A stretch of 36,986 nt of DNA from a virus, in the IMG/VR virus record IMGVR_UViG_3300045118_000751, positions 1 to 36,986 of that record. The stretch is one strand, 5' to 3'. Shown piece after piece: positions 1 to 36,986 of the stretch (its first letter is position 1; every line of letters starts with the position of its first letter). The notes under the pieces were generated by a model that did not search any database, was not told the origin of the DNA, and saw only the letters and a list, made by a program, of their open reading frames with translations. The position numbers and the translations under genes are program-made.

Positions 1-737
1 AAATATTTTTTATTTTTATAAATATCTTTTATTTTTTCTCCTTCTACAATAGTATTTTCATAAACACAACCACTGCCCATCAAGTCTTGCAAGTCTGGAG
101 GCCTATTGTAATCAGCACCAGAAGGCAAGCGGCGTAATTGCGACACTATCACAAAACCAATATTAGTTTTGTTGGCAGTCTCTTTTATCTTGCGGATATA
201 TTCCATAAGGGCAATACGTTCCTCTTGAAAATTCTTCCATTCTACAAGTTGTATGAAATCAAGAAAAATTATATCTGGAGGCTTTGTTTCATAATATTCT
301 TTAATTATCTGCTCTACTTCGGAAAATATATAACCTCTTTCAATAATCTCAAAATCTATTTTTTTTATATATTCCTCAAAGATTTTTACAAAATTTGGGT
401 CAAAATCTACTCTGTTATTGGATAAATCTGAATAGTCAATGCCATTCATCTCGCAATACATCCGCAACATAAGTTGCCAGCCCTTTAATTCTAAAGAAAG
501 AAACAAAATGCTATTATCGGGATTATCAGTAAAATTGCGGGCCATTTGTAAAGTAAGTGCAGTTTTTCCAGCGCCTGCTTTACCTGAAATAATCCAGATT
601 TCGCCTCTTTTCATCCCGCCAGTAATATTATCCAAGAAATCTAATCCCGTAGGAAACTCTATTCTTCCTCGTTGCTTTTGTTCTGCAATAATTCTTTGCG
701 CTTGGGCAAAATGCTCTGATATAGTGGGATACTGCAT
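1..737 (-). CDS. dnaB: Replicative DnaB-type helicase, N-terminal extein plus start of intein (runs off left edge)
   Basis: ATP-driven 5'-3' replicative helicase of the RecA/DnaB (gp41) class, expected at the phage replication fork. The start ATG at 737 follows a strong AGGAGG. Visible: Walker A GKAGAGKT (residues 52-59), Walker B IIFLD (D160), SQLRR sensor region (199-203). The usual DnaB N-terminal primase-binding domain is absent; the RecA core begins by about residue 30. At residue 224 the sequence DLMGSG is followed by Cys and an intein block-A-like stretch (CVYENTIV), with the insertion at nucleotide 68. This matches the classical DnaB intein site, between G and S of a G-S-x-E-Q-x-A-D motif. 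The remainder of intein and helicase lies at 36986-36342. The start overlaps the upstream small ORF by 79 bases. Identity as a helicase is strong; window truncation is certain. Confidence 0.93.
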   Translation of the reverse strand, partial: MQYPTISEHFAQAQRIIAEQKQRGRIEFPTGLDFLDNITGGMKRGEIWIISGKAGAGKTALTLQMARNFTDNPDNSILFLSLELKGWQLMLRMYCEMNGIDYSDLSNNRVDFDPNFVKIFEEYIKKIDFEIIERGYIFSEVEQIIKEYYETKPPDIIFLDFIQLVEWKNFQEERIALMEYIRKIKETANKTNIGFVIVSQLRRLPSGADYNRPPDLQDLMGSGCVYENTIVEGEKIKDIYKNKKY

Positions 738-916
738 TTTAAAGCCTCCTTCTTCTGGGTAAGCGCTAAAATAATCTCTTCCAATTTCTGTTTATCTAAT
801 TTAAATTTGCCATTTTTAGTTTGCCTTAATAACTTTCGGAAAGTAACTAGTTGTTCTTCTATTTCTTGGATATTGCCTTGAATTTCTTGGATTATTGCTG
901 AACAAACATTAGACAT
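659..916 (-). CDS. Small coiled-coil hypothetical protein upstream of helicase
   Basis: 85 residues, mostly charged and heptad-like (IQEIQGNIQEIEEQL, then LDKQKLEEIILALTQKKEAL), so probably helical. Start at 916 has AGAGGTAAAG about 10 bases upstream and overlaps the end of the initiator gene by 8 bases. Its 3' end overlaps the helicase start by 79 bases in another frame and contains the helicase SD, implying coupled translation. Position between initiator and helicase suggests a replication accessory role such as helicase loading, but no family was recognised and that is only context. The long overlap leaves some doubt about the last 25 codons. Confidence 0.6.
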   Translation of the reverse strand: MSNVCSAIIQEIQGNIQEIEEQLVTFRKLLRQTKNGKFKLDKQKLEEIILALTQKKEALKCSIPLYQSILPKRKELLQNKSNEEE

Positions 917-1544
917 ACTTTACCTCTTTTTGGGGTGGTTTAGGTTTATAATTAAGCCATTTCTCAAGATTATCTACTTTATTCCTGATACCTAAACAAT
1001 ATACTATATCCACAAATTTATGGCGTTCAACCCAGTCATCCAAGACAAAATTATCTATGGCCTGTTTCATCTGCTCAGAAGTAAAACCGTCTTTAAAGCG
1101 CAATTCAATTATGCCCTGGCGCCCCTGGGTGTATTTTAAAGACTTTTTTGTCTTTAAGAGGAAGTAATCAAAGATCTCTTTGGCCTTATGTATGTCTGTA
1201 ATACATATGTCTGTAATACATATGTCCGTAAGTACATTTTGTAGCATTTTGTTACAATTAGTTACAATTAGTTCATATTTTTGTAACATATTCAAATCAT
1301 TACGGATAGACTTAAGAGGGTATTTAACTTCTTCGGAAATCCACTTTTCATCCAAGGGAATAGTGTTTTTTTGCTTACAAGCCACACAAATAAGTCCAAT
1401 AAATAGCCATCTTTGACTGGGTGTAAGTTTGGAAATTCTGTAATCTCCTATGGCTGATATATCCCATCTTATCCAAATTATTGCCCTGCCGTCTATATAA
1501 CTCGGTTGATACTTTTCAAGGTTTTTAATACTGATGTAATCCAT
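909..1544 (-). CDS. Putative phage replication initiator (helix-turn-helix N-terminus, DnaD/RepO-like C-terminus)
   Basis: 211 residues. The N-terminal ~100 residues (KLTPSQRWLFIGLICVAC, then SEEVKYPLKSIRNDLNML) look like a winged-helix replisome-organiser domain. The C-terminal part (EIFDYFLLKTKKSL..., YTQGRQGIIELRF, NLEKWLNY) resembles the conserved phage C-terminal domain of replication initiators, which ends in a W/Y-L-N pattern. It sits directly before a helicase gene, the usual initiator-helicase pair. The middle encodes a repeated TDICI motif produced by three 15-base DNA repeats, as in phages whose origin lies inside the initiator gene. SD GAGAAAGG precedes the ATG. It lies behind a promoter and a structured leader (1558-1744). 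Function is by domain likeness and context, not by catalytic residues. Confidence 0.75.
   Translation of the reverse strand: MDYISIKNLEKYQPSYIDGRAIIWIRWDISAIGDYRISKLTPSQRWLFIGLICVACKQKNTIPLDEKWISEEVKYPLKSIRNDLNMLQKYELIVTNCNKMLQNVLTDICITDICITDIHKAKEIFDYFLLKTKKSLKYTQGRQGIIELRFKDGFTSEQMKQAIDNFVLDDWVERHKFVDIVYCLGIRNKVDNLEKWLNYKPKPPQKEVKYV
1191..1270. repeat. Iteron-like direct repeats inside the initiator gene; candidate replication origin
   Basis: Two perfect 15-base copies of TATGTCTGTAATACA (1191-1205, 1206-1220) and a third diverged copy from 1221. These are followed by two perfect 10-base copies of GTTACAATTA (1251-1260, 1261-1270) and an AT-rich tract. The palindrome ACATATGT recurs at the junctions. 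In lambda-type phages the origin iterons lie within the initiator gene and are bound by its product; by analogy this is an origin candidate. Confidence 0.5.
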
Positions 1545-1557
1545 TACAAACCTTTCT

Positions 1558-1713
1558 CAAATAAAAGGGGGCGCTTTGGCAAGCGGAACGGATTAAGTTA
1601 CGCTGGTCAGACTTTCGTAAGACCTGCCTCTGCACCCCTATTTTATTTTTGTTGTCGGTTAAATAAAAAATCTGACCATTTTTTTTAACCATAATCCGCT
1701 CCTTTACCGACAA
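1558..1713 (-). ncRNA. Structured, pseudoknotted leader RNA upstream of the initiator gene
   Basis: Begins about where the promoter at 1716-1744 should start transcription and ends about 14 bases before the initiator ATG. Helices, by coordinates: 1706-1713 with 1652-1659 (8 bp, TTGTCGGT); 1692-1702 with 1585-1595 (11 bp including one G-U); 1671-1678 with 1604-1611 (8 bp, TGGTCAGA); and 1632-1638 with 1568-1574 plus 1623-1628 with 1577-1582. The last pair forms a 13-bp helix with a 3x3 internal loop, followed by TTTTAT like an intrinsic terminator. The first helix crosses the second and third, and the terminator-like helix crosses them again, so the fold would be a double pseudoknot. G-U pairs fit only the minus-strand RNA. 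An alternative 55-codon ORF (1692-1525) occupies the same DNA; its SD is buried in the 11-bp helix. Confidence 0.6.
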
Positions 1714-1715
1714 TT

Positions 1716-1744
1716 ATTAAATCATAGAATTATGATTTTGTCAA
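1716..1744 (-). promoter_or_regulatory. Sigma70-like promoter with palindromic operator in the spacer
   Basis: On the minus strand: -35 TTGACA (1744-1739), 17-base spacer, -10 TTTAAT (1721-1716). The spacer region holds the inverted repeat AAATCATA-GAAT-TATGATTT (1719-1738), placed so that a bound dimer would cover both promoter elements. It would drive the leader RNA, initiator, small ORF and helicase. The repressor that would bind it was not recognised in the window. Confidence 0.75.
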
Positions 1745-1781
1745 GCATTATTTAATCCCCTTAAAGATGTAAAGATTTTTC

Positions 1782-2066
1782 TTACTCTTGAATAAAGACC
1801 TTATAAAACTTATTCCCCTTTGCCTGGCAGCACTCAATTCTAACCTCCGTATCCTGTGGCAGGGGAAAGAGGTTTTCTTTTAGGATGCCAGAGGTAGAGG
1901 AGAGTATCTTTTCTTCTCCGTCAATGGTCAGGTAATAATCGGTGATTTCGCCATCCTTAAAGGGATTAGGGCGTTCTTTGGCACCAGTGTAAATACCCTC
2001 CCAACTTGTGCCTACCATAAATCTTAAATACCTGTCCTTCTTGTTGCCTTGCTGTTTCCAAGCCAT
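1782..2066 (-). CDS. Hypothetical protein, possibly an OB-fold-like early protein
   Basis: 94 residues with the pattern of a small beta-barrel: alternating strands DGEITDYYLTIDGEEKIL, a turn, LFPLPQDTEVRIECC, and a closing strand KFYKVFIQE. No catalytic motif seen. ATG at 2066 sits 8-12 bases after AGGAGGC, 10 bases after the stop of the upstream gene, so the two are co-transcribed. Location in the pre-replication block and strand pattern would fit a single-stranded-DNA-binding or nucleic-acid-binding OB fold, but this is shape and context only. Confidence 0.65.
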   Translation of the reverse strand: MAWKQQGNKKDRYLRFMVGTSWEGIYTGAKERPNPFKDGEITDYYLTIDGEEKILSSTSGILKENLFPLPQDTEVRIECCQAKGNKFYKVFIQE

Positions 2067-2076
2067 AATAGCCTCC

Positions 2077-2343
2077 TTATTTATTTATAGCCTTGATGTT
2101 CTCTTTTTTAAATTGCTGGATGCGCTCTGCCGCCTCTTTCTTGGAGCGCTCAATTTGTAAGGCCATTTCTTCCTTCCAGGTCTTCTCAAACCAGCACACC
2201 ACCAGGTCGCACTGCTTATCAGCCGGCCAGTCAGCAAAGTTCTTCCTTACCGACTCCTCTAAACCCTTCAATAGCCCCAAATCGCTTTTGTGGGTATCGC
2301 AAGTCGGGCATTTCAGGTTATAGACCAGTGTGTTATCCTCCAT
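2077..2343 (-). CDS. Hypothetical protein with N-terminal CxxC
   Basis: 88 residues. An N-terminal CPTC (residues 12-15) could be half of a metal site, but only scattered later cysteines (QCDLVVCW) accompany it. The C-terminal third is a charged helix (QIERSKKEAAERIQQFKKENI). A perfect AAGGAGG precedes the ATG, just downstream of the structured leader at 2367-2494, so its expression may be governed by that RNA. No family recognised. Confidence 0.75.
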   Translation of the reverse strand: MEDNTLVYNLKCPTCDTHKSDLGLLKGLEESVRKNFADWPADKQCDLVVCWFEKTWKEEMALQIERSKKEAAERIQQFKKENIKAINK

Positions 2344-2366
2344 TACGCCTCCTTATAAAATAATCC

Positions 2367-2494
2367 GCCCCTGGGAAAGAAGGGTTTTCTTTTATGCTAT
2401 TCGGAGGCAACCCAGGGGCAAAATAAAAGCGGTGGATTTTTCTTTGTCCGCCGCTATTTTTATGTCTTAACCCTTCTTGCATACACCCTCCGAA
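2367..2494 (-). ncRNA. Structured leader RNA with three interleaved helices
   Basis: Lies between the promoter at 2506-2534 and the gene starting at 2343. Perfect complementary pairs, by coordinates: 2487-2494 with 2400-2407 (TTCGGAGG, 8 bp); 2469-2478 with 2377-2386 (AAGAAGGGTT, 10 bp); 2411-2419 with 2367-2375 (GCCCCTGGG, 9 bp). A simple hairpin, 2447-2455 with 2428-2436 (8 of 9), is nested. The three long helices occur in the order D A B D' A' B', so each crosses the others: either a compact multi-pseudoknot or mutually exclusive states. The 3' strand is followed by GGATTATTTTAT and then the SD AAGGAGG of the next gene. Confidence 0.6.
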
Positions 2495-2505
2495 TTGTGC
2501 CTTTA

Positions 2506-2534
2506 ATTCTAAACCTGTTTTTTGTTTTTGTCAA
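2506..2534 (-). promoter_or_regulatory. Sigma70-like promoter for the 2343-1782 genes
   Basis: Minus strand: -35 TTGACA (2534-2529), 17-base spacer, -10 TAGAAT (2511-2506). It overlaps the last codons of the upstream gene and is followed within about 12 bases by the first helix of the structured leader, so the RNA would begin with that structure. Confidence 0.7.
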
Positions 2535-2757
2535 GCGTTTTTTTTCCTTGAAAATACCTCTCCTGCTTTTGGGCAAAAGCCTCAAAATCTAATTCCGCCA
2601 GTTGTAAATGCAGCCTGACGATGCTTAAGGCATAATGAAGGGTGCTGCGCTGTCCTTCATTATGGGTAGAGTTTATTTTTTCCTTAAAGCAGTCCTGCAA
2701 GCCCTCTGCAAATCTCCTTACCGCTACCCATTCCAGATGCCCTATTTCATCAGCCAT
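2509..2757 (-). CDS. Hypothetical helical early protein
   Basis: 82 residues, predicted mainly helical (RRFAEGLQDCFKEKI, then LHYALSIVRLHLQLAELDF, FEAFAQKQERYF), ending in a lysine-rich tail. GAGGGGG lies just upstream of the ATG, and the start overlaps the stop of the preceding zinc-ribbon gene (ATGGCTGATG), so translation is coupled. No recognised family; acts with other small early genes by position only. The tail codons overlap the promoter at 2506-2534. Confidence 0.7.
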   Translation of the reverse strand: MADEIGHLEWVAVRRFAEGLQDCFKEKINSTHNEGQRSTLHYALSIVRLHLQLAELDFEAFAQKQERYFQGKKTLDKNKKQV

Positions 2758-2887
2758 TTTCCCCCTCTTCTTTTAGCAAATCGTCATAACACTCCCGGCA
2801 ATATGCCCTGTCATCTTCAGGGATTAACTCGCTTAAGGGGAAAACCCCCCCGCACCTGTCGCAAGGCGCTGTCATCTGCTCATCCAT
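2750..2887 (-). CDS. Small zinc-ribbon protein
   Basis: 45 residues with CDRC (9-12) and CREC (30-33), a four-cysteine treble-clef-like spacing, followed by an acidic tail. AAGGAGAAAA precedes the ATG at 2887, and both ends overlap neighbouring genes (2880-3203 upstream, 2757 downstream). Likely a metal-stabilised nucleic-acid or protein-binding module; the exact role is unknown. One of several zinc-ribbon peptides in this arm. Confidence 0.7.
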   Translation of the reverse strand: MDEQMTAPCDRCGGVFPLSELIPEDDRAYCRECYDDLLKEEGENG

Positions 2888-3203
2888 TTTTCTCCTTTCC
2901 TTCTCCCCAGGAAAACCTTATCTGCCTGTCCGCCAGAGGTTCAATTAAATACCAGTACCTTCTCCAGGGGCTACCTTGAGGGAACTTGCTTTTTACCTGC
3001 TCACAGAATAAATACCTTGTCCCCTTGCTTATCAGTTGCAGCCTGCCGGCTACATTGACCACGATTTCTTTATCCTTCTGTAGCCAAGAGTATATCTTAT
3101 CGTTAAGGCTGAATTTATCCCCGAAGGGGTGCTCTATCTTTAAATACAGCCTTTTTCCATCCTCCAAAACCCTTTGATTACGTAGCCTTAAATAACGGGG
3201 CAT
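2880..3203 (-). CDS. Hypothetical early protein
   Basis: 107 residues, beta-rich and basic (RLYLKIEHPFGDKF, DKEIVVNVAGRLQLI, TRYLFCEQV, YWYLIEPLADRQIRFSW). No cysteine pairs or catalytic triad noticed. The start at 3203 overlaps the preceding gene's last codons and its 3' end overlaps the next ATG, so it belongs to one translational chain with 3388-3188 and 2887-2750. No family recognised. Confidence 0.7.
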   Translation of the reverse strand: MPRYLRLRNQRVLEDGKRLYLKIEHPFGDKFSLNDKIYSWLQKDKEIVVNVAGRLQLISKGTRYLFCEQVKSKFPQGSPWRRYWYLIEPLADRQIRFSWGEGKEKNG

Positions 3204-3388
3204 CTTTCTCTGATAACCTCCAGGTATTTTTCTACCTCCCGCAATAAGTCTATATCCGCCAGGTTGTATTTGTCCAAGATGTAAAGGGCATCCCTAATCT
3301 GGATTAATTCGTGCAAGGTATAATCGTCCTGCCTTAACAGGTCGCTTTGCAGGATTTTTCGGGTGGTTTGCTCTAATCTGTCGGGCAT
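3188..3388 (-). CDS. Small helical protein, paralogue of the gene at 33554-33748
   Basis: 66 residues. ATG at 3388 is chosen because AAAGGAGGAAAG lies immediately upstream; a longer frame to 3427 adds an unlikely leader. The core RKILQSDLLRQDDYTLHEL and IRDALYILDKYNLADIDLL closely matches the 64-residue product at 33748-33554 (RKILASGDLEKETYTLNDL, IRDALNILDAYGFADQDLL). The two arms therefore carry diverged copies of one gene. Mostly alpha-helical with conserved YTL and IRDAL motifs. Function unknown. Confidence 0.75.
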   Translation of the reverse strand: MPDRLEQTTRKILQSDLLRQDDYTLHELIQIRDALYILDKYNLADIDLLREVEKYLEVIRERCPVI

Positions 3389-3645
3389 CTTTCCTCCTCC
3401 TTTTTTTGCCAAAACTGCTCCATACATTTTAAGCGGTGGCTGGCGATTTCAAATTTCTTTAACAAAAAAGCGACCCGTGAGGCGAGGCTTAAGCCTTTTG
3501 TTATTATTATGAACCTCTCCCCGCAATATAAACAACGCTCTTTGAGGACTAAAGGCTTATCCATAGCCTTCTTAACGGCTTCCCTGGCCTTCTTGGCGTG
3601 GCGTTGCAGCCGCCAGAGTTTTAAGGCTTTCAAGACAGCATTCAT
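3373..3645 (-). CDS. Hypothetical protein with CxxC zinc-finger-like centre
   Basis: 90 residues: a very basic helical N-terminus (LKLWRLQRHAKKAREAVKKA), then CLYCGERF (residues 38-45) and a later H-x4-C (SHRLKCMEQF), a plausible C2HC metal site. Strong SD AGGAGAG before the ATG. Sits second in the leftward early operon. The basic helix next to a zinc module would suit DNA binding, but no named family was recognised. Confidence 0.7.
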   Translation of the reverse strand: MNAVLKALKLWRLQRHAKKAREAVKKAMDKPLVLKERCLYCGERFIIITKGLSLASRVAFLLKKFEIASHRLKCMEQFWQKKEEERCPTD

Positions 3646-3662
3646 AGTTTCCTCTCTCCTTT

Positions 3663-3776
3663 TTATTTATTGTTTTTTTTCTCTTTTCTCCAAGTATGGC
3701 CGCATTTCTGGCAAACTCCCTCATTAGTCTTAATTCTAATATAAATCTGGGTAGATTTACATTCTGGGCACCGCAT
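3663..3776 (-). CDS. Very small zinc-ribbon protein, first gene of the leftward early operon
   Basis: 37 residues with CPEC (3-6) and CQKCGHTW (23-30), a textbook zinc-ribbon spacing with a lysine-rich end. Start at 3776 is preceded by AAAGGAGGTGG, a strong SD, and it is the first ORF after the promoter at 3822-3849. Such minimal ribbons often bind nucleic acid or transcription machinery, but no specific role can be read here. Confidence 0.75.
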   Translation of the reverse strand: MRCPECKSTQIYIRIKTNEGVCQKCGHTWRKEKKNNK

Positions 3777-3821
3777 ATTTTCCACCTCCTTTCGCTTTCA
3801 ACCTTCCTTACTTCTACCTTA

Positions 3822-3849
3822 ATTATAACATATTATTTAATTATGTCAA
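3822..3849 (-). promoter_or_regulatory. Leftward early promoter
   Basis: Minus strand: -35 TTGACA (3849-3844), 16-base spacer, -10 TATAAT (3827-3822) with a TGT extension. Both hexamers match consensus exactly. It reads into the zinc-ribbon gene at 3776 and the early operon. It faces the opposite way to the promoter at 3937-3964, forming a divergent control region. Confidence 0.8.
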
Positions 3850-3936
3850 GGATTATTTTGATTATTTTTACCCTGATTTAAGGATTTTAAAAGGCGCACT
3901 TTCAATTATTTTGTCGTCGGAGATTAAATAATCATA

Positions 3937-3964
3937 TTGACAAAGAAGGATTTTCTGGTATAAT
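3937..3964 (+). promoter_or_regulatory. Rightward promoter of the packaging/virion arm
   Basis: TTGACA (3937-3942), 16-base spacer ending in TGG, TATAAT (3959-3964): a perfect extended consensus. Transcription should begin near 3971. TCGTCGG lies 18 bases upstream (3913-3919), the same word found several times at the 3' end of the small terminase gene. Confidence 0.8.
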
Positions 3965-4228
3965 ATGCCCTCAATATGGGAGGAAAACCCCGGCAGCAAA
4001 TCAAAAATATTAAAATTACCTAAAGGCCGGCAATTAAGGTTTATCCTCCCATTTTTTATTATGATTATTGAAGAAGGGGTTTTTAGGAAGAAGCCTATTT
4101 TCATCATCAGGAATGATGAGCGCAGGATTCTTTTTAGCGCAGGCCTTACTAAACTCCGCCTTATCAGCGAGCACCTATTGGAAATCAAGGACTTTATCGC
4201 CAGGCACACCACCCCCGATGCCCCTTAG
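3965..4228 (+). CDS. Hypothetical small protein at head of the rightward arm (start uncertain)
   Basis: The open frame of 87 codons reads like a real protein in its second half (PIFIIRNDERRILFSAG, then LTKLRLISEHLLEIKDFIARH), with beta strands followed by an amphipathic helix. The first ATG directly abuts the -10 box at 3959-3964, so the expected transcript would not contain it. An internal ATG at 4061 is the likelier start if that promoter is used, although it has no clear SD. The first third also encodes the 9-bp hairpin described separately. No family recognised; the antisense frame 4212-3868 is the alternative but lacks a promoter or SD. Confidence 0.4.
   Translation: MPSIWEENPGSKSKILKLPKGRQLRFILPFFIMIIEEGVFRKKPIFIIRNDERRILFSAGLTKLRLISEHLLEIKDFIARHTTPDAP
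3976..4057 (+). terminator. Leader hairpin / attenuator-like terminator just after the rightward start site
   Basis: ATGGGAGGA (3976-3984) pairs perfectly with TCCTCCCAT (4043-4051), and a T-run follows at once (4051-4056). An inner CCGGC/GCCGG pair (about 3990-4030) is nested. The structure starts a few bases after the predicted transcript start, so it could terminate or attenuate rightward transcription. The same bases may be coding, which weakens the claim. Confidence 0.4.
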
Positions 4229-4282
4229 CCACCTTATTTATAAGATACATATAAGCTATATCTTTTATCCCATATACCACTT

Positions 4283-4413
4283 AGTATAAGGGGATATGGT
4301 ACTTAATATAAGGGTATATGGTAAATGGTAAAAAGGTAAAAGGTATATTGGTAAATGGTAAAAAGGTAAAAGGTAAAAGGTAAAAGGTAAAAGGTAAAAT
4401 GGTAAAAGGGAAA
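4283..4413 (+). repeat. GGTAAAA tandem-repeat tract before the small terminase gene
   Basis: Starts with two related 19-mers (AGTATAAGGGGATATGGTA, AATATAAGGGTATATGGTA). Two copies of a GGTAAATGGTAAAAAGGTAAAAGGTA unit follow, at 4320 and 4350, then a run of 7-base GGTAAAA units to about 4400 and two AAAAGGG units. The terminase ATG at 4399 is inside the tract, so repeat units supply its AAGGT SD-like sequence. May be a terminase recognition site or a slippage-prone translational switch. Confidence 0.6.
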
Positions 4414-4893
4414 AGGGAATTAACCCTAAAGGAGAAAAGGTTTAAAATAGAAATACAAAAAAAAGAAAACGGATATAATAAAGCACTATGTATGCGTAAA
4501 GCAGGATATACAAAGACAAGCAGTAATTCGGGAGTAAAATACCGGCAATTACGAAAGATTACGGAGGGATTGGATTTCTTTAATCCGGAGAGGATAAAGG
4601 GAGATATTGAAGATACCAGGGAAATGGCTAAACAGGAAAAAGATATCACTAACCTTAATCGTATAGACGAGCATAGGAGTAAGATAGCCGGCCTTGTAAT
4701 TGATAGGGCACAGATAACTAATAAATCCCCAGACAAGATTATTATTGCCTATAAAGAGACTACATTACCGCCGGAGAATATAGAAACCCCGACGATAAAT
4801 AGAATACCGTCGGAGGATATACCTATTTCCCAAGAGGGTAATAGGGAATTACCGACGAGGGAGAATAGTTTATCGTCGGGAGAAGGCAAATAG
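4399..4893 (+). CDS. Putative terminase small subunit
   Basis: 164 residues. The N-terminal pattern LTLKEKRFKIEIQKKENGYNKALCMRKAGYTKTSS matches the helix-turn-helix start of terminase small subunits (L-T-x-K-x-x-x-F ... N-x-x-x-A-x-x-x-A-G-Y). The middle is helical and charged; the tail is Pro/Ser/Thr-rich and low in structure. It would bind the packaging site and regulate the large terminase. The ATG lies inside a GGTAAAA repeat tract that also provides the only SD-like bases. Its 3' end carries a nested inverted repeat (4788-4880). The large terminase gene follows after four tiny ORFs, which supports the call. Confidence 0.65.
   Translation: MVKGKRELTLKEKRFKIEIQKKENGYNKALCMRKAGYTKTSSNSGVKYRQLRKITEGLDFFNPERIKGDIEDTREMAKQEKDITNLNRIDEHRSKIAGLVIDRAQITNKSPDKIIIAYKETTLPPENIETPTINRIPSEDIPISQEGNRELPTRENSLSSGEGK
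4788..4880. repeat. Nested inverted repeat with CGTCGG words at the 3' end of the small terminase gene
   Basis: CCCGACGATAAA (4788-4799) and TTTATCGTCGGG (4869-4880) are perfect 12-base inverted copies. Inside them CCGTCGG (4807-4813) and CCGACGA (4852-4858) form a second, imperfect pair. Packaging (pac/cos) sites are often in or beside the small terminase gene, so this is a candidate; a role as a protein-binding site or as simple codon repetition cannot be separated by eye. Confidence 0.4.
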
Positions 4894-5079
4894 GTTTATT
4901 AGTAAGTTTTAATTGGGTTAGAGAGGGATGAGAGGGAAGAGAAGGAAGGGGTCGGGGATGGGTAGGAGGGTAGGGGAGATATCTATTGCCCCTCTCCCCC
5001 AATCTTTTTCTCCATTTTAAAATCTTTTTTTCCATTTTAAAATCCCCAAATCTTACCCTCTCTCAACCGAAAAGTCCTA
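4894..5079. other. Non-coding purine-rich spacer with a short direct repeat
   Basis: No ORF supported. The top strand is a long purine-rich tract (about 4918-4980), then a C-rich tract. TCCATTTTAAAATC occurs twice (5011-5024 and 5031-5044). Could be part of a packaging or regulatory region. Confidence 0.4.
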
Positions 5080-5259
5080 ATGCAATTTATCTATTTAATC
5101 CTTCTCCTTCTCTTTGTCTTGTGCTTAAGGTATTTCTTTACCACCAGCCCCTTTAAAAGGGCAGCCTGCAGTATTTTAGGGCACCGCTGGGTAGGTAATA
5201 AAGCCTCCTGTTTAAGATGCTCTATGGACTGGTTTGATTACTTGAAAAGAGTGCTTTGA
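5080..5259 (+). CDS. Small membrane protein with CxxC
   Basis: 59 residues: an N-terminal hydrophobic helix (FIYLILLLLFVLCLRYFF, residues 3-20), then a basic segment with GHRW and CLRC. Its TGA overlaps the next ATG by one base (TGATG), strong evidence that both are translated. Weak SD; no family recognised. Shape resembles short phage-encoded single-span membrane proteins. Confidence 0.6.
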   Translation: MQFIYLILLLLFVLCLRYFFTTSPFKRAACSILGHRWVGNKASCLRCSMDWFDYLKRVL

Positions 5260-5435
5260 TGGATAGCCTTTCTCTGGCGGTAGTCGTTGCCTATAAGAAA
5301 GCCCAGGAAATCTCCTACCGGTATTCTAAAGGGATATGCCTTAAAGAAAAGCCCTGGTATGCTGTCCCTCTTTGGGAAGGCCTGGATAAGGCAATAGTCA
5401 AGTCTATCTGGAGGAAATATTGCCCTCTCCCTTAA
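5259..5435 (+). CDS. Hypothetical small protein
   Basis: 58 residues, starting in the stop codon of the preceding gene (TGATG coupling). Basic and aromatic (KKAQEISYRYSKGICL, then KPWYAVPLWEGLDKAIV). No motif recognised. Part of a run of four tiny, tightly packed ORFs between the terminase subunits, which is an accessory-gene position in many phages. Confidence 0.55.
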   Translation: MDSLSLAVVVAYKKAQEISYRYSKGICLKEKPWYAVPLWEGLDKAIVKSIWRKYCPLP

Positions 5436-5457
5436 GGGATAAGAAGAATAGAGACCT

Positions 5458-5610
5458 TTGAGCCTTATTTACAGGATTTTTATAGGCAGTATAGGGATTT
5501 TTAAGCCAGGACGGTTTATAGATTTATTACAGCAGGACTTGATAGTAGCCCTGCTTTTAGGGATATTGATTTTTGAGATTAAACGCTGGAGAAGGCTCAA
5601 GGATAGATAA
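5458..5610 (+). CDS. Small membrane protein (TTG start)
   Basis: 50 residues if read from TTG at 5458, the only standard start in this frame. A central hydrophobic span (DLIVALLLGILIFEI) is followed by a basic tail (KRWRRLKDR), the usual positive-inside signature of a single-pass protein. No good SD, so the start is uncertain; the stop abuts the next gene's TTG (TAATTG). Confidence 0.45.
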   Translation: MSLIYRIFIGSIGIFKPGRFIDLLQQDLIVALLLGILIFEIKRWRRLKDR

Positions 5611-5784
5611 TTGCCTCATTGGAAAGAGGAACTGCTTAAGGCCTGCCTCAAGGCTTATTATAAAGGCGGAGAGGTAAAGATAGTCTTTATCAAGAGGCAG
5701 AATAAGGTAAGGCCGGTAATCCAGCAATTCATTGATAACCAGGTGCTCTGCGACGAGGAAACCCTCTTAACAGACGAGGATTAA
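5611..5784 (+). CDS. Hypothetical small protein (TTG start)
   Basis: 57 residues with a helix-strand-helix look (EELLKACLKAYYKGG, EVKIVFIKRQNKVRPVIQQF) and an acidic tail. TTG at 5611 directly follows the previous stop; AAGGAT lies just upstream. Precedes a hairpin terminator and the large terminase gene. No family recognised. Confidence 0.5.
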   Translation: MPHWKEELLKACLKAYYKGGEVKIVFIKRQNKVRPVIQQFIDNQVLCDEETLLTDED

Positions 5785-5801
5785 AGGGCTGGTTAAAGAC
5801 T

Positions 5802-5834
5802 AAGGCGCTTTTCTAAAAGGAAGGCGCCTTTTTT
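5802..5834 (+). terminator. Hairpin with T-run directly before the large terminase start
   Basis: AAGGCGC (5802-5808) pairs with GCGCCTT (5824-5830), followed by TTTT. The AAAAGG between the arms holds the only SD-like bases for the terminase ATG at 5839, which lies 9 bases after the stem. The hairpin could therefore terminate upstream transcripts or set terminase translation. Confidence 0.55.
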
Positions 5835-5838
5835 ATTT

Positions 5839-7212
5839 ATGCACAGGAATATCAATATACCCAAGGCCTTTGGCCTGCAGAGGCAGATAGAGCAGGATGA
5901 GCACCGTTTTCGGGTGGTGGCCTGCGGCAGAAGATGGGGTAAGACCTTCCTGGCTATGCGGGAGGCCTTCCAGATAATGCTCCAGCGCTATACCAGGGAC
6001 GGCAGGAAGCAGAGGGGCTGGGTGGTAGCGCCTACTTTTCCTTTAGTCAGGGAGTCCTGGATGACTGCCGAGGAAATCCTTAAAGACGCCATTATAGACA
6101 AAAAACAGACCGAGATGAAACTGCTCTTTGATATTGGGATGCTGGAGTTCAAATCTGCGGAGAGGGGTGCTGACGGGCTCTTAGGCGCAGGGCTTGACCT
6201 GGCGATTATGGACGAGGCAAAACTTATCTCCAAGGAGAGTTGGGAGCAGGGGGTGCGCCCCGCTTTAGGCGACAGGCAGGGCAAGGCGTTGTTTATTTCC
6301 ACGCCTAAGGGGAGGGGGTTTTTTTATGAGCTGTTCCTTAAAGGCAAAGACTCCTCTGACCCTCAATGGCGCTCCTGGCAGTATGCTACCAATACGAACC
6401 CTTATTTCCCCAAGGAGGAGTGGGAGGTAATTAAGGTCTCAACCCCTGAAATGATTTTAAAACAGGAGTGGTTAGCAGAGTTCCTGGAGGATGAGGCGAG
6501 TGTTTTCCATAACTTGTCCCGTTGCTTAAGAGGAGAGTTGGCTGAGCCAAAGGAAAGGGATTTCTACACTATCGGCATAGACTTGGGCAAGGCTGAGGAT
6601 TTTACCGTGGTAAGCGTCCTGCGCAATTCCGATAAACAGTTGGTGGATATTTACCGTGAGAGGCGCCTGGACTGGGCGGTGCAGAAGGATTTAATCCGTG
6701 GGGTCATCTCCCGATACCCTAAACACCTTGCGGTAATAGACTCCACCGGTTTAGGCGACCCTATCGCCGATGACTTAAGAAGATACGGGGTAAATATTAA
6801 AGATTATAAATTCACCAATAAGTCCAAAGAGGCGCTCATCGAGCAGTTAATCATCGCCATAGAGCAGGGGCTTATCGGCATACCGTCTTGCGCCTCTACC
6901 CAGTTCCTGATTGACGAGTTAAGGGCTTTTAATTATGAAATCCTGCCTTCCCGCAGGATAAAATATTCCGCCCCAGAGGGCTTGCACGATGACGGGGTCA
7001 TCTCGCTTGCCCTGGCGGTGATTGGTTTAGCACCTCTGCTTTACGAGCAGGCGCCTGCGGAAAAAGAGAGGAAGAAATGGGGCACTGCCGATGACTGGGA
7101 GGCATTTTACAAGATGATAGATTATGAGCAGAGGCATAACCCATTTATCAGTCGCCAGGAGGCGGCGCAGAAGATACAGCAGAGAAGATGGCGCAGATTG
7201 CTCAAAGTGTAG
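5839..7212 (+). CDS. terL: Terminase large subunit (packaging ATPase and nuclease)
   Basis: 457 residues, typical length. Packs genomic DNA into proheads. ATPase domain: Walker A GRRWGKT (30-36), Walker B LAIMDEA (121-127), coupling motif STPKGRG (154-160). RNase H-like nuclease domain: GIDLG with D248, AVIDSTG with D301, and HDDG with D384/D385, a complete three-acidic-residue site. Start at 5839 is retained because the ATPase motif begins just 30 residues in, as is usual; no clear SD except AAGGAAGG inside the hairpin at 5802-5834. The 3' end overlaps the next gene by 25 bases. Confident assignment. Confidence 0.95.
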   Translation: MHRNINIPKAFGLQRQIEQDEHRFRVVACGRRWGKTFLAMREAFQIMLQRYTRDGRKQRGWVVAPTFPLVRESWMTAEEILKDAIIDKKQTEMKLLFDIGMLEFKSAERGADGLLGAGLDLAIMDEAKLISKESWEQGVRPALGDRQGKALFISTPKGRGFFYELFLKGKDSSDPQWRSWQYATNTNPYFPKEEWEVIKVSTPEMILKQEWLAEFLEDEASVFHNLSRCLRGELAEPKERDFYTIGIDLGKAEDFTVVSVLRNSDKQLVDIYRERRLDWAVQKDLIRGVISRYPKHLAVIDSTGLGDPIADDLRRYGVNIKDYKFTNKSKEALIEQLIIAIEQGLIGIPSCASTQFLIDELRAFNYEILPSRRIKYSAPEGLHDDGVISLALAVIGLAPLLYEQAPAEKERKKWGTADDWEAFYKMIDYEQRHNPFISRQEAAQKIQQRRWRRLLKV

Positions 7213-7649
7213 ATGGGGGTAGTTTATACTTAACGCCAGAGGACAGGTTAGCCCTGATGCAGATGGGCTATGGCGAGAATGTCGGCCAGCCGGAGGAGGT
7301 TATCCGGATGACCCTGCAGTCGGCGTTGAACAGGTGGCTCTCGCCAAGGGATAAGGAGTTCGGCTCCACTCTGCCGGAGGTCTTAAGGAAGGGCTACTAT
7401 GCGGTAAGAAAACCCAATTACCCTTACACCGAGGCGTCCTCGGGGAAATTTACCTCCGAGGAAAACCGCAGGAAATTTGAACGGATAGGGGAGATTTTAG
7501 ACGATATTTTAAAGAGGGGGGATTTAGGAGAGGCGATGTTCTACTTTACCCCTGAAGCAATAACCAGGATGAAAAAGCGGGGGACATTTGATTTTGATAA
7601 GGTCAGGGCTTTAGGCAGCACAGGCAAATACGAGACTTTTGCTTATTAA
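7188..7649 (+). CDS. Possible cell-wall hydrolase (SleB-like), between terminase and portal
   Basis: 153 residues. The order of elements resembles SleB/hydrolase_2 proteins: an early helix with a nucleophile-region pattern QSALNRWLSP, a STLPEVLRKGYY segment resembling the TVxEVV region, and a late AMFYFTPEAITRM followed by a C-terminal GSTGKYETFAY where the family has an aromatic GxxxFY ending. If correct it would cut peptidoglycan for lysis or entry; no other endolysin was recognised in the window. Catalytic Glu not assigned with certainty. Overlaps terL by 25 bases. Alternative: unknown packaging-region protein. Confidence 0.45.
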   Translation: MAQIAQSVDGGSLYLTPEDRLALMQMGYGENVGQPEEVIRMTLQSALNRWLSPRDKEFGSTLPEVLRKGYYAVRKPNYPYTEASSGKFTSEENRRKFERIGEILDDILKRGDLGEAMFYFTPEAITRMKKRGTFDFDKVRALGSTGKYETFAY

Positions 7650-7664
7650 AAAAAAGAGGCGGAT

Positions 7665-9707
7665 ATGGAAACAGGAGAGTTAAGGATTTGGAAAGGCAGG
7701 ATAGAGCGCTCATACGGTTTACAGCAACAATACCATAATCTCTGGAAGGACAGCATTGACTTATACAACTGCGCCTATTTTAATAGATTGTATGGGGGAT
7801 TTGACCCAGAGCGGGTGGATGTGAATTTTGTCAACTGGTATGTGGATAACCTGGTGCCTCTGGTGTATTTTAGAGACCCGTTTATTTTTGTAAAGCCGAA
7901 GCACGATAACTGGGCAAGTTTTGCCGAGACAATGGAGACGGTTATCAACCTCTACTGGCGGAAACTCCAGATGAAACAGCAATTTAAGCGGGTGATTAAA
8001 TCCGCCCTCTTAATGCCCCCTGGCTGGATAAAGACCGGCTATACCGCTAAAATCGGGCAGGATATTGCCAAGTTGGAGGAGATAGAGCAGAAAGGTTTAG
8101 TAAAAGAAATCAAGGATACTATCCTGGGGGTTTTCAGGAAGGAAAAAAAAGAGCCTACGCCGGAGGAGCAGGGCATTTTAAATCAATACATAGAAGAGGA
8201 GAGTATTTTCGCTAACTGGGTATCCTCCTGGAATATGCTTCTTCCAGAGGGGTATCAGTTGATAGAGAATATGCCCTACCTGATAGAGATAGAAGACGTC
8301 CCGAAGATAGATTTTTTGGCAAACCCGATTTACAAAAATAAATCCAATATTAAGCCCTCAAGGGAGATAAGGACTGCGGGGGTATCGCCTAACCTGCATA
8401 AGCCAGGGTATAATAATTTAGGCGGCTCTGACAGCGAGACTGATATTATCCGCCTGTATCATATCCAGGATAGGCGCAACCGCAAGAATTATACGCTTTC
8501 AATGGAGGCACAGGAGGCGCATTTTGAAGGGGACTGGTGGTCGGCAAAAGATGGTTTTGATTATGAGCCGTTGATATTTGACGAGACCCTGCCTACCCAG
8601 GATAAATCCAACCCTTACCCTCCGAATGTTATCCTGCCGATATTGCCGCAAATCATAGAGCAGTCCCAGGCCAGGACACAGATGGTAAAATGGCGCAAGC
8701 GTGCCTCGGCGATAATCCTTGCCCAGCGTGGTCTGGCTACGGAGGAGGATATGCGCCAGTTGGAGGAGACTGACGTGGTGCAGTTAATCCAGGTCTCCAA
8801 TATTGCCGCCTTCCAGATGAGCCAAATCAGCAATTTACCTTCGCAGATTTTTGATGTAGATGCGATAATCAAACAGGACTTGCAGATGGGCACGAATATG
8901 GGGCAGTTGATGTTCCAGGCGCAGCAGGGTCAGCGCACTGGTATCCAAGCGCAGATAAGTCAGTCAGGTCTGCAGTTAAAGGCCTCGGCCAGGGTAGATG
9001 TGGTGGAGGACTTTACGGTCAAGGTAGCCAAAAAACTGGCTTATCTGTTGTGGAATTTTTATGACAGGGAGAGAATATCCGAGATAATCGGGGAGCCTGC
9101 TACCGAGATTATGTGGCCGGATTTGCCGGATGACCCTAAAGAAAGGCTACGTCGGGTAAATTCCGAGATGCTCTTCGGCATTGACGCCGGCTCCACCGCC
9201 CCGCCTAAAGATGAGACCGTGGATAGAAAGCAATTATTGGATTTCCTGGCCTTTGCCGCCTCTTTTGCTCCCGAGAGGTTAAAGAAGGATGAGACCTTGA
9301 AGGCGGGGATTAAGCGCTGGAAATTCATTAAAGACATAGATAAGATAGTCATCAGCAGCGATGACGAAGAAATGCAGAGGGCGCAGTTAGAAAACCAGTT
9401 GATGTTGGCGGGGCATCCCCAGACAGTCGGGCCTAATGAACCCCACGATGTGCATTTAAAGATACATCAGCAGGCCGCCGGAACGCCTTTAATTGACCAG
9501 CACTTCGTAGAGACAGCCAGAAGGATGGGTTTATTCCCGCAAGGGGCACAACAGGCGCAGCAGGGGGCAACACCGCAGGAAGGGGACATCAAGTCGCCCC
9601 GCAGGAGCATTATGCCGGAGAAGGCAAGAGAGGGCATCCCATCAGAAGGGGATATTTACCAGTCATCTCACAATATGGGGGTAGGCACTGGCGAAGAGGC
9701 GATGTAA
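7665..9707 (+). CDS. Portal (connector) protein
   Basis: 680 residues, in the usual slot after terL. The dodecameric portal forms the DNA channel and the site of head assembly. Supporting features: an N-terminal helical region with conserved aromatics (SIDLYNCAYFNRLYGG), a stem-like central region, and a long C-terminal Gln-rich helical barrel segment (GTNMGQLMFQAQQGQRTGIQ, IQAQISQSGLQ) seen in podovirus portals. The Pro/Gly-rich tail is probably disordered. SD AAAGAGGCGG precedes the ATG. Assigned from position, size and overall pattern rather than a single motif. Confidence 0.8.
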   Translation: METGELRIWKGRIERSYGLQQQYHNLWKDSIDLYNCAYFNRLYGGFDPERVDVNFVNWYVDNLVPLVYFRDPFIFVKPKHDNWASFAETMETVINLYWRKLQMKQQFKRVIKSALLMPPGWIKTGYTAKIGQDIAKLEEIEQKGLVKEIKDTILGVFRKEKKEPTPEEQGILNQYIEEESIFANWVSSWNMLLPEGYQLIENMPYLIEIEDVPKIDFLANPIYKNKSNIKPSREIRTAGVSPNLHKPGYNNLGGSDSETDIIRLYHIQDRRNRKNYTLSMEAQEAHFEGDWWSAKDGFDYEPLIFDETLPTQDKSNPYPPNVILPILPQIIEQSQARTQMVKWRKRASAIILAQRGLATEEDMRQLEETDVVQLIQVSNIAAFQMSQISNLPSQIFDVDAIIKQDLQMGTNMGQLMFQAQQGQRTGIQAQISQSGLQLKASARVDVVEDFTVKVAKKLAYLLWNFYDRERISEIIGEPATEIMWPDLPDDPKERLRRVNSEMLFGIDAGSTAPPKDETVDRKQLLDFLAFAASFAPERLKKDETLKAGIKRWKFIKDIDKIVISSDDEEMQRAQLENQLMLAGHPQTVGPNEPHDVHLKIHQQAAGTPLIDQHFVETARRMGLFPQGAQQAQQGATPQEGDIKSPRRSIMPEKAREGIPSEGDIYQSSHNMGVGTGEEAM

Positions 9708-9726
9708 AAATCTAAAGGAGAAAAAA

Positions 9727-9906
9727 ATGACCAAGAAAAAAGAAGCGGAGAAGGAAGTTTCAAAAGATGAATTGGTGGTCTGGGCAAGCCCTGCCTGGAG
9801 TATAAAAAGGGAAGGCCAAGAGATAAAGTTGATTTCTGGATGCGGGTTTTATCCTGATGAACGCCCTGGTTTGGTAAAATTAAAAATCAGCGTTGAGGAA
9901 GTATGA
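9727..9906 (+). CDS. Small hypothetical virion-arm protein
   Basis: 59 residues: a lysine/glutamate-rich start, then a beta-rich part (DELVVWASPAWSIKREG, IKLISGCGFYPDERPG, LVKLKISVEEV). TAAAGGAGAAAA precedes the ATG, and its stop overlaps the next ATG (GTATGA). No family recognised; between portal and scaffold genes, so head-assembly related by context. Confidence 0.65.
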   Translation: MTKKKEAEKEVSKDELVVWASPAWSIKREGQEIKLISGCGFYPDERPGLVKLKISVEEV

Positions 9907-10235
9907 TTTGTAAATCCTGCGGATGGTGGGAGAGGATTTGCCATTGTCAGGGGGCGGGGGTTTTTAATACCACTAAAGATAAACTTTATCATTTCACCCA
10001 TCAGTTTTCCCTGCAGGAGCAGCCTCTTGAGATAAGGGGTAAAGACCACTGGCAGAAGGAAATCAAGAAGCGGGGATTAAGCGATGATTTTACCCAGGAT
10101 TACCAGAGGCACGTTAAGGAAATATCCCGCAGGAAAGATAGTTATCAAACGGCAGGCAAGGCTTTTATCAGAGACCAGATAACAAGCGAGTTAAGAGAAA
10201 AAGGGCTTTACCATAAATTGTTAAAAAGGAGGTAG
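9903..10235 (+). CDS. Hypothetical protein with N-terminal zinc-ribbon cysteines
   Basis: 110 residues. CKSCGWWERICHC at residues 3-15 supplies four cysteines in a compact knuckle. The rest is basic and helical (HWQKEIKKRG, YQRHVKEISRRKDSYQTAGKAFI). The first four bases overlap the previous stop (ATGA). Probably a nucleic-acid-associated accessory protein in the head block; no named family. Confidence 0.65.
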   Translation: MICKSCGWWERICHCQGAGVFNTTKDKLYHFTHQFSLQEQPLEIRGKDHWQKEIKKRGLSDDFTQDYQRHVKEISRRKDSYQTAGKAFIRDQITSELREKGLYHKLLKRR

Positions 10236-10236
10236 G

Positions 10237-10482
10237 ATGAAAGATTTGGTGGAGAAGATAAAAATGCACGGCAGTTATAAAGACGCCGACACTTTAGCCC
10301 ATCAGGGGGCAAGCGAATTTTTATCAGGAAGGAGCAATTTTCCGGCACAAAACCCTATAACTAAAACCGGCACTAAAGTTATGGAAGCGATGCAGCGGGA
10401 ATATGGGGCTAAAAAAGGTAAATCGGTATTTTACGCAAGCATAAATAAGGGCAAAAAGGGAAGCAGTAAATGGCACAGATAA
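10237..10482 (+). CDS. Small conserved-type phage protein (YGAKKGKSVFYAS motif)
   Basis: 81 residues. The C-terminal stretch MQREYGAKKGKSVFYASINKG matches a pattern seen in many small phage structural-block proteins (yGxkkGexVFYAsxNKG), whose role is not established. The first half is polar and helical. AAAAGGAGG precedes the ATG. Lies two genes upstream of the scaffold, consistent with a minor head or assembly protein. Confidence 0.7.
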   Translation: MKDLVEKIKMHGSYKDADTLAHQGASEFLSGRSNFPAQNPITKTGTKVMEAMQREYGAKKGKSVFYASINKGKKGSSKWHR

Positions 10483-10512
10483 ACATTTTATTAACCAAGT
10501 AAGGAGGGATAA

Positions 10513-10659
10513 ATGGCAAAGGAGAAAATCACTCCCGACAGGAAATCAGTTCCTTCAAGCGGAGGGGTAAAGGAAACACGTTCACACCTGACTACCCCAA
10601 AGCAATCGACTGATGGCAAAGCCCCCTGGGGAAAAGAAGCAAAAGAAAGCATTATGTAG
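10513..10659 (+). CDS. Tiny hypothetical protein before the scaffold gene
   Basis: 48 residues, polar and low-complexity (KSVPSSGGVKETRSHL, then KAPWGKEAKESIM), with no hydrophobic core. AAGGAGGGATAA precedes the ATG, one of the best SDs in the block, which is the main reason to accept it. No function readable. Confidence 0.55.
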   Translation: MAKEKITPDRKSVPSSGGVKETRSHLTTPKQSTDGKAPWGKEAKESIM

Positions 10660-10680
10660 AAAGGAAAGGATTAAAAACCA

Positions 10681-11592
10681 ATGTCAAACCAAGATAAAAC
10701 CCTTAAAGAAACAATCGCAGATGCTGTTGGCGGAAACAAAGATACCGCCTCTGTCCCTGCGGCTGAAACAAAAGAAGGAATATCTGGCGATGAGGCAACA
10801 GGCGAAACGAAATCTGGTGAAACGCCTGAATACGTCTCTGGGATAGACATCTCTGATATTCCAGAACAGGAAAGACCTCGGATAAAAGAACTTCTATCAA
10901 AAAAGGCTAAACTTCTTGAGGATGGCTATCAGGGGAAATTCAAAGAAGTCGCTGAATTCAAAAAAGCCCAGGAAGAGCTGGTAAAGGCGGGTTTAAGCGT
11001 TGCCGAAGCCAAGGATGTCCTGCTGAAGCATATTGAACAAAAGCGTAATCCCCTTGCCGCTGCTGAAAAGAAAGATATACGGACTTTGGATAAACTTATT
11101 ACCGAAGCTCCTGTTGAGCAGCGGTCTGCTTTAGAGCAGTTTAGAACCATAGCGCAGGAAGAAGGCATAGCGGCCTTCCTTGATAAAGTCGGATACAAAG
11201 ATATGGATAGTTTTGTAAAAGACTTTAAATCATTGAAGGATTTTGCTATGGCAACTTCAGGCAAGTTAATGGAAGATAGAAAAATCCAGATAGAAAAAGA
11301 TTTGGAGGCACTTTCTTCCAAATTTGGCAAGGACTTGGTGGAGAAATATCGTGAGGTTATTGCGGAAAAGGCATTACAGCATCCGAATGTTTCCATCAAT
11401 AAGATATTTCAATATGAAGTCCCGATAGAAGAAATAGAGCAAGCAATCCTGTTAAAAGGCAAAAAACCGTTAACCGAAGATAAAAGAAAGGCTATTACCT
11501 CTTCAGCGTCAGGCATTACTTCGGCAACGGAGAAGATTGATACCAAAAAATCTTCTTACGCCGATTTGCTGATGAAGGGGTTAGGGAAATAG
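10681..11592 (+). CDS. Putative capsid scaffolding protein
   Basis: 303 residues, immediately upstream of the major capsid gene. Low-complexity acidic/Thr-rich N-terminus (about 1-60), then long charged helices with coiled-coil character (SKKAKLLEDGYQGKFKEV, AQEELVKAGLSVAEAKDV, TSGKLMEDRKIQIEKDLEAL) and a Lys/Ser tail. This composition and location are typical for internal scaffolds that template prohead assembly and then leave. No protease motif seen. SD AAGGAAAGG. Call rests on composition and position. Confidence 0.7.
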   Translation: MSNQDKTLKETIADAVGGNKDTASVPAAETKEGISGDEATGETKSGETPEYVSGIDISDIPEQERPRIKELLSKKAKLLEDGYQGKFKEVAEFKKAQEELVKAGLSVAEAKDVLLKHIEQKRNPLAAAEKKDIRTLDKLITEAPVEQRSALEQFRTIAQEEGIAAFLDKVGYKDMDSFVKDFKSLKDFAMATSGKLMEDRKIQIEKDLEALSSKFGKDLVEKYREVIAEKALQHPNVSINKIFQYEVPIEEIEQAILLKGKKPLTEDKRKAITSSASGITSATEKIDTKKSSYADLLMKGLGK

Positions 11593-11620
11593 CCTTAAAA
11601 CTTAAGGAGAATCTAATCTA

Positions 11621-12152
11621 ATGGCTAATCCTAATATGGGAACTTCTGTTATAGAGTTGAATACCATTAACTCTATAACTCTCCCGTTGATTAGTAAAAA
11701 GATAGCCGATAATATTACCACAAGGATTCCCCTTTTCTATTTTCTGAATAAAATCGGTCATAAGGAATACGAGAGCGGGGGTATTGAATACCGCTTGCCT
11801 ATTTTCAAGGAATTAGCCACTGGGCAGGCATATACCGGAAATACCGCACTCACTACTTCGGAAAAGGATTTAGTTTCTTCTGCCTGTTATGGCAGGAAGC
11901 AAATTACCCTGGATATAACCTTATCTGGGACTAAACTCCTGCAGAACTCCGGAAATGACCCAACCGCAGCAATTAACTATATTGCGGCGCAGATAGAGAT
12001 GGCGGAAGAATCAATGAAGGAAACTCTTGCTGGTAGTAGTGTTGGCGTATTATCAGACCAGGGAGATAGCGACCTTGGTATTACAGGGTTGCGCACCTTC
12101 CTAACTGATTCTACTACTACGGGAACAGTAGGCGGTCTTTCAAGAGCAACCT
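11621..12152 (+). CDS. Major capsid protein, exon 1
   Basis: Codes for residues 1-177 of the capsid subunit plus the first base of codon 178. N-terminus MANPNMGTSVIELN, a helix-rich stretch, and a glycine-rich loop (TGQAYTGNTALTT) fit an HK97-fold capsid protein; the last residues are GGLSRAT. SD AAGGAGAATC. The exon ends in T at 12152, in AGCAACCT, which pairs with an internal guide sequence at 12168-12175. Joined to exon 2 it reads GGLSRATYSYWRHKS, the continuous form expected of this protein class, and gives 333 residues overall. Without splicing the frame stops at 12242-12244 after 30 unrelated codons. Confidence 0.88.
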
Positions 12153-12797
12153 TAAAGAAAAAGAATAGGGCTGCTTTAACAATTTACTCTGATAAGGGGA
12201 AATGCTGGAATGCAGACCCCTCACAAGCATTGAGGTGTAACTAATGAAAGGTCGTAAGACTTGGGAAAGAGGATATGCAGCAGGATTGATTGATGGTGAA
12301 GGTTGTATATCTATCAAAAAAGTGAATAATTTTAATAAAAAAAGAAATCCTGAATATTCACTTCAAGTCAGTATGAATTTGTTAGATGCTGAACCTATTG
12401 ATTTTATGTATGGATGCTTTGGTGGAAGCATATATCACATAAAAGCAAGTGAATATGATAATCAACATAAAGATAATTGGAGATGGGAAATAAATAGGAA
12501 ATCAGCACAACAATTCTTAAAACAAATTCTACCTTTTTTAAGAATCAAGAAAAGTCAGGCAGAATTAGGGATTAGATTTGAAGATAATCGTGTATATCAA
12601 AAACACGAAAATAATCGTTATCTGCCATTTGATAAAGAAACTCTTGATAAATACGAATGGTTTTATAGAGAATGCCAAAGATTAAAAACCATTCATACCT
12701 CAAGTGCAGTGGTAACGACTAAGCGAGTAGAGCCGATAAAATCGGTAAGCGATAGTCTGGTCTTACAGGAAGAAGTAACTGTAAGTTAACAAAAACG
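12153..12797 (+). mobile_element. Group I intron in the major capsid gene, with ORF
   Basis: 645 bases. P1: exon end AGCAACCT (12145-12152) with guide GGGCTGCT (12168-12175), 7 of 8 pairs, with U-G at the splice site. P10: guide GAAT (12163-12166) with exon 2 ATTC (12798-12801). P3 TACTC (12185-12189)/GAGTA (12725-12729). P4 GGGG (12196-12199)/CCCC (12217-12220) with P5 TGC/GCA inside. P6 TTGAGGT (12230-12236)/ACCTCAA (12697-12703), with the endonuclease ORF in its loop. P7 GACTA (12717-12721)/TAGTC (12753-12757). P8 GCCGAT/ATCGGT (12732-12746). The terminal G is 12797. These are the hallmarks of a self-splicing group I intron. Confidence 0.88.
12244..12789 (+). CDS. LAGLIDADG homing endonuclease inside the intron
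   Basis: 181 residues with one LAGLIDADG motif, GYAAGLIDGEGCI (10-22), followed by the usual strand-rich core, so it probably acts as a homodimer. It would cut intronless alleles of the capsid gene to spread the intron. The ATG overlaps the stop of the unspliced capsid frame (TAATG), and GAGGTG, its SD, is part of intron stem P6, so folding should hide it. The coding region runs through the 3' core helices (P7, P8). More AT-rich than neighbouring virion genes, a sign of separate origin. Confidence 0.92.
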   Translation: MKGRKTWERGYAAGLIDGEGCISIKKVNNFNKKRNPEYSLQVSMNLLDAEPIDFMYGCFGGSIYHIKASEYDNQHKDNWRWEINRKSAQQFLKQILPFLRIKKSQAELGIRFEDNRVYQKHENNRYLPFDKETLDKYEWFYRECQRLKTIHTSSAVVTTKRVEPIKSVSDSLVLQEEVTVS

Positions 12798-13267
12798 ATT
12801 CCTATTGGCGGCATAAATCAGATTCCGTAACCACAGGGTTCGGGACTGATGGTTTAGCCAGTATGAGGCTTTTGCTTTTGAACGTCAGCCGTGGGGATGA
12901 GTCTCCCACCGTTGCAATTATGACTCTTACCGGATATAGTCTGTTATTGAAGGCTTTTACAGGGACACTTACATATAACACTCCTTCACCACAGACCAGA
13001 TTCGGCGATGTTGGTTTTGAAAACGTTAACTTCTTTGGCACTCCAGTTATTTATGATGATGGGATGCCTTCTTCAAGGGCCTACCTATTAAACCTGAAAT
13101 ATATGAAACTTCTGGTGCATAGGGATAGAGATATGTCCATCAGGGATTTCATTACGCCTACGAATGAAGACTCCATCACCGGCCGCATCTTTTGGGCAGG
13201 AAACTTGGTCTGCAACAACTTGGCTCGGCAGGGTATCCTGCAGGGCAACGTTGATACCGATAATTAA
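12798..13267 (+). CDS. Major capsid protein, exon 2
   Basis: Completes codon 178 (T+AT = Tyr) and codes for residues 178-333. Continues YSYWRHKSD, then a region with MRLLLLNVSRG, an open loop GFENVNFFGTPVIYDDG, and MKLLVHRDRDMSIRD, a typical beta-rich P-domain pattern ending in a short tail. Exon start 12798 follows the intron G at 12797 and pairs with the guide as P10. The usual ORF call starts later at an internal ATG (12863), which would lose the first 22 residues of the exon. Confidence 0.88.
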
Positions 13268-13280
13268 TAGGGAGGATAAA

Positions 13281-13802
13281 ATGAAAAAATTTAGTATTTT
13301 CATTCTATTTGCCCTATTAGTGCTTGGGTTTTCAGCGCAAGTTAGGGCAGAAATGAGCCCCTCGTCAGCCACAGGAACTTCCTATTTGGATAATCAAGTG
13401 CTTACTGTTGCTTATAACAACTCTGGTTCTGACATCACCTCAAAAAGCATAGTCATACTTGATACCTCGGCGACGGCGGGTTCTACTTTGGGTGCTTATA
13501 TCACTACTACCTCTACCGCAGATTCAAAAATGGTCATCGGTGTAATAGAAGACCCGACTTGCACCGCAGGGACTTCTTGCCGTGTTGCCATTAGAGGCCC
13601 GCACGCTGTCTGGTTCACCAGAACAGGCGCTGCCTCTTTAGCAGAAGGGGATTTAGTTTCAACCTCAACTACTGCTGGCAGGGCAACCGAATACTCTACA
13701 TCTGATGGGACTGCTGGTGGTATTTTAGGTAGGGCGCTCAAGGCATCGTCAACTGATGGTGATATTTGGTGGGTTTGGTTAGAGCCAAAAATCCATAAAT
13801 AG
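13281..13802 (+). CDS. Probable capsid decoration protein with Sec-like signal peptide
   Basis: 173 residues right after the capsid gene. The body (about 24-173) is Gly/Thr/Ser-rich and beta-rich, with a pattern of gVIxDxT, VAIRGPHAVW, SLAEGDLV, GGILGRAL and WWVWLEP that resembles phage capsid decoration/head-fibre proteins. GGGAGG precedes the ATG at 13281. Unexpectedly the first 23 residues are a textbook Sec signal: KK, a hydrophobic core FSIFILFALLVLGFS, and an AxA-like VRA site. Decoration proteins normally stay in the cytoplasm. A secreted protein with a decoration-like fold is the alternative. Confidence 0.65.
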   Translation: MKKFSIFILFALLVLGFSAQVRAEMSPSSATGTSYLDNQVLTVAYNNSGSDITSKSIVILDTSATAGSTLGAYITTTSTADSKMVIGVIEDPTCTAGTSCRVAIRGPHAVWFTRTGAASLAEGDLVSTSTTAGRATEYSTSDGTAGGILGRALKASSTDGDIWWVWLEPKIHK

Positions 13803-13817
13803 TCAGCATCTGGCTTT

Positions 13818-13845
13818 GGCGGTGAGCCATAATCACCGCCTTTCT
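13818..13845 (+). terminator. Hairpin after the decoration gene
   Basis: GGCGGTGA (13818-13825) pairs perfectly with TCACCGCC (13833-13840), followed by TTTCT. The TTG/GTG candidate starts of the next gene lie inside the stem. Likely a partial terminator or attenuator that lowers expression of the membrane protein downstream. Confidence 0.6.
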
Positions 13846-13848
13846 AAT

Positions 13849-14973
13849 ATGACTGCTTTTTTTAATATTTGTTTATTGATAATACCCTGGGTAGTCTTTC
13901 CTAATAAGGCTTTATCCGACCAATTCCGCCTGCCTAAATCAACCTTCTTTGACATAATCTGTATGGGGTTAATCTGTTATTCTTTTGCAACGGGGCTGCG
14001 CAGGAGGTATTTCAATAAATATTTCTCCTGGCTGTTAATCTGGGTCTTTGCAGTAATCATTATCAATTTCTATATTCCCTTCTCGCTTAACTTTATAAAA
14101 TCGGGCAAGGCGCTTAATATCTGGACTTTGGAGCCGATGTTGCATATTATCTTTGCGGTCTGGGCTTCTTATATTGCGCTTTCCTATTTTGAGCAGGATG
14201 ATTTTGTCAAGATAGCCAGGACACTGTGTTTTTCGGCAGTGGCAGTATCGGTAATAGCCAGCCTGCAGTATTTCGGCTGGGATATGTTCGGTAAAAAGGT
14301 AATATTTTATGATGAGGGGGTAAGGTTCTCTGCCTGCCTGGATAACTCCAATATCGCAGGCGCCTATTTAGCCTTATGCCTTCCTTTTTTCCTTATATTC
14401 AAAGAACACAAATACAAATTGGGGTTTATTCTGGTATTGGCGGGGGTATTTATCTCGCAGTCAATTATGGCGAAAGTATGCGCCTTATTGGGATTAGCGG
14501 TTTATTTTCTTTTAAACCTAAAAAATAGAAAAATACTTATTGCTGCTCTTGGCACAGGCATAGGCGCAGTTTTAATCCTGCTTTTTAACTTAAAATTATT
14601 CATAGGGGATTTTGCAGGACGCCTTGAGGTATGGGCTATGACTCTGCAGAAATTCAAGGAGAATGTCATTTTCGGGCAGGGCATAGGGATTTTTAAGACT
14701 TGGAATATATTGCATCTGGGGTATTGGGGAAATGCCCATAATGACTGGCTGGAAAGGCTGGTGGAGTTAGGTCTTATCGGGATTATCCTGATGGTTTTGG
14801 TGGTGATAAACAGCATCAGGAAATTCAATTATAAAAAAGATAATATCGTGGGGTTTTCCTATTTTGCTTCCTTTGTGTCGTTTTTGGTGCTGATGGGCGG
14901 GTCATTTCCTTTTGAGATAGCCCCGCTTGCGCTTCTGGGTTTAATCGGATTTTGGGGAACGGAAGTTTTATAA
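13849..14973 (+). CDS. O-antigen ligase/polymerase-like (Wzy_C) membrane protein
   Basis: 375 residues from ATG 13849; earlier TTG (13816) and GTG (13822) starts lie within the hairpin at 13818-13845. Around ten or more hydrophobic spans, with a large loop carrying GQGIGIFKT and then NAHNDWLERLVELGLIG, the characteristic Wzy_C region of O-antigen ligases and polymerases. Such enzymes join or polymerise lipopolysaccharide O-units in the inner membrane, periplasmic side. In a phage this would alter the host surface, for instance to change serotype or block superinfection (inference). Flanked by virion genes on the same strand. Substrate and direction of activity cannot be read. Confidence 0.8.
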   Translation: MTAFFNICLLIIPWVVFPNKALSDQFRLPKSTFFDIICMGLICYSFATGLRRRYFNKYFSWLLIWVFAVIIINFYIPFSLNFIKSGKALNIWTLEPMLHIIFAVWASYIALSYFEQDDFVKIARTLCFSAVAVSVIASLQYFGWDMFGKKVIFYDEGVRFSACLDNSNIAGAYLALCLPFFLIFKEHKYKLGFILVLAGVFISQSIMAKVCALLGLAVYFLLNLKNRKILIAALGTGIGAVLILLFNLKLFIGDFAGRLEVWAMTLQKFKENVIFGQGIGIFKTWNILHLGYWGNAHNDWLERLVELGLIGIILMVLVVINSIRKFNYKKDNIVGFSYFASFVSFLVLMGGSFPFEIAPLALLGLIGFWGTEVL

Positions 14974-14985
14974 CAAGGAGAAGAA

Positions 14986-15831
14986 ATGAACAAAGAAAAA
15001 GACGCAGTATTGGAAATTCCAGAAAAACAACAAGACCAGTTCCTTTATGTAGAGGCGGTAAAAAATCTGGTGGAGCAGAAAAAGGCGGAGTTTCAAGTCT
15101 TGCAGGGTAAAATCGGCCAGTATAAGACCCAGTTAATCTCTCTGGAGAGAAGAATTGCCAGCCTTGAGTCGGAACATAAGGAAAAAATGCTCCAGGAAAG
15201 GCAGAATTTTGAGAAAGAAAAGACCGCAAAGTTTACCGATATGGATAACCGCTTTGACGCCTTGCAGAAGGCAGAGTCGGATTATAGGCAGAGGAAGATT
15301 GACCTGGATGAAAGGGAATTAGAAAACGCCAAGATAAAGGACGAAAGGAAAAAACTCCTGGATGAAAAAATAAGGTATGAAAAATTAAATACCGAGGCGC
15401 AGGAGAAGTCCAATAAGGCTGATACCTTGATTGAGGAGGCGAATAAAAAACTTGAGATGGCCGCTGGCAAGGAACTTTCAGCAAAATTGAAACTTGATGA
15501 GATAGCCAATATTAAGTCAATAGTGGACTTAAGCGAGGCCGCCATCAGAGAGCATAAAAAGGAAGTCGCAAATCAGATTAACAACTTGCAGGATTTACGG
15601 AAAGAAGTCCAGCCTAAAATAGAAGAATACCATAATCTAATCAAGCAGAATGAAGCGCAGTTAAAGGAAATACAGCAGAAAGACCTTGATGTCAAGGCAA
15701 AGATAGAAGAGAACAATAAATTATTTGAGGCTATCCTTAAGAAAGAAGAAAACAATAAGCAGAAAGAAATCTTCCTGGCGACCAAAGAAGAGGAACTTCT
15801 GCGCAAGGAATTGCTTTTAAAGAAAGAATGA
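14986..15831 (+). CDS. Long coiled-coil protein
   Basis: 281 residues, almost wholly heptad coiled coil (QGKIGQYKTQLISLERRIASL, then ERQNFEKEKTAKF, EELLRKELLLKKE), very rich in Glu/Lys/Gln. Any single-chain role such as tail spacer, scaffold or tether would fit; no tape-measure-type hydrophobic segment is present. AAGGAGAAG precedes the ATG, and the last bases overlap the next start (ATGA). No named family. Confidence 0.75.
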   Translation: MNKEKDAVLEIPEKQQDQFLYVEAVKNLVEQKKAEFQVLQGKIGQYKTQLISLERRIASLESEHKEKMLQERQNFEKEKTAKFTDMDNRFDALQKAESDYRQRKIDLDERELENAKIKDERKKLLDEKIRYEKLNTEAQEKSNKADTLIEEANKKLEMAAGKELSAKLKLDEIANIKSIVDLSEAAIREHKKEVANQINNLQDLRKEVQPKIEEYHNLIKQNEAQLKEIQQKDLDVKAKIEENNKLFEAILKKEENNKQKEIFLATKEEELLRKELLLKKE

Positions 15832-16163
15832 GCATAAAGCATTTTACGGGAAATGAGTATTTAAGGAAGGATGACGGAACCTTGATTATCGGGATGATGT
15901 TAAGGTCATCTATCAGGCAGGGAACCGTTACGATTGCTACCTCTGCCACTAAAATACCGACATCCCCGTTATCCGAGAGGCTATCTATTGTGATAGTGAA
16001 TATCTCAAACAATATAGTTTATCTGGGCAATAGTTCTGTTACTACGGCTAACGGTTATCCGATATACCCGAGGCAGTCAATTTCTTTTTATATTGAGGAC
16101 AACATAGATATTTACGGGATAGCGGAAAGTTCGTCAGAGTGCAGAATTTTAGAGGGAGGATAA
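15828..16163 (+). CDS. Small beta-rich phage virion protein
   Basis: 111 residues starting in the previous stop (ATGA). Pattern TVTIATSATKIPTSPLSER, LSIVIVNISNNIVYLGNSSV, GYPIYPRQSISF, IDIYGIAESS matches small beta-sandwich proteins common in tailed-phage structural blocks, usually called hypothetical or head-fibre-like. Located between coiled-coil and adaptor genes. Likely a minor virion protein; exact role unknown. Confidence 0.7.
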   Translation: MSIKHFTGNEYLRKDDGTLIIGMMLRSSIRQGTVTIATSATKIPTSPLSERLSIVIVNISNNIVYLGNSSVTTANGYPIYPRQSISFYIEDNIDIYGIAESSSECRILEGG

Positions 16164-16168
16164 ATCTT

Positions 16169-17290
16169 ATGACCCGCTTGGAATTGGCTACTGATATAGA
16201 AAATATCTCAAATGTAAAAGACCAGAGGGTTTTAGTCAACCGCTCTATCCAGCACGCTTTGGAGAGGGTATTTGAACACCACGACTGGCCTTATTATATT
16301 CAGGATAAAGGCGTGATAGAAACTGTCGCCACTTATACTACGGGGACAGTCAGCGTTACCAATGGTTCGCCCAACCTTACTTTTTCCGGTTCTACCCTTA
16401 CCTCTGGGATGGCAGGAAGAAAAATCAGGATAGAAAGCCAGAACGAATATTACAGGATAAAATCCGTGGACACAGGCGCAGGGACGGCAGTTCTGGAAAA
16501 TAACTATTGCGGGACTACGGGCAGTTCTAAAACATTCACGATTTTTAAGGATGAATACCGCCTGGCCGCAGATGTGGATAAATACAAAATCCTGCGCCAG
16601 ATTAAAAACGGGATTATTCTTTTTGATACCCACCCTACAAATTACGACCAGTCCTTCCCCGTTCCCAATTCTTACTCTGACCCGATACGCAGCGTAATGA
16701 TAGGGACTAAACTTGATACTTATACTACGGGGTCTTTATCTGGCTCTGGGACTACGCTTACCGGTTCAAGCACTGCCTGGACATCGGTAGAGGGGTTAGG
16801 CAGGATGTCTAAAATACGTATTGGGAATAATGTCTATACCGTAAAATCGGTGGATAGCGCCACGCAGATAACTACCTTTGAAACTATCACCACGGTATCA
16901 TCAGGGACTACTTACGAGATTACCTTGAATAATCTGGTGGTGCAACTCTATAATATTCCTAATACTGCGCAGTTGCTTTATTACCGTTATTTCCGTATCC
17001 CTTCCATTTTAGCCAATGATTATGACATTCCTGATATGCCGCATAACTGGCATTGGCTTTTAATGTATGGCGCATTATCGGTTGTTTTAATGCAGAAGGG
17101 CGATATAAATAAGGCGCAGATAGAGGCGGAAACAAGGTTTATGAACGGCTTGGATATGATGAAAATTAAAATAGGGTCTTTCTCACCGGACAGGATTTAT
17201 AAGAGGAAGTCCGTTGACAGGATGACGGGAGTATTATTAGATGGCCTGGAAAGCAGTGATTTTGACCGCAGGTATTCTTTCCCTGCTTAA
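16169..17290 (+). CDS. Head-tail adaptor-like protein with inserted beta domains
   Basis: 373 residues. ATG at 16169 is preferred because GAGGGAGGATAA stands 6-12 bases before it. N-terminal helices (LELATDIENISNVKDQRVLVNRSI, LERVFEHHDWPYY) and a C-terminal helical region with W-H-W (MPHNWHWLLMYGALSVVLM, KAQIEAETRFMNGLDMM) resemble podovirus head-tail connector/tubular-A-like adaptors. The middle has two related Thr/Ser/Gly-rich beta inserts (VTNGSPNLTFSGSTL, SGSGTTLTGSSTAWTSV). Connects portal and tail. Overlaps the next gene by 50 bases. Call by architecture and position. Confidence 0.7.
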   Translation: MTRLELATDIENISNVKDQRVLVNRSIQHALERVFEHHDWPYYIQDKGVIETVATYTTGTVSVTNGSPNLTFSGSTLTSGMAGRKIRIESQNEYYRIKSVDTGAGTAVLENNYCGTTGSSKTFTIFKDEYRLAADVDKYKILRQIKNGIILFDTHPTNYDQSFPVPNSYSDPIRSVMIGTKLDTYTTGSLSGSGTTLTGSSTAWTSVEGLGRMSKIRIGNNVYTVKSVDSATQITTFETITTVSSGTTYEITLNNLVVQLYNIPNTAQLLYYRYFRIPSILANDYDIPDMPHNWHWLLMYGALSVVLMQKGDINKAQIEAETRFMNGLDMMKIKIGSFSPDRIYKRKSVDRMTGVLLDGLESSDFDRRYSFPA

Positions 17291-18860
17291 CAACTGTTAT
17301 GCCGAAGTTCCCTGGGTAAAGGCAATTTATTTTCAGAACTGGGGCGGACTTAATGACCAGTTATCCCAGAGTGAAATACAGGATAACGAAGCCACGGATA
17401 TTCAGAACATTATTTTTGATACCGGCGGAGCATTGGTCAAGAGGTATGGCTTTGACCCTGTTCCAAGCGATACTGTCCAAAAAGCCGCTACCGGCTCGGT
17501 AGTCGCTATTACTGGACTTTCCTTTTACCATAAGAATAACGGCAATAAATTTGTAGTAGCTATTGCCAATAACGATAATAAGGCGGTGGCCATGAAGAAG
17601 AACTGGGACAGCGGCCCTGCTTCAGGGGCCTGGAACAATATAGACTTTGCCGCCCTGCCTTCCAGTTATTCCAATAATTACCTGGCTGATTTTGCCGTAG
17701 CCGAGGATAACCTTATCATCACTATCCCCTCTACCACAGGGCATAAGCCTTTTAAATGGCCAGGAAGCGGTTTTGTAACCTATCTTACCTCTGACAGCGA
17801 TTGCCCTACGGCAAGCCTGGTGGAATACCATAAGAACCATCTTTTCTTATCAGGGAACCCTACCTACCCTTCCAGGGTGTATTTTTCTGCGCTTGACAAT
17901 ATCAGCGATTTTACCGCTACGGACTTTTTTGATGTCCAGACCTCCGATGGCTCAAGGGTCAGAGGGATAATCTCCGCCTATGACAGCCTGTATATTTTTA
18001 AGGATAAATCTATCTGGAGGCTGTCTGGCTCGGAAAGAGATACCTTTGTCTTGCAGGAGATGGTCTATGACATTGGGACATTGTCGCAACAGTCAATCTG
18101 CATAGTGAATAATATCATCTATTTTACCACCCCAGAAGGAAAAAAAGCGGTATATGACGGTGCTTATACGGTGAAGTTTGCCTCCGATAAGATTGACAAT
18201 ACCATAAATACCAAGATAAGTTCATCCCGCTCTGCCTATGCTTTAGGGATAAATTTTGAGGATAATTTCTACGGTTCGGTCAGCGGAAGCGGGTCAGGCA
18301 CAAATAATCTGGTTTTACTCTTTGATACTACTTACAATGCTTGGACTAAATTCAACGGCATAAATGCCAATGCCTGGTGCGTGGCAGAGGATAGCACAGA
18401 GGGGGAGATTTTAGTCTTTGGGGATTATAGCGGGTATGTGGACAGTTATCCTTCTTCCAACTATTATGACGGTAATGCTACTACGGGGCCGATTTCAGCC
18501 TTTTACCAGACTAAATGGTTCAGGTATAGCGATTTGGCATTGGGGGATAAATACTGGCGGTTGCTTAAAACTTATGCCTTGTCAGAGACTATCGGCGATG
18601 CCGTGCTTTATGCTGAATGCCGTTCCGATTATGAGACCAGCGGAAGGGTGGTAGAGATAGATTTATCGGAGTCAGGGGCAAAATGGGATACGGCTTTATG
18701 GGATGTAGATTTATGGTCAGGGCAGTCTTTGATAGTAGGCAGAAATGAAATAGAAAAAGGGAAAAGTATGTTCCAGATTAAATACTACAACGACTCCGCC
18801 AATCAGGGCTTTACCATCTTCGGCTGGGAGATATTTATTGAGCCTACGAATAGAATATGA
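17241..18860 (+). CDS. Tail/stabilisation-like beta-propeller protein with signal-peptide-like N-terminus
   Basis: 539 residues. A conserved tail motif block stands near the N-terminus: NWGGLNDQLSQSEIQDNEA followed by DIQNIIFDTGGALVKRYGF, as in phage tail stabilisation proteins. Repeated blades with aromatic/Gly motifs follow (VAEDNLIITIPS, LVEYHKNHLFLSG, GIISAYDSLYIFKDKSIW, NNIIYFTTPEGKKAVY). The first ~21 residues (AVILTAGILSLL, then CYA/E) look like a Sec signal. The ATG at 17241 overlaps the preceding gene; GGGAG lies 9-14 bases upstream. The propeller/tail call is good by motif; the exported N-terminus is unexplained. Confidence 0.75.
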   Translation: MAWKAVILTAGILSLLNNCYAEVPWVKAIYFQNWGGLNDQLSQSEIQDNEATDIQNIIFDTGGALVKRYGFDPVPSDTVQKAATGSVVAITGLSFYHKNNGNKFVVAIANNDNKAVAMKKNWDSGPASGAWNNIDFAALPSSYSNNYLADFAVAEDNLIITIPSTTGHKPFKWPGSGFVTYLTSDSDCPTASLVEYHKNHLFLSGNPTYPSRVYFSALDNISDFTATDFFDVQTSDGSRVRGIISAYDSLYIFKDKSIWRLSGSERDTFVLQEMVYDIGTLSQQSICIVNNIIYFTTPEGKKAVYDGAYTVKFASDKIDNTINTKISSSRSAYALGINFEDNFYGSVSGSGSGTNNLVLLFDTTYNAWTKFNGINANAWCVAEDSTEGEILVFGDYSGYVDSYPSSNYYDGNATTGPISAFYQTKWFRYSDLALGDKYWRLLKTYALSETIGDAVLYAECRSDYETSGRVVEIDLSESGAKWDTALWDVDLWSGQSLIVGRNEIEKGKSMFQIKYYNDSANQGFTIFGWEIFIEPTNRI

Positions 18861-19825
18861 GAAAGATTATCAGTAATTTTATCTCTTTATCAGTCAGCTT
18901 GGCGGTAATCTTAATCCCCTTATTCTTGATTGCCGAAATATCCGCTCCGCCTAAAGACGATAATCTCTCTATCCAAAGTCAGCAGTATTTTAAGGATATT
19001 TACGAAAATCTGAAAAATATCTCCAGCAATTTTTCTTTTCTTACCTTAAGCGATACCCCTAACAGTTATTCGGGGCAGGCGAATAAGACCGTCAAAGTCA
19101 ATTCTGGAGAGACCGCCCTGGAGTTTATAAATGTTACCTCAACCGATGAAAAAGTAAAGGCGGATTCCGCAGACAGCACAGCGGATTATTTAGCCAATAA
19201 AACAGACAATACTACCGTAGCGGTAAATACCACCAGCCATCAATTATACGTTATCCACGGTTCTTCCGCTTATAACTCTGGCTCTGGAAGTTGGACGGCT
19301 CCTACGGGGATTTCTAAAATATTCATAACGTTATGCGGCGGAGGCGGCGGCGGAGCAAACGGCAACGGCAGCGCAGGCGGCGGAGGTGGCGGCGGAGCAG
19401 AGGCTATAGTTAATTTTCTTTATAATGTAACCGCAGGCAGCAGTTATGCCTATTCCGTAGGCGCAGGCGGGGGGACAGGAGCAACTGGAAGTGATACCAC
19501 ATTTGGCACAGGGACGGTGATTACTGCCAACGGTGGCGGTGCTGGCGTAGCAGGTTCAGCCGGTTCTGGTGCCTCTAATACCATAAATGCTTCGGGCTCA
19601 ACAGCAGGAGGCTACGGAAGCCTCTCCGGCGGTAATGGCGCTACCAGTGGTATGAATGGTGGTGGTGGCGGCGGTTCCTATTTTGGGGCAGGCGGAGCAG
19701 GTCAGCCTTCCGAAAATGGCAATGGCACTGCAGCTACAGGATATGGCGCAGGCGGCGGCGGTGCGGGTAAAAGCGGCGGGACTGGCGGAGCAGGTTCAGG
19801 CGGAGTTGTTTTAGTGGTATATTAA
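18857..19825 (+). CDS. Glycine-rich tail fibre-like protein with hydrophobic N-terminus
   Basis: 322 residues starting in the previous stop (ATGA). Signal or anchor-like N-terminus (SLSVSLAVILIPLFLIAEISA), a helical linker (QQYFKDIYENLKNISSNF), a typical fibre segment (TLSDTPNSYSGQANKTVKVNSGE), then a C-terminal domain of extreme Gly content (CGGGGGGANG, GGAGVAGSAGSGAS, GAGGGGAGKSGGTGG). Glycine-rich receptor-binding tips of this kind occur at the ends of phage fibres. Poly-Gly runs suggest a beta-like sandwich. The export-type start is odd for a virion protein. Confidence 0.7.
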   Translation: MRKIISNFISLSVSLAVILIPLFLIAEISAPPKDDNLSIQSQQYFKDIYENLKNISSNFSFLTLSDTPNSYSGQANKTVKVNSGETALEFINVTSTDEKVKADSADSTADYLANKTDNTTVAVNTTSHQLYVIHGSSAYNSGSGSWTAPTGISKIFITLCGGGGGGANGNGSAGGGGGGGAEAIVNFLYNVTAGSSYAYSVGAGGGTGATGSDTTFGTGTVITANGGGAGVAGSAGSGASNTINASGSTAGGYGSLSGGNGATSGMNGGGGGGSYFGAGGAGQPSENGNGTAATGYGAGGGGAGKSGGTGGAGSGGVVLVVY

Positions 19826-19837
19826 AGGAGGATTTTT

Positions 19838-20512
19838 ATGAAAAGAATATTTTTAGTCATCGGTTTTATTCTTTACTCGGTTATTTTGTGTTTTTCAGCC
19901 CCGAATAACAGCATCAGTATTCCGACCAGTTTTTCTCCGCAGACTACTATTTCTTCCTCGGAGACCAATGCCAACAACAACGAAGTCGCCACTAAATATA
20001 ATGTCCATACCCATACTGATATTACCTCGTTAGGGACGATTACCACCGGCACCTGGCAGGGGACAACAGTCGCTAAAGGCTATGGCGGGACTGGTAATGC
20101 CTATGGTCTGGGGCTTCCTTCTGGGGCGGTATTTTTTATGGTCAGCGGGACTTGCCCTTCTGGAACTACGAATGTTTCCTCAACCTATTCCAATAAATTT
20201 GTCAGGATAAATGCTACGGCTGGCTCAACTAGCGGCGCAGATACCCATACTCATACGGCAGGGACTTTTGCTGGCCCAAGCCATACCCACGGCGTTCCCG
20301 TAGGGTATTCTACAGAGAATATTTATCTTGCAAATCAGACCTCCGGCACCTTTACCGCTGCCTGGTCAACTGGCGCAGGCGGGGCATCCAGTCAGGGCGG
20401 GGTAAATAAGACGCTTTCTGACGCAGGCGGGACAGGCACGGTAACAGGGACATCGGCGTCAGGGGATAATGTCCCTGCTTACGTAACGATGATTGCATGT
20501 AGCGTTGATTAA
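19838..20512 (+). CDS. Tail collar-like / fibre protein with signal-like N-terminus
   Basis: 224 residues. After a signal-like start (RIFLVIGFILYSVILCFSA/P) comes a fibre-type segment (TSLGTITTGTWQGTTVAKG, YGGTGNAYGLGLPSG) and a C-terminal collar-like domain with paired His motifs TSGADTHTHTAG and GPSHTHGVPV, as in phage tail collar proteins. Ends near CSVD. AAAGGAGG precedes the ATG. Stop overlaps the stop of the HNH gene on the other strand. Confidence 0.8.
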   Translation: MKRIFLVIGFILYSVILCFSAPNNSISIPTSFSPQTTISSSETNANNNEVATKYNVHTHTDITSLGTITTGTWQGTTVAKGYGGTGNAYGLGLPSGAVFFMVSGTCPSGTTNVSSTYSNKFVRINATAGSTSGADTHTHTAGTFAGPSHTHGVPVGYSTENIYLANQTSGTFTAAWSTGAGGASSQGGVNKTLSDAGGTGTVTGTSASGDNVPAYVTMIACSVD

Positions 20513-20982
20513 TAATTTAATCTATGAAATCTAATATGTTCATTATTATTAGGAAAAAGTTTTAAATTTTCAATTCTATCATCAGAAGGATTACGATTTA
20601 TATGATGTACAACTTCTTCAGATTTAAGATACCTGCCAATATGTTTTTCTATTACAAGATGACTTTGTTTAATATAACCATTAATATCACAAGAAGGATG
20701 AGATTTATTAAGGACAATTATGTATCCGTGATAATTTTTATGTTTTCCACCTTTCCAATTACCATTATTAGAACCTTGATTTTTACCTGGTTTTCCCATA
20801 AGACTATGATTAAAACATTTCCGAGAGCAAAATTTTCTTTGGTTTATTCTACATTTAATAACATAAAACAATTTTTTGCATTGTTGACATTTATTATATC
20901 TACCATTTTTTCTTGGGCTTGGTCGTCCTTTGTTACAATAACCAATTGGTTTTCCATTATCTTTTCTATATCCTTTAGGCAT
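20509..20982 (-). CDS. Free-standing HNH homing endonuclease on the opposite strand
   Basis: 157 residues. N-terminal four-cysteine module (CQQC, FCSRKC) then an HNH core, VVHHINRNPSDDRIENLKLF with NNNEHIRFH, plus a GxYIKQSHLVIEKHIGRYL helix typical of NUMOD-type phage HNH enzymes. It is the only minus-strand gene in the 4-31 kb plus arm. Its own promoter and structured leader sit directly upstream (21003-21124), so it forms a self-contained unit between the collar gene and the next virion genes. Stops of the two convergent genes overlap. Likely a DNA cutter that spreads by homing; target not visible. Confidence 0.9.
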   Translation of the reverse strand: MPKGYRKDNGKPIGYCNKGRPSPRKNGRYNKCQQCKKLFYVIKCRINQRKFCSRKCFNHSLMGKPGKNQGSNNGNWKGGKHKNYHGYIIVLNKSHPSCDINGYIKQSHLVIEKHIGRYLKSEEVVHHINRNPSDDRIENLKLFPNNNEHIRFHRLNY

Positions 20983-21002
20983 ATTTTCTTTTTAATTAAA
21001 AA

Positions 21003-21090
21003 GCCCGTTTTCGGTGGCTTGAAAGAAACGGTTAAATTTCTACACCTACTAACGGGCAAGTTAGATACAAAAAATCCGTTTCTTGCAAGC
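21003..21090 (-). ncRNA. Pseudoknotted leader RNA of the HNH gene
   Basis: Helix A: 21076-21090 with 21017-21031 (14 of 15 pairs). Helix B: 21051-21057 with 21003-21009, GCCCGTT/AACGGGC (7 pairs). Order on the RNA is A, B, A', B', an H-type pseudoknot, and the last strand is followed by TTTTT. The promoter at 21097-21124 should start the transcript at about 21090, the first base of helix A. The HNH ATG follows 20 bases after the T-run starts. Likely attenuates HNH transcription or translation; the leader architecture resembles the two leaders at 1558 and 2367. Confidence 0.65.
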
Positions 21091-21096
21091 AATTTT

Positions 21097-21124
21097 AGTC
21101 TAACATAAAATTTGAATTTGTCAA
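21097..21124 (-). promoter_or_regulatory. Promoter of the HNH gene
   Basis: Minus strand: -35 TTGACA (21124-21119), 16-base spacer with a TGT extension, -10 TAGACT (21102-21097). Explains how a gene opposite to all its neighbours is transcribed. Confidence 0.65.
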
Positions 21125-21131
21125 TATTAAT

Positions 21132-21239
21132 ATGGATGATTTATTGCAATATTTAACCCCAAAAGTTAATCAAAATATCCGAGAGGCAATAGCCGATAAT
21201 AGGTTGATTAGTGGAAAATTTTTTATTAAACCTCATTGA
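21132..21239 (+). CDS. Tiny ORF after the HNH unit
   Basis: 35 residues (MDDLLQYLTPKVNQNIREAI...). Polar, helix-like, with no family. No SD remains upstream, where the HNH unit begins; its 3' end overlaps the next gene. It may be a real minor gene or a leftover of one disrupted by the HNH insertion. Confidence 0.4.
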   Translation: MDDLLQYLTPKVNQNIREAIADNRLISGKFFIKPH

Positions 21240-21531
21240 AGAGGATATTGATTTAAAATCAGATGACAGGGAAAAAATCAGGCTTTCTTTACAAGAGGCT
21301 GTTCAAACTGATACTCTACGCTTTATTTATCGGGATAATATCCCTGTTGGTTTTTATAGTTGGAAGGTTTATTCAAAGGGTATCTTTATAAACAACCTTT
21401 TTATCTTAAAGGGATACAGGAATAGGGATAACTTGCTGTATTTAAGAAACTGGTTCAGGGAGAAAATGGTTAATGGAAAGTTCTACTGGAAAAACAGAAA
21501 AACAAAACAATATACGCCGTTATACAGTTAG
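21211..21531 (+). CDS. Hypothetical protein, possibly GNAT-like
   Basis: 106 residues from GTG at 21211, with ATAGG upstream. Beta-alpha pattern: LRFIYRDNIPVGFYSW, KGIFINNLFILKGYRNRDNL, LRNWFREKM. The segment INNLFILKGYRNRDNL recalls the acetyl-CoA-binding strand and loop of GNAT proteins (R-x-x-G/D), but the rest is too short and diverged for a firm call. The 5' end overlaps the 35-residue ORF. Followed by internal virion proteins. Confidence 0.55.
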   Translation: MENFLLNLIEEDIDLKSDDREKIRLSLQEAVQTDTLRFIYRDNIPVGFYSWKVYSKGIFINNLFILKGYRNRDNLLYLRNWFREKMVNGKFYWKNRKTKQYTPLYS

Positions 21532-21539
21532 GAGGGAAA

Positions 21540-22394
21540 ATGCTTAAAAACTTATGGCGACATTTTTTAAAGGTAATAAAAAGCGAGAGAGGGGATTTTG
21601 GCGGGGATGACCAGGAAGAAGCCGAGCAGGGGATTACCCAGGCTGGAGAAGAACTTTATAAACGGGGTAAATTACAACTTGGGGAAGAAGTCCAATATCC
21701 AAGTAGTTTTGAGTTAGGGAAATTAGCAGAGGCGATAATTAAATCAAGGATGGGTTTAGGAGAAGCCCCTGCTGGGTATCTTACTCCTACACAGCAATAT
21801 TTGGAAGGTGCTGGCGATATAGGGGCTAATTTGTATAATCAGATTTTGACAGAGATAAAAGACCCTTATGCCTATTATGAAAGCATTTTACAACCCCAAC
21901 TGCAATTAGCAGAGGATTATATCAATAGAGGAGCGCAGAGGCGGGGATTATTAAGAAGCGGCATACCCATTGAGCAGATGGGCAGGGCTGGGGTAGAATT
22001 AGCCATACAAGAGGCTAATGCCAGGCAGCAAGCCAGGGCAAATGCCCTCTCAAGGGCAGGAACGCTTACGGAATATATGCAAGGGGGAGCAGGGCAAAAT
22101 CTGGCTAATCTGGCTAATCTCTATGGGCAACAGCAACAATATGGGTTAACGGCTATGGGCAGGCAGGCAGGCCAGGCGCAGGCAGCAGCGCAATATCAGG
22201 CTTATCCTTATCAATATCAATTAGGTCAATCTGGGGGAAGTTATGGCGGATTAGGGACTGCTTTAGGAATGTTAGGGGCTGCTGGATTATCAGCCATAAC
22301 TAAAGGGCCAGGAATTTATGGAATGGGATTACCTATGTCTCTACTGCTTGGCGGCGTTGCAGGTGGTGGTTTAGGAAGTTCATTTAATAGATAA
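21540..22394 (+). CDS. Internal virion / ejection-like protein
   Basis: 284 residues: N-terminal charged helices, a Gln/Ala-rich central part (GAQRRGLLRSGIPIEQ, QEANARQQARANALSRAGT, LANLYGQQQQYGLTAMGRQAG), and a hydrophobic Gly-rich end (LGMLGAAGLSAITKG, MSLLLGGVAGGGLG). This mix of Gln-rich helices and membrane-active C-terminus is common in podovirus internal (ejected) proteins that line the injection channel. AGGAGGG precedes the ATG. Named by composition and neighbourhood. Confidence 0.6.
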   Translation: MLKNLWRHFLKVIKSERGDFGGDDQEEAEQGITQAGEELYKRGKLQLGEEVQYPSSFELGKLAEAIIKSRMGLGEAPAGYLTPTQQYLEGAGDIGANLYNQILTEIKDPYAYYESILQPQLQLAEDYINRGAQRRGLLRSGIPIEQMGRAGVELAIQEANARQQARANALSRAGTLTEYMQGGAGQNLANLANLYGQQQQYGLTAMGRQAGQAQAAAQYQAYPYQYQLGQSGGSYGGLGTALGMLGAAGLSAITKGPGIYGMGLPMSLLLGGVAGGGLGSSFNR

Positions 22395-22404
22395 GGAGGT
22401 TATT

Positions 22405-23310
22405 ATGGCTTTGGGAGACCCATTAGCATTAGGTATTGAGGCACGCAGGCGTAGAGAAGAAGCATTTAATCCTTTATTAAATGTTTTAGGGATATTGGTT
22501 CAACAAGAGCAAAAAAAAGAATTACTTGAAGGGGAACAGAAGGCAAAAGAGAGATTGTTGGAAAAGGAAGAGCAGGCAAAAGAGAGATTGCAGGAAAAGG
22601 AATTTACATTAAAAAAAGAATACGAGGAAGAAAACCTTACAAAGAAGCAAAGATTTATTTCTGATATATTGAAAAATGCTGGTTTGAATACGCAAACTGA
22701 AAACAGGATAGAAAATAAATCCGATATTGGTTTGACTGGTTTTACACTTGACCCTACCACAGGGGATTTAAGAATTTCTTTTGGACAAACTCCAGAAGCA
22801 AAAATAAAAGAACAGTCTCAACTTGCAGCGGCAAAAGAAAGGGAAACTACAATCTCTAAAGCGGAAAGATTAGAAGCAGTAGGCAATAGAGTAAAACAAG
22901 AATGGATTAAAACATCTCCTTACAAGGGGTTAATAACAAAAGCAGGACTTGTTCCAGCATTAGGGGCTTGGGATATTTTAAAGAAAGGGCTCCAGGCTAC
23001 TTCTGCCCAAAGAGCAGATTTGGCTTATGCTGATTTTGTTCAAGGTATCAGGGCACAGTTGGCAAGAGGTATGGGAGATGTGGGTAATTTATCGGAGTAT
23101 GAACAAAAGGCTGTTATAAGGTTAATCCCTAAACTTACAGATAGTTATGAGACTGGTTTATTAAAAATGCAACAATTATCTGGATTGGTAGATGATATAA
23201 GGCAGACACGTAAAATAAATAAGGATATCAATCAAGGTATAGTTTCCAAAATACCGATTACTCCTGAACAAGCAAGGGCAGAACTTCAAAGGCGCAAGAG
23301 TAAACAATAA
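22405..23310 (+). CDS. Coiled-coil internal virion-like protein
   Basis: 301 residues. First 70 residues are a strong coiled coil (QKAKERLLEKEEQAKERLQ, EFTLKKEYEEENL), followed by a globular half with SAQRADLAYADFVQGIRAQLARGMGD and LSEYEQKAVIRLIPK, a pattern seen in internal virion proteins. AAGGAGG SD; A/T-rich codons compared with the upstream virion genes. Role inferred from position between two other internal-protein candidates. Confidence 0.6.
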   Translation: MALGDPLALGIEARRRREEAFNPLLNVLGILVQQEQKKELLEGEQKAKERLLEKEEQAKERLQEKEFTLKKEYEEENLTKKQRFISDILKNAGLNTQTENRIENKSDIGLTGFTLDPTTGDLRISFGQTPEAKIKEQSQLAAAKERETTISKAERLEAVGNRVKQEWIKTSPYKGLITKAGLVPALGAWDILKKGLQATSAQRADLAYADFVQGIRAQLARGMGDVGNLSEYEQKAVIRLIPKLTDSYETGLLKMQQLSGLVDDIRQTRKINKDINQGIVSKIPITPEQARAELQRRKSKQ

Positions 23311-23354
23311 AGGCAATAATAAATAATCTCCATAGTGATTAAAAGGAGTTTAAA

Positions 23355-24461
23355 ATGCCAGATTTAAGCCAATATACGGATAAAGAATTAGAGAGTATAG
23401 CAAATCAGCCAGATTTATCTTCCTTTACCGACGATGAATTGATAAAAATTGCTGGAGAAGAACTGCCAAAACTACCGACTTTAACGCAAAACTTGGCAAG
23501 TATTGGGATAGGAGCAGGAACTGCTTTGGGTGCAGGTTTTGGTATAGCCAAAGGGTATAAGGCATCTGCAATCGGAAGGAATAAATTAGCGGGAGACTTG
23601 ATAAATTCTATTATTAAGCCACGCCATAGAGAGTTTTCATTTGGGAAAAACCCAGGTCAAGGTATTGCCCAAGAGGGAATATGGGGGTTAAACATTAATA
23701 GTATAGGCAATAAGGTTAATAAAAGATTAGATGAACTTAATTCTTATGTAAAAGGGATTTATTCTCTTCCTGAAAATCAGATTAAAGCGATAAACCTTGA
23801 GCAGATGTTAGACCCATTTTACGATGCTTTAGATAAATTATCAAAGGCCCCAGAGACACATCAGGCAAAAATAAATGAAATATACGGGATAGTCAAGGAT
23901 TTAGAGGGGAATATCCCTAAAGGAATAAATATAAAGGAGGTTCCACTTAAAACTGCTTATGGGATTAAAAAGGTAGTAGAAGGAATGCAGAAGTGGAATG
24001 TTGAAAGCACAGGAGACCAAATCATAAACTCAAGCCTCAAACAGGCTTATCATAACATAGATAACGCTATTGATACGGTAATGCCAGAATTGAAGCCTGC
24101 TAATTCAAGAATTGCTAATCTCATCAGTGCAAAACAGGCAATAAAAAATAGAATTGAGGTATTGAGTAGGCACGAACCTGATATTCTTGATTTAGCAAAT
24201 CTTCCCATTAAGGGAACAGTGGGAAGCACGGGTTTTAAGTCTGGGTTGGCTAAAATTCTTTCGGAAAAATTTGGGTTGATAGGAAAGGGAGTAAAAAAAT
24301 CTGTCGGGCTTTTATCTGTTTTTCCAACCATATTTAATGCTTATAATTGGTCAAAAGACCCTGAACCATACGAGAAGGCTACCTATGAGACTTTAACAGG
24401 ACAAGAGTTGTCTCCTCCTGGCTCATTAGAGCGGGAAATTGAGTTGGGCAGGGTTATTTAG
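23355..24461 (+). CDS. Internal virion-like protein with DkELexIA repeat
   Basis: 368 residues. N-terminal double motif LSQYTDKELESIA and LSSFTDDELIKIAG, a repeated short helix seen at the start of many podovirus internal proteins. A Gly-rich hydrophobic stretch (IGIGAGTALGAGFGIAKG, near 50-67) could act on membranes, followed by a helical body. AAAAGGAG precedes the ATG. Probably injected with DNA during infection (inference). Confidence 0.6.
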   Translation: MPDLSQYTDKELESIANQPDLSSFTDDELIKIAGEELPKLPTLTQNLASIGIGAGTALGAGFGIAKGYKASAIGRNKLAGDLINSIIKPRHREFSFGKNPGQGIAQEGIWGLNINSIGNKVNKRLDELNSYVKGIYSLPENQIKAINLEQMLDPFYDALDKLSKAPETHQAKINEIYGIVKDLEGNIPKGINIKEVPLKTAYGIKKVVEGMQKWNVESTGDQIINSSLKQAYHNIDNAIDTVMPELKPANSRIANLISAKQAIKNRIEVLSRHEPDILDLANLPIKGTVGSTGFKSGLAKILSEKFGLIGKGVKKSVGLLSVFPTIFNAYNWSKDPEPYEKATYETLTGQELSPPGSLEREIELGRVI

Positions 24462-24487
24462 TATGGATTTTTGATAAGGGGGGATTT

Positions 24488-24574
24488 ATGGTTAATATTT
24501 GGACAAGCAACCCGATACAAATTGACTCTAATATTAGTATTGCATTAGTGTTAGTCTATCTTGCGGCAACATAA
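24488..24574 (+). CDS. Tiny ORF coupled to the large fibre gene
   Basis: 28 residues (MVNIWTSNPIQIDSN..., ending in a hydrophobic IALVLVYLAAT). AGGGGGGATTT is a strong SD and its TAA overlaps the fibre ATG (TAATG), so it may serve mainly to deliver ribosomes to the long gene. Not a recognised protein. Confidence 0.45.
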   Translation: MVNIWTSNPIQIDSNISIALVLVYLAAT

Positions 24575-27500
24575 TGAAAAGATTGCTGTTAATCCTACTT
24601 TTAATCCCTGCCTTATGCTTTGCCCAAGAACCCAGCCCAGTCCCCCTTAATATTCAAGAACTGGATGGCAGTTTATCTGCTTATCCCTACCAGATTTTAG
24701 TCCCTAATAACGGCATAGAAGCGGTTACCGGCGGAATTGTAGAATTAAATTATGCGCCAGCCAGTTCACTGGGCTGGACAGATGATGGCACGGTAGTAAG
24801 ACTTACCACCTCTACCGATAGTGTTGGTGTCGGCACAAATTCTCCTCAAAGGTTATTTCATCTATACAGAGAAACAACCAGTAATACAGGCCTCTTTACT
24901 ATGGAGGTAGTGAATAATGATAATACTTCTGGCCCAACCAATAACTTCTGGAGAGCAAGAGGAACCACCGCTTCAAAAACTGTTCCTTCTTCAGGCGATA
25001 TCATAGGCGGCCTTAATTTTGATGCTTATGATGGGACTGACTATAATTCCGTAGCAAGCATAAAAGCAACATTAGACGGAGCAGGTGGAGTTGGAGATGT
25101 GCCAGGAAAGTTATCCTTTCTTACTACTCCTGATGGCACTGCAACGGCTGTTACAAGAATGACCATCGGTAACGATGGCTCTATCATAATCAATGATGCC
25201 GGAGTATCCACTGCCGATGTCAGGATGGAAGGGGATACCGACGCTAACCTTTTCTTCCTTGATGCGAGTTCTGATGCTGTTTTGATAGGAACCAGCACTC
25301 CTACTTCAGGGACTAAGTTTAATGTCTATCAGGACGCAGGTAGCGGGACTACCGAACTTGGCAGTTTTAATCTTGTAAATTCTTCCACGCTTTCAGGAAC
25401 GACAAATATGGTGCCTTTAGAAAGCACGGTAGAATGGACAGGCGATAAGAATAATAGGACAATAAATGTTTACGGCTTTTATGGGTCAGCGACTGCATCA
25501 TCTAACCTTAATTCTTTAACTGGCTGTCAGTATTTAGCCAGTTTAAGCAGCGGAACGGCAACCCAGGCAAGGTCGCTTAATCCTATACTTACAGTTTCTG
25601 GGACAGTAACAACTGCAGATACCATTTTTGGTTCTGCCATAAATACAGGAACTATTACAACATTTTACGGGGACAGGATGCAGTTACTTAATAACGGGAC
25701 TATTACGACTGCTTATGGTTATTATGCTGATTTTGCAGGAGCTAATGACCCTACAACCACCTATGGATTCTATGGGAATATAGCGAAAGGGACAACGAAG
25801 TGGGGGCTTTACTTAACAGGCGATGTTTATAATTCTTTAGGCGGCGGGTTAATAGTAAATGAAGATGGGAACGACAGCGATACAAGATTTGAAGGCGACA
25901 CTAACGCAAACCTTGTTTATTTAGACGCCGGTAATGACAGGGTCGGTATAGGAAAAAATAATCCCGCAACAATATTAGATGTCAACGGAACAGGCACTTT
26001 TAGTCAGATAATTGACTCGGGTCTTACTGCTTCAAAAGTAGTCTTTACTGATAATTCGCAACAACTTACATCAACCGGCATAGGGGCATCATCACAATTT
26101 ATTAAAGGCGATGGTTCTCTTGATAGTTCTACTTATCTTACTGCCGAATCTGATACGCTTAATACGGTATGTGGTAGGGGGGCATCATATACCGCAGGGA
26201 ATGTAACACTTCTTGGAGTTACTATAGGTGCTAATACCCTTGATACTTCCGAATGGGCATATCTTGATGGTCAGAACCAGACGGTAGCTACTACTTCAAG
26301 TCCTACCTTCGCCAATCTTGTAATTACATCGGGCGGCGATATTAAACCCTCCGCTAATTCCACCACCGCCATCAATATAGCTCAAGCGGACGGGACTAAC
26401 TTCGTTACATTTGATTCTACCAATAAAAGAATCGGCCTGAATGTAACGCCAACTGTGCCGCTTGATATGACTTCAACGGTAAATCAACTTGTAAGGTTCG
26501 TCAGCACGGCGGCAAGCAGTTCAACTTCGGGGTCTGGTGTGAATTGTTATAGCAACGATGGTGCGGCGATGGCAAGTGGGGATAGGCTTGGATGGTTAAT
26601 ATTGGGCGGTGCCTCGGACGCTTCTGGAACATTAGTCAATCCTGTCGCCATCAACGGCTATGCGGCTGAAAACTTTAGCTCGACAAATCAGGGCGGACAT
26701 TTGGTCTTTGCGACAACTCCCATCGGAAGCACAACAGCTTCAAGGGCGGAAAGATTAAGAGTATTGGATAGTGGTCGGATAGGCATAATGACGACTGCTC
26801 CCGACAGAGAAACGGAGATAAATGATTCAAGCGGGAACTGTTTAAGGCTCACTTATAACGATTCTAACGGCAGTGCCACATATTATACTGACTTTTTAGT
26901 CAGTTCGGCGGGACTTTTATCTTTAAATGCTGTCGGTGGCGTAAGAATAAACGATACAGGGGCAGATGCCGATACGGTAATAGAAGGGGATACAAATACA
27001 TCTCTTTTTTATGTGGATGCGGGTAATGACAGGGTTGGTATAGGGACTACTGCCCCTGATAAGAGTTTAGAAGTCAACTCTGCTACGGGCGGATGTTTAA
27101 GGCTTACCTATAACGACTCAAATGGCTCGGCTACCACTAAAACTGACCTTGATGTTGATTCTACCGGTCAATTAACAATTACCTCGCCCACAGGAAAAAC
27201 GCCTTACATAAGCCCAGTTGTGTATGATGATTTACAATTTAATATAGCCGCTGGAAAAGTCCCAGGGGCTAATTTTCCTACCTGGGAAACATTTACTACC
27301 AATACCAGTGCCTATGCTTTTAGCGTAAACGATTATATAGACTGTGGTGCTAATGAACTTCCTCATTGGTGGTCTCAAGGGACGGCAGGGGACGCACACT
27401 TGCATTTTACTATTAAAACTGCGCAAAGCACAGGCGCAAATAGATACGCTAAATTTACCGTGGTCTTTGCTTATGCCGATACGAATGAGGCTTGGGTTGA

Positions 27501-27738
27501 GTCCACATTAACTGCCGAATACACTATACCGACAGGAACCGCTGCCTTGACTAACCTATACCTTGATTTAGGCAATTTGACATTTACAGACTATCTTGTT
27601 GGGGCGCAGATAAGATGCCGCATAACAAGAATAGCCGCAACCGGCGGAACAGAATATGCTGACGATGTTTATATTACTCAATGCGGCGTGCATTTGCAGA
27701 AAGACTCTTTAGGCTCAAGGACAGAAACAGTTAAATAA
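24574..27738 (+). CDS. Large tail fibre/spike-like protein with signal peptide
   Basis: 1054 residues, the largest product. A signal-like N-terminus (MKRLLLILLLIPALCFA/Q) precedes a repetitive beta-rich shaft with three copies of EGDTnxNLfylDAgnDrVgIG-type units (about residues 218, 439 and 803) and two CLRLTYNDSNGSAT units. The C-terminus has a jelly-roll-like tip (TWETFTTNTSAYAF, AHLHFTIKTAQSTGAN, LYLDLGNLTFTDYLVG). Probably the main receptor-binding fibre. Translation is coupled to a 28-residue ORF by TAATG. An exported fibre is unexpected and shared with four other virion genes here. Confidence 0.7.
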   Translation: MKRLLLILLLIPALCFAQEPSPVPLNIQELDGSLSAYPYQILVPNNGIEAVTGGIVELNYAPASSLGWTDDGTVVRLTTSTDSVGVGTNSPQRLFHLYRETTSNTGLFTMEVVNNDNTSGPTNNFWRARGTTASKTVPSSGDIIGGLNFDAYDGTDYNSVASIKATLDGAGGVGDVPGKLSFLTTPDGTATAVTRMTIGNDGSIIINDAGVSTADVRMEGDTDANLFFLDASSDAVLIGTSTPTSGTKFNVYQDAGSGTTELGSFNLVNSSTLSGTTNMVPLESTVEWTGDKNNRTINVYGFYGSATASSNLNSLTGCQYLASLSSGTATQARSLNPILTVSGTVTTADTIFGSAINTGTITTFYGDRMQLLNNGTITTAYGYYADFAGANDPTTTYGFYGNIAKGTTKWGLYLTGDVYNSLGGGLIVNEDGNDSDTRFEGDTNANLVYLDAGNDRVGIGKNNPATILDVNGTGTFSQIIDSGLTASKVVFTDNSQQLTSTGIGASSQFIKGDGSLDSSTYLTAESDTLNTVCGRGASYTAGNVTLLGVTIGANTLDTSEWAYLDGQNQTVATTSSPTFANLVITSGGDIKPSANSTTAINIAQADGTNFVTFDSTNKRIGLNVTPTVPLDMTSTVNQLVRFVSTAASSSTSGSGVNCYSNDGAAMASGDRLGWLILGGASDASGTLVNPVAINGYAAENFSSTNQGGHLVFATTPIGSTTASRAERLRVLDSGRIGIMTTAPDRETEINDSSGNCLRLTYNDSNGSATYYTDFLVSSAGLLSLNAVGGVRINDTGADADTVIEGDTNTSLFYVDAGNDRVGIGTTAPDKSLEVNSATGGCLRLTYNDSNGSATTKTDLDVDSTGQLTITSPTGKTPYISPVVYDDLQFNIAAGKVPGANFPTWETFTTNTSAYAFSVNDYIDCGANELPHWWSQGTAGDAHLHFTIKTAQSTGANRYAKFTVVFAYADTNEAWVESTLTAEYTIPTGTAALTNLYLDLGNLTFTDYLVGAQIRCRITRIAATGGTEYADDVYITQCGVHLQKDSLGSRTETVK

Positions 27739-27751
27739 TCAGGAGGCTAAT

Positions 27752-27928
27752 ATGCCAGATGAAAAAGATGTCAGGAAGATACAGGAAGTAACGATGACCA
27801 CCACGGAATATACCGAGGAGAGAATTGAAGAGGCTATTATTAACCTTACCAGGCAGATAGACAGCCTGGAAGAAGAAAGAGATACCTGGATTAGGCGCAA
27901 GGAAAGGCTTAATGCGGAAAATCCTTAA
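27752..27928 (+). CDS. Small charged hypothetical protein
   Basis: 58 residues, acidic then coiled-coil-like (ERIEEAIINLTRQIDSLEEE, then WIRRKERLNAENP). AGGAGGC SD. Between the large fibre and the receiver gene; perhaps a fibre chaperone or structural helix. No family recognised. Confidence 0.6.
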   Translation: MPDEKDVRKIQEVTMTTTEYTEERIEEAIINLTRQIDSLEEERDTWIRRKERLNAENP

Positions 27929-27992
27929 CTGATATAAAAGGTTATTAGATGCGGGATGGAGTTAAAGACTATACCTTGGAGAAATTATAATT

Positions 27993-28427
27993 ATGCAATA
28001 TGACGGCCCAGAAAGGCGTTTAACCGTAAGGAATAAACCTTTGGTGGATAAAACGCTTATAGCCGAGGATGAAGATAGCTGGATGTATGTTTTTAAGAAA
28101 AGGCTTGCCAATATATCAAGGGTCATAGAGTGCGCCTCTACCCTGACAGAGTGTTATGAAAAAATCAAGGGGCAGCACTTTGATTTTATCGTTCTGGACA
28201 GGATGTTTACCGACGGGGACAGTTTTGAGCAAATATCAAAAATAAAAAACCTTGCCCCCAACTCCTATATTGTCTTGGTAACAACCTACGGCAGGCAAGA
28301 GGATGCGGAGTTAATGAGGAATAAGACCGTGCTTGCGGTAATTGATAAATTGCAGGATTTGGAGATATTTGAAGATATATTCGCCATCAGGAACGGGCTT
28401 GACACAGCGAAGGGAAAATTAAAATGA
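27993..28427 (+). CDS. Stand-alone response-regulator receiver (CheY-like) protein
   Basis: 144 residues, one receiver domain with all key residues: acidic pocket E25/D26 (TLIAEDED), phospho-acceptor D69 (FIVLDRMFTDGD), T97 (IVLVTTYG) and K119 (VIDKL), in the usual order. An N-terminal GPERR motif (5-9) precedes it and no output domain follows. It could accept phosphate from a host kinase and divert or sense signalling. Located between fibre and lysis genes, with a GGAG SD and ATGA overlap to the next gene. Complete active site makes a decoy or true regulator more likely than a relic. Confidence 0.85.
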   Translation: MQYDGPERRLTVRNKPLVDKTLIAEDEDSWMYVFKKRLANISRVIECASTLTECYEKIKGQHFDFIVLDRMFTDGDSFEQISKIKNLAPNSYIVLVTTYGRQEDAELMRNKTVLAVIDKLQDLEIFEDIFAIRNGLDTAKGKLK

Positions 28428-28654
28428 ATGATGAAGAAGTCAAGGTATTTATTGCGGAAATCAGAAAAGACATATTCTACATAAAAAATAAGATAGATGA
28501 AAAATGCCTTCTATATGACAGGCACCTTGACGAGTCTCCATCCTTCAGGGAGAGGATTACCAGGCTTGAAGGAGCAACTACCCAGATGAAGGCGTTGTGG
28601 GTGCTGGTTTCTGCAATAGCGCTTGCGATAATAGTGGAGTGGTTTAAGAAATAA
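28424..28654 (+). CDS. XhlA-like coiled-coil membrane protein
   Basis: 76 residues: charged coiled coil (EEVKVFIAEIRKDIFYIK, ERITRLEGATTQMKAL) then one C-terminal transmembrane helix (WVLVSAIALAIIVEWF). This layout is that of XhlA/holin-associated proteins. The ATGA overlaps the receiver gene stop. First gene of a small-membrane-protein run that likely handles lysis. Confidence 0.7.
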   Translation: MNDEEVKVFIAEIRKDIFYIKNKIDEKCLLYDRHLDESPSFRERITRLEGATTQMKALWVLVSAIALAIIVEWFKK

Positions 28655-28664
28655 GGAGAAAGGC

Positions 28665-28808
28665 GTCAAAAAACCCTGTAAGCATAAAGAAGTAACCGTA
28701 GAAAAGAAATATGTTAAAGGAGATTTTATCGGTTTTTTTTATGTCTGTAGAGAATGCAAAAAAGAAAGGCCCCCCACCGCAGAGGAAAGAGATGAGTGGA
28801 ACGGATGA
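28665..28808 (+). CDS. Small zinc-ribbon ORF without a canonical start codon
   Basis: 47 codons: CKH and CREC spacing (PCKHKEVTV ... VCRECKKERP), a plausible zinc ribbon, ending DEWNG. A TAG lies upstream and there is no ATG/GTG/TTG; the only position after the good SD AAGGAGAAAG is GTC at 28665. The next gene starts inside its last codons. A start on GTC, a sequence error or decay of a former gene are all possible. Confidence 0.4.
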   Translation, partial: VKKPCKHKEVTVEKKYVKGDFIGFFYVCRECKKERPPTAEERDEWNG

Positions 28809-28980
28809 TTTGATTTATGTGGAGATACACAACGCCAAGCGGATTCTCTGGAGGCTCAACGAGATGGAGAGCCTGGTAAAGATACTGGATGTAAGTTATC
28901 AGATGCAGAATACCTTGTTGGAATACATAAACGAGATTAAGGAGAGCATTAAAGAGGCAAAACTAAAGGAGGACAAATGA
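28792..28980 (+). CDS. Small helical hypothetical protein
   Basis: 62 residues from ATG 28792, with GAGGAAAGAG upstream; the longer frame from 28711 starts inside the zinc-ribbon ORF and has no SD. Helical and charged (IHNAKRILWRLNEMESLVKIL, QMQNTLLEYINEIKESIKEAKL). The stop overlaps the next ATG (ATGA). No known family; part of the lysis block by position. Confidence 0.6.
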   Translation: MSGTDDLIYVEIHNAKRILWRLNEMESLVKILDVSYQMQNTLLEYINEIKESIKEAKLKEDK

Positions 28981-29234
28981 ACCTGGAAATCCTCAAGCCC
29001 ATAATGCAAAAGTTATCGTCGGGAAGATGGTATCTGACGGTGGTTTTTTCTACTTCCTATTGCCTGATAATGTTAGGCTTGACTATTGCCTTATTAAGGA
29101 AGATAATTGAGGTAGAGACCTATGTAGCCCTGTTAGGCGCATTTGCCTTAATAGTTCGGGAAATTGCTGATGATTATTTTAAGCGGGATGACAGGGCAAA
29201 AATTGAAAACGGAGGTGAAAATGAGCCGAAATAA
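28977..29234 (+). CDS. Two-span membrane protein, holin candidate
   Basis: 85 residues with two hydrophobic helices (VVFSTSYCLIMLGLTIALL and YVALLGAFALIV) joined by a short charged turn, then a charged tail (DDYFKRDDRAKIENGG). The size and topology suit a class II-like holin. ATGA overlap with the gene before; the GGAGGTG of the next gene lies in its last codons. Confidence 0.65.
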   Translation: MNLEILKPIMQKLSSGRWYLTVVFSTSYCLIMLGLTIALLRKIIEVETYVALLGAFALIVREIADDYFKRDDRAKIENGGENEPK

Positions 29235-29403
29235 CAAGATAATCGCTTGGGTGTCTATTGTGGGCGCAGGGATTACAGCGTCTTTGCTGGCGGCAAAAGA
29301 GTTCTTTCCTAACTTAACCCTGATATTGACTGCTTCTGGTGGGCTAATCGGAGCAATAGTTTCCTATGTCGTTACCAAAGAGAAAAAAGCGGATGAAAAA
29401 TAA
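29221..29403 (+). CDS. Second holin-like membrane protein
   Basis: 60 residues from ATG 29221, following GGAGGTGAAA; the longer frame to 29164 lacks support. Two hydrophobic spans (WVSIVGAGITASLLAA and LILTASGGLIGAIVSYVV) with a Lys/Glu tail. A small membrane pair with the preceding gene could be holin and antiholin. Confidence 0.65.
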   Translation: MSRNNKIIAWVSIVGAGITASLLAAKEFFPNLTLILTASGGLIGAIVSYVVTKEKKADEK

Positions 29404-29722
29404 AAACGGAATAAAAGGGTTCTTGGTCTATATTCCGATAATCACTATTGCCGTAGGGATGATTGCCTCCTGGGCACGTTTTCAAGTGCAGGCGGAGCAG
29501 ACCAAATCTAAAGTGGATGAGTTAAAGATTGAGGTTAAGGAAATCACCGCCTCTGCGGAGAATGAGTTGAAAGACTTAAAAAAGGACAACAAGGAACTTG
29601 ACAAGAAGATAGAGATTACCAAGACCCAGCAGGAGAATATCAATCAGAAGGTAGAGCAGATTGATAAAAAGACCGACCGCATTATTGAGGTCTTGCTTGA
29701 GATAAAGGAGAAGAAAAAATGA
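29393..29722 (+). CDS. Membrane-anchored coiled-coil protein (i-spanin-like)
   Basis: 109 residues from ATG 29393. An N-terminal transmembrane helix (GFLVYIPIITIAVGMIASW) is followed by an extended coiled coil (QTKSKVDELKIEVKEI, NELKDLKKDNKELDKKIEI, QQENINQKVEQIDKKTDRI). This is the layout of Rz-type inner-membrane spanins, which span the periplasm in outer-membrane disruption. No embedded outer spanin frame was found; a lipoprotein lies at 31001-30792 on the other strand. Confidence 0.65.
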   Translation: MKNKNGIKGFLVYIPIITIAVGMIASWARFQVQAEQTKSKVDELKIEVKEITASAENELKDLKKDNKELDKKIEITKTQQENINQKVEQIDKKTDRIIEVLLEIKEKKK

Positions 29723-29976
29723 TAGAAGGCAAAGTAGTCGTGGATGCCACCTGGCACGCCATCAAGCGCACCGTATCCGTGCTTCTGGTATTGGTAATCG
29801 TAGTCGGCGGCCCCTGGATTGCCTATGAGAAGGGCAAGACTAAAGGATACGCAAGTTGCGCCAAAGATCGCCCAACATACGGCTCTGTGGGGACAGTAGT
29901 CAATGCCGACCCTAAAGACATCCCTGTAACGCTTATCCGCCTCTGGAAAGTGGGTCTGGTATGGCACCGAAAATAA
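29719..29976 (+). CDS. Small membrane protein
   Basis: 85 residues with one strong transmembrane span (VSVLLVLVIVVGGPWIAYE) followed by a basic Gly/Lys stretch and a neutral tail with Cys. Starts in the previous stop (ATGA) and overlaps the next ORF. No family recognised. Confidence 0.6.
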   Translation: MIEGKVVVDATWHAIKRTVSVLLVLVIVVGGPWIAYEKGKTKGYASCAKDRPTYGSVGTVVNADPKDIPVTLIRLWKVGLVWHRK

Positions 29977-30056
29977 AAGGATACCTAATAATAATCAAAT
30001 ACATAATCCTGAACTTCTGGAAATACAGGATTTTAAGGAGGCCGATACCAAGATGA
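29961..30056 (+). CDS. Tiny basic membrane-like ORF
   Basis: 31 residues: a hydrophobic IIIKYIILNFW flanked by basic residues (RILRRPIPR). Overlapped at both ends with neighbouring genes (ATGA at 30053). Could be a coupling peptide; not a known family. Confidence 0.4.
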   Translation: MAPKIKGYLIIIKYIILNFWKYRILRRPIPR

Positions 30057-30487
30057 ATATACTCTGGTGGTTAGTATTTAGTATTGCTTCTGCCTGTTGT
30101 TATCGGATGGGCGGAACCTCTTTAGGCACAAAATGGCGGGATTGCGGGGTGCCTCTTGTGGCAACAGCATATCTACTGGTTTTAGGGCTAAAAGCACCGT
30201 GGTGGGCTTACCTTGCCCATTTTGGCCTATTGTGGGCAGCGATGACTACCTACTGGAAGGCTGAAGACGAGGATGTCAAATTTTGGGACTGGATACTGAC
30301 CGGTTTCTTCTATGGCTTTGCCGCCCTTCCTATGGCTTGGGCAACCGGCCATTGGCTGGGCTTTGGGGCAAGGTGCCTGATTTTAAGCGCATTGGTAACC
30401 ATCTGGTCAGAGGCAATAGGAACTGATTGGCTGGAAGAAGGAGGCCGTGGCTTCTTTACTGTCGCCACTTTACCCTTGCTATTATGA
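30053..30487 (+). CDS. Polytopic membrane protein
   Basis: 144 residues, Trp-rich, with four or so hydrophobic spans (ILWWLVFSIASACCYRMGG, VPLVATAYLLVLG, YLAHFGLLWAAMTTYW, WILTGFFYGFAALPMAWA). Resembles a widespread unnamed phage membrane protein of this size. Both ends overlap neighbours by ATGA, so it is translationally coupled. Role unknown; last large gene of the plus arm. Confidence 0.65.
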   Translation: MNILWWLVFSIASACCYRMGGTSLGTKWRDCGVPLVATAYLLVLGLKAPWWAYLAHFGLLWAAMTTYWKAEDEDVKFWDWILTGFFYGFAALPMAWATGHWLGFGARCLILSALVTIWSEAIGTDWLEEGGRGFFTVATLPLLL

Positions 30488-30600
30488 AAATCTTTGCTGG
30501 GTTCTTATTGGGTGTATTAGTTACCATTATTTTTTCCTGGTGCCTGGAGAAATTGGAAGCCAGGAAGTCTTCTGATGGGACAGATAGTAACAAGCGATAA
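30484..30600 (+). CDS. Tiny single-span membrane protein
   Basis: 38 residues: IFAGFLLGVLVTIIFSWCL is a single transmembrane helix, then a polar tail. The start overlaps the previous stop (ATGA). No lipobox. No family. Confidence 0.5.
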   Translation: MKIFAGFLLGVLVTIIFSWCLEKLEARKSSDGTDSNKR

Positions 30601-30787
30601 GTCTTTCCTTAAACGGGTAAATAAGCCCTCCAAAATCATTAACCCTGACGAGCCTGAAAGCCCTACCCCGAAAATCTGCCCTCTTTGCCAGTGCCGATTA
30701 TACCCTAAAGTTTTTAACCGTAGGCTTATCTGGCTGGGGTGTGCCTGTAAGACTGCCCGCCCTTATAAATTCTCCTCAATAAAATAA
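30575..30787 (+). CDS. Small zinc-ribbon protein, last gene of the plus arm
   Basis: 70 residues. CPLCQC (residues 35-40) and GCAC (54-57) give a four-cysteine ribbon; flanked by basic and Pro-rich sequence. Overlaps the previous gene. Ends next to a hairpin shared with the convergent minus-strand gene. Function unknown. Confidence 0.6.
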   Translation: MGQIVTSDKSFLKRVNKPSKIINPDEPESPTPKICPLCQCRLYPKVFNRRLIWLGCACKTARPYKFSSIK

Positions 30788-30798
30788 GCGGTTATTTT
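30781..30798. terminator. Convergent-end hairpin between the two arms
   Basis: AAAATAA (30781-30787) pairs with TTATTTT (30792-30798) around GCGG. AT-only and therefore weak, but it overlaps both stop codons and gives T-runs on either strand, so it may end both transcripts. Confidence 0.45.
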
Positions 30799-31001
30799 GG
30801 AGAGGGATATTGCTTTAGTGTTATTTCCCTTTCTATCTGCTTTTCCATAAGATATATTTGTTGTTGAAGAAGATGTTCTTGCAAGGATATTATGCGTCTT
30901 TGCCTTTCTATTTCGGGACTTTCAATCAGTATAGGGTAATCTGGGCTACAGCAACACCCCGCCAGCAAAAACACGCTTAACACAGGTAAAAATACCCTCA
31001 T
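30792..31001 (-). CDS. Small lipoprotein (possible outer-membrane spanin-like)
   Basis: 69 residues. An N-terminal lipobox LLAGC (Cys16) follows a short hydrophobic signal; the mature part is charged and helical (IESPEIERQRRIISLQEHLLQQQIYLM). AAGGAGGTAAGCG precedes the ATG. If lipidated it would sit in the outer membrane, where an o-spanin would be expected to pair with the coiled-coil product at 29393-29722. Genes are on opposite strands, which is unusual for an Rz/Rz1 pair, so the link is an inference. Confidence 0.65.
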   Translation of the reverse strand: MRVFLPVLSVFLLAGCCCSPDYPILIESPEIERQRRIISLQEHLLQQQIYLMEKQIEREITLKQYPSPK

Positions 31002-31042
31002 CGCTTACCTCCTTCCAGAACCATACCAAGACAAAGAAAAGT

Positions 31043-31237
31043 TTAAAGTATTTTAGCATATTTCCTTTTCACCCATCCCCATATCTTAAATCCCAGCCAC
31101 AAGTGCAGGACAAACTGGTATATCATCCAGATGCCAAAAATCTCTGCGGTAAGTGTCCTGGGGGTATCTTGGGAGTTTACCCAGGAAGAATACCCGCTAA
31201 AGACCAAGTCCATAATTTTAATCAGCAGGTTTATCAT
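31043..31237 (-). CDS. Small membrane protein
   Basis: 64 residues with hydrophobic segments INLLIKIMDLVFSG and EIFGIWMIYQFVLHLWLGF and a basic C-terminus (KRKYAKIL). Start overlaps the next upstream ORF. No family. Confidence 0.5.
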   Translation of the reverse strand: MINLLIKIMDLVFSGYSSWVNSQDTPRTLTAEIFGIWMIYQFVLHLWLGFKIWGWVKRKYAKIL

Positions 31238-31328
31238 TTCTGAAGGCTAAATATAGGCAGAGGGTTATCCCGAATAAAAGGATGAAGGGGTTGATGGTCT
31301 TTAGGTCAGAGAGAAGGCTGGTTAACAT
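31218..31328 (-). CDS. Tiny single-span membrane ORF
   Basis: 36 residues; INPFILLFGITLCLYLAF forms one span, then a polar end. Overlaps both neighbours, with a start inside the stop region of the 31561-31322 gene. Weak support by coupling. Confidence 0.4.
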   Translation of the reverse strand: MLTSLLSDLKTINPFILLFGITLCLYLAFRNDKPAD

Positions 31329-31561
31329 TTTTTATCTTCCACTAACTTACTTGCCTCAACAAACATCTCGCCTATTGCCTTAACTACCTCTGGCGTAGAT
31401 TTTATGAACTTGAAACAACAATCCCCTCTTTGCTCTCTTTGCCCTCGGTTCAATGTTATCAAATGCCCATTTTCCACAGCAACATAGATTTTCCTGCCCT
31501 CATCGTCAGTTAAGCAATATTCATCAGTCCTGATAAGATGTTCAATATGTATCATCTTCAC
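31322..31561 (-). CDS. Hypothetical small protein
   Basis: 79 residues, mixed alpha/beta (YCLTDDEGRKIYVAVENGHLITL, CCFKFIKSTPEVVKAIGEMFVEASKL). The start overlaps the stop of the large DUF6745-like gene (ATGA), so they are coupled. No motif recognised. Confidence 0.55.
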   Translation of the reverse strand: MKMIHIEHLIRTDEYCLTDDEGRKIYVAVENGHLITLNRGQREQRGDCCFKFIKSTPEVVKAIGEMFVEASKLVEDKKC

Positions 31562-33231
31562 GCCTCTACCAAAAAATCCTCTGGCTTTTTGCCGTTGCTT
31601 ATCCAGACCCTTGCCTCGTATGCTTTATTTATCTCTGGAGGGATACGCAGGGTATATATCAAATCCTTGCTGGGGCAGCGCATCTTCAAAATATGCACTG
31701 GCTCTATATCAATATTCTCTATTCTGTAAAGTTCATATTCCCGCCAAGTATCCAGCAATTTTGCATTTAGTTTCTTAAGCAGAATACTCATCCCGACTTT
31801 GCGGATTATCTCTTTTCTGACCTCGGCGTTCTCCTCTTTTAGCAATAATTCGGGGTTAAGTTTTTCAGACGGGGTCATCACTATTTCTTTATTAACCCTG
31901 ACGCCATTCAACATATATAATCCATATCCATCAGAATATTCTAATGCTAAACCCATATCCTTGTGTAATTGACCCTTATTATTTAGAAATATCTTACAAG
32001 GTTTCTCGCATACAAAAACCATATTTTCAAATGTATAACACCATCCGCAAGAGCAGGCTAAATCATACCAGATATTGAAAATCTCAAAATTTTTATCATA
32101 GGGCAATAAACCATATTTTTCAAAATATTTATAATAACCTATCCAATTTATATCGTGTTGACACCAAGAATAAGTGTTAATCCAATTCAACTTCATATCC
32201 CTGATGTTAGTCCCAATATTCTCCCCAATGTCATCCCAGATGTTAGTCTTGATGTTAGTCCAGATGTTATCCCAGATGCCCCTCCAGATGTTAACCCAAA
32301 TGTTATCTTCGATATTATCACAGATTTTCTCTTTGATGTTAATCTTGATATTATCCCCGATGTTAGCCTCGATGTTTTCTTCAATGCTCTCCCAGATGTT
32401 ATCCTTGATGTTAGTCCTAATGTTAACCCAGATATTCTCCCCAATATCATCCCAGATTTTCTCTCCAATGTTATCCCTGATGTTATATCCGATATTAGCC
32501 CTAAAGTTATCTAACGTCTGGGATAATATCGGGGTCTTGATGTTAGCCACGATGTTAGTCCTGAAATTCTCTATGATGTCATTCCCGATATTAGTCCCAA
32601 TGTTCTCTTTGATGTTATCCCTGATGTTAGCCCCACTGTTCTTCCCGATGTTATCCCAGATTTTCTCCCTGATGTTATCCCTAATGTTCTCCCAAATGTT
32701 AATTCCAATATTATCACAGATGTTATCCCAAATGTTAGCCTCAATATTATCCTTGATGTCATTCCCGATGTTAGCCTCAATATTATCCTTGATGTTCTCT
32801 TCAATGTTCTCCCCAATATTCTCCCCAATATCATCCCAGATTTTTTCCTTGATATTATCCCTGATGTTAGACCCAATGTTCTTCTCGATGTTAGTCCCAA
32901 TGTTATCCCTAATGTTCTCCCAGGTGTTATCCACGATGTTAGCCCTAATGTTATCCCAGATGTTATCCCCAATGTTAATCTTCTTATTTCTTATATTGAG
33001 CATCTTAACAATTTCTGGAAAAATATTTATAATAATTTGGGCTTGCAAAGGGCTTTGACAATACCAAAACGACGGTTCTTCCTTTTTTAAGATTTGATAA
33101 AACTTTTTCCAAGATTTTTCTGTTAATTCTTTATTTACAGGAGAGGTATCCTTGCCTATTTTTAGGCAATATTCTCGCCATTCAATAATACCTCTTTCTT
33201 GTTCTTGGGTTAATTTTTTAATTTTTGGCAT
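31558..33231 (-). CDS. DUF6745-like protein with about 65 tetrapeptide repeats
   Basis: 557 residues. The C-terminal part matches the DUF6745 pattern: FVCEKPCKIFLNNKGQLHKD, YSDGYGLYMLNGVRVNKEIV, ENAEVRKEIIRKVGM, MRCPSKDLIYTLRIPPEI and VWISN. Residues of about 86-345 are built from x-N-I-x units (WDNIRANIVDNTWENI style) read from a 12-base repeat (32197-32976). Members of this family usually have a repeated Trp/Val-rich middle; here it is expanded and regular. Role unknown. The start is coupled by TAATG to the small gene upstream (33536-33231), whose product is the usual partner. Confidence 0.8.
   Translation of the reverse strand: MPKIKKLTQEQERGIIEWREYCLKIGKDTSPVNKELTEKSWKKFYQILKKEEPSFWYCQSPLQAQIIINIFPEIVKMLNIRNKKINIGDNIWDNIRANIVDNTWENIRDNIGTNIEKNIGSNIRDNIKEKIWDDIGENIGENIEENIKDNIEANIGNDIKDNIEANIWDNICDNIGINIWENIRDNIREKIWDNIGKNSGANIRDNIKENIGTNIGNDIIENFRTNIVANIKTPILSQTLDNFRANIGYNIRDNIGEKIWDDIGENIWVNIRTNIKDNIWESIEENIEANIGDNIKINIKEKICDNIEDNIWVNIWRGIWDNIWTNIKTNIWDDIGENIGTNIRDMKLNWINTYSWCQHDINWIGYYKYFEKYGLLPYDKNFEIFNIWYDLACSCGWCYTFENMVFVCEKPCKIFLNNKGQLHKDMGLALEYSDGYGLYMLNGVRVNKEIVMTPSEKLNPELLLKEENAEVRKEIIRKVGMSILLKKLNAKLLDTWREYELYRIENIDIEPVHILKMRCPSKDLIYTLRIPPEINKAYEARVWISNGKKPEDFLVEA
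32197..32976. repeat. 12-base repeat array within the DUF6745-like gene
   Basis: About 65 imperfect 12-base units of the type (minus strand) AACAT-C/T-x... read as xNIx, with a break near 32514-32555. Repetition leaves long open frames on the other strand too; these are by-products. Arrays of this kind can lengthen or shorten by recombination. Confidence 0.8.
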
Positions 33232-33536
33232 TAGTCAACAACCTTTCGGTATTTATCATCCCCAATAACATATTCCCTTTGCACATCAATACGGTAATTG
33301 CCTTTGGGCAATTTAATAGTATTGTGGTCAGGATGGATTATCTCTACTTCTTCATTAGCCGATAAATAAAGCACGCCATCTTTTTCATATAAATCAGCGT
33401 CCCCGATAACCTCGTGCTTATTCCCTAATTTTTCCCCTTCCGCTAAAACCTTATGGGGGAGTTTCTGGCCTTCAACTTTTTCTACCGATACGATTTCTAA
33501 TTCTCCGTGCCTTACTAAAAAATTATCCCTAGGCAT
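33231..33536 (-). CDS. DUF6745-partner protein
   Basis: 101 residues. The segment LAEGEKLGNKHEVIGDADLYEKDG, HPDHNTIKLPKGNYRIDVQREY and RKVVD follows the pattern of the small beta-rich protein normally encoded beside DUF6745 genes (GExTGHxH..., HxEHxxIxLPxGxYxVxxQREY...). AAAGGAG precedes the ATG and its stop overlaps the start of the DUF6745 gene. Role unknown. His/Glu conservation hints at metal binding (inference). Confidence 0.75.
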   Translation of the reverse strand: MPRDNFLVRHGELEIVSVEKVEGQKLPHKVLAEGEKLGNKHEVIGDADLYEKDGVLYLSANEEVEIIHPDHNTIKLPKGNYRIDVQREYVIGDDKYRKVVD

Positions 33537-33553
33537 ATTAACTCCTTTCTTTA

Positions 33554-33748
33554 TTACCCCAAATTGACAGGGTCATACATCTGCGCAATAAACAACTTAA
33601 CCTCTTTTAGCAAATCTTGGTCAGCAAAGCCATAGGCGTCTAAAATATTCAAAGCATCCCGAATTTTGAATAAGTCATTAAGTGTATAGGTTTCTTTCTC
33701 TAAATCTCCGCTGGCCAGGATTTTTCTGGCTAATAGCTTGGTGTCCAT
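33554..33748 (-). CDS. Small helical protein, paralogue of 3388-3188
   Basis: 64 residues with YTLNDLFKIRDALNILDAYGFADQDLL, nearly the same as YTLHELIQIRDALYILDKYNLADIDLL in the other arm. AAGGAG precedes the ATG. The copy in the second minus block suggests duplication or re-acquisition of a module. Function unknown. Confidence 0.7.
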   Translation of the reverse strand: MDTKLLARKILASGDLEKETYTLNDLFKIRDALNILDAYGFADQDLLKEVKLFIAQMYDPVNLG

Positions 33749-33757
33749 TTGTTCTCC

Positions 33758-34363
33758 TTATATTCCTTCATCTTTTAACAATTTTAATCCATATTCCAAA
33801 ATCTTCTTTTTCATAAAAGAGGCAGTAGCATAGGCAATAACGATAGCAGCACCGGCAGCAAAAGCAGCATCGGTAGCAAAAGAGGCAGCATTTTTAGCAT
33901 TGGCAGCAGCATTGGTAGCAAACATAGCAGCATAGGCAGCATAAGTAGCAGCATCGGCAGCATTGGCAACAGCATTGGCAGTAACATTGGTAGCAACACT
34001 GGCAGCAACACTGGCAGCAACATAGACAGCAGCATTGGCAGCCTTTCTATTTTCCTTACTTGGATTTTCTATGCACTTTTTCGCTACTTCAATCGCTTGT
34101 CTTGGGCGTTTATCATCAGGATATTGTTTCTCAAAAATATCAATTACTTGTTCTGCTGCGAAAACCGCATAAGAAACACGTTGTTTATACGACATAACTC
34201 TTACGATGAGCCAATTTGCCCAGCCCGATTTATTTTCTCTGATTAGTTTATCTACGAGTAAATCTCCAGCCATATTGTTGCCTTTTACCTCTTGAATAAA
34301 CCAATCAATTCCTTCCTGGCAGGCTTTTTGTTTCTCAAGCCATTTTTTAGTGATAATTTGCAT
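33758..34363 (-). CDS. Imm-5-like alanine-repeat protein
   Basis: 201 residues. The first 90 residues match the Imm-5-like pattern (FEKQYPDDKRPRQAIEVAKKC, with YAVFAAEQVIDIF before it). The rest is a tandem AxAANAAANA-type low-complexity region, mostly Ala with Tyr/Asn/Thr, ending in a basic helix (KKKILEYGLKLLKDEGI). AAGGGG lies upstream of the ATG, right after the structured RNA at 34389-34480. Despite the family name, phages carry many such proteins with no proven immunity role. DNA repeats around 33810-34030 may change in number. Confidence 0.7.
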   Translation of the reverse strand: MQIITKKWLEKQKACQEGIDWFIQEVKGNNMAGDLLVDKLIRENKSGWANWLIVRVMSYKQRVSYAVFAAEQVIDIFEKQYPDDKRPRQAIEVAKKCIENPSKENRKAANAAVYVAASVAASVATNVTANAVANAADAATYAAYAAMFATNAAANAKNAASFATDAAFAAGAAIVIAYATASFMKKKILEYGLKLLKDEGI

Positions 34364-34388
34364 TTAGGATTTCCCCTTATTTATGTCA

Positions 34389-34480
34389 GGGCGGCTTGGC
34401 AGGTTACTATGATACCTGCAAGTTTCGGGCCGTCCTTGCGGAAGCCCCCATAGAAATTGGCAAGGAGCCACAAGCCACCC
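34389..34480 (-). ncRNA. Branched structured RNA between methyltransferase and the Imm-5-like gene
   Basis: Outer stem 34471-34480 with 34389-34398 (10 pairs, with one U-G that fits only the minus strand). Inside: 34460-34466 with 34433-34439 (7 pairs), and hairpin 34414-34419 with 34399-34404 (6 pairs, 9-base loop). A further GGGC/GCCC crossing is weaker. The whole gap of 122 bases is thus folded; it precedes the SD AAGGGGAAAT and ATG at 34363. A riboswitch-like leader or stable small RNA are options. Confidence 0.5.
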
Positions 34481-34485
34481 CTTTC

Positions 34486-35163
34486 TCATTTACTTCTCCT
34501 TAAATCCGTCAACGGCGCAAGGAATAACTCCGACTGTATATCTCTTTCGCTTTCGTTGAGGATATGGAGACCTATTCTTGGTAAAACACAATTTCTCAAC
34601 ACTTGTCTTTTATTGGGCAAATTAAAATCTTTTAACTCTAAAAGAGTTAAAAACTCTGGTATTTGTGCCTCTCTTATAATGGCTTTGTGTTGTTTTTCTT
34701 TTGACGCTTGCCTATTCATTGTGCCGATTTGATAATCAACTTTAATTGGTTTAATTTTAAAATTAGTCCAGAAGTAATGTCTACCTATCACTTGGGGAGG
34801 GTATAGTGGCTCATAATAACTTTTAGTATTTTCTACACAATACTTACCTTTGAAAAAATACTTTAATAAAATAATTTCTTGCCATAATGATTGGTCTGGG
34901 TAACGAATAATGCCTTGCCCTTTTAAGAAATGACTACACACGCTATGGCTTGGGCAAGGCGGGCTGCTCCATATAAACTCATATTCTTTGAAATGCTCTA
35001 ACAGATATTGATGGGCCTCAGTTATAATCATTTTATCTTTAGGAAAAAACTGCCGGTATATCTTGGCTATTTCAGGGTCTATCTCAACTGCGGTAATATC
35101 GTGTTCATCGCCCCAAAGTTTGCGATTTCCCCCAATACCTGCATACAAATTCAATATCTTCAT
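34486..35163 (-). CDS. Cytosine-5 DNA methyltransferase (Dcm-like)
   Basis: 225 residues, short for the class but with the key motifs in order: AdoMet motif I NLYAGIGG (5-12), motif IV WSSPPCPSHS with catalytic Cys70, and motif VI VENTK (E111). The target-recognition half is reduced and divergent (RHYFWTNFKI, LPNKRQVLRNCVLP). Probably methylates phage DNA against host restriction (inference). Start overlaps the upstream gene (TGATG). No restriction nuclease gene seen nearby. Confidence 0.85.
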   Translation of the reverse strand: MKILNLYAGIGGNRKLWGDEHDITAVEIDPEIAKIYRQFFPKDKMIITEAHQYLLEHFKEYEFIWSSPPCPSHSVCSHFLKGQGIIRYPDQSLWQEIILLKYFFKGKYCVENTKSYYEPLYPPQVIGRHYFWTNFKIKPIKVDYQIGTMNRQASKEKQHKAIIREAQIPEFLTLLELKDFNLPNKRQVLRNCVLPRIGLHILNESERDIQSELFLAPLTDLRRSK

Positions 35164-35336
35164 TTCTCCTTCTTCTCATACGCCCCAAGTTCTTTGACAA
35201 TATAAGCGAGGTTATCAAAGATAAGGCCTTTTAATTTATCCGCAAAAATGACTTTTGAGCAGGCAGATTTTTCATCGCCGTCAATCACTAACTCTCTGAC
35301 AATTATCTCATCTTTTGTTTTATCTACTACCAACAC
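35160..35336 (-). CDS. Small hypothetical protein (GTG start)
   Basis: 58 residues if begun at GTG 35336, since no ATG is available. VDKTKDEIIVRELVIDGDE, then KVIFADKLKGLIFDNLAYIV and an acidic-basic end. Stop overlaps the methyltransferase start, so it is translated as part of this operon. No motif. Confidence 0.55.
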   Translation of the reverse strand: MLVVDKTKDEIIVRELVIDGDEKSACSKVIFADKLKGLIFDNLAYIVKELGAYEKKEK

Positions 35337-35339
35337 TTC

Positions 35340-35627
35340 CTATACCTTTTTAGTCATTTCTTCTCCTCCTTCTGATAGGATTTCTATTGTGCCTGGACTG
35401 GTAAAATCAACTTGCCAACTGTATTTAAAACCTTTGACAGGAATCTTGCCCATACTTCCATCGTGTTCATTTTGCCATACATAAAATCTACAATATTGAA
35501 TTTCCCCAATTACTCCTTCCACATAATCAAAACTGAAATATTCACGACAGAGTCCAGTAGCACTTCCAGTTGTCCTTACCCGCATACCTACTTTTAACTT
35601 GCCTTTTGCTTCGCTAATGAGCATCAT
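35340..35627 (-). CDS. Hypothetical beta-rich protein; 5' part duplicated at 36104-36140
   Basis: 95 residues, mostly strands (KGKLKVGMRVRTTGSATG, YCRFYVWQNEHDG, YSWQVDFTSPGTIEIL). AGGAGGAGAT SD before two adjacent ATGs. The DNA for its residues EAKGKLKVGMRV is repeated exactly 528 bases away in the intergenic region. No family recognised. Confidence 0.65.
   Translation of the reverse strand: MMLISEAKGKLKVGMRVRTTGSATGLCREYFSFDYVEGVIGEIQYCRFYVWQNEHDGSMGKIPVKGFKYSWQVDFTSPGTIEILSEGGEEMTKKV
35576..35612. repeat. 37-base exact direct repeat, copy 1 (within gene 35627-35340)
   Basis: The 37 bases starting TTACCCGCATACC and ending TTTTGCTTC recur without change at 36104-36140. Here they are coding. 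Further similarity extends about 3 bases on one side with one mismatch. Confidence 0.85.
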
Positions 35628-35641
35628 ATCTCCTCCTTTCC

Positions 35642-35872
35642 TTATCTTTCAAAAATATAATCTTTTAGTGTTCTATAGCAATCTGAATATTTTTTCGCCT
35701 CAATTTTAGCCCCATTATAAAAGCGCATTACCTCTTGGTTAATTTCTGGGCTACCTTCAAATAGAAGGGTAATCTTATTTCCGTTTCTCTCTTTGCCCTG
35801 TAGCATAAAACCCTTAGCCATCAAATATGCGCATTCGTAAAGATTCTGTGCCCTATATGTTTTCTCTTCCAT
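35642..35872 (-). CDS. DUF5659-like small protein, first gene of the second minus block
   Basis: 76 residues resembling DUF5659 in order: NLYECAYLMAKGFML, then NKITLLFEG, QEVMRFYNGAKIEAKKY and RTLKDYIF. Function unknown in the family. AAGGAGG is near and it is the first gene after the repeat-rich intergenic region, so its promoter is expected there. Confidence 0.65.
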   Translation of the reverse strand: MEEKTYRAQNLYECAYLMAKGFMLQGKERNGNKITLLFEGSPEINQEVMRFYNGAKIEAKKYSDCYRTLKDYIFER

Positions 35873-36003
35873 TCCTTATCAACCTCCTTATCTCCTCAAA
35901 AAGTTTTAATCTATCTTCCCCCTATCGTTTTTTGATGTTTTGATGTATTTGTTGTAAGTGTTGTATTTCTTGCCAAAATTACATTAAAATACAACACATA
36001 CAT

Positions 36004-36054
36004 CAACTACAACAATACAACAACTACAACAATACAACAACTACAACAATACAA
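36004..36054. repeat. Three perfect tandem 17-base iterons
   Basis: CAACTACAACAATACAA at 36004-36020, 36021-36037 and 36038-36054, identical. TACATCAAC occurs at both sides (about 35999 and 36069). Iterons of this type bind replication or partition proteins in some phages and plasmids. Confidence 0.7.
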
Positions 36055-36103
36055 TACTTGCAACAACATACATCAACTATGCCAAATCTATTAAGTGCCG
36101 TCT

Positions 36104-36140
36104 TTACCCGCATACCTACTTTTAACTTGCCTTTTGCTTC
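36104..36140. repeat. 37-base exact direct repeat, copy 2 (intergenic)
   Basis: Second copy of the repeat, in DNA without a supported ORF: the frame has no start codon and runs into low complexity. Next to it CTTACTACAT is repeated in tandem (about 36143-36170). Probably a gene fragment left by duplication. Confidence 0.8.
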
Positions 36141-36276
36141 ACTACTACATCTTACTACATCTTACTACATGTTTTTCTCATTTGCCCCAAGTTTCGCTGG
36201 AAATAGCCCAAATTTGCATTCACCCGATATCCCCCCTACTTTTACCCAAAAACCCAGCCTTGGGCTCCCTTTGCCC

Positions 36277-36305
36277 AAAAAAGGCATATTTTGAGGGGGT
36301 ATGCC
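36277..36305 (-). terminator. Intrinsic terminator after the helicase gene
   Basis: On the minus strand GGCATA (36305-36300) pairs with TATGCC (36288-36283), followed by TTTTTT (36282-36277). Lies 37 bases after the helicase stop. The opposite strand also has a T-run nearby, so it may act both ways. Confidence 0.75.
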
Positions 36306-36341
36306 AGATTTTTTCCCTAATCTGCCTCAACCTTTGCCTTT

Positions 36342-36710
36342 TTATAATTCTTGACCATCAAAAGTTTCAAGAAGTTTATTCTTTATATTAGTTTCTATTG
36401 GTGAAAAAACAACATCTCTAAAACGATAAAATTGTCCTTCGTAGAGCACTTTTTGTTGTAATGTTTTGCCTTGCCTATTCTTGGCTACATTTATAAAATA
36501 TTCTTCTTTAACATTTCCTTCTTCTTTTGTAAGAGTTTTATATATAAACAAAATTTTATCTGCCATTTGCTCAAGCGAATTATGAACAAGAATTCCATTA
36601 GCGAAAAAACAATGAGTTTTTGGAATTACAAAATCATAAGTTTGTAAAAACCCTAAATCTTCTATTTCTATTACTTCATCGTAGTTTGAATTCTTTTTTT
36701 TCTTTATCAT
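36342..36710 (-). CDS. dnaB: Intein C-fragment fused to DnaB-type helicase C-terminus
   Basis: Starts with its own ATG at 36710, behind an AGAAGGAG SD and 30 bases after the stop of the N-intein ORF. Residues 1-44 form an intein C-part ending in a block F/G pattern, THCFFANGILVHN, with the penultimate His and terminal Asn needed for cleavage. Residue 45 is Ser, the +1 extein nucleophile, and begins SLEQMADKILFIY, the expected DnaB continuation after DLMGSG. The remaining helicase includes NVAKNRQGKT, the usual C-terminal RecA motif with basic residues. Ligated exteins would give 223 + 78 = 301 residues. A hairpin terminator at 36277-36305 follows the stop codon. Requires protein trans-splicing to make active helicase (inference). 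Confidence 0.9.
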   Translation of the reverse strand: MIKKKKNSNYDEVIEIEDLGFLQTYDFVIPKTHCFFANGILVHNSLEQMADKILFIYKTLTKEEGNVKEEYFINVAKNRQGKTLQQKVLYEGQFYRFRDVVFSPIETNIKNKLLETFDGQEL

Positions 36711-36740
36711 AATACGCTTCTCCTTCTCTAATTAATTTTT

Positions 36741-36986
36741 CTACAAACCGTTGTTCTTTAATATGAAAGATGGCTTATCAACAAATATTTTGTCGCCTAA
36801 TTTAATTTTTTTTGCTTTTACCCATTTACCATTTTTTAAAAGTTTGGTATCTTTACTAATAATTATGGATTTTCCTAATTTTGTTCTTATTCTATAACAG
36901 TGTAATTTTTGAGTATTTAGAATTTTAGTAGGAATTATATATTCAATTTTTTTTGTCTTCTTATTATAACTTTTTATAGGAAAATA
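36741..36986 (-). CDS. Intein N-fragment, second part (continues the ORF cut at the left edge)
   Basis: Open from the right edge to a TAG at 36741-36743. Codes for 81 residues that look like the Hint-domain middle: a block-B-like stretch HCYRIRTKLGKSIIIS, then GKWVKAKKIKLGD, the usual beta-strand pair after block B. Joined to position 1 through the shared 5-base AAATA the frame is continuous, giving an N-intein of about 102 residues starting at Cys (nucleotide 68). The block-B histidine that normally follows the T-x-x pattern appears replaced (S-K-D-T). The fragment ends with a genuine stop. A second in-frame TAA lies two codons further on, so simple readthrough would not join it to the C-part. 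N-terminal split-intein half is the best reading; a decayed contiguous intein is the alternative. Confidence 0.8.
   Translation of the reverse strand, partial: YFPIKSYNKKTKKIEYIIPTKILNTQKLHCYRIRTKLGKSIIISKDTKLLKNGKWVKAKKIKLGDKIFVDKPSFILKNNGL

Follow-up and report, generated by a model that had tools for sequence, protein, structure and literature searches.

Why would proteins that appear to build the particle of a tailed virus begin with export signals? The question is raised by a stretch of viral DNA of 36,986 bases (IMG/VR virus record IMGVR_UViG_3300045118_000751; hereafter the window, meaning the whole stretch that was analysed), which includes a podovirus-like late region. Tailed-phage assembly is generally regarded as a wholly cytoplasmic process, and a search of the open-access literature found no report of signal peptides (SPs) on tailed-phage virion proteins. 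The late genes run in the order terminase, portal-like, scaffold-like, split capsid, decoration, Wzy_C, coiled coil, adaptor, and nozzle, followed by two small fibres, a small GNAT-like gene, three ejection-like genes, and a giant fibre. A first-pass annotation had claimed Sec-like SPs on five predicted virion proteins of this region, more than chance would give, and had offered membrane-linked assembly, secreted decoys or receptor blockers, hydrophobic virion anchors, and start misassignment as possible meanings. All five ORFs that it named were found at the coordinates it gave; we call their products virion proteins on the combined basis of homology, position, and domain matches. The correspondence between the exported set and the outer-surface set, and the adjacency of a Wzy_C gene to the decoration gene, are new relative to that annotation.

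Predicted signal peptides in the late region

SPs were scored with rules of our own: a positive n-region, an uncharged core of 9-16 residues with a mean hydropathy of at least 1.9, and a small-x-small site. The scorer was applied alike to plus-strand ORFs of at least 80 aa, with the start chosen freely within 60 residues and a threshold of at least 11. This rule-based scoring bore out the claim of the first-pass annotation, placing a Sec-type SP at the N-terminus of all five proteins. The SP of the decoration (cement-like) protein (13281..13802, +) is encoded at 13281-13349, with the cut predicted after Ala23 (MKKFSIFILFALLVLGFSAQVRA/E, the slash marking the cut); that of the tail nozzle (propeller-like; 17241..18860, +) lies at 17241-17303, with the cut predicted after Ala21 (MAWKAVILTAGILSLLNNCYA/E), and is the weakest of the five, with a single Lys and a modest score of 11.2. 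SPs are also predicted for the Gly-rich small fibre (18857..19825, +; PF21722, phrog_863 tail fibre; SP at about 18857-18934, MRKIISNFISLSVSLAVILIPLFLIA/E), the collar-like fibre (19838..20512, +; SP at 19838-19897, MKRIFLVIGFILYSVILCFS/A), and the giant fibre (24574..27738, +; phrog_9942 tail fibre, E 1.2e-18; SP at 24574-24624, MKRLLLILLLIPALCFA/Q). The canonical lipobox of signal peptidase II substrates, L-[AS]-[GA]-C, is absent from all five. A Cys does lie close to the cut in some SPs (e.g., ALCFA, NNCYA), without the lipobox motif.

A second set of late proteins has no SPs and is taken to be cytoplasmic. It includes the products of the terminase, portal-like, scaffold-like, and capsid genes (5839..13267, +; phrog_2 terminase, phrog_9953 capsid, the latter gene interrupted by an inserted ORF), the head-tail adaptor (16139..17290, +; PF24175 SU10_adaptor, E 1.4e-6), and three ejection-like proteins (21540..24461, +), whose function is assigned from gene order only.

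Over whole late regions, SP-like starts (score of at least 11) were found in 33 of 148 ORFs of the clade to which the window belongs, versus 0 of 358 in 21 outgroup phage loci. The corresponding Fisher p of 1.5e-19 overstates independence because the clade ORFs are homologous, so that counts by lineage (decoration 7/7, nozzle 6/6) are the safer measure; two deeply diverged loci had 8 of 46 ORFs at the same score. An internal-start call in the L023 terminase scored 8.2, under the threshold, and was treated as noise. Some of the Wzy_C proteins reach SP-like scores as well, because their first membrane helices are SP-like.

The annotated starts are supported by their context. Ahead of the ATG that opens the SP, the decoration gene has a Shine-Dalgarno-like sequence in all lineages, and several nozzle starts overlap the stop codon of the adaptor. 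No start codon inside the mature part is conserved or has a convincing Shine-Dalgarno sequence, and a dual internal start was rejected on that basis. In every contig examined the nozzle and the decoration protein are each encoded once, which would oblige a functional virion to use the exported form.

Conservation across related lineages

Relatives were gathered by scanning viral contigs with the nozzle and capsid proteins, which added lineages L002-L004 (near-identical contigs), L005/L025 (one contig), L006, L007, L023, and L026-L028. Every lineage counted keeps the SP on its decoration protein (seven of seven) and on its nozzle (six of six). Ala is invariant at -1 and Glu at +1 of the cut in the decoration family, and the -1 residue is invariably Ala in the nozzle family; identity within the SPs is ~33-35%, with most residues differing and the hydrophobic core drifting. 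That the cleavage site is invariant while the surrounding peptide drifts suggests that selection keeps the function of a cleavable SP and not its sequence. No SP was found on the clade's terminase, portal, scaffold, capsid, coiled-coil, adaptor (checked in six clade lineages), GNAT-like, or ejection-like proteins, or on the product of the small gene before the adaptor.

The fibres show the same tendency. Small SP-bearing proteins occupy the position of the Gly-rich fibre in L002, L005, L006, L007, and L027; the collar-like fibre has SP-bearing homologues in L002 and L007, and SP-bearing fibres lie in roughly the same position in L005, L006, L027, L030, and L050. The giant fibre has an SP-bearing homologue in L004, and L005 and L006 also encode large SP-bearing fibres; the large fibre of L007 is an exception, with no SP.

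Two more distant loci extend the pattern in part. The capsid of L030 is 28% identical to that of the clade; L050, which entered the set via its Wzy_C protein, has a nozzle of 23-27% identity and a capsid that is not detectably related. In both, the capsid region is followed by an SP gene and then by a Wzy_C-like gene, and an SP-bearing small fibre is present. Their nozzles lack an SP, though the decoration-position and fibre proteins bear one. L119 also has an SP-like start (295-3768); it matched no family, and the locus was not counted as related.

When compared by profile, the clade nozzle and the Mx8-type nozzles, which have no SP, are homologous over their full length (hhalign probability 99.8, E 2.7e-29, 484 columns), and the alignment of the Mx8-type profile begins close to the predicted cut of the clade protein. 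The N-terminus of the SP-less L050 nozzle (MIPFQTKRYYFS), set against that of the window (EVPWVKAIYFQN), likewise starts almost exactly at the would-be cut. An SP was absent from all 44 further viral-contig nozzles readable to their start (from 51 loci, many near-identical, seven of which were without a complete ORF), and from outgroup nozzles read directly, cultured phages included. On these alignments the predicted SP is a clade-specific addition, placed before the ancestral nozzle N-terminus. The comparison of N-termini in related phages, suggested with the original claim, has a divided outcome: the clade keeps the SP, whereas nozzle homologues outside it have none. In addition, the nozzle and a small protein encoded by a neighbouring gene both carry an SP in the clade and both lack one in L050. 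This shared presence or absence is what one would predict if interacting parts have to occupy one compartment.

The decoration protein is less readily placed. Its match to PF09956 (Phage_cement_2; E 1.8e-4) reaches 22.3 bits against a curated cut-off of 24, three decoration homologues had no match to this family, and homology to Mx8 p49 was undetectable; the position of the gene after the capsid gene fits a cement or decoration role. AlphaFold models were poor (mean pLDDT 47.8 for the decoration protein and 49.7 for the Wzy_C protein), and a PDB sequence search returned nothing.

Proposed assembly across two compartments

The proteins predicted to be exported match the outer surface of the virion (head decoration, tail nozzle, and fibres), and the SP-less set comprises the head core, connector, and internal proteins. 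In uncultured tailed viruses, export signals on the outer surface, and almost only there, suggest a split assembly. Judged on sequence, export of the SP-bearing proteins is very probably real. The outer-surface proteins would be made as precursors with cleavable SPs of the Sec/signal-peptidase-I type and would then leave the cytoplasm; the portal, scaffold, capsid, adaptor, and ejection proteins would remain there together with the DNA, and heads filled with DNA would form from them. After maturation, the exterior parts would wait past the inner membrane, probably within a periplasm that the host is assumed to possess, and would join the heads once the membrane opens at lysis. We infer the export, cleavage, virion incorporation, and timing of the exterior parts, and give this two-compartment assembly a probability of about 0.5, likelier than any single rival. 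One difficulty is that, up to lysis, heads with no nozzle must keep their DNA from escaping; moreover, the SP-less nozzles of L030 and L050 and the SP-less large fibre of L007 indicate that the partition is not absolute. When genome contigs were scanned with the capsid in search of the host, no relative came to light, and no tRNAs were found in the nine loci scanned. Disulphide formation was considered as a motive for export and rejected, as Cys counts are low and their positions are not conserved.

The rival readings differ in what they make of the hydrophobic segments. Chance or start misassignment could draw on the use of a home-made predictor and on the modest score of the window nozzle, but it would have to accommodate conservation across lineages, an outgroup without a single SP-like start, a Shine-Dalgarno sequence where the SP of the decoration gene begins, and the nozzle/adaptor overlap; we reject misassignment on these grounds and consider this reading extremely unlikely, the claim that five SPs exceed chance being upheld by the same conservation and outgroup count. 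If the segments were instead anchors left uncleaved, either linking assembly to the membrane or entering a membrane at infection, as their capacity to span a membrane once would allow, the small-x-Ala site right behind them should not be conserved while the core drifts, and SP-less homologues should not start at about the cut; anchoring is very unlikely. Fibres can bind receptors, and those encoded here contain lectin-like domains, both of which count for secreted decoys or receptor blockers that are not virion parts. Yet homology places the nozzle and decoration proteins in the virion, the contigs encode no further copy of either without an SP, and decoys would not require them. A decoy function leaves the SPs on these single-copy proteins unexplained, and we think it very unlikely. 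The observation in the first-pass annotation is right and extends beyond the window, and of the meanings it offered the assembly-related one is best, whether as membrane-linked or as two-compartment assembly.

The Wzy_C gene and possible glycosylation

Directly 3' of the decoration gene, the window encodes a membrane protein of the Wzy_C family (13816..14973, +; O-antigen ligase/oligosaccharyltransferase superfamily), matching PF04932 with E 1.2e-13 and 51.6 bits against a cut-off of 31.7. In five lineages (the window, L002, L006, L025, and L027) a Wzy_C gene comes immediately after the decoration gene with its SP, and L030 and L050 have a Wzy_C-like gene in the same position behind an SP-bearing gene, with PF04932 matches below the curated cut-off (weak in L030, E 0.019). 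All seven Wzy_C proteins contain the motif HNx9GxxG, which we take to be the conserved His motif of the superfamily. The PglL_A domain (PF15864) had no match up to E 0.1; we therefore do not classify the protein as PglL, although it could function in a similar way. A search of 50,697 phage records yielded no Wzy_C homologue, and a scan of cellular contigs returned only matches of 25-36%, in varied contigs. L007 and L023 keep their SPs and have no Wzy_C gene.

This adjacency makes glycosylation of the shell in the periplasm possible. As an O-oligosaccharyltransferase, the enzyme may coat periplasmic shell and fibre proteins with a lipid-linked host glycan for disguise, stability, or adsorption, the glycoproteins then dressing the head at lysis. 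Export for such modification is compatible with two-compartment assembly, and its appeal lies in the repeated gene position, in the shared motif, in exported parts that are often Ser/Thr-rich, and in the precedent of PglL enzymes, whose genes mostly adjoin their own substrate genes outside LPS loci (PMC3643930). The unmatched PF15864, the lineages that keep SPs without the gene, the weak L030 match, and the prospect that these enzymes act on LPS instead all weigh against it. Shell glycosylation by a phage Wzy_C enzyme is thus a tentative proposal, as is modification as the reason for export, and the full scenario, in which an exterior O-glycosylated by a phage oligosaccharyltransferase is fitted when the inner membrane opens, we regard as unlikely.

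Alternatively, the gene may act independently in superinfection exclusion or serotype conversion by altering the host surface polysaccharide, its decoration neighbourhood being incidental. Its absence from L007 and L023 fits such a role, as does the inclusion of O-antigen ligases and polymerases in the family (PMC3643930). Against this, the gene keeps its place behind an SP-bearing gene despite capsids that are 28% identical (L030) or undetectably related (L050), and an incidental neighbourhood is a doubtful explanation in its turn. Modification of the O-antigen by phages, lytic as well as temperate, is familiar and counts in its favour.

Comparison with known systems

If two-compartment assembly is true, virion assembly can be divided across the inner membrane, and the virion becomes open to periplasmic chemistry such as glycosylation. 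Annotation would also be affected: absence of an SP has been cited as support for a phage origin of variable proteins (PMC6199706), and a rule that equates an SP with a host gene may misread phages of this kind.

The closest known particles are those of the Mx8/Mx9- and BUCT555-type podoviruses, which share with the clade a phrog_9953-like capsid (23-33% identity), full-length homology of the nozzle (phage stabilization protein), and much of the gene order, in which a GNAT-like gene again follows that of the nozzle; they differ in that their decoration-position and nozzle proteins lack SPs and no Wzy_C homologue turned up in phage records. Filamentous phages such as M13 make their coat proteins with SPs; these proteins reside in the membrane, and the particle leaves by extrusion. 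The predicted exit of clade virion proteins from the cytoplasm via an SP before assembly is alike, but the clade is tailed, with head, portal, and terminase, and its mature parts are not predicted to reside in the membrane. The arrangement of a PF04932 enzyme gene adjoining the gene of an exported protein, outside an LPS locus, recalls PglL and PilO (PMC3643930), though PglL_A was not found in the clade enzyme and its putative substrate is a phage shell protein. Finally, mycobacteriophage-encoded glycosyltransferases have been suggested to glycosylate the capsid (PMC11256854), and the proposal of an outer-virion glycan from a phage-encoded enzyme is common to both systems; the enzyme type differs, the putative enzyme of the clade being a membrane protein from a family that faces the periplasm, and the putative substrates in the clade carry SPs.

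Putative intron, endonuclease genes and intein-like domains

The capsid gene of the window is interrupted by an insertion of ~650 bases (12150-12800), which contains a LAGLIDADG endonuclease ORF (PF00961). The halves of the capsid on either side of it correspond to the two ends of phrog_9953, which makes the insertion a likely intron. A search of Rfam returned no family match for this putative intron. Separately, a LAGLIDADG-like ORF also adjoins the capsid gene in L050, a deeply diverged relative.

An HNH endonuclease gene (20509-20982, minus strand; PF13392) lies between the fibre genes of the window, on the strand opposite to them. At the contig end (36342-36710, minus strand), an intein splicing-domain remnant (PF14890) precedes the C-terminal part of a DnaB-type helicase (PF03796). 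An ORF with a Hint/intein-like splicing domain follows the fibre genes in the clade relative L007 (14902-16050).

Other genes in the window and related loci

Immediately downstream of the giant fibre, the window encodes a stand-alone response-regulator receiver domain (27993-28427; PF00072). A 557-aa protein (31558-33231, minus strand) carries a long stretch of degenerate "DNIxxNI"-type repeats, followed by a DUF6745 domain. In L004, another clade relative, a second Wzy_C-like gene with a weak family match is found downstream of the large fibre (16544-17647); its product lacks the HNx9GxxG motif. In locus L012 (8685-10241), the public annotation places the start of the MW202803.1 nozzle at 8853, but homology reaches upstream to 8685 or beyond.
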